Positions 1-64,000 of a stretch of 64,000 nucleotides of DNA are shown piece after piece (positions within the stretch are counted from its first letter, which is position 1; each line of letters begins with the position of its first letter). Where the stretch lies: the NCBI GenBank assembly GCA_907163375.1, contig CAJQUW010008947.1, forward strand, positions 124,001 to 188,000, given 5' to 3'. Under the pieces are notes generated by a model. It did not search any database. It saw only the letters and a list, made by a program, of their open reading frames with translations, and was not told the DNA's origin. Source of the stretch: Prostheceraeus crozeri (lineage: Eukaryota; Platyhelminthes; Polycladida; Euryleptidae). A program made the position numbers and the translations under genes.

Positions 1-532
1 GACCTAATTAGACTATAGCCTAGGCCTAATAGTTAAACTACATAATGTCGGAGCCTACTCGTAGGCCTACCTAAGTAGGCATGGGTTTCGATTTATCAGT
101 TAACTAAATACAGGTATACAACAAAAGAGAACTAATAACAGGCCAATTGCTAGACACACCCAAAATATCGAGGCCATCTACCTACATGTACATATACACT
201 GTACCGGTACAAGCTTCGTCCTTATTGTAATGGATATCATTAATAAGCCACGGCATCATTCATAAGCTTATCAAGAGTCAATTAATAAGCAAACCGTAGC
301 CTATAATGTAGGCCCAAGCTTGCTATCGGGAAGGTAGGCTAGACTTAGAAAATGCAGAATCATGACGGTCGCCTTTTGCTATAACCTGCGACTTATCCTA
401 TAGTTTAATTAGATTAGATTCGTTAGATCCGACTACGTGGACCAAAAATCCATTTCGCTTGGCTTGATGGGGTGATACAGAACCTAGACCTGACTAGCAA
501 GTCCATGCATAGGATACCCGGTTACCTATACG
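1..532. other. Unannotated flank, no gene seen
   Basis: AT-rich sequence with repeated short words such as TAGGCCTA and several stop codons in every frame. I see no coding region, RNA gene or terminal repeat. It precedes the LINE fragment into which the large palindromic element inserted. Confidence 0.5.
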
Positions 533-1005
533 CTAGACACAGAATGGTCTAAACATGGAATAGACAGGCCTAGACACAGTACCAGCGCATGACCCGGTTA
601 CTAGGTCAAGTGCTAGGTCAAGGCGTAGGCTTATGTACAATAATTTATGCATGGTTTGACTTACTGATTTCACTAAATTGCTTAGGCTACGATCGCCCCT
701 TGTTCCCACTAGTCTGCTCCAACTTCCCCTATTCTGGCCTTGGCGTTCTAAGGTGATGATTGGCAGGCCCGTGTCCGTTCGTATTTGGTCTCTCCATCTT
801 TTCGTTGGTCTTCCGAGCGGTCTTGGGTTGGAGAAGTCCTGCCTGAATGTCCTTGGGACATAGTGATTTGACGGTCTTCTCGCTACGTGGCCAAGCCAGC
901 TTAGCCTTCTCTTCAGAATTGCATCTACGATGGCGGTGTTCATGTGGAGGTTCCGTCTGATGGTTTCGTTCGGAATACGGTCTCGGATGCTGGTTCCGTA
1001 GATGG
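533..1005 (-). pseudogene. LINE reverse-transcriptase ORF, 3' portion, left of the insertion
   Basis: Read on the minus strand from 1005 downward, this encodes the C-terminal part of a non-LTR retrotransposon ORF2. The diagnostic stretch is the post-RT region with RRLSWLGHVARR followed by a GRPTKRWRDQI motif, common to many LINE polyproteins. The upstream half lies on the far side of the palindromic element (21999-22095), and the frame continues when one copy of the 6-bp target duplication is removed. The LINE is a fragment: no N-terminal endonuclease is visible. It served as the target site and is not part of the inserted element. The family is clear at superfamily level; I do not assign a clade. 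Confidence 0.8.
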
Positions 1006-1011
1006 CACGTA
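1006..1011 (+). repeat. Target-site duplication, left copy (CACGTA)
   Basis: Six bases CACGTA directly precede the AGTAGTAAG tip. The same six bases directly follow the inverted tip at 21993-21998. The interrupted LINE frame needs only one copy, which supports a true duplication made on insertion. Confidence 0.9.
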
Positions 1012-1064
1012 AGTAGTAAGAAAACGGCGAACACCAGATAGCGCAAGATGGCCGCCATCGCTGA
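1012..1064 (+). repeat. Terminal inverted repeat tip, left
   Basis: The tip starts AGTAGTAAG and includes CACCAGATAGCGCAAGATGG. It matches the inverse of 21940-21992 with a few substitutions just inside the first nine bases, and it matches the tip of the second element at 60288-60340. The 13-bp palindrome GATGGCCGCCATC (1047-1059) resembles paired YY1 sites. Confidence 0.85.
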
Positions 1065-1190
1065 CTCCCCCCCCCTCCCCCTCCCCTCCCCCTCCCCTCC
1101 CCTCCCCTCCCCCTCCCCCTCCCCCTCCCCTCCCCCTCCCCTCCCCCTCCCCTCCCCCTCCCCTCCCCCTCCCCCTCCCCCCCCCTCTGG
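1065..1190 (+). repeat. C-rich (CCCCT)n tract, left tip
   Basis: About 125 bp of almost only C and T, mostly CCCCT and CCCCCT units. The other strand carries many GGGG runs spaced by one base, so it should form G-quadruplexes, and the C strand could form i-motifs. Equivalent tracts sit at the same place in the right tip (about 21865-21938) and in the second element (about 60342-60411). Confidence 0.85.
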
Positions 1191-2530
1191 AACGGCAGAG
1201 TGTCGTGGTCGGCCGCCGTGGTGCTTTGGGTCTGAGTGTCGTGGCGGACTTGGGCGACCGCCAGGATTAGTCTTGAGGCTATAGTGTGTGATGTTTTTCG
1301 TGCTGAATGTTGGGTTGTAAAATGGGTTGTTTCGAGTGGAAGGAGTGGTCGGATGAGAAAACGGAGGTCGGATTCGTGTTCAGCGTGAAATTCTGCATCG
1401 GTAGGGTGAGTTTCAAGGCAATCGGTGAGAAAAAATTTTCAACATTTTTCGAAAAACGACAGAGTTAGAATTTGGGACGTTTTGGTGTGTAGCGTCCAAA
1501 CGAAGCATCGGATGAGAAAACGGAGGCCAGATTCGGATTCAGCGTGAAATTCTGCATCGGTATGGTGAGTTTCAAGTCAATCGGAGAGAAAAATTTTCAC
1601 TGACCTCCCCCCCCCCCCTCTGGACAGCTTGCTTCGATTTTGGCTTCCAGTGGACGGATTTTGTCGTGCGATAGCTCGTTTGAAAGCTAAGAGTGAGACA
1701 AATTCACTGAAAGAATCGGCTTGTTCCTATCTGTCTTCGTTTAGATGTGAGACGCCATTTAAGATTTTGGGACATTGGCAAAAAACGACAGAGTTAGAAT
1801 TTGGGACGTTTTGGTGTGTAGCGCCCAAACGAACCATCGGATGAGAAAACGGAGGCCAGATTCGGAATCTACGTGAAATTTTGGGTTAGGAAGGATGTTT
1901 CCAGCGAAATCGGAGAGAAAAATTTTTCGCTGACCTCCCCCCCCCTCTGGACAGCTTGCTTCGATTTTGGCTTCCAGTGGACGGATTTTGTCGTGCGATA
2001 GCTCGTTTGAAAGCTAAGAGTGAGACAAATTCAGTGAAAGAATCGGCTTGTTCCTATCTGTCTTCGTTCAAAAGTTAGAGCGGCTACAAGATTTTAGGTC
2101 GGAGCTCGCTTACCTGAAAAAATCCTAAGTGTCAGAGTGACTTTGTATGGGTAAAATTTTGAAAATTTTCCAAAGTGTGGAATTTCGACCTGGGACCGTC
2201 ACCAAAACATTTTTCATCAAATTCTGAAATTTCACTGACCTCCCCCCCCTCTGGACAGCTTGCTTCGATTTTGGCTTCTAGTGGACGGATTTTGTCGTGC
2301 GATAGCTCGTTTGAAAGCTAAGAGTGAGACAAATTCAGTGAAAGAATCGGCTTGTTCCTATCTGTCTTCGTTCAAAAGTTAGAGCGGTTACAAGATTTTG
2401 GGACATTGGCGAAAAACGACAGAGTTAGAATTTGGGACGTTTTGGGCTGTAGCTTCAAAACGAAGCATCGGATGGGAAAACGGATTTCAGATTTGGAATC
2501 AGCGTGAAATTCTTTATCTGTATGGTGAGT
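1191..2530 (+). repeat. Subterminal tandem modules, left arm (three copies)
   Basis: Three modules begin with a C tract and CTCTGGACAGCTTGCTTCG near 1617, 1945 and 2250. Two kinds of second half alternate: one runs from TAGATGTGAGACGCC into AGAATTTGGGACGTTTTGG, the other from CAAAAGTTAGAGCGG into TCGGAGCTCGCTTACCTG. The phrase AACGAAGCATCGGATGAG recurs about every 115-330 bp. The same modules occur nine times in the right arm and four times in the second element. Short open frames across them recur only because the DNA repeats. Function unknown; subterminal transposase or terminal-protein binding is one possibility. Confidence 0.85.
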
Positions 2531-2774
2531 TTCATGTCAATCGGAGAGTTTCAAGTCAATCGGAGAGAAAAATTTTCAACATTTTTCGGAAAAACGACAG
2601 TTAGAATTTTTGCGATGGCTGCCTACTGTAGAGCCAAAACGAAGCATCGGATGGGAAAACGGAGGCCAGATTCGGATTCAGCGTCAAATTCTACATGGAA
2701 ATGGTGTATTTCTAGCTCAATCAGAGCACTAGAACCGGAGATAGACGGGATTTTTAGTGTTTGGATGATGGGTA

Positions 2775-2838
2775 TTACGTCATCAGCTGATCGTCACACA
2801 CTATATAAGCTGGGAACCGACGGAGACTTGTCATTCAG
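2775..2838 (+). promoter_or_regulatory. Core promoter of the 366-aa gene, left arm
   Basis: A CRE/ATF-like TTACGTCA (2775-2782) is followed by an E-box CAGCTG (2784-2789), a TATA box TATATAAG (2802-2809) and an initiator-like TCATTCAG (2831-2838) about 28 bases further on. The order and spacing fit an RNA polymerase II promoter. The mirrored copy lies near 17777-17840 on the minus strand. Confidence 0.7.
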
Positions 2839-3290
2839 ACGAGAGATTGCCAACAGTAAGTCGTCTCTCTGAGCTCCGATGATAGCTTCGGACATTCCAA
2901 ATTCCGAGTTTCTGTAAGAAACCGACTTAGAAAATTTCATTGCTGATATCAGCTAAGCCGTCAGACTTAGAGGTTCGCCAGGAGATGGCCTTCGTCTCCA
3001 GGCCATAAAAGACTCTAAAACTTTAAAGGCTTGTAACTTTGCTTCTACAAGTCCGTTTGACTTGATTCAAAAAAGGTTCGGTCGCTATTGACCTGCCCTA
3101 AGTGATAAACTACTTATAAAATTTCATAAGTAGTGCTAAAAAGTTGAAAAATTTAAATTCACTATTTTTGGAGGTTTTCTGGGGTTTTCGACCCTGCTGA
3201 AGTCAATGAAAGCATTTTTAATGATGTCTGAGCCAGTCTTCTCATGCTATAAGCGGCTTTTCACTGAAAGCGAGCAAGACACGGAGAGTT

Positions 3291-3480
3291 TTGCTGTAAT
3301 ATTCCACTGACAGGGTGTTCCTTCGGGACGGCGGACGATGCCGTAGTGATAAGTGTGGCAAGGGAATGTGTCATATTTGAGACCGTAACCGCTGGGGCAA
3401 CTCATGTTGGGCATTTGACACAGCTCTCAACGTAGCACTTTGAACGCCAATCGGTTGAGTCTTAGCTATCTTGTCATGGG
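3291..3480 (+). ncRNA. Structured RNA candidate, copy A (left arm)
   Basis: One of three related approximately 200-nt sequences (A, B, C). It contains TCC-UUCG-GGA (3319-3328), then a stem ACGGC/GCCGT closing a seven-base loop (3328-3344). Further on it has an ACCGTAACC block, CTCATGTTGGGC, and CTCAACGTAG, all shared with B and C in the same order. No reading frame is conserved between copies, so base pairing rather than protein is the likely constraint. It lies within intron 1 of the 366-aa gene. The right-arm copy (about 17125-17325) differs by an 8-bp indel and several substitutions. It is not a family I recognise: no RNase P, group I, group II domain V or hammerhead core. Confidence 0.6.
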
Positions 3481-3488
3481 TGGCCTCT

Positions 3489-3640
3489 AAACATCTCCAT
3501 TGCAAAACGCTGGTGAATCAAGCACTCTACGGCTTGCTATCAAGCTGATCAAAGCAATAACTTGGGATGTTTCCTCAAGGTTTTCAAGTATGCTAAGTTC
3601 AAATCTGATATCATGTTTCAAATTTAACTAAGTCTAAGGC
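3489..3640 (+). other. CTAT-loop hairpins in intron 1, left arm
   Basis: GCTTG-CTAT-CAAGC (3532-3545) sits inside a possible outer stem AAACATC/GATGTTT (3489 and about 3565). A second hairpin near 3601 is decayed here but perfect in the right arm, where AAATCTG and CAGATTT flank the loop (16990-17007, read on the minus strand). Both share the four-base loop with hairpins near B and D. Confidence 0.6.
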
Positions 3641-3679
3641 AGCTTTGAGGGGTTAGATCCCAGCTACTGTTCACTACCT

Positions 3680-3880
3680 TTGACTCGGCGTTCCTGTTAC
3701 CACTTCGGGGCAGTGACAATGATGTCTTCAGCTGTAAAGAGCGGGTATCGGGGAAGATCTCTCACTTCCCTAGTGATCAGTACAAGGCCTTCGGGCTGTC
3801 GACGGGATCGAGTGCCACTCACTACACTCAAATCTATCATTCCTCAGCCGAGGCCTTGGAGTTGGGATAAGATCCCCTCT
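3680..3880 (+). other. UUCG-hairpin region upstream of the 366-aa ORF
   Basis: A GC-rich stretch with GGCGTTCCTG (3687-3696), as at the start of the A-C hairpin, a CAC-TTCG-GGG (3701-3710), and GGCC-UUCG-GGCT (3786-3797). It looks like a diverged relative of the A/B/C family, but I cannot align it along its length. The mirrored copy is at about 16729-16929. Confidence 0.4.
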
Positions 3881-4052
3881 GAGTAATACCTGTAACGGAT
3901 TCATCAGCTTAACTTGTCTATCCTCAAGTAATGATAGCATTACAGTATGACTTTGAAAACATAATCTTCACATTTACTGACATTTTATTTCTATACGTTG
4001 CGCTCTGCTCAGGTTTGATATCAAACTTTCTCATTTTTCTTTGCAGTGAAAA

Positions 4053-5217
4053 ATGACCAAAGACGTGAATAAACGCCTACAATTTTTTAAATGCAGTTGT
4101 GGGGATGTGTTTAGGGGTGAGAATTTTCACCTTCACCATAAAAAGAATGCTGCGCATAGTGTTGCGGTTAAGGTGTGGTTTTGTGTGTGGTGTAATGTGA
4201 GGTGTGATGAAAGGAATGATGCCTTCAGTGAGTTGCACTCGAAGTGTGTATTCAGAAAAATTTCGAAAGTTTTGATGAAGAAGATGATGTGTGGTGAGCA
4301 GGGAATGCTGTATGAGGAGGGAATGTGTGCTCGTTTGCCACCAGTAGAGGTGGTAAATGTTGAAAAGCGTGTTGTGAGTGATGTAGATTTGGATGCGAGT
4401 ACCTCCAAAAAGAGTAGAGTGATGTCGGTGAGTTGGATTTCATCGGATGATGAATGTATGAATGATGATTCGAGTGTTGCTGCTGCTGAGCGTGAGCTTG
4501 AGAAAGCTGTGAGGGCGATTGTACCAGTACCCGAGGTGTTGGCACAATCAACGCCTAGACCTTCACCGAGGTGCGTTGAGAAAGTTGAGAGGTCGACTGT
4601 TCCGTGTGAAGTTGTGCTGTCGAGGGATGATGTGCGTGCTTATACGAATGTGAGGCATGAGTGTGCAAAGTTAGAAGGAAGAGTGAGATCGCTGAAGAGT
4701 ACGCTGAAAGAGGTGACTGCTGAGCGTGATAGTTTGAAGTTGAATGCTGAGAGTGTGACTCAAAAGTTAAGGGAGTGTGCGGCTGCAAAAGAGAGTATGG
4801 TGAAGGAGAGAAAGTTGAAGGAAGAGGCGGTGATGAAGTTTGAGAAGTGTGATCGAGAGCGAAGTGAGGAGCGCATGCTGAAGGAAGCGGCGCTTGAGGA
4901 AGTGAGTTTGTTGAAGAATGAGTTGGCGCGTTTGAAGGAGTGTGAGAAGGTGAAATCTCTCACAACTATGCACATCCCCATCGCAGGTGTCGTCCCTGAC
5001 AAGCCAATTGTATATCTAAATATAAGCAACGACGACACTCAGGAGTGCTACAGCTGTGCGGATGTCCGTTGCTACCATGTAAATATTCAACACACCGACG
5101 ACATCCACATAGCTTGTTCAAAGCCATACAAGTATCGTGAGTATAATGACTGAGATATATCATCATGCCATCTTTCCAACTCTTACTTCTTTCATTTCAG
5201 GAGCCATAAAGAAGTAA
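4053..5217 (+). CDS. Zinc-finger / coiled-coil protein, 366 aa, left arm (intron 5137-5200)
   Basis: The frame is open from ATG 4053. A donor at 5137 (GTGAGT) and an acceptor at 5200 (TTTCATTTCAG) remove 64 bases and end the protein with AIKK at TAA 5215-5217. Without splicing it would stop at 5153, also after 366 residues. The N-terminus has two metal-binding-like clusters: C14, C16, H29, H35, and then C44, C47, C51, H62, C65. A serine/acidic middle (about 110-170) follows, then a long charged coiled coil (about 195-318) and a cysteine-containing tail. There is no catalytic motif. A DNA-binding or scaffold role for the element is an inference. I recognise no named family. The right-arm copy is almost identical (two residue differences), so it is conserved or recently copied. 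Promoter at 2775-2838. Confidence 0.75.
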
Positions 5218-5225
5218 AAGAAAGC

Positions 5226-5345
5226 TATTTCTTGTGAACGCACCAAACGGCCTTTTTAAAGGCCACTCTTAATGTGGCTAGATCGGTCCCAAGCCCGACA
5301 GCATCTTCGGATGTGAACACAGAGGGAGAGTCTACAATTAAAACT
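5226..5345 (+). other. Hairpins downstream of the 366-aa gene
   Basis: GGCCTTT/AAAGGCC forms a tight inverted repeat at about 5250-5265. GCATC-UUCG-GATGT (5301-5314) is a further C(UUCG)G tetraloop hairpin, with one wobble pair. Either could end or stabilise a transcript. Mirrored in the right arm near 15295-15360. Confidence 0.5.
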
Positions 5346-5419
5346 TAGTAAAATAGATGTGTGAGATGGATTCAACCCGAATCCTATAACACCTTTACAT
5401 TTACTGACTATACATTTGT

Positions 5420-5478
5420 CCTGCTATCAGGTTGTTTTGACTTGCTATCTAGTTGAATAGTCTCTTGCTATCAAGAGA
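5420..5478 (+). other. Three consecutive CTAT-loop hairpins
   Basis: CCTG-CTAT-CAGG (5420-5431), ACTTG-CTAT-CTAGT (5440-5453, one mismatch) and TCTCTTG-CTAT-CAAGAGA (5461-5478, seven perfect pairs) follow one another. The stems differ in sequence while the loop and closing G-C pair stay the same. They lead directly into structured element B. Confidence 0.7.
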
Positions 5479-5508
5479 TTCACTTCTGCTCATAAAGCAC
5501 ATCATCGC

Positions 5509-5710
5509 TGTAATACCTCCTTTGCTCGAGCGTTCCTTCGGGACGGCGGGTACTGCCGTAGAGGGATTGTGTTGCACGGGTTGTTCGTCGTTTGTTAGAC
5601 CGAAACCTCTGAGCCGTTGCTCATGTTGGGCGTTCGACTTCATACTCAACGTGACGTTTTCTCTCGCCAGGTCAGAGTACTTCAGCCATTCGACAAAGGT
5701 TAGTCTTTAT
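5509..5710 (+). ncRNA. Structured RNA candidate, copy B (left arm)
   Basis: Second copy of the A/B/C family. It opens with GTAATAC and carries TCC-UUCG-GGA (5534-5543) extended by a CG/CG pair across a bulged T, then ACGGC/GCCGT (5543-5559). Further on are TTAGACCGAAACC, CTCATGTTGGGCG and CTCAACGTGACG. It ends at a possible donor (GTTAGT, 5699) whose acceptor would be at 5816. It lies between the 366-aa and 88-aa genes. Mirrored at about 14899-15100. Confidence 0.6.
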
Positions 5711-5850
5711 GATATGGAGTAGAGTGAAATGTAATTCATTAGATGTCCCTTCAATGATTGCTCCCATGATAAACGTTGATGAGACAAATGAAATGATTCT
5801 CATCTTCCCTTTTCAGCGATTGAAATCTACTAACACACTACCGTATAATC

Positions 5851-5964
5851 GGCCACTATGGGGCAAGACATGATAGAGCCTCCACGCGCTTTGCCCTGGG
5901 CAGTCTTTAGACTGGCGAATACTATCATTAAGTTGAATCTGCTATCAGTCAACTTGAACGTTGC
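5851..5964 (+). repeat. Hairpin direct repeat D1, upstream of the 88-aa gene
   Basis: About 110 bp, repeated directly at 6326-6440 with a few changes. Predicted fold: outer stem ATGATAG/CTATCAT (5870-5876 with 5922-5928); an inner TTTGC/GCGAA stem; a tip CAGTC-TTTA-GACTG (5901-5914); then hairpin AAGTTGA/TCAACTT (5930-5955) with CTAT in its loop. It ends 14 bases before the TATA box of the 88-aa gene, so it could act as a promoter element or a recombination site as well as RNA. Mirrored at 14645-14758. Confidence 0.7.
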
Positions 5965-5978
5965 GTCGTGTTAGAGGG

Positions 5979-5986
5979 TATATAAA
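5979..5986 (+). promoter_or_regulatory. TATA box of the 88-aa gene, left arm
   Basis: TATATAAA lies 39 bases upstream of the first ATG (6018) and directly downstream of repeat D1. Transcription would start near 6010, giving a very short leader. Confidence 0.65.
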
Positions 5987-6017
5987 CCACTGCCTCTCAT
6001 TTCATTTCATTTCAATC

Positions 6018-6284
6018 ATGCAGACGCCGAACAGTCAAGTCAGCTCTCCTCGCGGACCGCAGTTAAGACCGCGAAATTTATTTGATGAATTTGCTAGAAT
6101 AGAGGAGCAAGACAGAGTTCACAACAATCTTGCTCGGATTGGCAATCCGATGACAGCAACTGCTGTCAATCCAACGGAATGGCGCTACATTCCACTTTTT
6201 AGTCATGTGCCAGTTAGTGTGGAAGTCGACAGTGCTACCAAAGAGAGAGTCAAAGACTCTCTCAGCAGAATTGGTAGGGTGTAA
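6018..6284 (+). CDS. Small orphan protein, 88 aa, left arm
   Basis: I chose ATG 6018, the first ATG after the TATA box; an upstream in-frame ATG-less extension to 5961 would overlap the promoter. The protein has a proline/serine/arginine-rich start, a charged middle (NLFDEFARIEEQDR) and a C-terminus with alternating hydrophobic residues around WRYIPLFSHVPVSVEV. There is no signal peptide, membrane segment or motif I recognise. The right-arm copy differs at residue level by one change (F to L in FDEF). It is bracketed by direct repeats D1 and D2 in a cassette-like layout. Function unknown. Confidence 0.6.
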   Translation: MQTPNSQVSSPRGPQLRPRNLFDEFARIEEQDRVHNNLARIGNPMTATAVNPTEWRYIPLFSHVPVSVEVDSATKERVKDSLSRIGRV

Positions 6285-6325
6285 GATGACGTTACTCCCG
6301 AGAACGAACCATCGGCTCTCTTAAG

Positions 6326-6440
6326 GGCCACCATGGGGCAAGACATGATAGAACCTCCACGCGGTTTGCCCAAGGGCAGTCTTCGGACTGGCGAATACTA
6401 TCATTAAGTTGAATCTGCTATCAGTCAACTTGAACGTTGC
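6326..6440 (+). repeat. Hairpin direct repeat D2, downstream of the 88-aa gene
   Basis: Direct copy of D1. The outer stem ATGATAG/CTATCAT is at 6345-6351 and 6398-6404. The tip hairpin keeps its five-pair stem CAGTC/GACTG (6377-6390), but its loop is UUCG instead of UUUA. The AAGTTGA/TCAACTT hairpin with CTAT loop is at 6406-6431. It leads into structured element C. Mirrored at 14169-14283. Confidence 0.7.
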
Positions 6441-6451
6441 AAATGAAGTTC

Positions 6452-6660
6452 GGTGTAATACTTCCTTTCGACGGGCGTTCCTGTAAAGGGCGGCGGTGAA
6501 ACCCGTAGCTATGTATACCGCAAGGGACATTCGGCAATGGTCAATCTTGTTAAACCTCTCTGCGTCATGTTTGCAAGTGATTGCCTCTGTCTCAACGTAG
6601 TATGCATTCGCGCCAGGGCGACATTTAGCCAACTGTCGAAGGTTACCTTATAAACTATCC
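6452..6660 (+). ncRNA. Structured RNA candidate, copy C (left arm)
   Basis: Third copy of the A/B/C family. It starts GTGTAATACTTCC. The tetraloop hairpin is CCT-GUAA-AGG (6480-6489), so the UUCG loop of A and B is replaced by a GNRA loop on an equivalent stem. A CCGTAG follows as in A and B. Further shared blocks are GCAAGGGA, AAACCTCT, CATGTTTG and CTCAACGTAG. The minus strand is open for 103 codons, but its frame is not the one open opposite B. Mirrored at about 13949-14157. Confidence 0.6.
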
Positions 6661-6782
6661 ATTGCATACGTTATGAGAACCATGAGTTCTACCTGTCTCT
6701 ATCAATGAGACGAATTGATGAATGGAATGAAATGGGAGGACACTCACGCGCCACACGCAACATAACACACTTCTCTCTTCCG

Positions 6783-7190
6783 TAGTCTAACAAGCTCTTT
6801 ACACATGGATCGCAGTCGATTGCTATCCCTATATCAGAAGTGTAAGCTATCTTAATTTTATCTAACACTATTTCATCTACCATTATCATCCATATGAAAT
6901 GTTATAAGAATTGCAAGTTAGACTAAGCGTGCTACTATTTCCAAATGAAAAGTATACATGGTTAAATCATCCACTTAAGCCCATCCGTAGTCTAACAAGC
7001 TCTTTACACATGGATCGCAGTGGATTGCTATCCCTGTATCAGAAGTGTAAGCTATCTAAATTTTATTTAACACTATTTCATCTACCATCATCACCCATAT
7101 GAAGTGTCATAAGATTTACAAGTTAGACTAAGCGTTCTACTATTTGTAAATGAAAGATATCATTTCAACAGTTTACAGATTGAAAATAAA
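6783..7190 (+). repeat. About 203-bp tandem duplication before the minisatellite
   Basis: Two copies of a unit beginning CCGTAGTCTAACAAGCTC (near 6780 and 6985), each ending in AAGTTAGACTAAGCG and a stretch like CTATTTGTAAATGAAA. That ending recurs at 8681, 10380 (inverted) and 13450 (inverted), where it marks the edge of minisatellite blocks. Confidence 0.7.
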
Positions 7191-9265
7191 GTTTCAATAG
7201 TGTGTGCGTTAGAAATAAAGCTTTATCTGTTTGTATGTTAGAAACAAAATAAAGTTTACAAGATAAAAAGTAAAGTTTCACCACTTTACAAGTTAAGAAT
7301 AAAGTTCTATCTGTTTATATGTTAGAAATAAAAATGAAGGTTCACCAGTTTACAAGTTAAGAATAAAGTTTTATCTGCTTGTATGTCAGAAATCAAATAA
7401 AGTTTCACCAGTTTACAAGTTAAAAAATAAAGTTTCAATAGTGTGTACGTTAGAAATAAAGTTTTAGCTGTTTTTATGTTAAAAATAAAATAAAGTTTCA
7501 ACCGTTTACAAGTTAAAAATGAAGTTTCAATAGTGTATATGTTAAGAATAAAGTTCTATCTGTTTATATGTTAGAAATAAAAATGAAGGTTCACCAGTTT
7601 ACAAGTTAAGAATAAAGTTTTATCTGCTTGTATGTCAGAAATCAAATAAAGTTTCACCAGTTTACAAGTTAAAAAATAAAGTTTCAATAGTGTGTACGTT
7701 AGAAATAAAGTTTCAATAGTGTATATGTTAAGAATAAAGCTTTATCTGTTTGTATGTTAGACATAAAACAAAGTTTCAACCGTTAACAAGTTAAAAATAA
7801 AGTTTCAGATTAAAATAAAGTTTCAATAGTGTGTATGATGGAAATAAAGTTTAAGCGCTTTGTGCGTTAAAAATAAAGTTTCAACATTGTGTACGTTAAG
7901 AATAAAGTTCTATCTGTTTATATGTTAGAAATAAAAATGAAGGTTCATCAGTTTACAAGTTAAGAATAAAGTTTTATCTGCTTGTATGTCAGAAATGAAA
8001 TAAAGTTTCACCAGTTTAACAGTTAAGAATAAAGTTTCAATAGTGTGTATGATAAGAATATACTTCTATCTGTTTATATGTTAGAAATAAAATGAAGTTT
8101 CGTCAGTTTACAAGTTAAGAATACATTTTATCTGCTTGTATGTTAGAATTAAAGCAAAGTTTCAACCGTTTACAGGTTAAAAATAAAGTTTCAATAGTTA
8201 ACACGTTAAAAATAAAGTTTCAATAGTGTGTATGTTAAGAATAAAGTTCTATCTGTTTGTATGTTAGAAATAAAATGAAGTTTCATCAGTTTACAAGTTA
8301 AGAATAAAGTTTTATCTGTTTGTATGTTAGACATAAAACAAAGTTTCAACCGTTAACAAGTTAAAAATAAAGTTTCAATAGTTTACAAGTTAAAACTAAT
8401 GTTTCAATAGTGCGTATGTTAAGAATAAAGTTTTATCTGTTTCTATGTTAGAAATAAAATGAAGCTTCACCAGTTTACAAGTTAAGAATAAAGTTTTATC
8501 AGCTTGTATGTTAGAAATAAAATGAAGTTTCACCAGTTTACAAATTAAAAATAAAGTTTCAATAGTGTGTACGTTAGAAATAAAGTTTCAACCGTTTACA
8601 AGTTAAAAATAAAGTTTCAACAGTGTCTACGTTAGAAATAAAGTTTTATCTGTTTGTAAAGTACGATCGTAGGATTTACTAGTTTGCAAGTTAGACTCAA
8701 CATTCTACTAGTTGTAAATGAAAATATCGTTTCAGCCGTTTACAAGTTAAAAATAAAGTTTCAACGGTGTGTACGTTAGAAATAAAGTTTTAGCTGTTTA
8801 TATGTTAGAAACAAAATAAAGTTTCAACAGTTTACAAGTTGAAAAATAAAGTTTCAACAGTGTATACGTTAGAAATAAATGAAAGTAAGACCTTCATCGT
8901 ATGCGTATTCAAAGCATGTTTTGTAAATCAAATGTGTGTAGTCCTGACATGATAGAATCGCGTTAGAAATAAAGTTTCAGCCGTTTACAAGTTAAAAATA
9001 AAGTTTTAGCTGTTTATATGTTAGAAACAAAATAAAGTTTCAACAGTTTACAGATTAAAATAAAGTTTCAACAGTGTGTACGTTACAAATAAAGTTTTAG
9101 CTGTTTATATGTTAGAAACAAAATAAAGTTTCAACAGTTTACAAGTTGAAAAATAAAGTTTCAACAGTGTGTACGTTAGAAATAAATGAAAGTAAGACCT
9201 TCATCGTATGCATATTCAAAGCATGTTTTGTAAATCAAATGTGTGTAGTCCTGACATGATAGAAT
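7140..9265 (+). repeat. 29-bp AATAAA minisatellite, left arm
   Basis: More than 60 units of about 28-29 bp follow AATAAAGTTT + variable + GT(A/T)(A/C)GTTA(G/A)A. Every unit carries the poly(A) signal AATAAA on the plus strand, the coding strand of this arm. A 77-bp non-repeat insert (starting GAAAGTAAGACC) occurs at 8881-8957 and 9188-9265. No protein is credible here. Confidence 0.9.
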
Positions 9266-9297
9266 TAAGCTTGACAAACGCGTTTGTCAAGTTCATT
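9266..9297. repeat. Palindrome centre
   Basis: The symmetry point is between 9280 and 9281, in CTTGACAAACG/CGTTTGTCAAG, with no spacer. Just outside, the arms differ by a four-base indel (ATGA) before GAATTAA. The symmetry then continues for kilobases. Confidence 0.9.
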
Positions 9298-10385
9298 TAA
9301 TTCTATCATGTCAGGACTACACACATTTGATTTACAAAACATGCTTTGAATATGCATACGATGAAGGTCTTACTTTCATTTATTTCTAACGTACACACTG
9401 TTGAAACTTTATTTTTCAACTTGTAAACTGTTGAAACTTTATTTTGTTTCTAACATATAAACAGCTAAAACTTTATTTGTAACGTACACACTGTTGAAAC
9501 TTTATTTTAATCTGTAAACTGTTGAAACTTTATTTTGTTTCTAACATATAAACAGCTAAAACTTTATTTTTAACTTGTAAACTGGTGAAGCTTCATTTTA
9601 TTTCTAACATAGAAACAGATAAAACTTTATTCTTAACATACGCACTATTGAAACATTAGTTTTAACTTGTAAACTATTGAAACTTTATTTTTAACTTGTT
9701 AACGGTTGAAACTTTGTTTTATGTCTGACATACGAACAGATAAAACTTTATTCTTAACTTGTAAACTGATGAAACTTCATTTTATTTCTAACATACAAAC
9801 AGATAGAACTTTATTCTTAACATACACACTATTGAAACTTTATTTTTAACGTGTTAACTATTGAAACTTTATTTTTAACCTGTAAACGGTTGAAACTTTG
9901 CTTTAATTCTAACATACAAGCAGATAAAATGTATTCTTAACTTGTAAACTGACGAAACTTCATTTTATTTCTAACATATAAACAGATAGAAGTATATTCT
10001 TATCATACACACTATTGAAACTTTATTCTTAACTTTTAAACTGGTGAAACTTTATTTCATTTCTGACATACAAGCAGATAAAACTTTATTCTTAACTTGT
10101 AAACTGATGAACCTTCATTTTTATTTCTAACATATAAACAGATAGAACTTTATTCTTAACATATACACTATTGAAACTTCATTTTTAACTTGTAAACGGT
10201 TGAAACTTTATTTTATTTTTAACATACAAACAGCTAAAACTTTATTTCTAACGTATACACTGTTGAAACTTGTAAACTCTTGAAACTTTATTTTATTTCT
10301 AACATACAAGCTGATAAAACTTTATTCTTAACTTGTAAACTGATGAAACTTTATTTTTAACGTGTAAACTATTGAAACTATATCT
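9293..10385 (-). repeat. 29-bp minisatellite, right arm, proximal block
   Basis: Inverse of the left-arm array: units read ACTTTATT on the plus strand. It begins with the inverted 77-bp insert (about 9297-9375). The unit order follows the left arm for several hundred bases and then diverges by unit gain and loss. Confidence 0.85.
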
Positions 10386-10600
10386 TTCATTTACAAATAA
10401 TAGAACGCTTAGTCTAACTTGCAAACTAGTAAATCTTATTCGTCATCAAATCTAACTGTTATAATCCTCATCATGGAAATCAATGTTCCACAGTCCTTTG
10501 AAAAAGATATGATCACCCTTCATCTAACCCATCCGTCGCATGATAACAACAACAACTCTTCGCATAATAACATTTATTGAATAACTGTAACAAGCATGCA
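10386..10600 (-). other. 3' trailer of a captured gene
   Basis: Non-repeat sequence between minisatellite blocks. On the minus strand it follows the stop of the exonuclease-like fragment, contains AATAAA and matches the downstream sequence of the second element (63897-64000) before running into the array. Confidence 0.75.
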
Positions 10601-10773
10601 TTACAAATCAATGGTTTGAAACAGATAAAATAGATACAGCTGGTAACTGTCATATAGCGAGCAATGATAACCATATAGGACTTTGACAGTGTTGAGGTAA
10701 GGAGGAAAGAAGCATTGGTTATGAACGTAGCTACTACAACGAACAGACAAAATAGGAACATACAAATCCTTAA
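10601..10773 (-). pseudogene. C-terminal fragment of the DEDDh exonuclease-like ORF
   Basis: The minus strand matches the last 57 or so codons of the exonuclease-like exon at 63364-63894, down to the same TAA stop. Most differences are silent; I see only about two residue changes, including A to V, so it came from a functional relative. The HCSLYD motif is kept. The upstream edge changes abruptly into minisatellite at about 10774, so the catalytic N-terminus is missing and this copy cannot be a working nuclease. It has no counterpart in the left arm, and it is the strongest link between the two elements in this window. Confidence 0.8.
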
Positions 10774-13445
10774 TTCCAACGTGTACACTATTAAAACTTT
10801 ATTTTCAGCTTGTAAACTGTTCAAACTTTATTTTTTATCTTGCACACTATTTAAACTTTATTTTAAAACTTGTAAACTATTGAAACTTTATTTTTAACTT
10901 GCAAACTATTGAAACTTTATTTTATTTCTAACATATAAACAGATAGAACTTTATTCTTAACTTGTAAACTGGTGAAACTTTATTTCTAACTGGTAAACTT
11001 TTGAAGTTTTATTTTTAACTTGTAATTGTTGAAGCTTTAATTTTAACTTGTAAACTCTTAAAACTTTATTTTTAACTTGTTAACGGTTGAAAATTTGTTT
11101 TATTTCTATCATAGAAACAGATAGAACTTTATTTCTAACGTACACACAATTGAAACTTTATCTTATTTCTAACATACAAACAGCTGAAACGTTATTTCTA
11201 ATGCACATACTATTGGAACTTTTCTTTTAACTTATAATCTGTTGAAACTTTATTTTGACTTGTAAACTGATGAAACTTTATTTCTAACTGGTAAACTTTT
11301 GAAGTTTTATTTTTAACTTGTAATTGTTGAAGCTTTAATTTTAACTTGTACTCTGTTGAAACTTTATTTTTCACTTGTAAACGGTTGAAACTTTGTTTTA
11401 TTTCTATCATACAAACAGATAGAACTTTATTCTTAACTTGTAAACTGATGAAACTTCATTTTATTTCTAACATATAAACTGTTATAACTCTATTTTGAAG
11501 CACATAAACTATTAAAACTTTATTTCCAACGTGTACACTATTAAAACTTTATTTTCAGCTTGTAAACTGTTCAAACTTTATTTTTTATCTTGCACACTAT
11601 TTAAACTTTATTTTAAAACTTGTAAACTATTGAAACTTTATTTTTAACTTGCAAACTATTGAAACTTTATTTTATTTCTAACATATAAACAGATAGAACT
11701 TTATTCTTAACTTGTAAACTGGTGAAACTTTATTTCTAACTGGTAAACTTTTGAAGTTTTATTTTTAACTTGTAATTGTTGAAGCTTTAATTTTAACTTG
11801 TAAACTCTTAAAACTTTATTTTTAACTTGTTAACGGTTGAAAATTTGTTTTATTTCTATCATAGAAACAGATAGAACTTTATTTCTAACGTACACACAAT
11901 TGAAACTTTATCTTATTTCTAACATACAAACAGCTGAAACGTTATTTCTAATGCACATACTATTGGAACTTTTCTTTTAACTTATAATCTGTTGAAACTT
12001 TATTTTGACTTGTAAACTGATGAAACTTTATTTCTAACTGGTAAACTTTTGAAGTTTTATTTTTAACTTGTAATTGTTGAAGCTTTAATTTTAACTTGTA
12101 CTCTGTTGAAACTTTATTTTTCACTTGTAAACGGTTGAAACTTTGTTTTATTTCTATCATACAAACAGATAGAACTTTATTCTTAACTTGTAAACTGATG
12201 AAACTTCATTTTATTTCTAACATATAAACTGTTATAACTCTATTTTGAAGCACATAAACTATTAAAACTTTATTTCCAACGTGTACACTATTAAAACTTT
12301 ATTTTCAGCTTGTAAACTGTTCAAACTTTATTTTTTATCTTGCACACTATTTAAACTTTATTTTAAAACTTGTAAACTATTGAAACTTTATTTTTAACTT
12401 GCAAACTATTGAAACTTTATTTTATTTCTAACATATAAACAGATAGAACTTTATTCTTAACTTGTAAACTAGTGAAACTTCATTCTATTCCTAACATATA
12501 AACAGATAGAACTTTATTCTTAACTTATAAACTTAAAGAGATAGAACTTTATTCGTAACTTGTAAACTGGTGAAACTTCATTCTATTTCTAACATACAAA
12601 CAGATAAAACTTTATTCTTAACATACACACACTATTGAAACATTAGTTTTAACTTGTAAACTCTTAAAACTTTATTTTTAACTTGTTAACGGTTGAAAAT
12701 TTGTTTTATTTCTATCATAGAACCAGATAGAACTTTATTTCTAACGTACACACAATTGAAACTTTATCTTATTTCTAACATACAAACAGCTGAAACGTTA
12801 TTTCTAATGCACATACTATTGGAACTTTTCTTAAAACTTATAATCTGTTGAAACTTTATTTTGACTTGTAAACTGATGAAACTTTATTTCTAACTGGTAA
12901 ACTTTTGAAGTTTTATTTTTAACTTGTAATTGTTGAAGCTTTAATTTTAACTTGTAAACTGTTGAAACTTTATTTTTCACTTGTAAACGGTTGAAACTTT
13001 GTTTTATTTCTATCATACAAACAGATAGAACTTTATTCTTAACTTGTAAACTGATGAAACTTCATTTTATTTCTAACATATAAACTGTTATAACTCTATT
13101 TTGAAGCACATAAACTATTAAAACTTTATTTCCAACGTGTACACTATTAAAACTTTATTTTCAGCTTGTAAACTGTTCAAACTTTATTTTTTATCTTGCA
13201 CACTATTTAAACTTTATTTTAAAACTTGTAAACTATTGAAACTTTATTTTTAACTTGCAAACTATTGAAACTTTATTTTATTTCTAACATATAAACAGAT
13301 AGAACTTTATTCTTAACTTGTAAAGTGGTGAAACTTTACTTTTTATCTTGTAAACTTTATTTTGTTTCTAACATACAAACAGATAAAGCTTTATTTCTAA
13401 CGCACACACTATTGAAACTTCATTTTCAATCTGTAAACTGTTGAA
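10774..13445 (-). repeat. Minisatellite with 750-bp higher-order repeat, right arm
   Basis: The word CAACGTGTACACTATT recurs near 10777, 11527, 12277 and 13133: two exact 750-bp steps and one of 856. Inside each period are about 26 units of the 29-bp repeat with the same private variants, so the period amplified as a block. This accounts for most of the 2 kb by which the inner right arm exceeds the left. Confidence 0.9.
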
Positions 13446-13850
13446 ATGATATCTTTCATTTACAAATAGTAGAACGCTTAGTCTAACTTGTAAATCTTAT
13501 GACACTTCATATGGGTGATGATGGTAGATGAAATAGTGTTAAATAAAATTTAGATAGCTTACACTTCTGATACAGGGATAGCAATCCACTGCGATCCATG
13601 TGTAAAGAGCTTGTTAGACTACGGATGGGCTTAAGTGGATGATTTAACCATGTATACTTTTCATTTGGAAATAGTAGCACGCTTAGTCTAACTTGCAATT
13701 CTTATAACATTTCATATGGATGATAATGGTAGATGAAATAGTGTTAGATAAAATTAAGATAGCTTACACTTCTGATATAGGGATAGCAATCGACTGCGAT
13801 CCATGTGTAAAGAGCTTGTTAGACTACGGAAGAGAGAAGTGTGTTATGTT
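13446..13850 (-). repeat. About 203-bp tandem duplication, right arm
   Basis: Mirror image of 6783-7190, essentially identical (sum 20609). The outer copy reads into the C element. Confidence 0.75.
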
Positions 13851-13948
13851 GCGTGTGGCGCGTGAGTGTCCTCCCATTTCATTCCATTCATCAATTCGTC
13901 TCATTGATAGAGACAGGTAGAACTCATGGTTCTCATAACGTATGCAAT

Positions 13949-14157
13949 GGATAGTTTATAAGGTAACCTTCGACAGTTGGCTAAATGTCGCCCTGGCGCG
14001 AATGCATACTACGTTGAGACAGAGGCAATCACTTGCAAACATGACGCAGAGAGGTTTAACAAGATTGACCATTGCCGAATGTCCCTTGCGGTATACATAG
14101 CTACGGGTTTCACCGCCGCCCTTTACAGGAACGCCCGTCGAAAGGAAGTATTACACC
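13949..14157 (-). ncRNA. Structured RNA candidate, copy C (right arm)
   Basis: Mirror of 6452-6660 with the GUAA tetraloop hairpin kept. The plus strand here shows the same 103-codon opposite-strand frame, which I do not regard as a gene. Confidence 0.6.
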
Positions 14158-14168
14158 GAACTTCATTT

Positions 14169-14283
14169 GCAACGTTCAAGTTGACTGATAGCAGATTCAA
14201 CTTAATGATAGTATTCGCCAGTCCGAAGACTGCCCTTGGGCAAACCGCGTGGAGGTTCTATCATGTCTTGCCCCATGGTGGCC
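14169..14283 (-). repeat. Hairpin repeat D2 (right arm)
   Basis: Mirror of 6326-6440 with all stems intact. Confidence 0.7.
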
Positions 14284-14324
14284 CTTAAGAGAGCCGATGG
14301 TTCGTTCTCGGGAGTAACGTCATC

Positions 14325-14591
14325 TTACACCCTACCAATTCTGCTGAGAGAGTCTTTGACTCTCTCTTTGGTAGCACTGTCGACTTCCACACTAACTGGC
14401 ACATGACTAAAAAGTGGAATGTAGCGCCATTCCGTTGGATTGACAGCAGTTGCTGTCATCGGATTGCCAATCCGAGCAAGATTGTTGTGAACTCTGTCTT
14501 GCTCCTCTATTCTAGCCAATTCATCAAATAAATTTCGCGGTCTTAACTGCGGTCCGCGAGGAGAGCTGACTTGACTGTTCGGCGTCTGCAT
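14325..14591 (-). CDS. Small orphan protein, 88 aa, right arm
   Basis: Inverted copy of the gene at 6018-6284, with start at 14591. One residue differs (L for F near position 25). The TATA box is at 14623-14630. The same D repeats flank it. Nothing in the sequence indicates decay, so both arms could express it. Confidence 0.6.
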   Translation of the reverse strand: MQTPNSQVSSPRGPQLRPRNLFDELARIEEQDRVHNNLARIGNPMTATAVNPTEWRYIPLFSHVPVSVEVDSATKERVKDSLSRIGRV

Positions 14592-14644
14592 GATTGAAAT
14601 GAAATGAAATGAGAGGCAGTGGTTTATATACCCTCTAACACGAC

Positions 14645-14758
14645 GCAACGTTCAAGTTGACTGATAGCAGATTCAACTTAATGATAGTATTCGCCAGTCT
14701 AAAGACTGCCCAGGGCAAAGCGCGTGGAGGCTCTATCATGTCTTGCCCCATAGTGGCC
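14645..14758 (-). repeat. Hairpin repeat D1 (right arm)
   Basis: Mirror of 5851-5964, with the UUUA tip loop. Confidence 0.7.
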
Positions 14759-14898
14759 GATTATACGGTAGTGTGTTAGTAGATTTCAATCGCTGAAAAG
14801 GGAAGATGAGAATCATTTCATTTGTCTCATCAACGTTTATCATGGGAGCAATCATTGAAGGGACATCTAATGAATTACATTTCACTCTACTCCATATC

Positions 14899-15100
14899 AT
14901 AAAGACTAACCTTTGTCGAATGGCTGAAGTACTCTGACCTGGCGAGAGAAAACGTCACGTTGAGTATGAAGTCGAACGCCCAACATGAGCAACGGCTCAG
15001 AGGTTTCAGTCTAACAAACGACGAACAACCCGTGCAACGCAATCCCTCTACGGCAGTACCCGCCGTCCCGAAGGAACGCTCGAGCAAAGGAGGTATTACA
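14899..15100 (-). ncRNA. Structured RNA candidate, copy B (right arm)
   Basis: Mirror of 5509-5710. A few substitutions fall outside the two main hairpins. The three CTAT-loop hairpins follow at 15131-15189. Confidence 0.6.
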
Positions 15101-15391
15101 GCGATGATGTGCTTTATGAGCAGAAGTGAATCTCTTGATAGCAAGAGACTATTCAACTAGATAGCAAGTCAAAACAACCTGATAGCAGGACAAATGTATA
15201 GTCAGTAAATGTAAAGGTGTTATAGGATTCGGGTTGAATCCATCTCACACATCTATTTTACTAAGTTTTAATTGTAGACTCTCCCTCTGTGTTCACATCC
15301 GAAGATGCTGTCGGGCTTGGGACCGATCTAGCCACATTAAGAGTGGCCTTTAAAAAGGCCGTTTGGTGCGTTCACAAGAAATAGCTTTCTT

Positions 15392-16556
15392 TTACTTCTT
15401 TATGGCTCCTGAAATGAAAGAAGTAAGAGTTGGAAAGATGGCATGATGATATATCTCAGTCATTATACTCACGATACTTGTATGGCTTTGAACAAGCTAT
15501 GTGGATGTCGTCGGTGTGTTGAATATTTACATGGTAGCAACGGACATCCGCACAGCTGTAGCACTCCTGAGTGTCGTCGTTGCTTATATTTAGATATACA
15601 ATTGGCTTGTCAGGGACGACACCTGCGATGGGGATGTGCATAGTTGTGAGAGATTTCACCTTCTCACACTCCTTCAAACGCGCCAACTCATTCTTCAACA
15701 AACTCACTTCCTCAAGCGCCGCTTCCTTCAGCATGCGCTCCTCACTTCGCTCTCGATCACACTTCTCAAACTTCATCACCGCCTCTTCCTTCAACTTTCT
15801 CTCCTTCACCATATTCTCTTTTGCAGCCGCACACTCCCTTAACTTTTGAGTCACACTCTCAGCATTCAACTTCAAACTATCACGCTCAGCAGTCACCTCT
15901 TTCAGCGTACTCTTCAGCGATCTCACTCTTCCTTCTAACTTTGCACACTCATGCCTCACATTCGTATAAGCACGCACATCATCCCTCGACAGCACAACTT
16001 CACACGGAACAGTCGACCTCTCAACTTTCTCAACGCACCTCGGTGAAGGTCTAGGCGTTGATTGTGCCAACACCTCGGGTACTGGTACAATCGCCCTCAC
16101 AGCTTTCTCAAGCTCACGCTCAGCAGCAGGAACACTCGAATCATCATTCATACATTCATCATCCGATGAAATCCAACTCACCGACATCACTCTACTCTTT
16201 TTGGAGGTACTCGCATCCAAATCTACATCACTCACAACACGCTTTTCAACATTTACCACCTCTACTGGTGGCAAACGAGCACACATTCCCTCCTCATACA
16301 GCATTCCCTGCTCACCACACATCATCTTCTTCATCAAAACTTTCGAAATTTTTCTGAATACACACTTCGAGTGCAACTCACTGAAGGCATCATTCCTTTC
16401 ATCACACCTCACATTACACCACACACAAAACCACACCTTAACCGCAACACTATGCGCAGCATTCTTTTTATGGTGAAGGTGAAAATTCTCACCCCTAAAC
16501 ACATCCCCACAACTGCATTTAAAAAATTGTAGGCGTTTATTCACGTCTTTGGTCAT
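15392..16556 (-). CDS. Zinc-finger / coiled-coil protein, 366 aa, right arm (intron 15409-15472)
   Basis: Inverted copy of the left gene. The start is ATG at 16556, the donor follows 15473, the acceptor precedes 15408, and the stop is at 15394-15392. Only two residues differ from the left copy (A to P near residue 143 and S to N near residue 248). All proposed metal ligands are kept. Such similarity over two arms means recent duplication or ongoing gene conversion. The promoter and 5' exon are mirrored near 17754-17840. Confidence 0.75.
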
Positions 16557-16722
16557 TTTTCACTGCAAAGAAAAATGAGAAAGTTTGATATCAAACCTGA
16601 GCAGAGCGCAACGTATAGAAATAAAATGTCAGTAAATGTGAAGATTATGTTTTCAAAGTCATACTGTAATGCTATCATTACTTGAGGATAGACAAGTTAA
16701 GCTGATGAATCCGTTACAGGTA

Positions 16723-17340
16723 TTACTCAGAGGGGATCTTATCCCAACTCCAAGGCCTCGGCTGAGGAATGATAGATTTGAGTGTAGTGAGTGGCACTCG
16801 ATCCCGTCGACAGCCCGAAGGCCTTGTACTGATCACTAGGGAAGTGAGAGATCTTCCCCGATACCCGCTCTTTACAGCTGAAGACATCATTGTCACTGCC
16901 CCGAAGTGGTAACAGGAACGCCGAGTCAAAGGTAGTGAACAGTAGCTGGGATCTAACCCTCAAAGCTGCCTTAGACTTAGTTAAATTTGAAATCTGATAG
17001 CAGATTTGAACTTCGCATACTTGAAAACCTTGAGGAAACATCCCAAGTTGTTGCTTTGATCAGCTTGATAGCAAGCCGTAGAGAGCTTGATTCACCAGCG
17101 TTTTGCAATGGAGATGTTTAGAGGCCACCCATGACAAGATAGCTAAGACTCAACCGATTGGCGTTCAAAGTGCTACGTTGAGAACTGTGTCAAATGCCCA
17201 ACATGAGACATAAGTTGCCCCAGCGGTTACGGTCTAAACTATGACACACTCCCTTGCCACACTTATCACTACGGCATCGTCCGCCGTCCCGAAGGAACAC
17301 CCTGTCAGTGGAATATTACAGCAAAACTCTCCGTGTCTTG
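16723..17340 (-). ncRNA. Intron 1 structured region with copy A (right arm)
   Basis: Holds the mirror of copy A (about 17125-17325) and the UUCG region (16729-16929). The CTAT hairpin at 16990-17007 is perfect here (seven pairs) but broken in the left arm. Copy A here carries TTAGACCG as copy B does, while the left arm has a variant, so the right arm looks closer to the ancestral state. Confidence 0.55.
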
Positions 17341-17742
17341 CTCGCTTTCAGTGAAAAGCCGCTTATAGCATGAGAAGACTGGCTCAGACATCATTAAAAA
17401 TGCTTTCATTGACTTCAGCAGGGTCGAAAACCCCAGAAAACCTCCAAAACTAGTGAATTTAAATTTTTCAACTTTTTAGCACTACTTATGAAATTTTATA
17501 AGTAGTCTGTCACTTAGGCCAGGTCAATAGCGACCGAACCTTTTTTGAATCAAGTCAAACGGACTTGTAGAAGCAAAGTTACAAGCCTTTAAAGTTTTAG
17601 AGTCTTTTATGGCCTGGAGACGAAGGCCATCTCCTGGCGAACCTCTAAGTCTGACGGCTTAGCTGATATCAGCAATGAAATTTTCTAAGTCGGTTTCTTA
17701 CAGAAACTCGGAATTTGGAATGTCCGAAGCTATCATCGGAGC

Positions 17743-18240
17743 TCAGAGAGACGACTTACTGTTGGCAATCTCTCGTCTGAATGACAAGTCTCCGTCGGTT
17801 CCCAGCTTATATAGTGTGTGACGATCAGCTGATGACGTAATACCCATCATCCAAACACTAAAAATCCCGTCTATCTCCGGTTCTAGTGCTCTGATTGAGC
17901 TAGAAATACACCATTTCCATGTAGAATTTGACGCTGAATCCGAATCTGGCCTCCGTTTTCCCATCCGATGCTTCGTTTTGGCTCTACAGTAGGCAGCCAT
18001 CGCAAAAATTCTAACTGTCGTTTTTCCGAAAAATGTTGAAAATTTTTCTCTCCGATTGACTTGAAACTCTCCGATTGACATGAAACTCACCATACAGATA
18101 AAGAATTTCACGCTGATTCCAAATCTGAAATCCGTTTTCCCATCCGATGCTTCGTTTTGAAGCTACAGCCCAAAACGTCCCAAATTCTAACTCTGTCGTT
18201 TTTCGCCAATGTCCCAAAATCTTGTAACCGCTCTAACTTT
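17743..18240 (-). promoter_or_regulatory. Promoter and 5' region of the 366-aa gene, right arm
   Basis: Mirror of 2398-2872. TATATAAG, E-box and TTACGTCA read on the minus strand near 17808-17842. The flanking repeat phrases run into the subterminal modules. Confidence 0.6.
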
Positions 18241-21200
18241 TGAACGAAGACAGATAGGAACAAGCCGATTCTTTCACTGAATTTGTCTCACTCTTAGCTT
18301 TCAAACGAGCTATCGCACGACAAAATCCGTCCACTAGAAGCCAAAATCGAAGCAAGCTGTCCAGAGGGGGGGGGAGGTCAGTGAAATTTCAGAATTTGAT
18401 GAAAAATGTTTTGGTGACGGTCCCAGGTCGAAATTCCACACTTTGGAAAATTTTCAAAATTTTACCCATACAAAGTCACTCTGACACTTAGGATTTTTTC
18501 AGGTAAGCGAGCTCCGACCTAAAATCTTGTAACCGCTCTAACTTTTGAACGAAGACAGATAGGAACAAGCCGATTCTTTCACTGAATTTGTCTCACTCTT
18601 AGCTTTCAAACGAGCTATGGCACGACAAAATCCATCCACTGGAAGCCAAAATCGAAGCAAGCTGTCCAGAGGGGGGGGGGACGTCAGCGAAAAATTTTTT
18701 CTCTCCGATTGCTTTCAAATTCACCATACAGATGCAGAATTTCACGCTGAATCCGAATCTGGCCTCCGTTTTCTCATCCGATGGTTCGTTTGGGCGCTAC
18801 ACATCAAAACATCCCAAATTCTAACTCTGTCGTTTTTCGACAATGTTCCAAAATCTTAAATGGTGTCTCACATCTAAACGAAGACAGATAGGAACAAGCC
18901 GATTCTTTCATTGAATTTGTCTCACTCTTAGCTTTCAAACGAGCTATCGCACGACAAAATTCGTCCACTGGAAGCCAAAATCGAAGCAAGCTGTCCAGAG
19001 GGGGGGGGGAGGTCAGCGAAAAATTTTTTCTCTCCGATTTCGCTGGAAACATCCTTCCTAACCCAAAATTTCACGTAGATTCCGAATCTGGCCTCCGTTT
19101 TCTCATTCGATGCTTCGTTTGGGCGCTACACACCAAAACGTCCCAAATTCTAACTCTGTCGTTTTTTCGAAAAATGTTGAAAATTTTTTCTCTCCGATTG
19201 ACTTGAAACTCACCATACCGATGCAGAATTTCACGCTGATTCCAAATCTGAAATCCGTTTTCCCATCCGATGCTTCGTTTTGAAGCTAGAGCCCAAAACG
19301 TCCCAAATTCTAACTCTGTCGTTTTTCACCAATGTCCCAAAATCTTAAATGGTGTCTCACATCTAAACGAAGACAGATAGGAACAAGCCGATTCTTTCAT
19401 TGAATTTGTCTCACTCTTAGCTTTCAAACGAGCTATCGCACGACAAAATCCGTCCACTGGAAGCCAAAATCGAAGCAAGCTGTCCAGAGGGGGGGGGACG
19501 TCAGCGAAATTTCAAAATTTGATGAAAAATGTTTTGGTGACGGTCCCAGGTCGAAATTCCACACTTTGGAAAATTTTGAAAATTTTACCCATACAAAGTC
19601 ACTCTGACACTTAGGATTTTTTCAGGTAAGCGAGCTCCGACCTAAAATCTTGTAACCGCTCTAACTTTTGAACGAAGACAGATAGGAACAAGCCGATTCT
19701 TTCACTGAATTTGTCTCACTCTTAGCTTTCAAACGAGCTATCGCACGACAAAATTCGTCCACTGGAAGCCAAAATCGAAGCAAGCTGTCCAGAGGGGGGG
19801 GGGAGGTCAGCGAAAAATTTTTTCTCTCCGATTTCGCTGGAAACATCCTTCCTAACCCAAAATTTCACGTAGATTCCGAATCTGGCCTCCGTTTTCTCAT
19901 GCGATGCTTCGTTTGGACGCTACACACCAAAACGTCCCAAATTCTAACTCTGTCGTTTTTCGAAAAATGTTGAAAATTTTTCTCGCCGATTGACTTGAAA
20001 CTCTCCGACTGACATGAAACTCACCATACAGATAAAGAATTTGACGCTGATTCCAAATCTGAAATCCGTTTTCCCATCCGAGCCTTCGTTTTGAAGCTAG
20101 AGCCCAAAACGTCCCAAATTCTAACTCTGTCGTTTTTCACCAATGTCCCAAAATCTTAAATGGCGTCTCACATCTAAACGAAGACAGATAGGAACAAGCC
20201 GATTCTTTCATTGAATTTGTCTCACTCTTAGCTTTCAAACGAGCTATCGCACGACAAAATCCATCCACTGGAAGCCAAAATCGAAGCAAGCTGTCCAGAG
20301 GGGGGGGGGACGTCAGCGAAAAATTTTTTCTCTCCGATTGCTTTCAAATTCACCATACAGATGCAGAATTTCACGCTGAATCCGAATCTGGCCTCCGTTT
20401 TCTCATCCGATGGTTCGTTTGGGCGCTACACATCAAAACATCCCAAATTCTAACTCTGTCGTTTTTCGACAATGTTCCAAAATCTTAAATGGTGTCTCAC
20501 ATCTAAACGAAGACAGATAGGAACAAGCCGATTCTTTCATTGAATTTGTCTCACTCTTAGCTTTCAAACGAGCTATCGCACGACAAAATTCGTCCACTGG
20601 AAGCCAAAATCGAAGCAAGCTGTCCAGAGGGGGGGGGGAGGTCAGCGAAAAATTTTTTCTCTCCGATTTCGCTGGAAACATCCTTCCTAACCCAAAATTT
20701 CACGTAGATTCCGAATCTGGCCTCCGTTTTCTCATCCGATGCTTCGTTTGGGCGCTACACACCAAAACGTCCCAAATTCTAACTCTGTCGTTTTTTCGAA
20801 AAATGTTGAAAATTTTTTCTCTCCGATTGACTTGAAACTCACCATACAGATAAAGAATTTCACGCTGATTCCAAATCTGAAATCCGTTTTCCCATCCGAT
20901 GCTTCGTTTTGAAGCTAGAGCCCAAAACGTCCCAAATTCTAACTCTGTCGTTTTTCACCAATGTCCCAAAATCTTAAATGGTGTCTCACATCTAAACGAA
21001 GACAGATAGGAACAAGCCGATTCTTTCATTGAATTTGTCTCACTCTTAGCTTTCAAACGAGCTATCGCACGACAAAATCCGTCCACTGGAAGCCAAAATC
21101 GAAGCAAGCTGTCCAGAGGGGGGGGGGAGGGGGGGGGGACGTCAGCGAAATTTCAAAATTTGATGAAAAATGTTTTGGTGACGGTCCCAGGTCGAAATTC

Positions 21201-21864
21201 CACACTTTGGAAAATTTTGAAAATTTTACCCATACAAAGTCACTCTGACACTTAGGATTTTTTCAGGTAAGCGAGCTCCGACCTAAAATCTTGTAACCGC
21301 TCTAACTTTTGAACGAAGACAGATAGGAACAAGCCGATTCTTTCACTGAATTTGTCTCACTCTTAGCTTTCAAACGAGCTATCGCACGACAAAATTCGTC
21401 CACTGGAAGCCAAAATCGAAGCAAGCTGTCCAGAGGGGGGGGGGAGGTCAGCGAAAAATTTTTTCTCTCCGATTTCGCTGGAAACATCCTTCCTAACCCA
21501 AAATTTCACGTAGATTCCGAATCTGGCCTCCGTTTTCTCATCCGATGCTTCGTTTGGACGCTACACACCAAAACGTCCCAAATTCTAACTCTGTCGTTTT
21601 TCGAAAAATGTTGAAAATTTTTTCTCACCGATTGCCTTGAAACTCACCCTACCGATGCAGAATTTCACGCTGAACACGAATCCGACCTCCGTTTTCTCAT
21701 CCGACCACTCCTTCCACTCGAAACAACCCATTTTACAACCCAACATTCAGCACGAAAAACATCACACACTATAGCCTCAAGACTAATCCTGGCGGTCGCC
21801 CAAGTCCACCACGACACTCAGACCCAAAGCACCACGGCGGCCGACCACGACACTCTGCCGTTCC
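18241..21864 (-). repeat. Subterminal tandem modules, right arm (nine copies)
   Basis: Module starts (CCAGAGGGGG on the plus strand) lie near 18361, 18666, 18997, 19485, 19791, 20297, 20628, 21115 and 21431. A segment of about 1.63 kb is duplicated in tandem (18617-20245 and 20246-21875). This explains the extra 2.4 kb here relative to the left arm. Confidence 0.85.
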
Positions 21865-21992
21865 AGAGGGGGGGGGGAGGGGGAGGGGAGGGGGAGGGGA
21901 GGGGGAGGGGAGGGGGAGGGGAGGGGGAGGGGGGGGGAGTCAGCGATGGCGGCCATCTTGCGCTATCTGGTGTTTGTCACTTCCTTACTACT
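21865..21992 (-). repeat. Right tip: G-rich tract and terminal inverted repeat
   Basis: GGGGA-type tract (21865-21938), palindrome GATGGCGGCCATC (21945-21957), and the inverted tip ending CTTACTACT at 21992. Confidence 0.85.
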
Positions 21993-21998
21993 CACGTA
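21993..21998 (+). repeat. Target-site duplication, right copy (CACGTA)
   Basis: Matches 1006-1011 exactly. Confidence 0.9.
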
Positions 21999-22095
21999 GA
22001 CACCTCATTTCGAAGAACTCCAGTTTTCTTTTCTCTTCAGTGTCCATGTCTCGCATGCGTAGATGGCTATAGGTATTATGAGGGCTTTGTACAGT
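21999..22095 (-). pseudogene. LINE reverse-transcriptase ORF, upstream portion
   Basis: The minus strand encodes the segment just before the piece at 533-1005: IRLYKALIIPIAIYACETWT, then, after one frameshift, LEFFEMRCLR up to the target duplication. ACETWT and FEMRCLR are typical of the post-catalytic part of LINE RTs. The single frameshift shows some decay. Confidence 0.8.
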
Positions 22096-22680
22096 CTTAT
22101 CTTAAGAGTACAGCTGATATGATGCATGGTATAGTCCTATATATTATGCATGGTATAGTCCTGTAACAATGGTATGGGCCTATGACAGCTAGAATTTTGC
22201 TTCATGTTAGGCTTGGGTGTGGGGCCCAAGCCCTATAGGGGACCTAGGATGCAATTCTATGGTAGTAGAATTTTGCATATGGTTAGACTTGGGTCATCAA
22301 AATTCTTGCTTGGATTGCTTGGGCTTGGGGCTTGGGCTAAACCCAAGCCACTCAGCTTGGGGTGACTCAACCCAAGCCCTATAGCAACCTTGTGCCACCC
22401 TCTAATAGAGCGCAATCCTCTCATATCTCTTAATTACAGCAGTATAAGTAGAAGGAAACTTGCGAAGACAATTGAGTGCGCACAATGCTCACATGTGATT
22501 TGCTAATTACATTCTAGAATATATATATATACAGAAATATATATAGAATATATATACATATATATGTATATTAGCTTTGTTATTTTGAATTATATCCAGT
22601 ACAAAGAATGTATTCTTAAAGAACATTTAACATTTAAGGGATGAACAAACATATCGAGCGATTCATAAATATGATACATT
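22096..22680. other. Low-complexity stretch with GGGCTTGGG repeats
   Basis: Many copies of CCCAAGCC/GGCTTGGG in both orientations at 22205-22385 would form hairpins. An AT-rich (TATA)n segment follows at 22515-22575. Related CCCAA-type terminal sequence occurs at 48187-49022. No gene seen. Confidence 0.5.
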
Positions 22681-22699
22681 AAACCACTATTAATAAAAT

Positions 22700-24640
22700 T
22701 AAGAGTTTCTGCCAAAAAATTTGGAAATTGTCTAACAAAACAAGAATTCGAATTTTTATGGAAGTTTAATTTCACATTGCCACACATATATGGGCTACCT
22801 AAGGTGCATAAATTGACCAATAGTTGGATGCATAAGAAATTCGATAAGTTTTGATATTCAAAAACTGACTTTCCTGAAAACCTGAAATTTTGACCCATAA
22901 TAGCAAGTGTAAATTCTCCGAGCCACATGAGCTACTTTTTAGATGAAGTATTGAAGACGTTGGTTCTATCTTTGAAAAGTTATTGCAAAGACTCATTCCA
23001 CTTTGTTTCAAAACTACCGGAAAATGTGTCAGAACATTCCATCTTCATGGCATTTGACATTGTCTCATTAAAAACAAATATTGATAATTCATTTGGTTTA
23101 GCAGCTATTCAATACTGGATTTCGAAGAATACAGACGCTATTGATACAAGATTTTCTCCCGATTTTATTGTGGAAAGCGTAAGAATTATTCTGGAAAATA
23201 ATTATTTCAATTTCGAATCCCAGATATATCTACAAATTGCAGGAACAGCGATCGGCACGAAAATCGCCCCAACTTATGTGAATCTTACAATGGGTTTTTT
23301 GGAGGAAAACATGTACTCTTTGACCAAAAACATGTTCACACCAACCAGCTATATGAATTGTTCTGTGGTTCGTAGACCCGTTACCTTGATGACTGCTTTC
23401 TGATTTGGGAAGAGTCCTTTGGAGATGTCAATAATTTTGTACACGTTTTAAATACATGTAACCTAGATAATAAAATTAATTTTTCAACAGAAACGGGAAA
23501 AGAGAAACTGAACTTTCTAGACATAAAGATTTATAAAAACGGAAAAAATCGAAAGAGACATATACCACAAGGCCACAGACAGTTTTAATTACGTGCCGTC
23601 CTGTCACCCTCGACATATTACTAGGAACATTCCATATGTGTTAACCAAACGAATCCGAAGAATATTTTCTAGTGAAAAGTTAAAAGACATTCGATTGAAT
23701 GAAATGCGACCTAGACTGCATAAACTTGGTTATCCAAAGAGTTTGGTGGAAGACGCAATAATCAAATCTAACTTTTGAAATCATGAAGATCATTCTAATA
23801 CAGAAAGATGAGAAAATAATACCTTTTATAAAAACCTATAACCCAAATAAGCCAAACATATATACAAATATTATGACTCCAGCTTTTTCATGCTTGAAAT
23901 AAAGCTCCTCTTTCAAAAATCATGTTGTCAGACCTGTTTATAAACAGCCGAGGTCCTTACTGAACATGATAAGTAAACGAAGCAATATTCCATTAATTGG
24001 CGTGAGTAAATGCAACAATGAAAGATGATGCATGTGTTGTCCTTCAATGTTAACAAATAATAAATTTAAATACGAAAATGAGAACCAAGAAGAAAGAATA
24101 TTTGAAATCAAATCTAACATAAACTGTAACAGCAAGGACGTTGTATATGTTTTGAGGTGTCGAGGATGTGAGGCTCTATACGTGGGTCAAACTGGGGACG
24201 TTTTGCGTTCTAGGGTGAGAGTTCACCGGCAACAGATGAAAGAAGCCAAGTATAGAATTTTGCATGTAAGTGAACACATCTCTAATTGTGCCAATAATTA
24301 CGATCCACCCTTTTATTTCATTCCCATTATGAAATTACCTCCAAATTGTGGGAAAGAATATCGCGAAGAAAAGGAGAAAATATGGATTGATATCACAAGA
24401 CCAACAACAAACAAGACCTAGTGCTCTATTTGCCCTAATTTCTTTGGTCATACTATAGTACATGTAGGAGTGTAGATATTTCAGTTTGATTTCTTATGAA
24501 TATCTCATATTTCCTTATTTGTAAATCTATGTCTCAGTTCATGCTATTTAGTTTTGAATCACTATAGCTATTCACTTTAACCCTTGACAAGCCCTGATAA
24601 AGGTAGAAAGCGGTCGAACAGTAATTTTGTGTTTTTGATT
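22700..24640 (+). pseudogene. Penelope-like element, decayed RT plus GIY-YIG
   Basis: Pieces in order and on one strand: YGLPKVHK near 22790; the RT core 22927-23403 with FDIVSLKTNI and AGTAIGTKIAPTY; the catalytic YLDD after a frameshift near 23380; FLDIKIYK near 23520; HPRHITRNIPY in 23593-23778; a GIY-YIG nuclease domain in 24032-24421 (VYVLRC, then LYVGQTGD). RT followed by GIY-YIG is diagnostic of Penelope-like elements. Several stops and frameshifts make it non-functional. The GIY-YIG part is the best preserved. A tail with CCTGATAAAGG (about 24593) resembles the conserved ends of these elements. Confidence 0.85.
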
Positions 24641-25924
24641 TATAATTTCAAGTGTCGGGTATGTTTACTACTATCATTTTCCATTTTTGGTGCATTCATT
24701 TTTCGACTATTATATCCATTGATAAAAAAACTCACCATCTTTTGACATTCGGTGCTTTGATTAATAGGTCTTTCATAAATATGAGTAAATTTTATCTGGA
24801 AACGATAAATCGTAGCTATTGAATGCCAATATTGGCAAAATATCATAATTACATAAGTTTAGACAGGCCTTCCGTAATGTACTTTGTCTATAGTGAGGTA
24901 CTTTGCGAGATAATAGTTTGAAAATAGAATACAATTGAATATTGATCCAATTTCAGTTATTTTAACAAAGAGATATTTGAAAATGTAGACCTCCCTCTAA
25001 TTAAACGCCACTTGATCAAGTTGACAACAAACCGCCATGGCGGTCTATAAGAGGTTTTGCGTGAATAGTTGCGTCGATCTTTCTATTGATTCGCATAGTT
25101 CATTATTGATCAGCATATCTCTGGACAAAATGAAGTTATTATTGAAAGAGATGTCATTCGACCTCCCGTTAACAAGCCGATCGATTTGACATTTTTACAT
25201 GCAGAGATTTCCTAATTAAGACAGCTAATAATCACTCATTCAGTCCTTGACTAAAAATAACAATGTTCTGGAATTTATGATAAACGACGCTCTTCCGGTG
25301 CACCAGTAATTATTTTCTAATTCAATCATGCTGGAAAGATCTACTGAAGCACCTGTCACTTTAGTATCCGAGATAACATTATCAACAAATTAATGTCCTT
25401 TGCAAGTAAGTACTGTCATGTTAATATATTGATAAATATGATAATTGGGTATCATGTCATAAATACCCGAGTTGCTGCTGTTTGCTGAACGGAAATAATC
25501 AGATCAACTTATGATCGATTTCACCGAAATCTGGAACCACAGCACAGTATTTTTCAATCCGTTCTACGTTTATTTAAAATTTAAGTCAGTCGCTCTCACC
25601 CGACTAGGATTGAAGACGTTGGTCTCATTGAACATTATCTATATGATGAAAGTAACCATAGAGCTCAAACACAAGACAAATTTCAAAAATTTCAATTTCC
25701 GCTAATTGCTTGTGCGTCTCAGTACATCTGTACATTCGATTGACAAGAACTTTGTTTTTAATCTTTGTTGACCTTACATCGTGTTTGTGCAATGAAGCGA
25801 TGAAGTGAAAGTGTTGAAGACGTTTGAAAAAGAACTATTGAGCTTATTTGACTAAAATCTATATATTCGTGCTCCTTAAGACGAGTATTTTCTTCTTATT
25901 ATGATAATGGATGTGCTTTCCAAA
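24641..25924. other. No feature recognised
   Basis: AT-rich, with short unrelated open frames only. No RNA gene or terminal repeat found. Confidence 0.4.
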
Positions 25925-26420
25925 GAGTGCAAAAGGTGGTTCCCTGCATATATTTCATGCCGACGACATCGTGATGTTAGGAGGCAGTCATCAGGATGTA
26001 GAGCAAAGGTTTACGGCATGGAGAGCAGCTTTTGAAAACAAAAGCCTCTGTATTAGTCGCTCCAAGACGGAGTAATTGTCGTTCGTTCCAGGGAGTGCAA
26101 TGATGGAGGAGGTCACAGTCAGCCTTTGAAGATAGTAGACAACTTCAAGTATTTAGTATCCTTGGTACAGAGCTGACGAGCAAATGATATCGGCCAGCAC
26201 GTGAGATGTAGATGGAAGTATTAGTTGTAAGAAACTAACCCTGGTATCATGTGGAATGGAGATGCCCTTCAAGATTATGAGCAAAGTGTACTATTCGATG
26301 ATTCGACCAGCAATCCTGCATGGCTCTCAGTGTTTGGCCCCACTTAATACAGATGAAAAGAGATAGATTACACGTTGTGCAGATATTCATGTTTTGCGTT
26401 GCAGTAAATAGAATTAGTAT
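25925..26420 (+). pseudogene. LINE reverse-transcriptase fragment
   Basis: A decayed RT segment with HADDIVMLGGS (normally YADD) near 25965, ISRSKTE about 30 residues later, FKYLVS near 26145, then, after frameshifts, MPFKIMSKVYYSMIRPAILH near 26262-26320. The order matches the catalytic-to-thumb region of LINE ORF2. Multiple frameshifts and stops. No ends identified. Confidence 0.75.
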
Positions 26421-26429
26421 TTCTTCTAA

Positions 26430-29400
26430 CAATAGCCCACCACACTTTAATAACCGCTTTCTCCATTCCCTAAGTCACCTGTCATCTAATGCAATGCATA
26501 AGGTAGCTTTCTAAGTTCTTCTAAAGAAGTGAGCACACATACTTGTGACCCTGATGCTAATTGTGACCTTGATGCCACTAGCAGTGACCTCAGTGACCAT
26601 TCTATTTCCTATTGTGATTCTGATGAATCAAATCAAGAGCAAACAGTTTGATTTTGGAATGTCTCGCTTTATCTTTCTGAAAAAATGAACCTTTCGTTTT
26701 TCATAAGTGCATATCGACTTTTGAATTATAGGCCTAAGTATTCGAGCAGCATGAGTGCATGTGTAAGAATGTGATACATCATATTTATTCAGTTATATTA
26801 TACGAGTAATTGATGGATTACAAAACATGCGGAAATCTTGTGGTAGGATTTATATCTACATAACCGGTGGAATTTGTATTCGGATACTTATGAGTACTCA
26901 GTGTTGTGCTTTACAGTGCTTGCAACCATCACTGTGTCATGAATAGTTTTACGACTCAAAAGGAATTTACGAATAATCGCACACTCTCCCACTGTAAATT
27001 GAGACGAATTGGACAAAAGCCCTGAGCGATTATTGGAAGAAATACAGTAAGCCCATCAGGACATTTAATATACTGATTATAGGCATGTCAAGTAAAATGA
27101 TGTTGAACTAAGCGTTTGGTCGCTTTCTCGCCCCCTAAATGCTCTTGATGCAGCGCAACTTTCAATAATAATTTGGACCAAAGAAAAACGTTGAAGATTA
27201 ATAATTATCAATTTGAAACTTGAAACAGTAATGAGAACCAACTTGTAATTTGTGAATTCTCATGGATATTCCGTATTAAGAGCATTCATGTTTCACAACG
27301 TATCCAAAGAAAAAGATGTACTGTGAGTTACTAAGAAGCAGATTCGAATGATACTACGAAAGATTGCAAATTTAATAGCTTCATCGATTTTCAAGCGTCA
27401 GCTGCTCTTTCTTGTGCTCGGAGATTCATATAGCCAAACTAATATTCAAATGTCAAACGTTCTCTTCTTCGTGTCGCCTATAAGACTCAGCCATCATCTT
27501 GCAACTGAGCAAATCAAACTACCGAGCAAAGATCCACTTTTTTCCAAATCAGTTGTTGCAATCATATGTAAAAAAGGGCAATTGTATGAATTTAGTGTTA
27601 AAAACTACGCTTGTTTTTTTTAATACTTTAAAATAAGTCAAGCTTTCTATGTCGCATGTTTACTACAAATATTCGTCGATGTCGAAGCATCTTGGTAGAA
27701 AATCTTGTTAGACATGCAGCCGGAAGGCTTATCATTTTTCTATTCACTCTTCGCATTGAGGTTAACTTGTGCTAGTTTTGATTCATTTCTAAATCTAAAG
27801 TACCTGATTGGAACTGATCTTTAATGATTTTGAATTTTTTTGTCAATTTGATATTTGTAAATATTGGTTTCCGTTCATTTTCTTTACACATTTGATTAAA
27901 TTTTATGTCGTTCAGTTTGATGCATTTATGGAATATTGTTTCTACCTTTCCATAATGTTATTTCTCGTTTTTAGAAAGAAAATTTCAAAATGATAAATGA
28001 ATGCGATACCATCTGATTATAAAATAGTTCATTCCATTTCGTGACCTTTCGCACTCATCTTTATCCATTTTCATGCTAGCAACAAATGTTGCTAAGCCTA
28101 TGCGAAAGAAAACATACGAGTACTAAAATTTGAATCGCATCAAAAATGCAAATATTCCTACAATATTACTGAACAAAGATATCAATGATAGATATGAATT
28201 AATATAACAACTGCAGCAAAAAGAGTTCTGTGCTGATTTATAGCATATAATCATGAAATTTGTAAAAGAAAAGATATACTATCAAACATCGATCTAGACA
28301 TTGTTCAGGTGACGAGTCAACCCCTAAGTGAAGGGGAATGGATAACTATTTGGTTAAGTGCCTTTGATCTCGAATGGTTTCAGCTATTAGGTGTCAGGAT
28401 AACGGCTGAAGCATGTTATAATATTTTATCACGAGTTAGATTCCAAAAAAGAGCGAAGTGAAAATGAATGAAGATGCTTTAAATAACGAGCACAAAGTGA
28501 CAGGCTTTGAGGTTGTATACACAGCTCATCAACATCGTTATTCAATTTGGCTGTTCTGTTTACTCGTAGTTGAAAATGCCTATTCTGACAAATGATTCTG
28601 GATCACATACAGACGCATTCACATAACTTTACGCCCGTATCAGCAGAGGTAGAAATAAGCGATTTTTTTAAACATTTTTGCTTGCTGCATGCGGAGCCAA
28701 TACTTTCGGACGGGTTACAAAAACTTTTAAGACATTTCATAGGTTCTTGTTTTCTGGTCTTGATAAAAAGATTAATGAAATGATGTTCTGAAGATAAGCA
28801 TGTGAAAACAATAACAAGATTGCATGATAATCAAGTAGTTGTCTATTACTTCATGTTTCATCGATGTTTGACGCAAGAATTTATGAAAGGGTTGGTATAT
28901 TTTAATGAAGTTTTTAACATTCAGAGCGACAAAAATCGGTTAAAGCTCCATTGAATTATCAACTAAGGAGAGTCTGAAACGTGAAATTCAACTAAGGTTG
29001 ATTCGAAATTCCTTTTGAGAAATAGCACTGCAGGGAATAATTTAGTCCTGACCTGATTTTTGAGCAGAAATTCCCTGCTGAATGAATTACACGGATCGGT
29101 AACGGAACAATTCCGGCGAATGCTAAATAATGTTTGAGATTCTCAGTGCACGATAAATGAACAATTTATCAAGCGGAATGTATTGAATGGTACCTGCTTC
29201 AAAATTGAATGAAGCATAGTTATTAATCAGTAATATACCCTAGCAATTTACTCTAGACTTGCAGTGCAGTATTCCCCCTTCTATATTAATGATATAGCTT
29301 AATAGCTTTGATACTCATTTAATGTAGATAAATACTACTTTATGTGGTAGTTGGAATGGATAGACCACATTTCCTAAAATCCAGAGAACTAGTTTCAGGG

Positions 29401-31264
29401 AAGATGATTCATTCGAATGGGTTTGGATTCCCGAGAAACAGCCCTTACTGATCAATCATGGCCAAAACACATCGAAAATTCCTCAATCCTGAACATATTT
29501 AGTTTGCAATTCTCCAAGCAAGCACGTCAATCTCAGTCCCTTTCGTCCCGTCATAGCAAACAGACTCCACGAGTCATGGATTATCAAGTTATTCAAATTG
29601 TCAACTATATCTATGTTTTACAGTTTATTAAACAGGTAAATTTGCTTGTCTTCTCTTTAATTCAATTACATTCAAAACACATCTTCAATGACTTACATTT
29701 CAGAAAGATTTGTTTCCTTTGGAAATGAGGGCACAGTTGTCGTAGTTTTTGCTTTAAATGAGAGCACATCGTCGAGTTGCCGTCTGAATACGCTGATGAG
29801 CGAGGTTAATATCGATAGGGAATTAGGTAAGGGTAGAAAATCGAATGTGGAATATGGCACTGGGATGGGATGATTTAAATCCGAGGCGACGTTCGATGAT
29901 AGTAAATGAGGTAGTGGCTAGTTTACACTCTGCGGAGTCGGTCTCACTTGACCCTCAGCATGCAGCCGAAGAGGTTGGAGCAATTATGAAGGCTAGCACG
30001 CCAGGAAAGCAAAGCGAATGAGACACGGCCGAATTATAGGAAAGCAGGGAATTATGAGAGAGGAGGGAGACAAGGAGTGTATGTGAAGTGAGGAGAGGGA
30101 GTGAGATATATGGATGGATGGAGAGAACGTGAACAAGATGTGAAATATATTGCTAATCTTATATGTAACCTAACAATCTTCCTAGAAGAGCAGTTTCATT
30201 TCAACCAATCTTTGAAAGAGGGAAAAGGGTTGTTGATTTTCCTTGTAAATCATCCTCTTAACATATTCAACAGATTTCGTGTTCTCTAGAGATTTTTTAC
30301 AACTTGAATGCAGCTCGTGTATCAACTGTCAAATTATTCAAGAGATTTGACAGATAACAAGGCGTTAATGTTAATGACAAACTTTATCAACAAACATTGG
30401 ACCTCGGCCACAATTCAAATCAGTATAAAAGCTATGATTTCATGACCAACATGAAAATCTTTCGAACAATAGAATAAAATGAAGAAAGATGAAGCGTTTG
30501 AAGACGAGGTAGGAATGAGCTATTGAGGTAGATGACGATAGCACGATAGAAATTGAAGTTTCTGCTGTAGGGAAGGAGGAACTAAGAGGGTATGGAGATA
30601 GGAATAATCGACAATGACGAGAATTTCGCCAAAAAAGCACTGACAGACTCGTTCGATTTTCGTGCCTGAGCAAGGCTAATTGCTGGCTTGCAGGGAAACC
30701 TAGTCAACCGAACTATTCGGGTTCGCGTACTGGAGCGCCAGCGCGCACGCATTCTCCTTAACAGAGGGATGGCAACTTACTTTCTCAACTAAAAACAGGA
30801 GAGTGAAGGAAGCAATAAATTAATGTTACTTTCGCTTGAGTATGCAGAGGTTTGATTCATTAAAGTCTAAATTAACTCGAATCGCTTCTCAAGCAGAATA
30901 CAGCGTTCACAAAAGCCTGAAATTGCAATGTCCCTAACACACTCATTCATATTACAGGGGCGAAAACTGTAGTGAACTCTTGATCAATAAGAGATTGATG
31001 ATATAAATAGATTTTCGTGAGTTGATGCTTCAATTGCACCCAAATGCAACCTGATAATCCATGGCTTACCGAAAACTGCAGAGAAAACGGGATTTCTTTA
31101 TCAAAATCAAAGCGTTCTAGATTTTAATTTGAATGCGATCAAAAAGTGTCGTGTTCAAATATATTGATTCTTACTTTTATCGAAATGAATGTCCAGTGCA
31201 GCAAAATATACCTTTTATAGTATTTATAGAATGTATTTGAGAAAACAGAATTCAATACACGATG
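26430..31264. other. Long region without recognisable genes
   Basis: AT-rich DNA. The longest open frames (about 60-100 codons, for example 29417-29728) show no motif, no start context and no codon signature I trust. Compatible with intergenic or intronic sequence. Confidence 0.4.
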
Positions 31265-31272
31265 CCCATCAT
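31265..31272 (+). repeat. 8-bp target duplication of hAT, left (CCCATCAT)
   Basis: Identical to 33639-33646, directly outside the CAGTGGCGTACC terminus. Confidence 0.85.
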
Positions 31273-32104
31273 CAGTGGCGTACCGAAGGGGGGGATGCAG
31301 GGGATGCATCCCCCCCGAAATTCGAAACTCTAAGTGGTATGAAAAAAGGAGAAACTTAGGCATACTGAGCATGTGAAAATATCGAGTGTCGGCTTTCGTA
31401 AAAATTGATAAATCATCCTTTATTTTTAAATAAAAATACTCAATTTCAGACCAATAATACTTGATTTAGCACCTTGTAAATTTCTATAAGTTTCTATCAA
31501 TTTTGACTGTTGATCAAATTTCCTCTTTCATCCTTCACGATACACATCGTCAAATATGTGAAAGTCGTTAATCCTATTCCCCTCCAAGTTCCTAGGTCGG
31601 AATTTAATGTATCTTTGATGATATTTCTTGAAAGTGGGCGAAGAATTCAGTATGCAGAGGAAGTTTTGCTTTTATTGTCGGTAAATGAAATATTCAACAC
31701 CTTAGTTTATCATGATAAAGAGGTGATTCAGCGAGAATCGTTGCGACTTCCTGTTGTGATAACACATTTGGAGATACATGTATTGGGATGCAATTTCCAG
31801 CGGGTGTTTAATCCATTAACTGAAGAAATGAGGTGAGTTTGATCCGTGCGTACATGTTTTGTTTATCACCACATTTTCAATCAACATGCCTAGGCCAAGT
31901 TTCTCGCGTTTCATTTGTTCATAGAAGCATGGCTTGACTTATAAGCAATTTAGTCGTCGCTACAGACAGATTCAGTTTATCACATTGACTTGCTGCAGTT
32001 AAGTGAACATTTCTATTTGTCAAATTATATTTTAACTGAAGAGTAAGTACATGTATGCTTATGAGTGATTTGCATTTTCAGTGCAATAAAATGATGAAAT
32101 CTCA

Positions 32105-32600
32105 ATCAAGATCGGTGATGCAATATACGGTACGGAGTAACCTCCACAGCGGCAACAGAGCCCTACCGCTGCGTCGCTTCTGGTAGCAGATTCGACGTGA
32201 CAACCCTCGGCCCCGGGAATCATACGTGGGTGGTTGTCTTTGGCGGGAATGCGTTAGAGTAACGCTAACGAAGCAGTCGGAGGAAGAAAAACTCATGGGC
32301 TTAGATGCATCACCGACTAGGCCAATGGCAGTAGGATGTCCCCTAGTTAAGTTGGCCACCTTAATAAATTAGTCTGACTTTCCCGCCCCTACCTTGATCG
32401 GTTGACCTGTCTGGGGGTAGTGCTGAATGCAGCGACTTCGACAGTCAAGTGAATCTAACAGGTACCCTGATCGAATCAACCATTCGAGAAGGACCGACCT
32501 GATAGATGAGACGGAAGTTAATGCTGCACTCAATTCGCCAGCAGCTCCGATCGTGAGAGGGTGGTTCCTTCTCACCTTGAGGGTAGTTAGGTTAGGAATT
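32105..32600. other. GC-rich insert inside the hAT element
   Basis: About 500 bp clearly richer in G+C than both sides. It has no TIR or frame I can identify. It could be a 5' segment of a LINE or a SINE-like repeat inserted later. Confidence 0.35.
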
Positions 32601-33244
32601 AAGGACCAAAATATACTTGCAAAATACACAAAAGAATCATGATCCGTTATCTAAAATGTATGAGTAAGTAGACGTATGATAATTTATCTGAACATTACCT
32701 GTAATAGGTTTATCTGATTTCTGTAGCCAAGGCGTAACCACTCTGAGGAAATGTCATTGACGGAAGAGTCGATTGCTGATTAGATAGGCCTACTAAGGAA
32801 CGGTTGGATCAGATTACGTCAAAGAACCGTCAAAAGATCTTATAGAGAGAAGTGAAACAAGACGAAATGTGTTTGATTATTGTAATTCCTAAGTTTGTTA
32901 AGGTTACATAGATTTATCTTAAGATTTTGATGATTCAACGAAGCATGGAAATAATTCAAATAGGTTGATGAACTAAACATTTTGAGGAAAAAAGTCAATC
33001 ACTTGAATCTGCTGGCCTACGTGAATATCAGCCATCATTATTGGCGTTAATACGATAACACGTTAGTAATACTTATAGCTCTTTTGTATTTTTTGTTTGT
33101 CGGCACTTGAATAAATTTTGTCGGCAAGCGATGCCCCCAAACTAATTTCCAATGCACAGTTGTACCACTGATTCGGTCATGATAAATGTGTAAGATGTCG
33201 ACAGAGTTTGAAAACTGGCAAGACTTTTGGCGACAACAGCCATC

Positions 33245-33490
33245 GTCCAACCGATTGGAGCTCAGCTTGACGGAGGCGCTGAGAGAGTGTGATAAGGATC
33301 TCTATCCAAATGTACATAAACTCTTTACCATTTTTTGGTCACCCCAGTGACAACATGTACAGCTGAGAGATCTTTCAGCCTGCTTCGCTTACTTAAAACC
33401 CATCATAGGGCAATGATGGGCCAAAGGCGTCTAAACGGACTCGCACTTCTGGCCGTTCACAAGGACATTATGCTACGATTCCGTTGTACA
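33245..33490 (+). pseudogene. hAT transposase C-terminal dimerisation region, frameshifted
   Basis: One frame reads DKDLYPNVHKLFTIFW. The next reads VTTCTAERSFSLLRLLKTHH and then MGQRRLNGLALLAVHKDI. This is the typical hATC sequence, in which the conserved AERSFS and the RLxGLALL helix form the dimer interface. At least one frameshift separates the two parts, so it is inactive. Confidence 0.85.
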
Positions 33491-33638
33491 GGAATATGAT
33501 ATTTGATTTGGCTTGATTCAACAGGTAAATCACATGCAGCTAAATCGACTAGGTCTATTCATACAAGTTCTAAAATTTTTGAGGTCAGTATTCAAATATC
33601 ATCCCCCCCCCCGAACGAAAATCCTGGGTACGCGCCTG

Positions 33639-33646
33639 CCCATCAT
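33639..33646 (+). repeat. 8-bp target duplication of hAT, right (CCCATCAT)
   Basis: Follows the right terminus GTACGCGCCTG directly. Confidence 0.85.
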
Positions 33647-33879
33647 ACCCAAAAATTGGCTTGTTCTACAGAATGTGGTTAAGCACATGTTTCTCTTACA
33701 AGCTTCAGTATTGTAACCGATCAGTATAGACACTGTGCCCTGAAGATTCTAGGAAGAGTCTTTGGTCTCAGCTTTGACCCGGCCCAATCCGGTGCACTCA
33801 TTTCGGTCAATTTGACCCGTAATTAATACTTTTGACATACATTGCTTACATGTAGTGCATGTTCACATCTGTGCATACT

Positions 33880-34600
33880 ATCACGGTGCGTTCAGATTCT
33901 CTGTTTGGGGAAACCATCCATCAAAACGGAGTAGAACTTTACATGCATATTGACTCAGAGATTCTAGAAATACAAATTTTTTTTCAAATTCTCAACTTCC
34001 GTTTACGGAAAGTAATCCATCAGCAACAAATGCAAATTAATTGTCCATCAAGACGGAATAACATTATTGGTAGAAATTAAATCAGGTATTCTAGAAAGAC
34101 AAAAGCGACAAAATGTCTGTCGAGCCATGAAAGCCGACCAAAAAGGATTCTAAAAACATAATGACGAAGAAATCCACGAACTTTTGACATAGAAATCGCA
34201 GTTTTTGACATTTTAAAAAAATTATCTTGTTCCACATATGGAAAGTAGTCCAACTTAAAATTTCGGCATCAAATGAAAATTGTCCATCGCAGCAAAGAGG
34301 AGATTTAGAAAGATGATGATTCAATTCCTCTTTAAGCACAGAAACTGAAAAATTCATGGAACTATTTCCAGGTGAACCTTATTTTTCGTTTATTTGAATT
34401 TCTCAACTTTCAAATCGGAAAAGCAATCGACCTTCACAGTCTCACCATACGAGAGAACAAACACACTAAGTTAAGTTTCATAGCACCAAAAGAGTTAGAT
34501 TTTATCGAGCCATTGATATGGAAACCTCATTTTTAAATTTCATAGCTTTCATGCGTGGAAAGCAATGTAACTATCCTCATATGTGTCCAACAATATACGT
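33880..34600 (+). repeat. Degenerate tandem repeat
   Basis: Four to five diverged units share a TTCTCAACTT-like word followed by GGAAAG(T/C)AATC (near 33890, 34003, 34237, 34410 and 34557), with uneven spacing of about 110-235 bp. An old satellite-like array. Confidence 0.4.
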
Positions 34601-37600
34601 GTCCAAACAATTTTGCAACTTTTTTGGCGAGAAGACGTAAACTTTTTGACAATTTTTTACAAGACTGCCAAAGTTCTGATCATCCTCTTTTTGATGTCAT
34701 CCCTCATAAGAATAAAGAACGATATCCTGTGATTTTCTCTCGTACGCAGCGTAGACACAACTGTTTCGTCGTACTGTCAACTGTACTATCCAATAACTTG
34801 ACAACTTTGATTTGACTTGTATAACATTTTTGTAACTTTTGATTTCCATTTGCAAATATAAATTTATCTCTCTCATCTCTCTCTCATATTCTTGGCATAA
34901 ATTAATGTTTAAATTGCTAGAAAGGAAAACGTCCCTGAAGTCTGGACAGTACAAATGTAATTCGACCGGTTTCGAGTGGAAGTCAAAAATTCAGCTTCCT
35001 CACTTCCTCAGGAATTTCTACAAAAAATGGACCATAGACAGGCCTATTACAAAAGCGCCTTGTGATAAATTTAATCGAGCAATGGAATCATGGGAAAGTG
35101 TCACAGAAACATTGATGTACGGGATACATGAATATTCTAGAGATCCTCACATACAGCTAGGGGATTGTAGATCATAGATAGGGGATCGTTGGAAGTGCAT
35201 GTTAAGTCCGAAGGAGTCGGTCATTAGCTGGTTGATAAACAGCTTTATCAGCAGCCATCCACTGGAAGCATTCCACGAGGCATGATTATGATAGTCGGTT
35301 AAAAAAAATGTTTTTGCGATTGCGCCCACCATCTAGGCTACCGGGGCCCTCCAACAATTGAACATTGAAAGACCCTTACTTTTCAAAGAAAAATTGGCGT
35401 TCATGCTTCGCATTAAATGCAAATTAGGCGTTTTAGTTGAGTATGTACTAAGGAAACTTCTGCTGCTGCTGCTAAGCTTATCGGAATTCATCTGCTATTT
35501 TATGAAATGGCCGTGACTTTCATGAAATTTTATTTACATTACCTAGGACTTTAATGCTCGGAATTTGAAGGTAGCCCACAGAATTGAAAAAGTTCTTCAA
35601 TTATACCGGTACGTTTAAAATATTTTTCTCTCTTTACTGTGACGACTATCTTTTACATATTGAAGAAATAATAACTAAAATGATGCAATACAATATTTAA
35701 TTGTTCGACATTCATACAAGATCATCGGCCCGAGACCAATTACAAGCAGAAATAATCGGTGAAGTGGTGCACCGATGCACCGCGCCCAGCCCTTGCCAAA
35801 ACCATTCACCAGGTCGTGTTTCCTGTAGATAGTAGGCTTTAGGTGTTCAATAAAATTGGATTTGTAATGAAGCCATCATTACTGGTTTCCGCAAGTTGTA
35901 TTTTTTATAAATAATATGACGTTTCTAATATCAATTGAATAGCTGTGCTGTTAAAACTGATCTTAAAAACAGATTTTTAAATATGGTGTTGTAAGGGATA
36001 CTAGAGCGCTATATGTGAAGGTTTTATAAAGATTACTTTCATGAAAATGGTTTGTTGTTATCAAATACAAGTAGTATGAGTGTGATACAAGCACGTAGCT
36101 AACACACCATAGAAAATGACATCAAAACATACAAGCGCACATCAATAACATGCAGTGTAAGCACTATATACTATATAGATTATAAACATGAAATACATCA
36201 ATACAGCATTGGAGTTGCCGACATGTAGGCTACTTCGATTGAAGAGATGCGATGTGAAATCTTGGAGTAAAAAAACAAAAACATGATATTTTTGTTAGAT
36301 TTTTTCAAAACATTTTTAAGAGACACGGCATCTTAAAATCCTGACATCGACTAATGCCTAACAGCAAGATAATATAAACGATGGTTTTCTGAATATTATT
36401 TCTTTGATGGCTCAAATGCACAGTACGAGGGTGGCTTTTAATTGATAACATTGCATCAGCCATTTGGCGTCAGTTTTGAAGGTGAGAGACAAAACTGCGG
36501 ACGTCTGACTTGCTTAAACAATTAGTAGTGATTTTACATCAATACTTCAATAGATTTAGCATTGAGAGGATTCAAAAGGAACAACATAGAAATCTCATCC
36601 GATTAGGATTACCTGCCTTACATCAGTTAAGACGATAAAATATAATACTGAATGAGATTGCAACTATAAGAGCTATTAAGTCGCTACTAATGGGAATGAC
36701 TGCTTCCTCTGTCTCTCCGTCGTCATATTTCTCATTATCTTTTAAGGAGGTCGCTGGATCATGCGACAGGATCTGATTTATGAGTACATGTATTTTACTT
36801 CTATTTATAAAGACAAAAGTCATCAATGAATTAATATAACCATAGGTTAAAAGTAGATGTGCAATCAAAATCAAATTTTACATGAACTTCACATCAGCAA
36901 TTGACTTTTCAATAGAATATGAAACAACTAAGTACATGTACTGTACAACTCTGATCCAATTTGACGAGAAATGACTTTTCGTTGAGTTTTAGAAGATCCG
37001 TATAGCTTCAAGAAGAGGCAATTTCATTTCCTCCTTCCTGTTCTGACTGCAGTGGATTCTGTGTTTAATCGAGTTAACGGTAAGAAAGCTTATGTTTTTC
37101 ATTTTCCTGCGATACAACTTAAGGAAATCATAAGCCTATCGTTTGACCTGCTGAAATTCTTGTATTTGGGTGATCACTGATCAGGAAAGGAAATTTTCGA
37201 TTCAATAATCTATAAACATCAGTCAAAACATAGATAGACCAGATCGTGGATGAGCCCAAAAGTCCTAAGTCACTCCTGTCCTACTCCTTGAGAATGCGAG
37301 CCGGCTCGCGAAAGCTCGGACTTATTAACAGTTCTTGGCAATGAAGTGCAAATATTTTTAGGAGCAAACTTATTCTTGGGGAGACGAGAGAAATTGGTGT
37401 AATATCCACGATGAAATCAAACAACTTCCCGTCGGCTGCTATCAACTGCGTCAAAAATTTTTTAAAGTCACAGATTTCTGGAAACTGATCATAACTTTTC
37501 TTCTATAGGCGGAGGTTTCATTATATAGTAGTCTTATAGCCCAAGGGTGACGTCATCCTTCTACTGAATATATAACGCTATTTATGACGTATGTATATCG

Positions 37601-38090
37601 TATAAATCGTGGACAATCATGATTGAAACATCGAAAACTTACAAATAAATCAATTCAAAGCAAATATTTTTATCATAACAGCTACATTATAAGGTACTAG
37701 ATCTCCATTTTATAGGTCATATTTGAGTTGCTGTCATTTTACCGATACTATGATGTGCATGTGCGAATTGTAATTGTATATGCAATATCTAGCGCAAAAT
37801 ACATGTAAAGATAGTTCAATGAGAATGAACCTGGCAACCACAGTTGGATCAGGTTAGAGAGTGGAAGCTCATGATGCAAAAAAAAATAGGATAACGGATA
37901 TTGAATAAGAACACCATGAAAATATGATAGCTTTATTTCCCATAGAATGAATGTAGATATTGTATGTTTTCATATTTACTTACAGGTACAGATTATAGAA
38001 TGTCATCAGCTTGGATTTTTTGCACAAAATCGACAAACTATGAAGGAAGTAGGTAAAGTGATTATTAGAAATTGTGCAGGGAGTTTAATG
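34601..38090. other. No feature recognised
   Basis: AT-rich, no credible coding frame, no tRNA-like or rRNA-like segment. Confidence 0.4.
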
Positions 38091-38097
38091 AAAATGA

Positions 38098-38712
38098 AAA
38101 AATAAGACTTTCACAGAATGATATACGCCTTATGTCTACTGCGAATATGCGCGTCTGCCGAGTTCTACCTGGTTCCTCTTCATATCAGACAAGATCCAAG
38201 AAAAACACCTGTTAATCCGATGGGAAGCAGACTGCAGCTTTTCGAAAAAGTTAAATTCTCTATGCTTTCTCTGATTAAGTGAAACGTACTAAGCCCACAC
38301 TCATAATTGTTGACATGGAATGTCCTCAGATCATTCCCCATTATGTTCATGTACCCCTGTCCATCAAGCTAAACACATTCAGAAATAGAAAAAGCCTCCC
38401 AATGTCGGTAAGCAAAAGCATTTTGAGCAATTTGATTTGCATTTTTCCACATTCTTGCATACATTTCCGATCGCACATCATAGGAGGACCTAAAGACATT
38501 CCATGTCAAAATTTACAGCTCTAGACTTAGCTAGTACTTTTGAGATGATAAGAGAAAACGTAGAAAATTTCCTTTTGGCCAAAAACTGCAATCTGCGCCC
38601 CATTGGATTAGCTGTGTTTTTCCTTGATCGTGTCTGACATGAAGATAAACCAGGTATATTGAACTCGACAGCCTCGCAGATTCTTAGTAGGCATAGGGTG
38701 CACGTCAGGGTA
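38098..38712. mobile_element. Non-autonomous repeat with about 100-bp inverted ends (family X)
   Basis: The left end (GACTTTCACAGAATGAT, then CGTCTGCCGAGTTCTACCTGG) is the approximate inverse of the right end near 38610-38710. The interior (CATTTTGAGCAATTTGATT) matches a second copy at 58730-59112. No coding capacity. Confidence 0.55.
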
Positions 38713-38719
38713 TTTTTTT

Positions 38720-40125
38720 ACATACTAACTAGCTTACCTTTCCCCCTCAAAGTGGTTCCGTTGCCCTGTAAGAAATTAAAAACTATGCAACCACACTTTT
38801 GCATGTATTATTGAATTTAACTGACTGATTTCTAGAGAAATAAAACATTTAAAAATTTTACTTGGTAAATAACCGTCAGTTCCTGATTACACTTGAGTCT
38901 TAGAATGCATTATCTACTGTATGTATCACCCACACTTTCATGGAGAAAATGTTCGAGAATGGAAAGATTAGAAGCAAAAATGTGCTATTTGACAAGAATG
39001 TGTTCCTCAAGCAATATAACTGAACTCATTCATAACATTTTTTGCATCTTTACGCTATTTCAAAAGGAGCTGAGGAGTCAGATATCAGATGTATTGGTCA
39101 TGCGCGATGCTGCTCTTTGAAATTGTCTGATATGAGATAATGCCATTTCTGGTAGACAAGACGAGAGCTGAAAAATTTAAAGCAAAGGAAGCAACGAGGA
39201 TATGCAGTGATCAGAAGCTGAAACATTTCCAAACAAAAGTTTGAATTAATCTCCTCAGAATGGAATGCGATGGTAAAATCAACCGTCTGCTAATTGTCAT
39301 GAACTGCGTTGGCACGGTCGTTTTTGATCACAGACTTGAGATGGCGAACTTCATGACTGAAAGAACGTTTTTTGCAGAAACTATCTTTGCTGACTTACAA
39401 AGGTAGATTTTGTAAAGAAGTTTTTCTTTTTTGGTTTTGGTGGTCACATAAGGTGAAACACATAGGCCATGAATGATACGCCGAACATCAAAATGCACAA
39501 CATGGCTTGGCTTGCTCCAGGACAGTCCAAACTCGGCTTTATCAAGCACAAGATCATGAATCGCAAAGCCATACTTCTGGTGGCTTAAACAGAGAGCAAC
39601 AAGATCTCCATTGAATCTGCTGATCCTAGGACGTCAGTGGATGCTGACCAGTGCATTCGAACTTTTGAGTAAGTGAGCAAACGAGGTTTTCAGGCGTTCA
39701 CTGGTGAACGAGTGAACTCTGCGAACGGGATGCTTCAGTTTCCACCACTGAACTGAAATAAGAATTTGCCGTTCATGAACCGAAGAACGAACTGAAGTGT
39801 TTTTCTCATTTTTCCAATTCCTATCGATATATTGACATTGATACATTGACAGTGTATTCACAGTGGTTAAATATAAAAGCAAGCCTTGCTCCTACAAATA
39901 TATTTTTCCCTAAACAAATTATCAAATTACTATGAAGGGATGAAATAAAACTTCGTAAGTAAAGAAGCTAGCGTCAAAGTTGGCTAACATGCCCAAATTT
40001 GCTATCTTACTTACAGTCAAATGAATGCGATAGTTGATAATATAAAAATGACATGAGAATATACGAGCATTCTTGTCAGCATATACACTCTTATCATAGA
40101 TCATTTCCTTCTACATTATACAATC
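38720..40125. other. No feature recognised
   Basis: AT-rich sequence without a supported gene or repeat. Confidence 0.35.
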
Positions 40126-40129
40126 ATCA

Positions 40130-40612
40130 TCAGTCTGTTCCGTTGTAATTTCTTCAAAACTGAATTGATATGCATATCTCACAATTGGAAACATTCCGTC
40201 TGCATCCCCCTCGAGTTCATTTAGTAAAATCGAAAGTGCATACACATTGGGGATTTAGTAAATGCGGAGTTTCCACTCTACCTAATATATTTACTATATG
40301 ACTCTTACTATACAATTTTAATTGCATTCATTTAGTAACAACATTACCTTAGACTTATAAAAACTTGAGCCCTACAGTGCTTTTTGAGACATCCCTGTCG
40401 ATAAATGGAACAAAGGTCATCAAAGTGAGCATCAATGTGAGCGACAGTACTCTTAGAGAACACAGACTTACTCCTAAAATGCTGTCTTGAGCACATAGTC
40501 CTAAAGTGCCCTTTCGAGAAAATGGTTACCTAGTAGAAATGCCTTAAAAAATGCCCGGGTGCACATCATTCCATGAAAGTTTCATTTTCGGCCTCGTTCC
40601 TTGCAGAAAGCT
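40130..40612 (+). repeat. Dispersed repeat, copy 1
   Basis: Positions 40130-40315 match 56235-56415 at roughly 80 percent by eye (shared word TTCCGTTGTAATTTCTTC). The right edge, with TTTTCGGCCTCGTTCC, also appears in the family X ends at 59070-59100 and inverted near 56990, so these belong to one repeat family. Confidence 0.5.
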
Positions 40613-40628
40613 ATCCTATTGAATCCTA

Positions 40629-41027
40629 TTGAATATCTATTTGAATACTTTCAATAAAAACATCAATGATTGTTCTTGCAATATTTGTAGGTCGAATCCC
40701 CACATCAACAATTATTACATTAAACACGTCGTCTATAAATTCACTTGCAATATCTGCAGTGAATTTTACATTGGTTCTACCAATCGTCCGCTCAATAATC
40801 GTTTTAAAGAACATCAATATAGTATTAAGAATAAAGACAACAAAAGTGCCCTATCTGATCATGTTCGCTTTGTCCATTCTGAATATAGCAATGCCACTAT
40901 TGATATGTTTAGAATTGAAATCATTGATCAACAGCTTAATCCTTTGAGAACTAGAGTGTCCGAAGCAGAATACATTAGAAGACTTCAACCAAAAATCAAT
41001 CGCAAACATGAGCGAGTCACATGAACG
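40629..41027 (+). pseudogene. Penelope-like GIY-YIG endonuclease, 5'-truncated element
   Basis: An open frame of 131 residues. A Cys/His-rich lead (CSCNICRS) is followed by a GIY-YIG domain with VVYKFTCNICSEFYIGSTNR, RFKEH, a later histidine in SDHVRFVHS, and the catalytic-type glutamate in VSEAEYIRRLQPKINRK. This is the C-terminal domain of a second Penelope-like element, different from the one at 22.7 kb. The RT is absent upstream. The domain itself looks intact, but without RT and a start codon it is a remnant. Confidence 0.8.
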
Positions 41028-41076
41028 TTCGTTCGCGGATGCATATTTAAGCCATTCTTTTGTTGGCCGGCCGTTC

Positions 41077-41112
41077 CCCAGATGAAGAGTGTGGTCACTC
41101 GAAACGTCGGGC
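41077..41112 (+). other. Hammerhead-like tail of the Penelope element
   Basis: CAGATGA, then stem GAGTG/CACTC around TGGT, then GAAACGTC. This copies the order of a hammerhead core (CUGANGA, stem II, GAAA, NUH), and Penelope elements are known to carry hammerheads. The U of CUGA is A here, and stem III would have no loop, so cleavage by a monomer is doubtful. Confidence 0.4.
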
Positions 41113-41574
41113 TTGTAAAGATTTTTATTTTTTACTAAATCGTCTCTGGCAAATATACAAGTGGGTGAAGAAAAATGTGTTTTGGCAAACATAACAAAAT
41201 GAATATCCTAAACCTATCTGCAGAATCCTATCGTCGACTGCTTGATAAAGGTATCAGAAATCAGACAAATCAGAGAAGAAAATGCCAGGTTTTAAGTCAA
41301 TAAAAAGGACCACCACCCTTGATTCCGCGACTGCACCGTCTGACTCAGGAATCGAAGTCAGCAGTGGAGACGAGTTCGCGCTTTCTTCTTTCTTCAGTAG
41401 TCCAACTCAACTGCACAGAAGGAACGTGAGTGAAGTCAGAAGTCATTTTTGCAAATGATGTCGACTGCTTATTGTACTACTATTATTGACAACGCCAGAA
41501 CTATTGTCAATGCTGTCAGTAACAATCGATTTAGTGCTTTGTTTTACCATTAGTTGCCGCCAGGGGTGTGGTGG

Positions 41575-42375
41575 AGAGGTAACGCGGTATAACGCCGTTA
41601 TACTTCCTAAGATTCTGGCCGAATCAGCGTTATACTTCCTAAGGTCATCAAATGGACGCAGTATAACGCTGTCTTCTCAGACAATTCCATTGATTAATTC
41701 CAGGGATTTTAGAGCATGGATGACGTATAATCAAATATCTAATGCTAATGCGTTGAACAGACATGTGTTAAGTCAAATCACATATTTTGTTTGATGCATC
41801 TCGAGATCATTTACTCATTCAATTGCCGATCGTCCTAACGTGTGCACGTCGACTTGGTTTTTATTTTCGAATCTTCGAAGTTCTACCGGTGGTGCTGTAC
41901 GATATCTGCTATCATCACAGCCTACGGGCTAAGTTGAGTTAAGCGAACATTTGGCCTATCTTAAGCACCTGTCTTAATTTCTTGTAGCCTAATTGCATCT
42001 CAAAGACAATTTTATTTAATATTTTTAAACTTATTTTTTAATATACGAGTATATTTCAATCTTATTCAACTTCCTATTTTTGCATTTTGTCATGAGCATG
42101 CATGCTTTCATTATTACTTGGATTCATGTGGAAGTCCTTCAATGATAAAGTAATCGTCGAAAGGGGATGAGAGCGGTTGAAAATTCTAAAAGGGCGATTA
42201 TGTAGCTCTCGAACAGTCCGTTATGGACAATAGTGGCACGAATATGCGTTTTTGAGCTGATGCACTAAAAGTCAAAAGACTTGTCACCCTTGCGCATTAG
42301 TTAACATTGCATGTGCGACAAGTCTTTTGGCTTTTAGTGTATATACATGTCAAATTTAGCGTTATACTTCCTAAG
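41575..42375. repeat. Direct repeats of GCGTTATACTTCCTAAG
   Basis: The 16-17-bp word occurs at about 41598, 41632 and 42358. The first is part of an inverted pair GTATAAC/GTTATAC (41592-41605). The last two bracket about 730 bp, which could be an inserted segment with a long target duplication. Confidence 0.4.
42263..42339. mobile_element. Small hairpin element (MITE-like)
   Basis: CACTAAAAGTCAAAAGACTT is repeated in inverse orientation at 42317-42339 (one mismatch) around a short loop of about 30 bp. It has near-perfect 23-bp inverted ends and no coding capacity. Confidence 0.6.
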
Positions 42376-42379
42376 AATT

Positions 42380-45300
42380 TGCGACTACTGCCCTGGTTGC
42401 CGCGCTAACAGCATTCATTCTGCATCTATCTACTTGGCTTTGCCTAGTGAAGAAGGTCGAATTTGTCTCCACAGTGGATTGCACTTCGATTCCTGGGTTA
42501 GGCGAGTGTGGTCGAGGAATCTAGGGCATTGGGGTCATTTATTGACTTTTTGATATTCGATAGACTTCGACACACCTTTGCTGTCAATACAAGTGCTCAT
42601 AAATATTCGCACAAATGAATGCTGATTCTGGTAAATTTTATTTCCTCTCATGAGGGAAATAAGCTTGACAAATTTCTGTGTTCCATTCAAAGTCTTTTAG
42701 ACTATCAAGATCAAAAAACACAAAAGCAATCTATTTGCTGAGCTAAAACGAGTAACTGATAACTCAGGTAGACGAAATATTCGACGCCACAGTTGATTGG
42801 CATTTTGCGATAACTATACAGAGGAACGAAAATTAATCATTCGTAGCTCATAGATGAAGCCGGATATTGCTGTCTCATCGCTTTCAGGAGAATGTTAATT
42901 ATGAAGCTTAACGTCTTTTCAGCATTTCAGATTACGTTACAGCATGAGCATGAGGAATACAAAGTGAAAAATCAATTAGAATGCTTGGTTTAGACGAAAA
43001 TGAGATACCTGATCACATAACGCGTGTGTGAGAGAGAGAACTATCTAAATCCGACTTAATAAATGTCACAAAGTTAACTAAGAGAAATTAATTGCATTGA
43101 TGATGAAAATGCTTATGATGGCAACACATAACTATATCTAGGCCTATCTATCTAGGCCTTTTTTGAATTGGGTTTCGCCTCAGGACGCGCTCTAGAAATC
43201 TTATCAAGTGGCTATTATAAACTTTTTTAGTATATTCCTGGAACAACATGAAGAGCAACATGGAAAAGAAATTCAACCAGTGTATTCTTCACATGATTAT
43301 CAGGCTGGCTATAAAGAATATGAGTAAGGAAAGCAGAGGTTGCTAAATATCAATTTCATTGATTTCGAATGACTGCAATTAACCGATTTGTGAAGCAGAA
43401 TAAATGCAATTATTTAATTGATTGATTAACAGTGTAATTGGAATACTGAAAACGTCAAAGGATGATGCTGAGATGACTATCTAACCCAATATATATGTTG
43501 ATGACTTTCAATGCATGATTTTTACTTGACGTACACACGATTTTACACAACGTTTACACGAATTCAAAATGCACTCACTAATCAAATCCAAGCAAACAAT
43601 TTAATTACAATAATTGCGTTAAATTATATTAGTCAAAAATGTACAACTAATTAAAGTAATGCAATTACTGTTTGCAATTAATCAGTATTGCAGGTACAAA
43701 TTTCGATCACTTGATTTATTTCTGCGGCAAATAAAGCTAATTGATTGATGTGTCCGAATAATTGCAATTAATTGATTTGCTTCTACAGCAATTAAAACAG
43801 AGCATGGCTATGCCAAATTTAATTGTAGTTTGCATATGATAAATAATAGGAAGACAGAACACGATGTGTGTTTCATTAAATGACATTATAAAAATGTGAA
43901 CTTACTGGTACTACATCCCAGTTTTCCTTTGGTGAATTTAATCAATTCTCGGCATGAATTTAATATTCTGTGTCGAGTTTTATTTCTCTTCGGCGATTTC
44001 TTGGAATTGCTGGCAAAGCTTTCACGCTTGTTTATCAGTTTATTTTTGTTCATATCCATGTGAATTTGTTTTGAACTTCAATTCCAACGATATTAGGTTT
44101 GAATGTCACTTTTAAACCTGAAGTTTGATGCGCAACTATCTGTATTAGTGCCTCGTCGTGTATTTAGTGACGAAAGACGTTGCGATGATTGACCGTGATG
44201 AAAAGTTACGAGATGCACTGCTTGACTTGAAGAGGACCAGTAATGTTATGAAATCTGACATACTTGAAGTCATCAGTTTCTTCTTCTGTGTAAATCTATA
44301 TTATTACAAGTATCTTATTGTTTCAATTTCGTCTATCATGCGGTGTCTGTGGTGAACGTGAATGAAATTTGAGATTGACAGAGCTAAATCTTACAAGGTT
44401 AAGGTCCATAACAAATATAGACTGCGATTAGATTTTTGAAAGAGAAGAATGATTGAAGTGAAGATGCTTGCATTGTTTGCTGTGATCTGCAAATATTTAT
44501 GGCGCTCTCATAAGAGGAGCCTGAATATATTTGATTTTCAACAACCGCTGTTGTCTTAGAATTTACAAAAGATTTGTCTTAGGAGTTACAAATCAGTCGA
44601 AATTGCACTCATTGCAATGCAAATGGTTAGTTGACACATTACCGCCCTCTTCCGTAAGCGCACGTCTATCCGAGGTTAACTGCCTGATTTTCGGGAAAAT
44701 TTTTGAACTTCATGTCTTTCTGAATTTTTTTGTACTTTTTGAAGATTATTTCGTGAACTATCACAGACCATCTCTAAGCCTACCAAATCGAAGTGATTCC
44801 TCCAATGCATTTTTCTTATGTGGTTGGCTAAGCAACTATCTGACAGACTATGTGGATTAAGTGACCACGGACTTAATCAACTATTTGGAAGATCGTATCA
44901 ATAAATCTTTATCATGAAGGTTGCTATAATAGGCATGCCGGTATATTATAGGTACACACAATGCAATAAAATATATTCTATCATTCATCACAACCCCGGC
45001 GTAAATTAATATCAGAAATTAAGAGAATTAAATGAAAAACAAGGCCCTTTGCATAGAGTAGGGATATAATATATTATATATATACATAATATCATATATA
45101 ATATACCTACTTTATGGCCTTTTGTCATTCCTCCTTCATGGTTTGCATGCAATGATTTTCTATTTTTTCTATTTTTACTCTGTAACTTGTAGATCCAGCA
45201 TAAGTAATGGTTAGAGGATATCTGAATTGACTTTTGGGAGTCAAGAGATGTGTAAAATGTTTGACCTTTCAGAGAGAGTCTGAAGAATATCTCAAGGGAT

Positions 45301-46180
45301 TTGCGTGACTATTTGTCGGCGAATAAAAGCATGTCATGTTCGTACGAACATAAAGCATGTCAGGCGGGACAAATGTCTACGATCAAATAAACAATGCTCT
45401 GACCATTTTCCTGGTTGTAGCGTGAAACATGAAATACGATTTCACAACGTGACATCATCTGTTATATTATGGCTGTTATTTATTATGTCTGTTATATTAT
45501 GATTATTTCAGTTAATCATTTTTCCACATAAAGGAATATAGCAGATTGAGTTGAAGGTGAAATCGACTTGTCATCCCGATTTCATAAAATGATTTTGTTG
45601 CACAGCTCAAGTTCTTAGAAGATTAATTTCGCTTAAGTTTCTACAAATAAGTACTACAAATAGCTCTAGCGCAGCGAGTTATTATGTGGCGAAGCAGTTA
45701 TTTGTGTTCTGATTTAGCAACAGTGACAATCAATCCAACATTCTATGTGTATCAACTATTTGTGTCATATTGTGTCAAGAAGCATCAGAGTTTGTCGCAT
45801 AGATGCGGAGTCTGATTCCCATCAAATTATATGAATCCAAATGATAAACTCATATTTTGTATCGTCACAAAAATTTGTAAGCAATTCTACTTATTCGATG
45901 TTAAATTGATATGTCGACTTTGCAACGTCAGAGATCACGTCAGTAAATTGTGACTTCTTCAAGTAGTGCACTTGTATACCATCAAAGCGGAAAGTTAACA
46001 TTTTCCAATCGTAAAATCACTCGAACATAGCACAATTTATCCAATTATAGAATTAAACAACATCTTCCTTATTAGTATGTAATTTTGACTTCAGTAACTA
46101 TCAACAAATGTCATTTGATTCAATGAGCCATCTATCACATTCCCGCCAGAGAGTTGTTTACTTTACTGCTTATTTAAGAA
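42380..46180. other. No gene; AT-rich with AATTAATTG-type repeats
   Basis: Repeated TGCAATTAA(T/C)(T/C)GATT words lie at 43370-43810 in both orientations, and a (TATATAA)n segment at 45065-45105. No coding frame I trust. Confidence 0.4.
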
Positions 46181-47504
46181 TTCCAATAAGTGGTCCCCCC
46201 TCCGTTAGCGCCACCCCATTACAGCGACCACTATTCTGCAACGACCGCTTTCCCACATTCCGGACAATTTTCCAATGTATTGACTCCCCAGCAGCGACCA
46301 CTCCTCTACAACGACCGAGTGTAGACGAAATGCTTTGAATTTTTAACCCCTCTAGCGACCACATATAGACATACAGCTTTATGTAAATTGCCGAATGTGT
46401 GAAAAGAGGTTAATCTCGTACATTTCTTACCCCACTTTCCTAAGTCACAGCCTCAACAAAATTTTTGCTTGTTTGTATATAAAATGAGCATTGACATAAG
46501 CAAACAGAGAATACTGACTAACCGTTGAATGAATTAATGTGTGTCGCTTACACGAAAATTACATTTTTTCCGATCACTGCTGTTACAGAGCGCCACGAAG
46601 CACTTGTGGCCTGGTATATCCATAGAGGTATTATTTTGATTCTAGTTGCAAATTTGTGTAAATCACACAAGTGGGACTGAGATATTCAATCCTGTCCAAG
46701 TTGACTTCGCCACCTTTTTTGAATGTTAGCGCTTGCTCGTTATGATGCTGTTTGAAAGTTAATCCTGTTTTTTGAGTGGTATGGAGTTCTTTCATGTTTA
46801 CTGAAAGGTGAAAGCAATTTATAATGCTTTTATTGTTGGCACTTTTGTCTCCGTTGGATTGTCTTGAAGTCAATTCTCTTCTCTTCTCTGCCTGATATAA
46901 AAAGCTTCAAATATATGTTCTTTTTTGAAATATTTGTGCGATCTTAAGTTAACAAAATCTATGAGTTATATGATGTTATGGTCTATGAGTAATATTTAAA
47001 CATCACTATAGTTTTCATATCAAGCCCCTCCTTAATTCCCCTTTTTTCTCGCTTATTATTGTAAGCTGTAGATGTAGAAATGCATCATAAATAAAAATAT
47101 CCTGAAAGATGCAGATGATGTTGAAATTGCACACCATCACTTCACGGCATGAGGTGCTACCGTTATCATTCAATGCTACCTACGTATTGCTGTTCTGTTA
47201 TTGAGTTTTCATCGATTAGATTCACTAAATGACACATTACTTTTCATAATTGAAATGAAGAATTGGTGAAGTCTACATACTTCCTAGGAAGGAACGACTG
47301 TGATTCCTTAGGTAGCACAATCAATTAGACTGTCTAGCAGTTAATGTTTGCATGCAGTTCATCCGAAATAATCGATTTTTCCACACAGTTTCATAGGCCA
47401 ATCATTGTTACTTAAGTTATAATTCTTTTAAATATTTCTCTCATGATATCACATATGTCCAATTGTCCATCCTTCTTCCATGCAAGGACTGTAAGAATAT
47501 CCTC

Positions 47505-47655
47505 ACTAGGCTCCTAACCTAAAGTCCTTCCTTGTTGCTCACATGACTGCGAAACTGTCCTCACACAATTCCTTACCTCAAATCTTTCCTTCCTTGATCC
47601 AATGACTGCGAAACTGTCCTCAACTCAGTTCCTTACCTCAAGTCCTTCCTTCCCA
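47505..47655 (+). repeat. About 63-bp minisatellite
   Basis: Two to three units with ATGACTGCGAAACTGTCCTC followed by TTCCTTACCTCAA and CTTTCCTTCC. Confidence 0.7.
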
Positions 47656-48186
47656 GAAAAAGAGGCATTACTTTGATATAGCCTACTTTCAAAACTACAG
47701 CAAGCATTAACACAGCATTCATATCCAACTTTGCATAGTTATGTTTGCCTAATTTTAAGGGGCCTAATTTTAAGAAGCTTGATTTCAAAAGTGTTCGACT
47801 TAGTAAAAGAAAATGAATACATGTATGTACTTAGTCCTGCACAATCACTTTCCGTTGTGTGTAATTTACCTATGGTACAATGTGGAAAAAAGAAGGCAAC
47901 AATGTTTCCCGTAATGATGATATCTGTATCCATGCATGTGAAAGATGTTTCAGAAATCTCAGTTAGCGTATATCTGCATATGTATTCATGGCATTGCTGC
48001 CCAGACAATTTCAATTAACAATAGTATTAACATGGATTTTTTCGGGCAACAATGTGGGACGTTTTCAGGCGCTTATGCGCCCTCAAATGTCTTACATGGT
48101 TTTCCTCGAAAATCCATGTTTATGTTATATTGAGAGGCAACGTCGGTGCTCGAAATACAAGTTGGCTATCTATCACAAATAGTGCA

Positions 48187-49022
48187 GGCTACAAGGTATA
48201 CCCAATACAAGTTTTGGGCCAAAACTTGGGTCAAAACTCAAAACCCAATCCCAAGTTTCAATAAATAAGTAGATTGAAGTAAACGAAGTGCATTCTTTGT
48301 ATTTTGTGCTCACACAAAGATTCTTCTATAGGCCAAAATTCCCGTTGGGCCAATAAGTGTGGTATTAGTGGGAAACGACGCTTTATTGCAATAACTGTAA
48401 TTAGCAGCCTAAGTACATCTACTACCGGTACATTATAAAGCTTTCCTTTGATTTAACCTATATTGACAAATTGAAGATTTTTGATTTAATTATTAAATTA
48501 CACATTACTCATAACAAAGCAATTGTTTACATCTTATCATTCAGAAATATTAACAGACTTAATAAATCTTATGTAGCTGAGTACTGAGTGCATGGTCAAA
48601 CATATTTAGAATGCGAAATTGGAATGAATTCATTTTTGGTTGAATGTCGGCTATCGCAGACAGTTTAGGGCGCGAAGATAACTGCGAAGATATAACATAC
48701 ATGCATATGAAATACAAACAAAATCAAGATGCACAAATGCAACAAAATACATGCAAGGTTACAGCAAAAACAATATGTACGAAATTTCAATGTGCGGTGT
48801 TGTCAAGCCCAAAATAAAATAGCTAATAATCACATGAACTTCATTTTTGAAATGTTATGTGAATTCAGTGGAATTTTGATGGAAAAATTAGAACTTCCTG
48901 CTCCTGTCATGTAGTTCTCCAAAGATTCAAATAAAAATATTAATTTTTCTTACTTGCAATTTGTATAATTTGTATCATTTACCCAGGGTCGACCCAAAAC
49001 CCAAGGTCCAACCTTGTAGGCC
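48187..49022. mobile_element. Non-autonomous element with GGCTACAAGGT ends
   Basis: GGCTACAAGGT (48187) recurs inverted as ACCTTGTAGGCC (49011-49022). Both are followed inward by CCCAA/TTGGG-rich sequence like that at 22.2-22.4 kb. Nested within the pogo-like candidate. Confidence 0.45.
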
Positions 49023-49121
49023 ACATATTGAAGAAAACACCAATTCCTAGAGCGAGCATCCTCCCTCCAAAGACCACTTTTCCTTACTCCCTTCAGTGGT
49101 CGTTGTAAAGGGGACCACTGC

Positions 49122-50400
49122 ATAAGCTTGTCTGATTCAGTAAGCATTGCAAGAGTTTTCCAAAAGTACAACTTGGTTTGACTTTTAGTTAAAAATAGTC
49201 AAGAACCAGCTTCCAAAAAAAAAAGATTCTTCCGATTAATTTTTTAATTTGTAATTCATTAAAGTCTTCGAAAAAGCAATTTTGATGATTATAACTCTGC
49301 AGCCACGTTGGCGTGGTTGGTTCCCCATGTGATTACTGTTGCTTCCTGAAATCATATCTCCATGACGGACTTATCTGTACTTGTACAAGGAATTGAAGAC
49401 AAATAAATTCATACTGATACGTCCGTCAATGCAAAAGTCTAATTCCGAAGTGGAAATGTTATCAATCCCATTTTTTAGGTCCACATCACCGATGGTGTCT
49501 CAAAATGTCACTGGAAGTTTGCCTCTACGTTTATTTTCATTATCAGGCACCAACTTTCTGTTGAAAGTGATTTTTATGAGCTTCTCGATTCGAGTACCCA
49601 AAAGACGACATTGAGATTTCGCATGTATGTTATCCTGGAAACACAAGCCCTGGTCGCAGCCCACAGGCATCCTTCTGCTGCCGTCTGCTCATGCCATGAA
49701 ATGATCACAACATCAATGCTGCGACCATGACTGTCAAGAAGCTACGAGCACACTGTGATTACATGGTACATTGCATTCAAGTCCCGATATAGATATTGAT
49801 AAAATGCACGGATAATGTTGTATCAAAATGCATAAATAGAACATGCAAGTAAATGCAATATGAATATTGATACCTACATACAAAATTTGCGTTATAGCAA
49901 AAGGAAAAATATAAACCATTAAGTCTTACCGCAACACCTCACATGGATCAATTTGTTGGAGTACGGATTACATACAACTAAAACTTCTCCAGTATTTGGA
50001 TATTTTACGCAATGACATTCATTGAGTAATCTACATGATTTGACCTATTTAACCTATCCTTGCGCTAGATACACGTCTATGCAATATAATGATTGATTCC
50101 GTAGATAAGGTGAATTGGTATCGCATAGAGTAGGCCGGTTTCAAAGTTTTCACACTTACTGCTTACTAAGCCTACTCACAGACTCGGAATCCCATCAAAT
50201 TGATAAGACTCCACATCCGTGGACTTTGTCGATAGAGGTGACCCGTCTGGTCTTCTGACTTCTTGGGCCACTTTTTTGGTGCAGGTGATTTGTTCAAGGC
50301 GGTCAATTTGACTTATTTTATCAAGGGAGGACGCGAAGTGGTCCTATTACAGTGATGTTCTGGAAGGAAGGTTTCGGTGTACATAGGAATGACGAAAGGA
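49122..50400. other. No feature recognised
   Basis: Only short frames without motifs. Confidence 0.35.
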
Positions 50401-50443
50401 CGAACAGTAGTATTCAATGTATTTTGGATGAACCCGCTACACG

Positions 50444-50821
50444 ATGCAACACATAATGGTTCACATTATAAGATTAATTATTAAGACCGATGTAAAGATT
50501 GTTTCGATTTCCAGGGTCGGTAAACAGATAGGGCAGAGGCCTCGGTTGATAAAGGTTTCCACCACTGATCGCGATGAAAGAAATAAAGTGCTGAGTGGTG
50601 CAAAAGCTTTGAAGAATAACAGTAGATATAAGAACGTTTATATCAATCCGGACATGTGTTTCCTAGACCGTAAAGAAAATAAAAGACTACGTAACGCCGT
50701 AAAATATCTCCGAGAGATCCATCCTCAGAAAAAAGTTGTTCTATACAAAGGAAAAGTCTTGGTTGATGGTGAGACCTATGATACTGAAAACCCTTTGAGT
50801 CATATATTTCCTGATGTTTGA
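50444..50821 (+). CDS. LINE ORF1 protein, C-terminal part (125 aa)
   Basis: The protein contains RPRLIKVSTTDRDERNKVL, then a basic region KNNSRYKNVYINPDMCFLDR and RLRNAVKYLREIHPQKKVV. This is the layout of the C-terminal nucleic-acid-binding domain of LINE ORF1 proteins: a short beta region and a basic helical stretch ending before ORF2. Upstream frames look scrambled, so ORF1 is truncated. The start ATG at 50444 is just the first available one. Confidence 0.65.
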   Translation: MQHIMVHIIRLIIKTDVKIVSISRVGKQIGQRPRLIKVSTTDRDERNKVLSGAKALKNNSRYKNVYINPDMCFLDRKENKRLRNAVKYLREIHPQKKVVLYKGKVLVDGETYDTENPLSHIFPDV

Positions 50822-50833
50822 CTACATTTTCGT

Positions 50834-53497
50834 ATGCCTAATGATCGCAACAACCGCAAAGGAAAATGCAATACTTTCAATACTCTTCAACTGCCATCAT
50901 TATGTACAATAAATGCAAGATCCTTAAAAAACAAAATTGATGAGTTGCACATTTTTATTAAATCACAAAATTTGAATATAATTTGCATAACGGAAACATG
51001 GTTGGACGAGACTGTTGAAAATTCCACCATTTCGATTCCCGATTTCATCGTTCATCGAGCTGACAGACATGATTCAAGAAAAGGGGGTGGATTGTGTTGC
51101 CTTGTTAATTCTTCCTTTAATTCTCAGACTCTGTTTCATGCAACAAATAATCCTGATGTTGAACTATTATTGGTCAAAGTTTCATATATGTCTTTTCATT
51201 GTTTGATCGCCACATTATATTTTCCTCAGGGCAGTATCCTAAATCAGGATAGACATCGCAGAGCATGTGACTTCATTGTCTCAGTGATTGATAAAGAGTT
51301 GTATCGTTTTCCTAATTGTTCTGTAATTCTTATTGGTGATTTTAATAGGTTCAGCACACAAACGCTAGAAAGCAATTTTTGTATTAAGAACATTATTGAT
51401 ATACCTACTCGTAATGACGCTACGCTGGATCTTATTTTGATACCAGAAGAATATATTCCTTTTTATCAGCCTTGTACAACGTTTGCTCCTCTTGCTTCTA
51501 GCGACCATGATATTGTAATCGTAAAACCACAGCATAAAATCATTTTTGACAATCCCCTTGTAAAGGTAATCGATTTTAGACATTCGAACATTGAAGCAGT
51601 TTCCCTCTTTATACGTGAGCTCGACTGGGAGGCTTTGTTTGACAACTGCGACTTGGACAGTGCTTGTACTATTTTCTATGAAAAGCTACGGGCGGGCCTA
51701 CAATTGCTTCCTTGTAACTATGTGAAACGATCATCCCGAGATCCACCTTGGTTCACAAACGTTGTAAAGGTCCTAATAAACAAGCGATTCTCTGTGTACA
51801 GGTCAAAGAACTGGCATCTTTACAATCACTACAAAGAAAAAGTTAAGAAGGCTATTTACAGCGCGAAGAAAAATTGGGGAAACCGATTGCTTAACGAAGG
51901 GCACTCTGTTTGGGATATCTACAAAAAGATAAAAGATGATCGCAATACTGTCGGAAACTGGGTACTTAACTGTAAGCCTGATACCGATATTAACGAGATT
52001 CTCAATGAAATTTTGGTTACAGTCTCCTCTTCTTTTGTACCGAAACAGCACACCATTCAGCTTACTAAATCTTTCACAGTGCCATTCCAATTTGAAGAAA
52101 GTGAGGTTTCCAGTATGTTGAAGAATGTGAACCCTCGTAAATCACCGGGTTCAGACAATATACCATCCCTTGTCTGGTCAAAGTTGGCTGACAGTGTCTC
52201 CAGACCCTTAACGATGCTGTTCAACTCTTGCCTCAAAGCTGCAGATTTGCCTCTGTATTGGAAGCGTGCCGACGTGATTCCACTCCCAAAATCATCTCCT
52301 CCAAGACTTGCAGAAATAAGGCCAATATCTCTCCTTCCAATACCCGAGCGAATATTTCAGAAGAGTCTACTTAAGAGAATCAAATCTGAGTTCCTTACAC
52401 GCTTCGACCGTGGTCAGTTCGCTTATCGTCCCAAGGGATCCACAGTATGTGCCCTAATTGAGCTGGAGAACTTTTTGACAACAAGTCTTCAGGAGCCTGA
52501 TGTAATAGCTTGCCACGCTGTGTGCGTTGATCTAATGAAGGGGTTCGACAAGATTCCACATGACTTCCTTATTCAGAAGATGATAAATGATAATTTTAGT
52601 GAATTTACGATTTCTTTTGTCCACAATTATCTTTCATCAAGACAAATGAGAATACGATGGAAGGATTCTGCAAGCAGATGTACTCAAATGACCAGTGGAA
52701 TTCCTCAGGGATCATCGATAGGTCCTCTGATTTTTGGTTATTTTGTCTCAGATCTTTCCTCTGATCAAAAATCAAACTCCACATTATTGGTCAAGTACGC
52801 CGACGACATCATCTGTGTTGGAAAGATCTACAAAGATTGCAACGTGTCACCCGTTTCGGAAGTGTACGAAAGTATTGTTCTTTGGACTAAAGAAAATAGA
52901 ATGTCCGTTAAAGAAAATAAATGCCATCAGTTTTTTATTTCATCAAATAGACAGTTCGACCAAGGAAAGTTTCAAATTCGCACGATTCCTGTTCGAGAAA
53001 CAGTACAGATACTCGGTGTGTGTTTTGATGAACAACTACGATGGAAAAAGCATGTCGAGCAAATCTGCAAGAGGGCGTCTTCAAGGATATTTGTTCTACG
53101 CCAATTACGAGACATTATCCCGAAAGTTCAGCTGATCACGATTTATCAGAACTGCATCCGGAGCATTCTTGAGTATGCAGCTCCATTGTTCACTAACTTA
53201 TCAAAACTGTCTGAAATTGAGATTGATAGAATTCAAAGGAGGGCTCATATTATTGTGTGCGGTGTTAACTGTGACTGCAATAACTTTTTACCTCTCGCTT
53301 ATCGACGGAAAATAATTGGCTACAAACTTTTTCAGCAGATCGTCTCAGAAAGTGATCATCCTCTGCATCATCTGTGCTTACCTTTTTTGCCATATTCAAG
53401 ACAGTTCCGACTTCCATCTATCACTTCCGCGCTCCGCAGTAAAAGCTTCATCATATCGATGTCTCAGTTATCCAACAGTGGTTTCACTTTAATTTAA
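50834..53497 (+). CDS. LINE ORF2: AP-like endonuclease and reverse transcriptase (887 aa)
   Basis: An uninterrupted frame. The endonuclease domain (about 20-235) keeps N27 in NARSLKNK, E54 in TETWLD, D169 and N171 in GDFN, and D224-H225 in SSDHD. These are the metal and catalytic residues that nick the target DNA for target-primed reverse transcription. The RT (about 420-720) shows KSPGSDNIP, RPISLLPI, QFAYRPKGST, motif A as CVDLMKGFD, GIPQGSSIGP and the catalytic YADD (from residue 655). A thumb region follows with RWKKHVEQI and LEYAAPLF, and no RNase H. All key residues are present and there is no stop, so this insertion is young or under constraint. It lacks a full ORF1. Confidence 0.92.
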   Translation: MPNDRNNRKGKCNTFNTLQLPSLCTINARSLKNKIDELHIFIKSQNLNIICITETWLDETVENSTISIPDFIVHRADRHDSRKGGGLCCLVNSSFNSQTLFHATNNPDVELLLVKVSYMSFHCLIATLYFPQGSILNQDRHRRACDFIVSVIDKELYRFPNCSVILIGDFNRFSTQTLESNFCIKNIIDIPTRNDATLDLILIPEEYIPFYQPCTTFAPLASSDHDIVIVKPQHKIIFDNPLVKVIDFRHSNIEAVSLFIRELDWEALFDNCDLDSACTIFYEKLRAGLQLLPCNYVKRSSRDPPWFTNVVKVLINKRFSVYRSKNWHLYNHYKEKVKKAIYSAKKNWGNRLLNEGHSVWDIYKKIKDDRNTVGNWVLNCKPDTDINEILNEILVTVSSSFVPKQHTIQLTKSFTVPFQFEESEVSSMLKNVNPRKSPGSDNIPSLVWSKLADSVSRPLTMLFNSCLKAADLPLYWKRADVIPLPKSSPPRLAEIRPISLLPIPERIFQKSLLKRIKSEFLTRFDRGQFAYRPKGSTVCALIELENFLTTSLQEPDVIACHAVCVDLMKGFDKIPHDFLIQKMINDNFSEFTISFVHNYLSSRQMRIRWKDSASRCTQMTSGIPQGSSIGPLIFGYFVSDLSSDQKSNSTLLVKYADDIICVGKIYKDCNVSPVSEVYESIVLWTKENRMSVKENKCHQFFISSNRQFDQGKFQIRTIPVRETVQILGVCFDEQLRWKKHVEQICKRASSRIFVLRQLRDIIPKVQLITIYQNCIRSILEYAAPLFTNLSKLSEIEIDRIQRRAHIIVCGVNCDCNNFLPLAYRRKIIGYKLFQQIVSESDHPLHHLCLPFLPYSRQFRLPSITSALRSKSFIISMSQLSNSGFTLI

Positions 53498-53643
53498 ATG
53501 TAACTTCCAGAATGTATCTTGTTAAGAATTATTTTATTTTTCATTTCATTTGGAATATTTATCTTTGTGTTGTCCGCTCCACGATTTTCATTATTGGGGC
53601 GTTTTCTTCAAAATATACGTCTTTATTATTATTATTATTATTA

Positions 53644-54030
53644 ACCTTATCTACTGTTTGCTGCCGTCCTTTGAAAACTACACGACATGACCCTAAAAGC
53701 TGTTGATGCATGACTTACATTTTGATAAAGTACTTAATTCAAAGGTTTGAATTAATCTACCTTTGTAAGCATTCTGTGCGATAGCTTCCAATGACAAACA
53801 TCGACTTTCAAATTGATGGTCAGTTTATAACAAACATAAGATTTGCAATTAGCAAGTTAGTGAAATTTCGAAGGACATTCATTAAATATCACTTCAAACA
53901 CACTACTGGCAAATCGCATGAGTTTAGTGCGCCTGCGACAATTAGTAAATGCTGGTTTTTGCAAGCACAATATAAATAGAACAATTCAATATTAGGTTGC
54001 ATTCTCAGTTGAAAAAAATGGGAACAGACA
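53644..54030. repeat. Half copy of the fold-back repeat
   Basis: 53838-53973 matches the left half of the fold-back element at 54031-54467, starting AAGATTTGCAATTAGCAAG. The rest of this stretch is unassigned. Confidence 0.6.
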
Positions 54031-54467
54031 TGAATATTAGGAATCACCAGCAGCTCTAGTTCACATCTCTCAACATTGACACAACTCCCTATTTAAAGTT
54101 GCAGCCATGCCCGGATGAATTTAAGATTTGCAATTAGCAAGTTAGTGAAATTTCGACGGACATTCATTAAATATCACTTTAAAAACACTACTGGCAAATC
54201 GCATGAGTTAGTGCGCCTGCGACAATCAATAAGTGCTGCTTTTGGCAAGAACAATTAAAAATTAAGCATTTGTTGATTAGGCGCACTAACTTAGGCGATT
54301 TGTCAGTATTGTGTTTACAGTGACATCTGGTGAATGCCGGTCGAGATTTCACTAACTTGCATGCTAATTGCAAATCTCAAATTTACCTGGCTGAAACTTC
54401 AAATAGGGAGTTGTGTCGATGATGAGAAATGTGAACTAGGCATGCTGATGATTCCTGATATTGAATG
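54031..54467. mobile_element. Fold-back element, about 437 bp
   Basis: Two arms of about 210 bp are inverted with perhaps 80 percent match. Inner pairs include TTAGTGCGCCT (54210) with AGGCGCACTAA (54280). Outer pairs include ACAACTCCCTATTT (54080) with AAATAGGGAGTTGT (54405). No ORF. A non-autonomous fold-back or hairpin transposon. Confidence 0.75.
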
Positions 54468-54479
54468 AAACAAACATGA

Positions 54480-55525
54480 GTCCATAAATTTTTTCGTCTC
54501 ATCAAATATATCATAGATGTCAACTGCAGTCTCCGAAATGGTATCTCCCATGGACATCTATACCATAGACTTTAGGAATACAATAGAATTCAGAAGTCTA
54601 TGTCTATACAATCAGGGACTACTAGGATATCTATATAGGCTGTCGAGCAGGTTGTAAATGTAGATGTCCGAACCTCCTCATCATTCCACCATCTGGCAAA
54701 TGTCGTCGACATATGCCCATGTGCCTATATAGACTCCATTTCGATAACATGTGGCGAGACCGACAGCCATTGATCAGAACTGCCTGGATCAGATGGAAAC
54801 TTGCAGAGACTGACTTCTTCATCTTCATTTTAGTTTATTTTCATTTAGTGCAGCACGAACAGCAGTGATGAAATATTGTTTTTCTTGGGAATGAAACAGA
54901 TTCTCGCATTGGCAGTGAAAATTGGCAAGATATTCACTCCTCTCCCAGCTGACACGACTTCAACATTCATAACGTTATCCAGGATTGTCTATAATGGGTG
55001 TGGTAAGTGAGTGGAGTCTATGAATTCATACCGAACATTTTGAAACAGTCAATTTTGATACAGCATTTATTTTGTCATTTCAATCCATGAGTCGACAACC
55101 AAAATATTTCCAAAAATCCTTGCTGTAGCTAATACAGTCTACTATTACTTTTGACAGTAGTCAGTTTTAACAGATGTTTTATGCAAGTGACTGTGATATT
55201 GTGATACGATACAAACTCAGAACCGTTCTGCATGTAATTGAAGAAAAGCGGAGTGATTTGTAACTGCAATCAATTACATTTTATGAGTAACTGGCACAAG
55301 TCTGAGCTCACACAGGACAGTGAATTCGAAGCGGCCAATCTGAAAATTAGGCAAATCCATAAGAAGAAATATGAATATAGTCGTAATCCGATCTCTAAAC
55401 TTGACGACGTCATGTTTCTCAGGATAGTTTGATAATTAATAGTTTTATCATTTATGATCACTGCCTATTGTGTGAATGTCAAGTGAGAAAATTAAAAAGA
55501 TACTTTTGATGTCAATATAAAGAGT

Positions 55526-55594
<69 letters not shown>

Positions 55595-56230
55595 TAGAGT
55601 GTCGACTCAAACAAGTATCTGTATACAGTGAAAATTTTCATATCAAAAGATTCAGTTTTTTGCGGAGATTGCGTTCCCGTGACCCAAAAAATAATTTGAG
55701 CAGTTTTAAAAAAGTCAAAATTTTGCCAATTTAAATACTACCGAGATGACTCTCCTATATAAGTAGCATGAAACAAGTTGGATATCAAAAGGAATGAATG
55801 TTTGCTAATCGTCCCAAGTAGGCGTAAATCCAGCTGATTATCAAGGGAATTTCATGCTCCACATTATAATGGACGTCTTCATGAAAAATTAAGGATATTA
55901 TTCATGCTTTCTTGGCTGAAATTTCAAGTTTTTAATTCAATTTTCACCGGCATGATTTTATGATCCACTGACCTAAATGTTTCATTTCTTGAATTTCAAT
56001 AGTGATGTGGATCCATTTACGTCCTTCAAAGTTAATTGAAATCATTGTCTTTGAATCTGTGATTTTGCCATGCCAGTGGCAGCTGTTGCCTGATCACGCT
56101 TAAGAATATTCTCTTGAGGTTCAGCAGGAAAGCAATAGCGCAGGTCATCGAGTTGCCAATTCAACAAACATTACCTCACCAAGGCTTTCAGATACGGACT
56201 ATCTATGAAGTAATATCATTTCCTTCTGCT
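54480..56230. other. No gene; contains an (AT)n microsatellite
   Basis: A pure (AT)n run spans about 55530-55592. A short inverted pair around TAGACTT/AAGTCTA sits near 54565-54605. No coding frame supported. Confidence 0.5.
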
Positions 56231-56234
56231 TTAT

Positions 56235-57060
56235 GCTATCATGATCAGTCAATTCCGTTGTAATTTCTTCAAAACTGCAAAAATGCGCATATCTCACATT
56301 TGGAAACAACCGACTGTATCTCCTTTGAGTTCATTTAATAAAATCGAAAGTGAATACACATTTGGGATTTAATAAATGTAGAGTTACCACTCTACCTAAT
56401 ATACCTACTCTATGTGTCAATATACTTAAAATATGATTCCAAATTGATATACATGTCCCTTGTAAAATTGCAGAAGCTATCATTCTTTTTAGGAACATCT
56501 GTGAATATGGTGGCTACTTTTCTAAATTTAGTAGTATAATAATCATTTCTTAATAAATAACGTCGGAGGAAATTCAGGGACTCATGTCTGTTAGTCACTT
56601 AGTGTTATTGACCTAATTGACTGTTTTGCGAATGCGGCGATAATTTGCATTTCTAAAATTGTTTGATACAGCTAGTCCATACTCGTAAGCATGTAATGCA
56701 CTTTTTTTGTAGAGCTCTTCAAGGCCATTCTAGCGCAGGCCAAGATTGTTTCGGATTTTATTCATTTTGTACTCCAAGTGGCCTGTAAGGAGCTATACTA
56801 AAATTTTGCTCTCTAGTAGAAACCACAATTGGAAACTACTTTCTGATCAGAAAATTATGATGGAAAAATCTAATGTTAATCGCATTGATAATACCGTAGA
56901 AATCCGACTATCGCTTTGCTAAGTGAGTTGTCCTTTCTTGGAAATAGATGTTTTAGTCCGCAGTCAGAACGTGTTTCTGCAGGGAGCGAGGCCGAAAATA
57001 AGACTTCCATAGAATACTACGAATCTGTGCGTCTACCGAGTCCTAGTTAGTTCCTCTTAG
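56235..57060. repeat. Dispersed repeat, copy 2
   Basis: 56235-56415 matches 40130-40315. The far side (56960-57060) carries the family X end inverted (GCGAGGCCGAAAATAAG). It may be one element of about 800 bp with inverted ends. Confidence 0.5.
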
Positions 57061-57439
57061 GGGTCTGTAACGGTTCGCATGTAGCAGCGAAGCAAGAGAG
57101 AACCAGCTCATGTAGTGCGTAACAGGTGAATAGATGATTATTATTCAATCACATTTGCATTCAAAGGCAAATAAGAGAAATAACAGTTGACGTAACAAAA
57201 CAAAAAGCGGCATTTGCAATGCGTAGTCATAAATAATGAAATAAGCAGAACATAACACGGTCGTAATGCCGGTATTACCGTCATTTTCAATTTTTCCGGA
57301 ATACCGAAAACTGGCTTTAGGATTACAAAATACCGGTTTCTGCTGCATTTCTAGTTTTTAATGTTGCTTGGATATATGAATATTGCGAATTGACAATCTG
57401 AACCAAGTTTTATCGAATTCATCTTTAATATAAGTTCTG

Positions 57440-57535
57440 CATGGCTGGAGATCCAACAAATAATTTAATCTCTTCATGTATTTTTAATAATAATAATAAT
57501 AATAATAAATGTTTATATTTTCCAAATAGAAATCA
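57440..57535 (-). repeat. LINE 3'-tail remnant
   Basis: (AAT)n at 57487-57510 followed by AAATGTTTATATTTTCC, the reverse of a typical LINE tail ending in (TTA)n, similar to the tail at 53600-53643. No RT remains. Confidence 0.4.
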
Positions 57536-57908
57536 AAATTACAAGTCACAAGTAATAAGTCGGTTCAAGTCATCAACGCATAACATCACTATTGTGGAAA
57601 GATACTCAGTAAGCAACAAAAGCAGTTCTCCGGTATGCACTTCTAGTAATGGGGAAGAGAAGCCTGTTTGTCCGCTTCGATCTCTACGGTAAAAGTCGAT
57701 GGAGGATATGTTTTGGAGAAAGGGTTGAACGAAATAGTTGAACGTTAATTTCATCATTAGCGTGAATAAGATGACAACTTCGAAAAATTTAGCTATTCAC
57801 GATTTCAGGAAGTTAAGATGAAGAAGTTGAATTACATCGATTAATGGTTGACACGCCTGTAAAAAGATAGCTTTTGCTTTTGACAGGTGAAATTGATATC
57901 CAAATCTA

Positions 57909-58312
57909 GCCTGAGGCCGGAGGCACGCAGAATAAGCCATAAGCCATCATTAGCATGTCTTTTGACGATCCTCTAGAAGCCATAAGCCATAGCCATACGC
58001 AATAGGCCATTAGTCATAAGCCATAAGTCATTTTGACAATATTTTTTTTCTCATGACAGGTAATGCAAGAAAGTATAAAAAGAAAATATATAATTTTTGC
58101 AAGACCACAAAGCATAGTAAAGCTTGAGCATGAAGAATGACGGGTTATATCACAACTTTGGTTCTATTGAAGAAAATCGTCCAAGGATTCTAAACTGGTT
58201 GATGGCTTATTGCTTCTGACTTATGTCTTATCCTGTATACCAGCTCTTATTGAAACTTTATTGTTGGAATTCTGTTTGCGGCCTATGGCTTATTGTGTGT
58301 GCCTCCAGCTTA
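57909..58312. mobile_element. Non-autonomous element with AATAAGCCATA ends
   Basis: The left GGAGGCACGCAGAATAAGCC and the inverse right GGAGGCACACACAATAAGCC bracket 0.4 kb. The left part also holds several copies of CATAAGC. No ORF. Confidence 0.55.
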
Positions 58313-58725
58313 ATCCTACATTATCAAAAGAAATTCTAATATGAATGTCCATTTCATATTCCAAGACGCAATGCACAGTACAACTTACGTTTTTAATGTA
58401 TAGTTCCACCATGCATCAATTGACTTGCTGCATTGCGAATAAACACCAACCGCATTGCAAATGAAGTTAGCCATCGAACAAAGAACAGTTAAAGATCGCT
58501 ACACAATATAATCGGTTATGTTACAATATATTCCGGACCTTCAAGCCAGGCTCAAAAAGTTTTGAAGACATAATTTTGATAATTTATGACGAGATTGAAT
58601 TGTACTGCACCGAAAAAGAGGATGACACGCAAACTTCCAAGATCAATCGTGAATCTTTTGAAGGAACAGAGGTGTTTCATTCCCTCAAATATCTGACAGA
58701 AAGGAAATCATTGTAGCTGTCGAAT
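58313..58725. other. No feature recognised
   Basis: AT-rich, with no frame, RNA or repeat that I can support. Confidence 0.3.
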
Positions 58726-58729
58726 GTGA

Positions 58730-59112
58730 CTAAACGTATTTCTAACATTCCGTAACCCCATGCATGGATTTGAGCACAGGCATTTTGAGCAATTTAATCC
58801 ACATTCTTATATACATTGCCGATCAGAAACATAATAATAACACATGCACATCATAGGAAATGACTTGAAGACACAGAAAATGTGGCTGTAGAATTCGCAC
58901 TTTTCAGTTGATAAGAGAAAACATGGAAAATCTCATTTTTCCAAGAACGTCAATCTCGTCCCATTGGATTGACATGCGTTTTACTTGATTGTGTCTGACA
59001 AGAAGAGGAAGCAGGTACAACTCGGCAGACGCGCAGATTCTAAGTAGGCATTGGGTGTACATCATTATGTGAAAGTCTCATTTTCGGCCTCGTTCCCTGC
59101 AGAAACTCGTTC
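58730..59112. mobile_element. Family X repeat, second copy
   Basis: Matches 38420-38712 in order (CATTTTGAGCAATTTAATC, CATTGGATTGAC, TCGGCAGACGCGCAGATTC). It ends in TTTTCGGCCTCGTTCCC. Confidence 0.55.
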
Positions 59113-59579
59113 TGGCTGCCGGATTATTTGTTGATGGTATAGAGATGGATTCTACTCAAGCACGCTGACATTTCAGATGCTCGGCCAGGCACCCATTTAC
59201 GTCAATGTTGCTATCTTAAAGGAAATCAACTTGCTGGAACCTGCAATAGTTGAAATATTTGCGATATATTGAATGTCATTTTATAAAGATGCTTCTACAT
59301 TTAAAGAGAAGTTATAATAACCGTGAATCTTTACAAAGTGTACTAACAATGCACCTTAGCATCAGAAATTGTTCGATTCGCTGTTAAAACCATTTTAGGT
59401 CTCCAGTAGCAAATTGTTTTTCAAGCATGTTGATTACATTAAGTATATTTCAACTTTCAAGTATAGAAATTCGACCTTTCGTTCATAGATATATTCGACC
59501 CTTCGTGTTCAAAGTCATAGATATATGTCAATAGACTATTTATATCTATGGTAAAATTTCAAGCGTAAAATGTATAGTG

Positions 59580-59936
59580 CGAGAGCTGCTGACATGTTCT
59601 CCCTAAATCTGCGCACGAGCTTCTTAATATGTAGACAGTCACCCAGCATCAGTAGATCGACAATCATTAGGTTGCACCTCCAGTCGTCTTGCAAGTTACA
59701 GATCCTCAAACATCGCGAAGTTCCATTTGTTTATGTAGATTCATGTGCTTTCGAGTTTCATACACTCAATAACCTGAAGCACATGAATCTACATAAACAA
59801 ATGGGCAGGACGACTGGAGGTACAATTTAAGAATTGTCGCTTTACTGATGCTGGGTGATAATCTGCATTAAATCTACATTAAAGATAATAGGAAGCTCGT
59901 GCGCGAATTTAGGAAGAAGATGTCAGTAGCTCTCGG
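59580..59936. mobile_element. Fold-back element, about 357 bp
   Basis: CGAGAGCTGCTGACATG at the left is inverse to the right end around TGTCAGTAGCTCTCGG. Inner pairs include CACATGAATCTACATAAAC. About 150-bp arms around a short loop near 59760. It resembles the fold-back at 54.0 kb in form, but not in sequence. Confidence 0.75.
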
Positions 59937-60411
59937 ACTAGTAACAGTTGAATACGTACATGGACATGTAACACGATGAGAGGAATAAAATGTCATAGAC
60001 TATTATGAAATGTGAATGTCCAAACGCAGAAGTTGAAAAATGTTCAACTTGAGACAATCTAATTGGATGTGGCAGTTATGACCAGGAAGATCTATGAATA
60101 CTATGATAAAGAATTCTTTGTCAGACTCTTCATAGACATCTTTGTTATGACGTTGCAGTATGATAATTTCTTGCATGGTTAGCCTACATGCACAATGAAC
60201 ATGTTTGTGTATCACATGACGTTCGAAGCGCAACACGTAACACGTAGATGATGTGATACGGCCACAGAATTAGATTGTTTAATCGTAAGTAGTAAGAAAA
60301 CGGCGAACACCAGATAGCGCAAGATGGCCGCCATCGCTGACTCCCCCCCCTCCCCCTCCCCTCCCCCTCCCCTCCCCCTCCCCTCCCCCTCCCCTCCCCC
60401 TCCCCCCCCTC

Positions 60412-62213
60412 TGGAACGGCAGAGTGTCGTGGTCGGCCGCCGTGGTGCTTTGGGTCTGAGTGTCGTGGTGGACTTGGGCGACCGCCAGGATTAGTCTTGA
60501 GGCTATAGTGTGTGATGTTTTTCGTGCTGAATGTTGGGTTGTAAAATGGGTTGTTTCGAGTGGAAGGAGTGGTCGGATGAGAAAACGGAGGTCGGATTCG
60601 TGTTCAGCGTGAAATTCTGCATCGGTAGGGTGAGTTTCAAGGCAATCGGTGAGAAAAAATTTTCAACATTTTTCGAAAAACGACAGAGTTAGAATTTGGG
60701 ACGTTTTGGTGTGTAGCGTCCAAACGAAGCATCGGATGAGAAAACGGAGGCCAGATTCGGATTCAGCGTGAAATTTTGGGTTAGGAAGGATGTTTCCAGC
60801 GAAATCGGAGAGAAAAAATTTTCACTGACGTCCCCCCCCCTCTGGACAGCTTGCTTCGATTTTGGCTTCCAGTGGACGGATTTTGTCGTGCGATAGCTCG
60901 TTTGAAAGCTAAGAGTGAGACAAATTCACTGAAAGAATCGGCTTGTTCCTATCTGTCTTCGTTTAGATGTGAGACGCCATTTAAGATTTTGGGACATTGG
61001 TGAAAAACGACAGAGTTAGAATTTGGGACGTTTTGGGCTGTAGCTTCAAAACGAAGGCTCGGATGGGAAAACGGATTTCAGATTTGGAATCAGCGTGAAA
61101 TTCTTTATCTGTATGGTGAGTTTCAAGTCAATCGGAGAGAAAAAATTTTCAACATTTTTCGAAAAAACGACAGAGTTAGAATTTGGGACGTTTTGGTGTG
61201 TAGCGCCCAAACGAAGCATCGGATGAGAAAACGGAGGCCAGATTCGGAATCTACGTGAAATTTTGGGTTAGGAAGGATGTTTCCAGCGAAATCGGAGAGA
61301 AAAATTTTTCGGCTGACTCCCCCCCCCCTCTGGACAGCTTGCTTCGATTTTGGCTTCTAGTGGACGGATTTTGTCGTGCGATAGCTCGTTTGAAAGCTAA
61401 GAGTGAGACAAATTCAGTGAAAGAATCGGCTTGTTCCTATCTGTCTTCATTCAAAAGTTAGAGCGGTTACAAGATTTTAGGTCGGAGCTCGCTTACCTGA
61501 AAAAATCCTAAGTGTCAGAGTGACTTTGTATGGGTAAAATTTTGAAAATTTTCCAAAGTGTGGAATTTCGACCTGGGACCGTCACCAAAACATTTTTCAT
61601 CAAATTCTGAAATTTCACTGACCTCCCCCCCCTCCCCCCCCCTCTGGACAGCTTGCTTCGATTTTGGCTTCCAGTGGACGGATTTTGTCGTGCGATAGCT
61701 CGTTTGAAAGCTAAGAGTGAGACAAAATCACTGAAAGAATCGGCTTGTTCCTATCTGTCTTCGTTCAAAAGTTAGAGCGGTTACAAGATTTTAGGTCGGA
61801 GCTCGCTTACCTGAAAAAATCCTAAGTGTCAGAGTGACTTTGTATGGGTAAAATTTTGAAAATTTTCCAAAGTGTGGAATTTCGACCTGGGACCGTCACC
61901 AAAACATTTTTCATCAAATTCTGAAATTTCACTGACCTCCCCCCCCCTCCCCCCCCCCCCTCTGGACAGCTTGCTTCGATTTTGGCTTCCAGTGGACGGA
62001 TTTTGTCGTGCGATAGCTCGTTTGAAAGCTAAGAGTGAGACAAATTCCGTGAAAGAATCGGCTTGTTCCTATCTGTCTTCGTTTAGATGTGAGACGCTAT
62101 TTAAGATTTTGGGACATTGGTGAAAAACGACAGAGTTAGAATTTGGGACGTTTTGGGCTGTAGCTTCAAAACGAAGGCTCGGATGGGAAAACGGATTTCA
62201 GATTTGGAATCAG
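60412..62213 (+). repeat. Subterminal modules, second element (four copies)
   Basis: Module starts near 60840, 61329, 61642 and 61965. The first 400 bases are almost identical to 1195-1560 of the left arm. Confidence 0.85.
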
Positions 62214-62227
62214 CTTGATGTTATTGT

Positions 62228-62302
62228 CCAATGAGGATCATCATCCAATGAGAATCAAGCATTTCTGTATAAATAGCGAGCCTTCCACAGTGAGAATCAT
62301 TC
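62228..62302 (+). promoter_or_regulatory. Promoter of the second element's gene set
   Basis: Two CCAAT boxes (62228-62232 and 62245-62249), TATA box TATAAATAG (62268-62276), and an initiator-like ATCATTCC near 62296. Well spaced for polymerase II. Confidence 0.75.
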
Positions 62303-62375
62303 CATCGTTGAATCATACGAGTGACGGACGCACATTTTCTCTCTCTCTAGTTCCCTGTTCTATTATCCAACTAAA

Positions 62376-63151
62376 ATGGTAAGTCGCTACTTCCCTCCCT
62401 CTCCTCCCTTGAACGTAAACTTAATACAATCTTTTTTCATTTTCAGGCATCTACTCCATCTGCTGCACTAGTAGGACAAAATGGCGGTCAAACGATACAA
62501 GGTTCGCTACGGTCAGATCATCTACAACTGAGGCCAGTGGAAGAAACATCCAAGGTACATAATCCTACACCGCTTCAGCGTAAATTTAAACAAGCCTTGC
62601 GTTATGATGATCATAGCGTAGTACTCCAAACGGGAATGCTCCCTTCCACGGATGTCAAGATAATGCACAATCAGTATGGGGACTACATACTGATACCCGT
62701 GAGTCCGTACATTCGCCACCAACTTGATATTATTGAGGAGTACGTGACATTAAATATGGACATTCCTACTCCTCTTGCTCAAGAGTGGAAGGCGAGAGAT
62801 GACAAGGATACTCCCTATAGAAAGATTTGGGATGGTAATCACATTTGCCTACCGGTATCACATTGGTGTACTTACTATAAGAAGGATGGAGATCAGTCAA
62901 TACCCATCAGATGCGATGAGCTCGGAGAAGGTACTTGGGATATCCTTTTCAAAGTGAATGGGCTATATTATGGTCGACACAAAGATAATAAAATAGCCTC
63001 TCTCTCCATGCATATGGAATCCATCCTATATATTCCGAAACCACCCAACGTGGACGACATAATTGATCAAATCCTTAACAGCAGTGGTACGAAGCGCAAG
63101 TCGGAGAAGAATGCTACATCAAAACGCAAATCAAAGAAGGAGAATTGCTAG
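62376..63151 (+). CDS. Orphan 235-aa protein with basic tail (intron 62379-62446)
   Basis: Exon 1 ends exactly with ATG (62376-62378) at a GTAAGT donor. The 68-base intron ends in CATTTTCAG at 62446, and exon 2 begins GCATCT in frame. The protein has a polar N-terminus, a folded-looking middle rich in beta-type segments (YGDYILIPVSPYIRHQLDI, then ICLPVSHWCTYYKK, then GTWDILFKVNGLYYGRHK), and a Lys/Arg/Ser tail that looks like a nuclear signal. I recognise no family. A DNA-binding or structural role is only a guess from the basic tail. No counterpart exists in the palindromic element here. Confidence 0.7.
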
Positions 63152-63185
63152 TCCTTTCCTAACTCTACCCTATGACAATTCGCTT

Positions 63186-63311
63186 ATGTGCTTTGAGTGT
63201 CGTAGACGTGGTCTTATTAGATACATTTTACTTCTTCGTTGCCATCATATCATTTGTGTATTTTGTCGTGAAAAGCATCGATGTAATTCTTCATTTTGTA
63301 ATATGTTATAG
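63186..63311 (+). CDS. Small RING-like Cys/His protein (41 aa) or exon
   Basis: The frame begins MCFECRRRG and continues with LLRCHHIICVFCREKHRC. The order C-x2-C ... C-x-H-x2-C-x2-C ... C-x4-C fits a short RING finger, a fold used by ubiquitin ligases. It lies 34 bases after the stop of the 235-aa gene in another frame. It could be a separate small protein or a spliced exon. The short first loop makes the ligase call uncertain. Confidence 0.5.
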   Translation: MCFECRRRGLIRYILLLRCHHIICVFCREKHRCNSSFCNML

Positions 63312-63345
63312 AACGTTTCCTTAGATGTGTAATTTTCCGTTTTAG

Positions 63346-63894
63346 GCTTCTATCATCATTTTTATGGATTGTGAGGGTGAACCTGTACAGGAGCTCAGTG
63401 CTATTGCTATGAACAATTGGACATATCAGATTGTTAGTGTCTATCATCATCATGCCAACTGCGATCCCAATGTTGATCAATGGGCGAGAAAACACATTCA
63501 TGGACTTAATCTGAAATATTTGCAAGACTATGGCTTTTCTTGTGAAAGTGCTCTTCTTATTGACTTTAAACGATGGTTAGCTGCTTTCAATGTTATACGC
63601 ATCTTTTGTAATAATCCTGGTAAGGAGAGGAAAGTATTTCCCAATCTAATCATTGATGATATTTTGCTCCCGCCTTGGGATAGTAGAGTGAATCAACATT
63701 ATCATGAAGTTACGAAACGTTTTAAGGATTTGTGTGTTCCTATTTTGTCTGTTCGTTGTAGTAGCTACGTTCATAACCAATGCTTCTTTCCTCCTTACCT
63801 CAACACTGCCAAAGTCCTGTATGGTTATCATTGCTCGCTATATGATAGTTATCAGCTGTATCTATTTTATCTCTTTCAAACCATTGATTTATAA
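63346..63894 (+). CDS. DEDDh (DnaQ-like) exonuclease-like protein, exon start at 63346
   Basis: An acceptor TTCCGTTTTAG at 63345 precedes GCT TCT ATC ATC, so the open frame extends upstream of ATG 63364 to give a hydrophobic strand before D-x-E. From that ATG, motif I is D2-C-E4. HIHGLN (H46) and the F-x2-W-L helix match the segment before motif II. Motif III is H156-x4-D161 in HCSLYD. These are the landmarks of 3'-5' exonucleases of the DEDDh type, which use two metals to trim DNA or RNA. The usual motif II aspartate is not clear; the stretch reads FCNNPGKE. AATAAA at 63917-63922 follows. The ATG exon at 62376 could also be the start of this protein. The C-terminal 57 codons recur at 10601-10773. 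Confidence 0.7.
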   Translation, partial: ASIIIFMDCEGEPVQELSAIAMNNWTYQIVSVYHHHANCDPNVDQWARKHIHGLNLKYLQDYGFSCESALLIDFKRWLAAFNVIRIFCNNPGKERKVFPNLIIDDILLPPWDSRVNQHYHEVTKRFKDLCVPILSVRCSSYVHNQCFFPPYLNTAKVLYGYHCSLYDSYQLYLFYLFQTIDL

Positions 63895-63916
63895 TGAATG
63901 CTTGTTACCATTATTC

Positions 63917-63922
63917 AATAAA
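63917..63922 (+). terminator. Poly(A) signal AATAAA
   Basis: The first AATAAA after the promoter at 62268. All three open frames would share it. The same signal follows the captured fragment in the palindromic element. Confidence 0.6.
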
Positions 63923-64000
63923 TGTTACTATGAGAAGAGTTGTTGTTTTCATGCAATGGATGGGTTAGATAAAGGGCGATCATGTCTTTCTCAAACGACT

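What the first reader, a model, noticed from the sequence alone, without database searches (positions are those of the whole stretch)
3291..6660. Three-copy family of structured sequences with a UUCG to GUAA tetraloop exchange
A (3291-3480), B (5509-5710) and C (6452-6660) share an ordered set of blocks over about 200 nt. At the same place A and B have TCC-UUCG-GGA, while C has CCT-GUAA-AGG: stem kept, one stable tetraloop class swapped for another. A and B then keep ACGGC/GCCGT around different loop sequences. Open frames opposite B and C are in different registers, so protein coding does not explain the conservation. UUCG loops lie only on the strand that also reads the genes. I know of no RNA family with these landmarks.
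Basis: partly seen in the sequence, partly recalled or inferred. Interest (0 to 1): 0.9.

Follow-up and report, generated by a model that had tools for sequence, protein, structure and literature searches.

The report
Unknown structured RNA beside self-cleaving ribozymes
Three diverged copies of an unknown, apparently folded RNA of about 215 letters sit in a mirror-image piece of DNA whose two genes appear to end in a histone-type hairpin followed at once by a predicted self-cutting RNA, which may be a new way to finish messages without a poly(A) tail.

Summary
The observation largely holds. A, B and C are three diverged copies, each repeated in the mirror arm, of one structured RNA of about 215 nt on the gene strand. 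Of 53 consensus pairs, 23 carry a change on both sides (shuffled mean 10.3, 0/500 as high). In two long arms each copy's 5' strand pairs best with its own 3' strand (6 of 6); single helices do so in 18 of 24. Rfam gives A, B and C nothing but one chance-level hit (E 2.1). The highlighted UUCG-to-GUAA exchange is the weak part.

The surroundings are more striking. Both genes of the arm end in a histone-like stem-loop and, 5-6 nt beyond, the predicted cut site of a self-cleaving RNA: twister after gene 1, HDV-like after gene 2. B lies between two ribozymes; cleavage would free 589 nt whose ends pair.

Best reading: an unknown RNA domain of a palindromic mobile-element-like locus, placed in transcript parts outside the mRNAs. 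Function is inferred. With three independent copies the fold is well supported, not proven; the search for further genomic copies did not complete.

The parts
3284..3497 (+). Family copy A. P3 = 3304-3314 with 3470-3479. Lies inside a putative intron of gene 1.
   Evidence: mirror copy 17098-17330 (-) with a 7-nt insertion in the apical part
5500..5713 (+). Family copy B. P3 = 5519-5529 with 5690-5699. Lies between the twister and HDV-like ribozyme 1.
   Evidence: mirror copy 14879-15111 (-)
6444..6660 (+). Family copy C. P3 = 6464-6474 with 6633-6642. Lies downstream of HDV-like ribozyme 2.
   Evidence: mirror copy 13937-14165 (-)
2802..2808 (+). TATA-like box upstream of gene 1; a possible 5' splice site GTAAGT at 2856-2861
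   Evidence: sequence only, inferred
4027..4046 (+). Pyrimidine-rich stretch plus AG, possible 3' splice site 6 nt before the ATG of ORF1
   Evidence: sequence only, inferred
4053..5153 (+). ORF1, 366 aa: Cys/His-rich N terminus, predicted long helix (191-302), C-terminal part
   Evidence: one relative elsewhere differing at one residue, P0001; mirror 15456-16556
5249..5264 (+). Histone-type 3' stem-loop of gene 1 (GGCCUU-UUUA-AAGGCC, followed by AC)
   Evidence: (28.3 bits, E 2e-4; curated cut-off 34)
5266..5330 (+). Twister-like ribozyme, type P1, without P3 hairpin; predicted cut 5270^5271, 6 nt after the stem-loop
   Evidence: 41.5 bits, E 3e-6; curated cut-off 67.2; P1, P2, P4 from the alignment, both pseudoknots by inspection
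5860..5928 (+). HDV-like ribozyme 1; predicted cut 5859^5860
   Evidence: descriptor, written after seeing it, hits here and in its mirror only; 2 hits in 10 shuffled windows; extent
5979..5985 (+). TATATAA box; the ATG of ORF2 is 39 nt from its start
6018..6284 (+). ORF2, 88 aa, conserved small protein
   Evidence: relatives P0002 (94%) and P0003 (73-74%), both 88 aa
6314..6329 (+). Histone-type 3' stem-loop of gene 2 (GGCUCU-CUUA-AGGGCC, followed by ACCA)
   Evidence: (18.1 bits, E 1.3 and 0.08, below cut-off 34)
6335..6404 (+). HDV-like ribozyme 2; predicted cut 6334^6335, or one base later, 5-6 nt after the stem-loop
   Evidence: 94% identical to the region of ribozyme 1 over 115 nt; NOT found by the strict descriptor; extent
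5271..5859 (+). 589-nt fragment between two predicted cut sites, holding copy B; its ends can pair; longest ATG frame if circular 50 aa
   Evidence: -10.5 kcal/mol; 6 of 2000 random 12-mer pairs from about 1500-7000 as good

Best explanation
A, B and C are three paralogous copies of a compact structured RNA domain of about 215 nt. They belong to a mobile-element-like locus present as a palindrome. SUPPORTED by sequence comparison: the fold, on the gene strand, through compensatory changes in several helices. INDICATED by sequence: both genes of the arm end in a histone-type stem-loop followed after 5-6 nt by the cut site of a self-cleaving ribozyme, so mRNA ends resembling histone mRNA ends would be made without poly(A) signals or the host endonuclease. 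INFERRED: all three copies lie in RNA that is not mature mRNA: A in the putative intron of gene 1, B in the fragment between twister and HDV-like ribozyme 1, C downstream of HDV-like ribozyme 2. The domain therefore works as a noncoding RNA of the element. My guess is a recognition platform for an element protein (the Cys/His-rich coiled-coil ORF1 product is the candidate) for replication, reverse transcription or packaging. Fragment B would have a 5'-hydroxyl, a cyclic-phosphate 3' end and pairing ends, so a host RtcB-type ligase could close it into a stable 589-nt circle.
For: Fold: RNAalifold z -4.2, 0 of 300 shuffles; 23 of 53 pairs with a change on both sides against 10.3 shuffled (0/500), sliding controls 1-7 pairs; each 5' strand pairs best with its own 3' strand in 6 of 6 comparisons of two long arms. 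Context: twister E 3e-6 and Histone3 E 2e-4; neither family is listed at E<=10 in 20000-64000; a stem-loop descriptor hits only 5249, 6314 and their mirrors in 64 kb and 0 times in 50 windows shuffled within 100-base blocks; HDV-like descriptor; pairing ends of fragment B. Two different ribozyme classes at nearly the same distance from the stem-loop argue against accident. ORF2 is kept at 88 aa in two relatives.
Against: Only three independent copies exist here; the mirror arm is nearly identical and adds little. The structure was derived from the same sequences that test it. Single helices prefer their own partner in 18 of 24 rows, with 2 ties and 4 misses, 3 of the misses in copy B. In one search shuffled 3' strands pair as well as the real one in 10, 144 and 26 of 2000 trials for A, B, C in P1-P3 and in 35, 212 and 4 of 2000 in P4-P6: B alone is not significant. 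The consensus fold lies 12, 26 and 20 kcal/mol above the single-copy optimum of A, B and C. All three Rfam matches are below curated cut-offs, the gene 2 stem-loop far below; HDV-like ribozyme 2 fails the strict descriptor; no HDV family of Rfam matches. The three codon differences between arms in ORF1 and ORF2 are all non-synonymous. Transcription, splicing, cleavage, ligation and protein binding are all untested.
Confidence: 0.4

Rival explanations
1. A, B and C are an unknown class of larger self-processing ribozyme, like the other catalytic RNAs beside them.
For: Multi-helix fold with invariant stretches, largely unpaired (UAAUA, GGG, CUCAACGU, CGCCA); twister and HDV-like ribozymes close by.
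Against: Unlike the twister and the HDV-like RNA, no copy sits at the end of a gene or next to a stem-loop; I can propose no cut site; no match to any Rfam ribozyme on a copy.
Confidence: 0.15
2. The domain is the template-recognition structure of a reverse transcriptase acting in trans, as structured 3' regions are for R2-type elements (recalled), and the locus is a non-autonomous retroelement.
For: HDV-like ribozymes are reported in R2 and other LINE elements (passages of PMC7761336); size and low sequence conservation of the domain fit; a LINE-type ORF lies at 50834-53497.
Against: No reverse transcriptase domain in ORF1 or ORF2; I identified no A-tail or target-site duplication, though I made no systematic search; three copies per arm are unusual; ribozymes follow genes.
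Confidence: 0.2
3. The copies are cis-acting parts of mRNAs (translation enhancers or nuclease blocks), the ribozyme cuts being partial or inactive.
For: A and B stand 5' of ORF1 and ORF2, on the same strand.
Against: No ORF of 110 aa or more follows C before the AT-rich repeats; a TATA box separates B from ORF2; A lies in a possible intron.
Confidence: 0.12
4. The copies are old duplicated non-functional DNA whose pairing is an artefact of alignment and of choosing the structure.
For: Three copies only; the structure comes from the same data; single-copy folds differ; copy B alone is not significant.
Against: Both-side changes are more than twice the shuffled level and mostly vanish on sliding; P3 differs in sequence in all three copies yet keeps 10 bp and one bulge.
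Confidence: 0.05

Closest known systems
Retrozymes and other ribozyme-bearing mobile elements (Penelope-like elements, Terminons, R2/RTE LINEs)
   Same: Self-cleaving RNAs inside a repeat; cut RNAs thought to be circularised by a host ligase (passages of PMC7761336).
   Different: Those passages describe hammerheads, or HDV-like and truncated twister RNAs thought to process 5' ends; here twister and HDV-like RNAs directly follow genes and stem-loops, and a further structured RNA is present. No reverse transcriptase domain in ORF1 or ORF2.
Replication-dependent histone mRNA 3' ends
   Same: 6-bp stem, 4-nt loop, A/C-rich 5' flank and AC after the stem, RNA end about 5 nt beyond it (comparison with general knowledge and the Rfam consensus).
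   Different: ORF1 and ORF2 have no histone domain; a ribozyme, not the U7-guided endonuclease, would make the end. In gene 1 one extra base precedes the stem.
Twister ribozyme, type P1 (Rfam RF03160)
   Same: Match spans model positions 1-68; both pseudoknots present by inspection.
   Different: P3 hairpin missing, an extra UUCG hairpin between P4 and P2'; 41.5 bits, below the curated 67.2.
Hepatitis delta-like ribozymes
   Same: Nested double pseudoknot with P1-P4 in the same order, similar L3 and J4/2 (recalled, not a database match; descriptor).
   Different: No HDV family of Rfam is listed at E<=10; copy 2 departs in P1/J1.1-4.

Membership tests
A known RNA family (for A, B, C) | Match to an Rfam 15 covariance model | tested here: not met
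   No match at gathering scores. At E<=10 the only hit inside a copy is a CRISPR repeat model at E 2.1 in A; a C. elegans snoRNA model at E 3.7 starts at 6669, just after C; none.
Structured RNA as such (for A, B, C) | Compensatory changes beyond controls | tested here: met
   with three independent copies only; see the weak results for copy B
Type-P1 twister ribozyme | Covariance-model match | tested here: inconclusive
   41.5 bits, E 3e-6 in 20 kb, but below the gathering score 67.2
Type-P1 twister ribozyme | P1, P2, P4 and both pseudoknots with the conserved letters | tested here: met
   alignment; pseudoknots GGC/GCC and UCCC/GGGA read by eye from 5266-5330 (sequence)
Type-P1 twister ribozyme | Self-cleavage | not testable with these tools
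   needs transcription in vitro
HDV-like ribozyme | Nested double pseudoknot P1-P4 with the J4/2 cytosine (recalled definition) | tested here: met
   copy 1: descriptor; 2 chance hits in 10 shuffled windows
HDV-like ribozyme | The same in copy 2 | tested here: inconclusive
   not found by the strict descriptor; region 94% identical to copy 1; P1 needs a one-base shift or a first mismatch
HDV-like ribozyme | Match to an Rfam HDV model | tested here: not met
   not listed at E<=10
Histone 3' UTR stem-loop | Covariance-model match at the curated score | tested here: not met
   28.3 and 18.1 bits against 34
Histone 3' UTR stem-loop | 6-bp stem starting GG, 4-nt loop with two U, A-C after the stem, RNA end about 5 nt beyond | tested here: met
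   (the RNA end is only the predicted ribozyme cut)
Histone 3' UTR stem-loop | Binding by SLBP | not testable with these tools
   needs protein and RNA
Retrozyme | Hammerhead ribozymes, small non-coding element (recalled and from listing abstracts) | tested here: not met
   no hammerhead family among Rfam matches; ORFs present

The most novel reading that the evidence does not exclude
A selfish DNA element that has left host 3'-end processing altogether: its genes carry histone-type stem-loops and two unrelated ribozyme classes cut 5-6 nt beyond them, while a new RNA domain, present three times in the discarded transcript parts, is released (once as a circle) and serves the element's own replication or packaging.
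Probability: 0.3. Interest if true: 0.93.

Novelty: categorically new. Interest (0 to 1): 0.8.

Why it matters
If the fold and the gene ends are real, this is an RNA family outside Rfam and, as far as five searches of an open-licence library show, an undescribed way to make poly(A)-free mRNA ends: a ribozyme in place of the histone endonuclease. It can be tested with short transcripts in a tube, and it would give a natural counterpart of engineered ribozyme-ended mRNAs and ribozyme-made RNA circles.

Tried and rejected
The 18-base core of A/B occurs once in viral contigs, inside an ORF of what looks from its ORFs like a phage contig: chance. Two further patterns in viral contigs, each fitting two of the three copies (7 and 24 stretches, fit checked), and one in bacterial genomes (3 stretches) were searched with the family model, all 35 loci including the first: best 14.6 bits (E 0.015, away from the pattern match) against 209-222 for members, taken as noise. 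The pattern mixes letters of different copies and occurs in no copy of the window, so that search was poorly aimed. No relative of ORF1 or ORF2 in viral contigs. A possible fourth copy at 3673-3697 (26 aligned positions similar to C, E 3) is not found by the model. Structure models of ORF1 and ORF2 are poor (mean pLDDT 50.8 and 57.7), so no fold search was made. ARAGORN finds no tRNA. Group I intron, RNase P, SRP and known small ribozymes were considered for A/B/C and dropped for lack of an Rfam match. A 24-codon frame over HDV-like ribozyme 2 was read as chance, since ribozyme 1 breaks it (by eye).
Full report
What was checked. The window holds a large palindrome: 1349-9186 matches 19270-11519 in reverse at 92%, and from about 2300 to 7330 the arms are nearly identical. 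A, B and C lie in the left arm on the + strand, with mirror copies on the - strand.

Relatedness. Comparison of 2701-7100 with itself gives A-B 70% over 147 nt, A-C 61% over 269 nt and B-C 71% over 59 nt. The family model, built from the six copies, finds those six in 64 kb at 209-222 bits, as it must by construction; the next matches have 5.8 and 4.3 bits.

Structure. The three-copy alignment folds at -34.5 kcal/mol; 300 column shuffles that keep gap pattern and conservation give -18.9 (sd 3.7), none as low; the reverse strand gives z -2.9, 2 of 300. On the six-row alignment (five distinct rows) 23 of 53 pairs have a change on both sides, shuffled mean 10.3, 0 of 500 as high; 93.5% of cells pair against 81.9% shuffled; sliding the partners by 1-3 columns leaves 1-7 such pairs. 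By hand the order is: P1 (GTTT/AAAC in A, ATCAT/ATGAT in B, AGTT/AACT in C; not part of the 53 counted pairs), P2 (4 bp), a conserved UAAUA-type internal loop, P3 (10 bp and one bulge, sequence different in all three), hairpin Ha (the UUCG/GUAA site), hairpin Hb (CGG N6 CCG, invariant), the long arm P4-P8, the conserved CGCCA and UUAGCCA-like 3' joint, then P3', P2' and P1'.

Controls by strand exchange. For P1-P3 and for P4-P6 taken whole, each copy's own 3' strand is the best partner in 6 of 6 rows, narrowly for B in P4-P6 (-19.0 against -18.1 with A's strand). Helix by helix the own partner is best in 18 of 24 rows, tied in 2 (P7 of A and B) and beaten in 4 (P2, P4 and P5 of B, P8 of C). 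Against shuffled 3' strands the real one is matched in 10, 144 and 26 of 2000 trials for A, B, C (P1-P3) and in 35, 212 and 4 of 2000 (P4-P6). The consensus fold lies 12, 26 and 20 kcal/mol above the single-copy optimum of A, B and C; some of that gap may come from misaligned pairs, which I did not repair. With three independent copies, one of them weak alone, this is good but not final evidence.

The tetraloop exchange. UUCG in A and B and GUAA in C do align. But the hairpin alone is predicted more stable as a longer stem with a UUC triloop in A and B, and helix Ha shows no pair changed on both sides (helix 3). It is not the evidence for the family.

No known family. Rfam at gathering scores: no match in 64 kb. 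At E<=10 one chance-level hit falls on a copy (E 2.1, in A), none. Three patterns in viral contigs and one in bacterial genomes gave 35 stretches, none a relative by the family model.

Surroundings. The permissive Rfam scan of 1-20000 gives a type-P1 twister at 5266-5330 (E 3e-6) and histone 3' stem-loops at 5244-5288 (E 2e-4) and 6309-6353 (18.1 bits, E 1.3; 0.08 when 1.2 kb is searched), with mirrors. The rest of the window, 20000-64000, lists neither family at E<=10. A simple stem-loop descriptor hits only 5249, 6314 and mirrors, and 0 times in 50 windows shuffled within 100-base blocks. All these Rfam matches are below the curated cut-offs.

HDV-like RNAs. The repeat at 5851-5964 and 6326-6440 (94% over 115 nt) has the double-pseudoknot order of HDV-like ribozymes. 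A descriptor written after seeing them finds copy 1 and its mirror and nothing else in 64 kb, with 2 hits in 10 windows shuffled within 50-base blocks; it does not find copy 2, whose P1/J1.1-4 differs by one inserted base. The likeness of L3 and J4/2 to HDV is from recall.

Gene ends. ORF1 (4053-5153) is followed by the stem-loop 5249-5264 and the twister cut 5270^5271, 6 nt beyond. ORF2 (6018-6284) is followed by the stem-loop 6314-6329 and the HDV-like cut 6334^6335, 5 nt beyond, or 6 if P1 is shifted by one. The cut positions are predictions from what is known of the ribozyme classes. Two different catalysts at the same place after the same element is the strongest argument that the arrangement is selected. 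ORF2 has two relatives of the same length, 94% and 73-74% identical (no more with the three-row profile); ORF1 one relative that differs at one residue. The three codon differences between arms in ORF1 and ORF2 are all non-synonymous: too few to judge selection, and no support for it.

Where A, B and C lie. A TATA box at 2802 followed by GTAAGT at 2856, and a pyrimidine-rich stretch with AG ending at 4046, suggest an intron that would hold A (not tested). B lies between two predicted cuts that would free 589 nt; the ends pair with -10.5 kcal/mol, reached by 6 of 2000 random 12-mer pairs of the region. That fragment has no long frame (50 aa at most). C follows the last ribozyme found. All three are thus outside the inferred mature mRNAs, which is why I favour a noncoding role.

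Literature. Searches for twister with histone stem-loop, self-cleaving ribozyme with stem-loop binding protein, ribozyme with histone stem-loop and transposon, with non-histone, and self-cleaving with SLBP and histone mRNA (one paper on an engineered system, seen as a listing with the start of its abstract) gave no description of this arrangement. Searches gave listings, partly on ribozymes in repeats. Only open-licence papers are held. Of PMC7761336 I read passages: HDV-like ribozymes in R2 and other LINEs, truncated twisters in RTE elements, hammerheads in Penelope-like elements and Terminons. The label 'categorically new' rests on the missing family match and on these negative searches; a distant member of a known family cannot be excluded, and the ribozymes and stem-loops taken singly are variants of known kinds.

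What is missing. The source organism is unknown to me.

Noticed in passing
2944, 3535, 3932, 4016, 5422, 5466 (and mirror arm): Short hairpins or palindromes with a TG[A/C]TA[G/T]CA core and stems of differing sequence; 6 in 2701-7200 against 0.04 expected from 300 block shuffles. One lies within about 35 nt of each of A and B. Interrupted forms at 5940 and 6416, the latter just before C.
   Followed up: partly
1349-9186 and 11519-19270: Large palindrome whose centre is AT-rich with repeats spaced 29 and 63 nt; the outer ends run into repeats found elsewhere in the window.
   Followed up: partly
6018-6284: 88-aa protein without Pfam match, kept at 88 aa in two relatives.
   Followed up: yes
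4053-5153: 366-aa protein: Cys/His-rich start and a predicted helix of about 110 residues; no Pfam match above cut-off.
   Followed up: partly
6779-6895 and 6984-7100: 117-nt direct repeat, 95% identical, between C and the AT-rich centre.
   Followed up: no
3673-3697: Resemblance over 26 aligned positions to the start of C (6460-6484), perhaps a decayed fourth copy.
   Followed up: partly
50834-53497: 887-aa ORF with a reverse transcriptase domain and an endonuclease match 0.1 bit under its cut-off, LINE-type.
   Followed up: no
54127-54374: Stretch that scores as a microRNA family at E 9.5e-10 but far below its cut-off (66 against 211 bits); perhaps an inverted-repeat element.
   Followed up: no
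24032-24421 and 40629-41024: Two ORFs with GIY-YIG nuclease domains, as in Penelope-like elements (association recalled).
   Followed up: no
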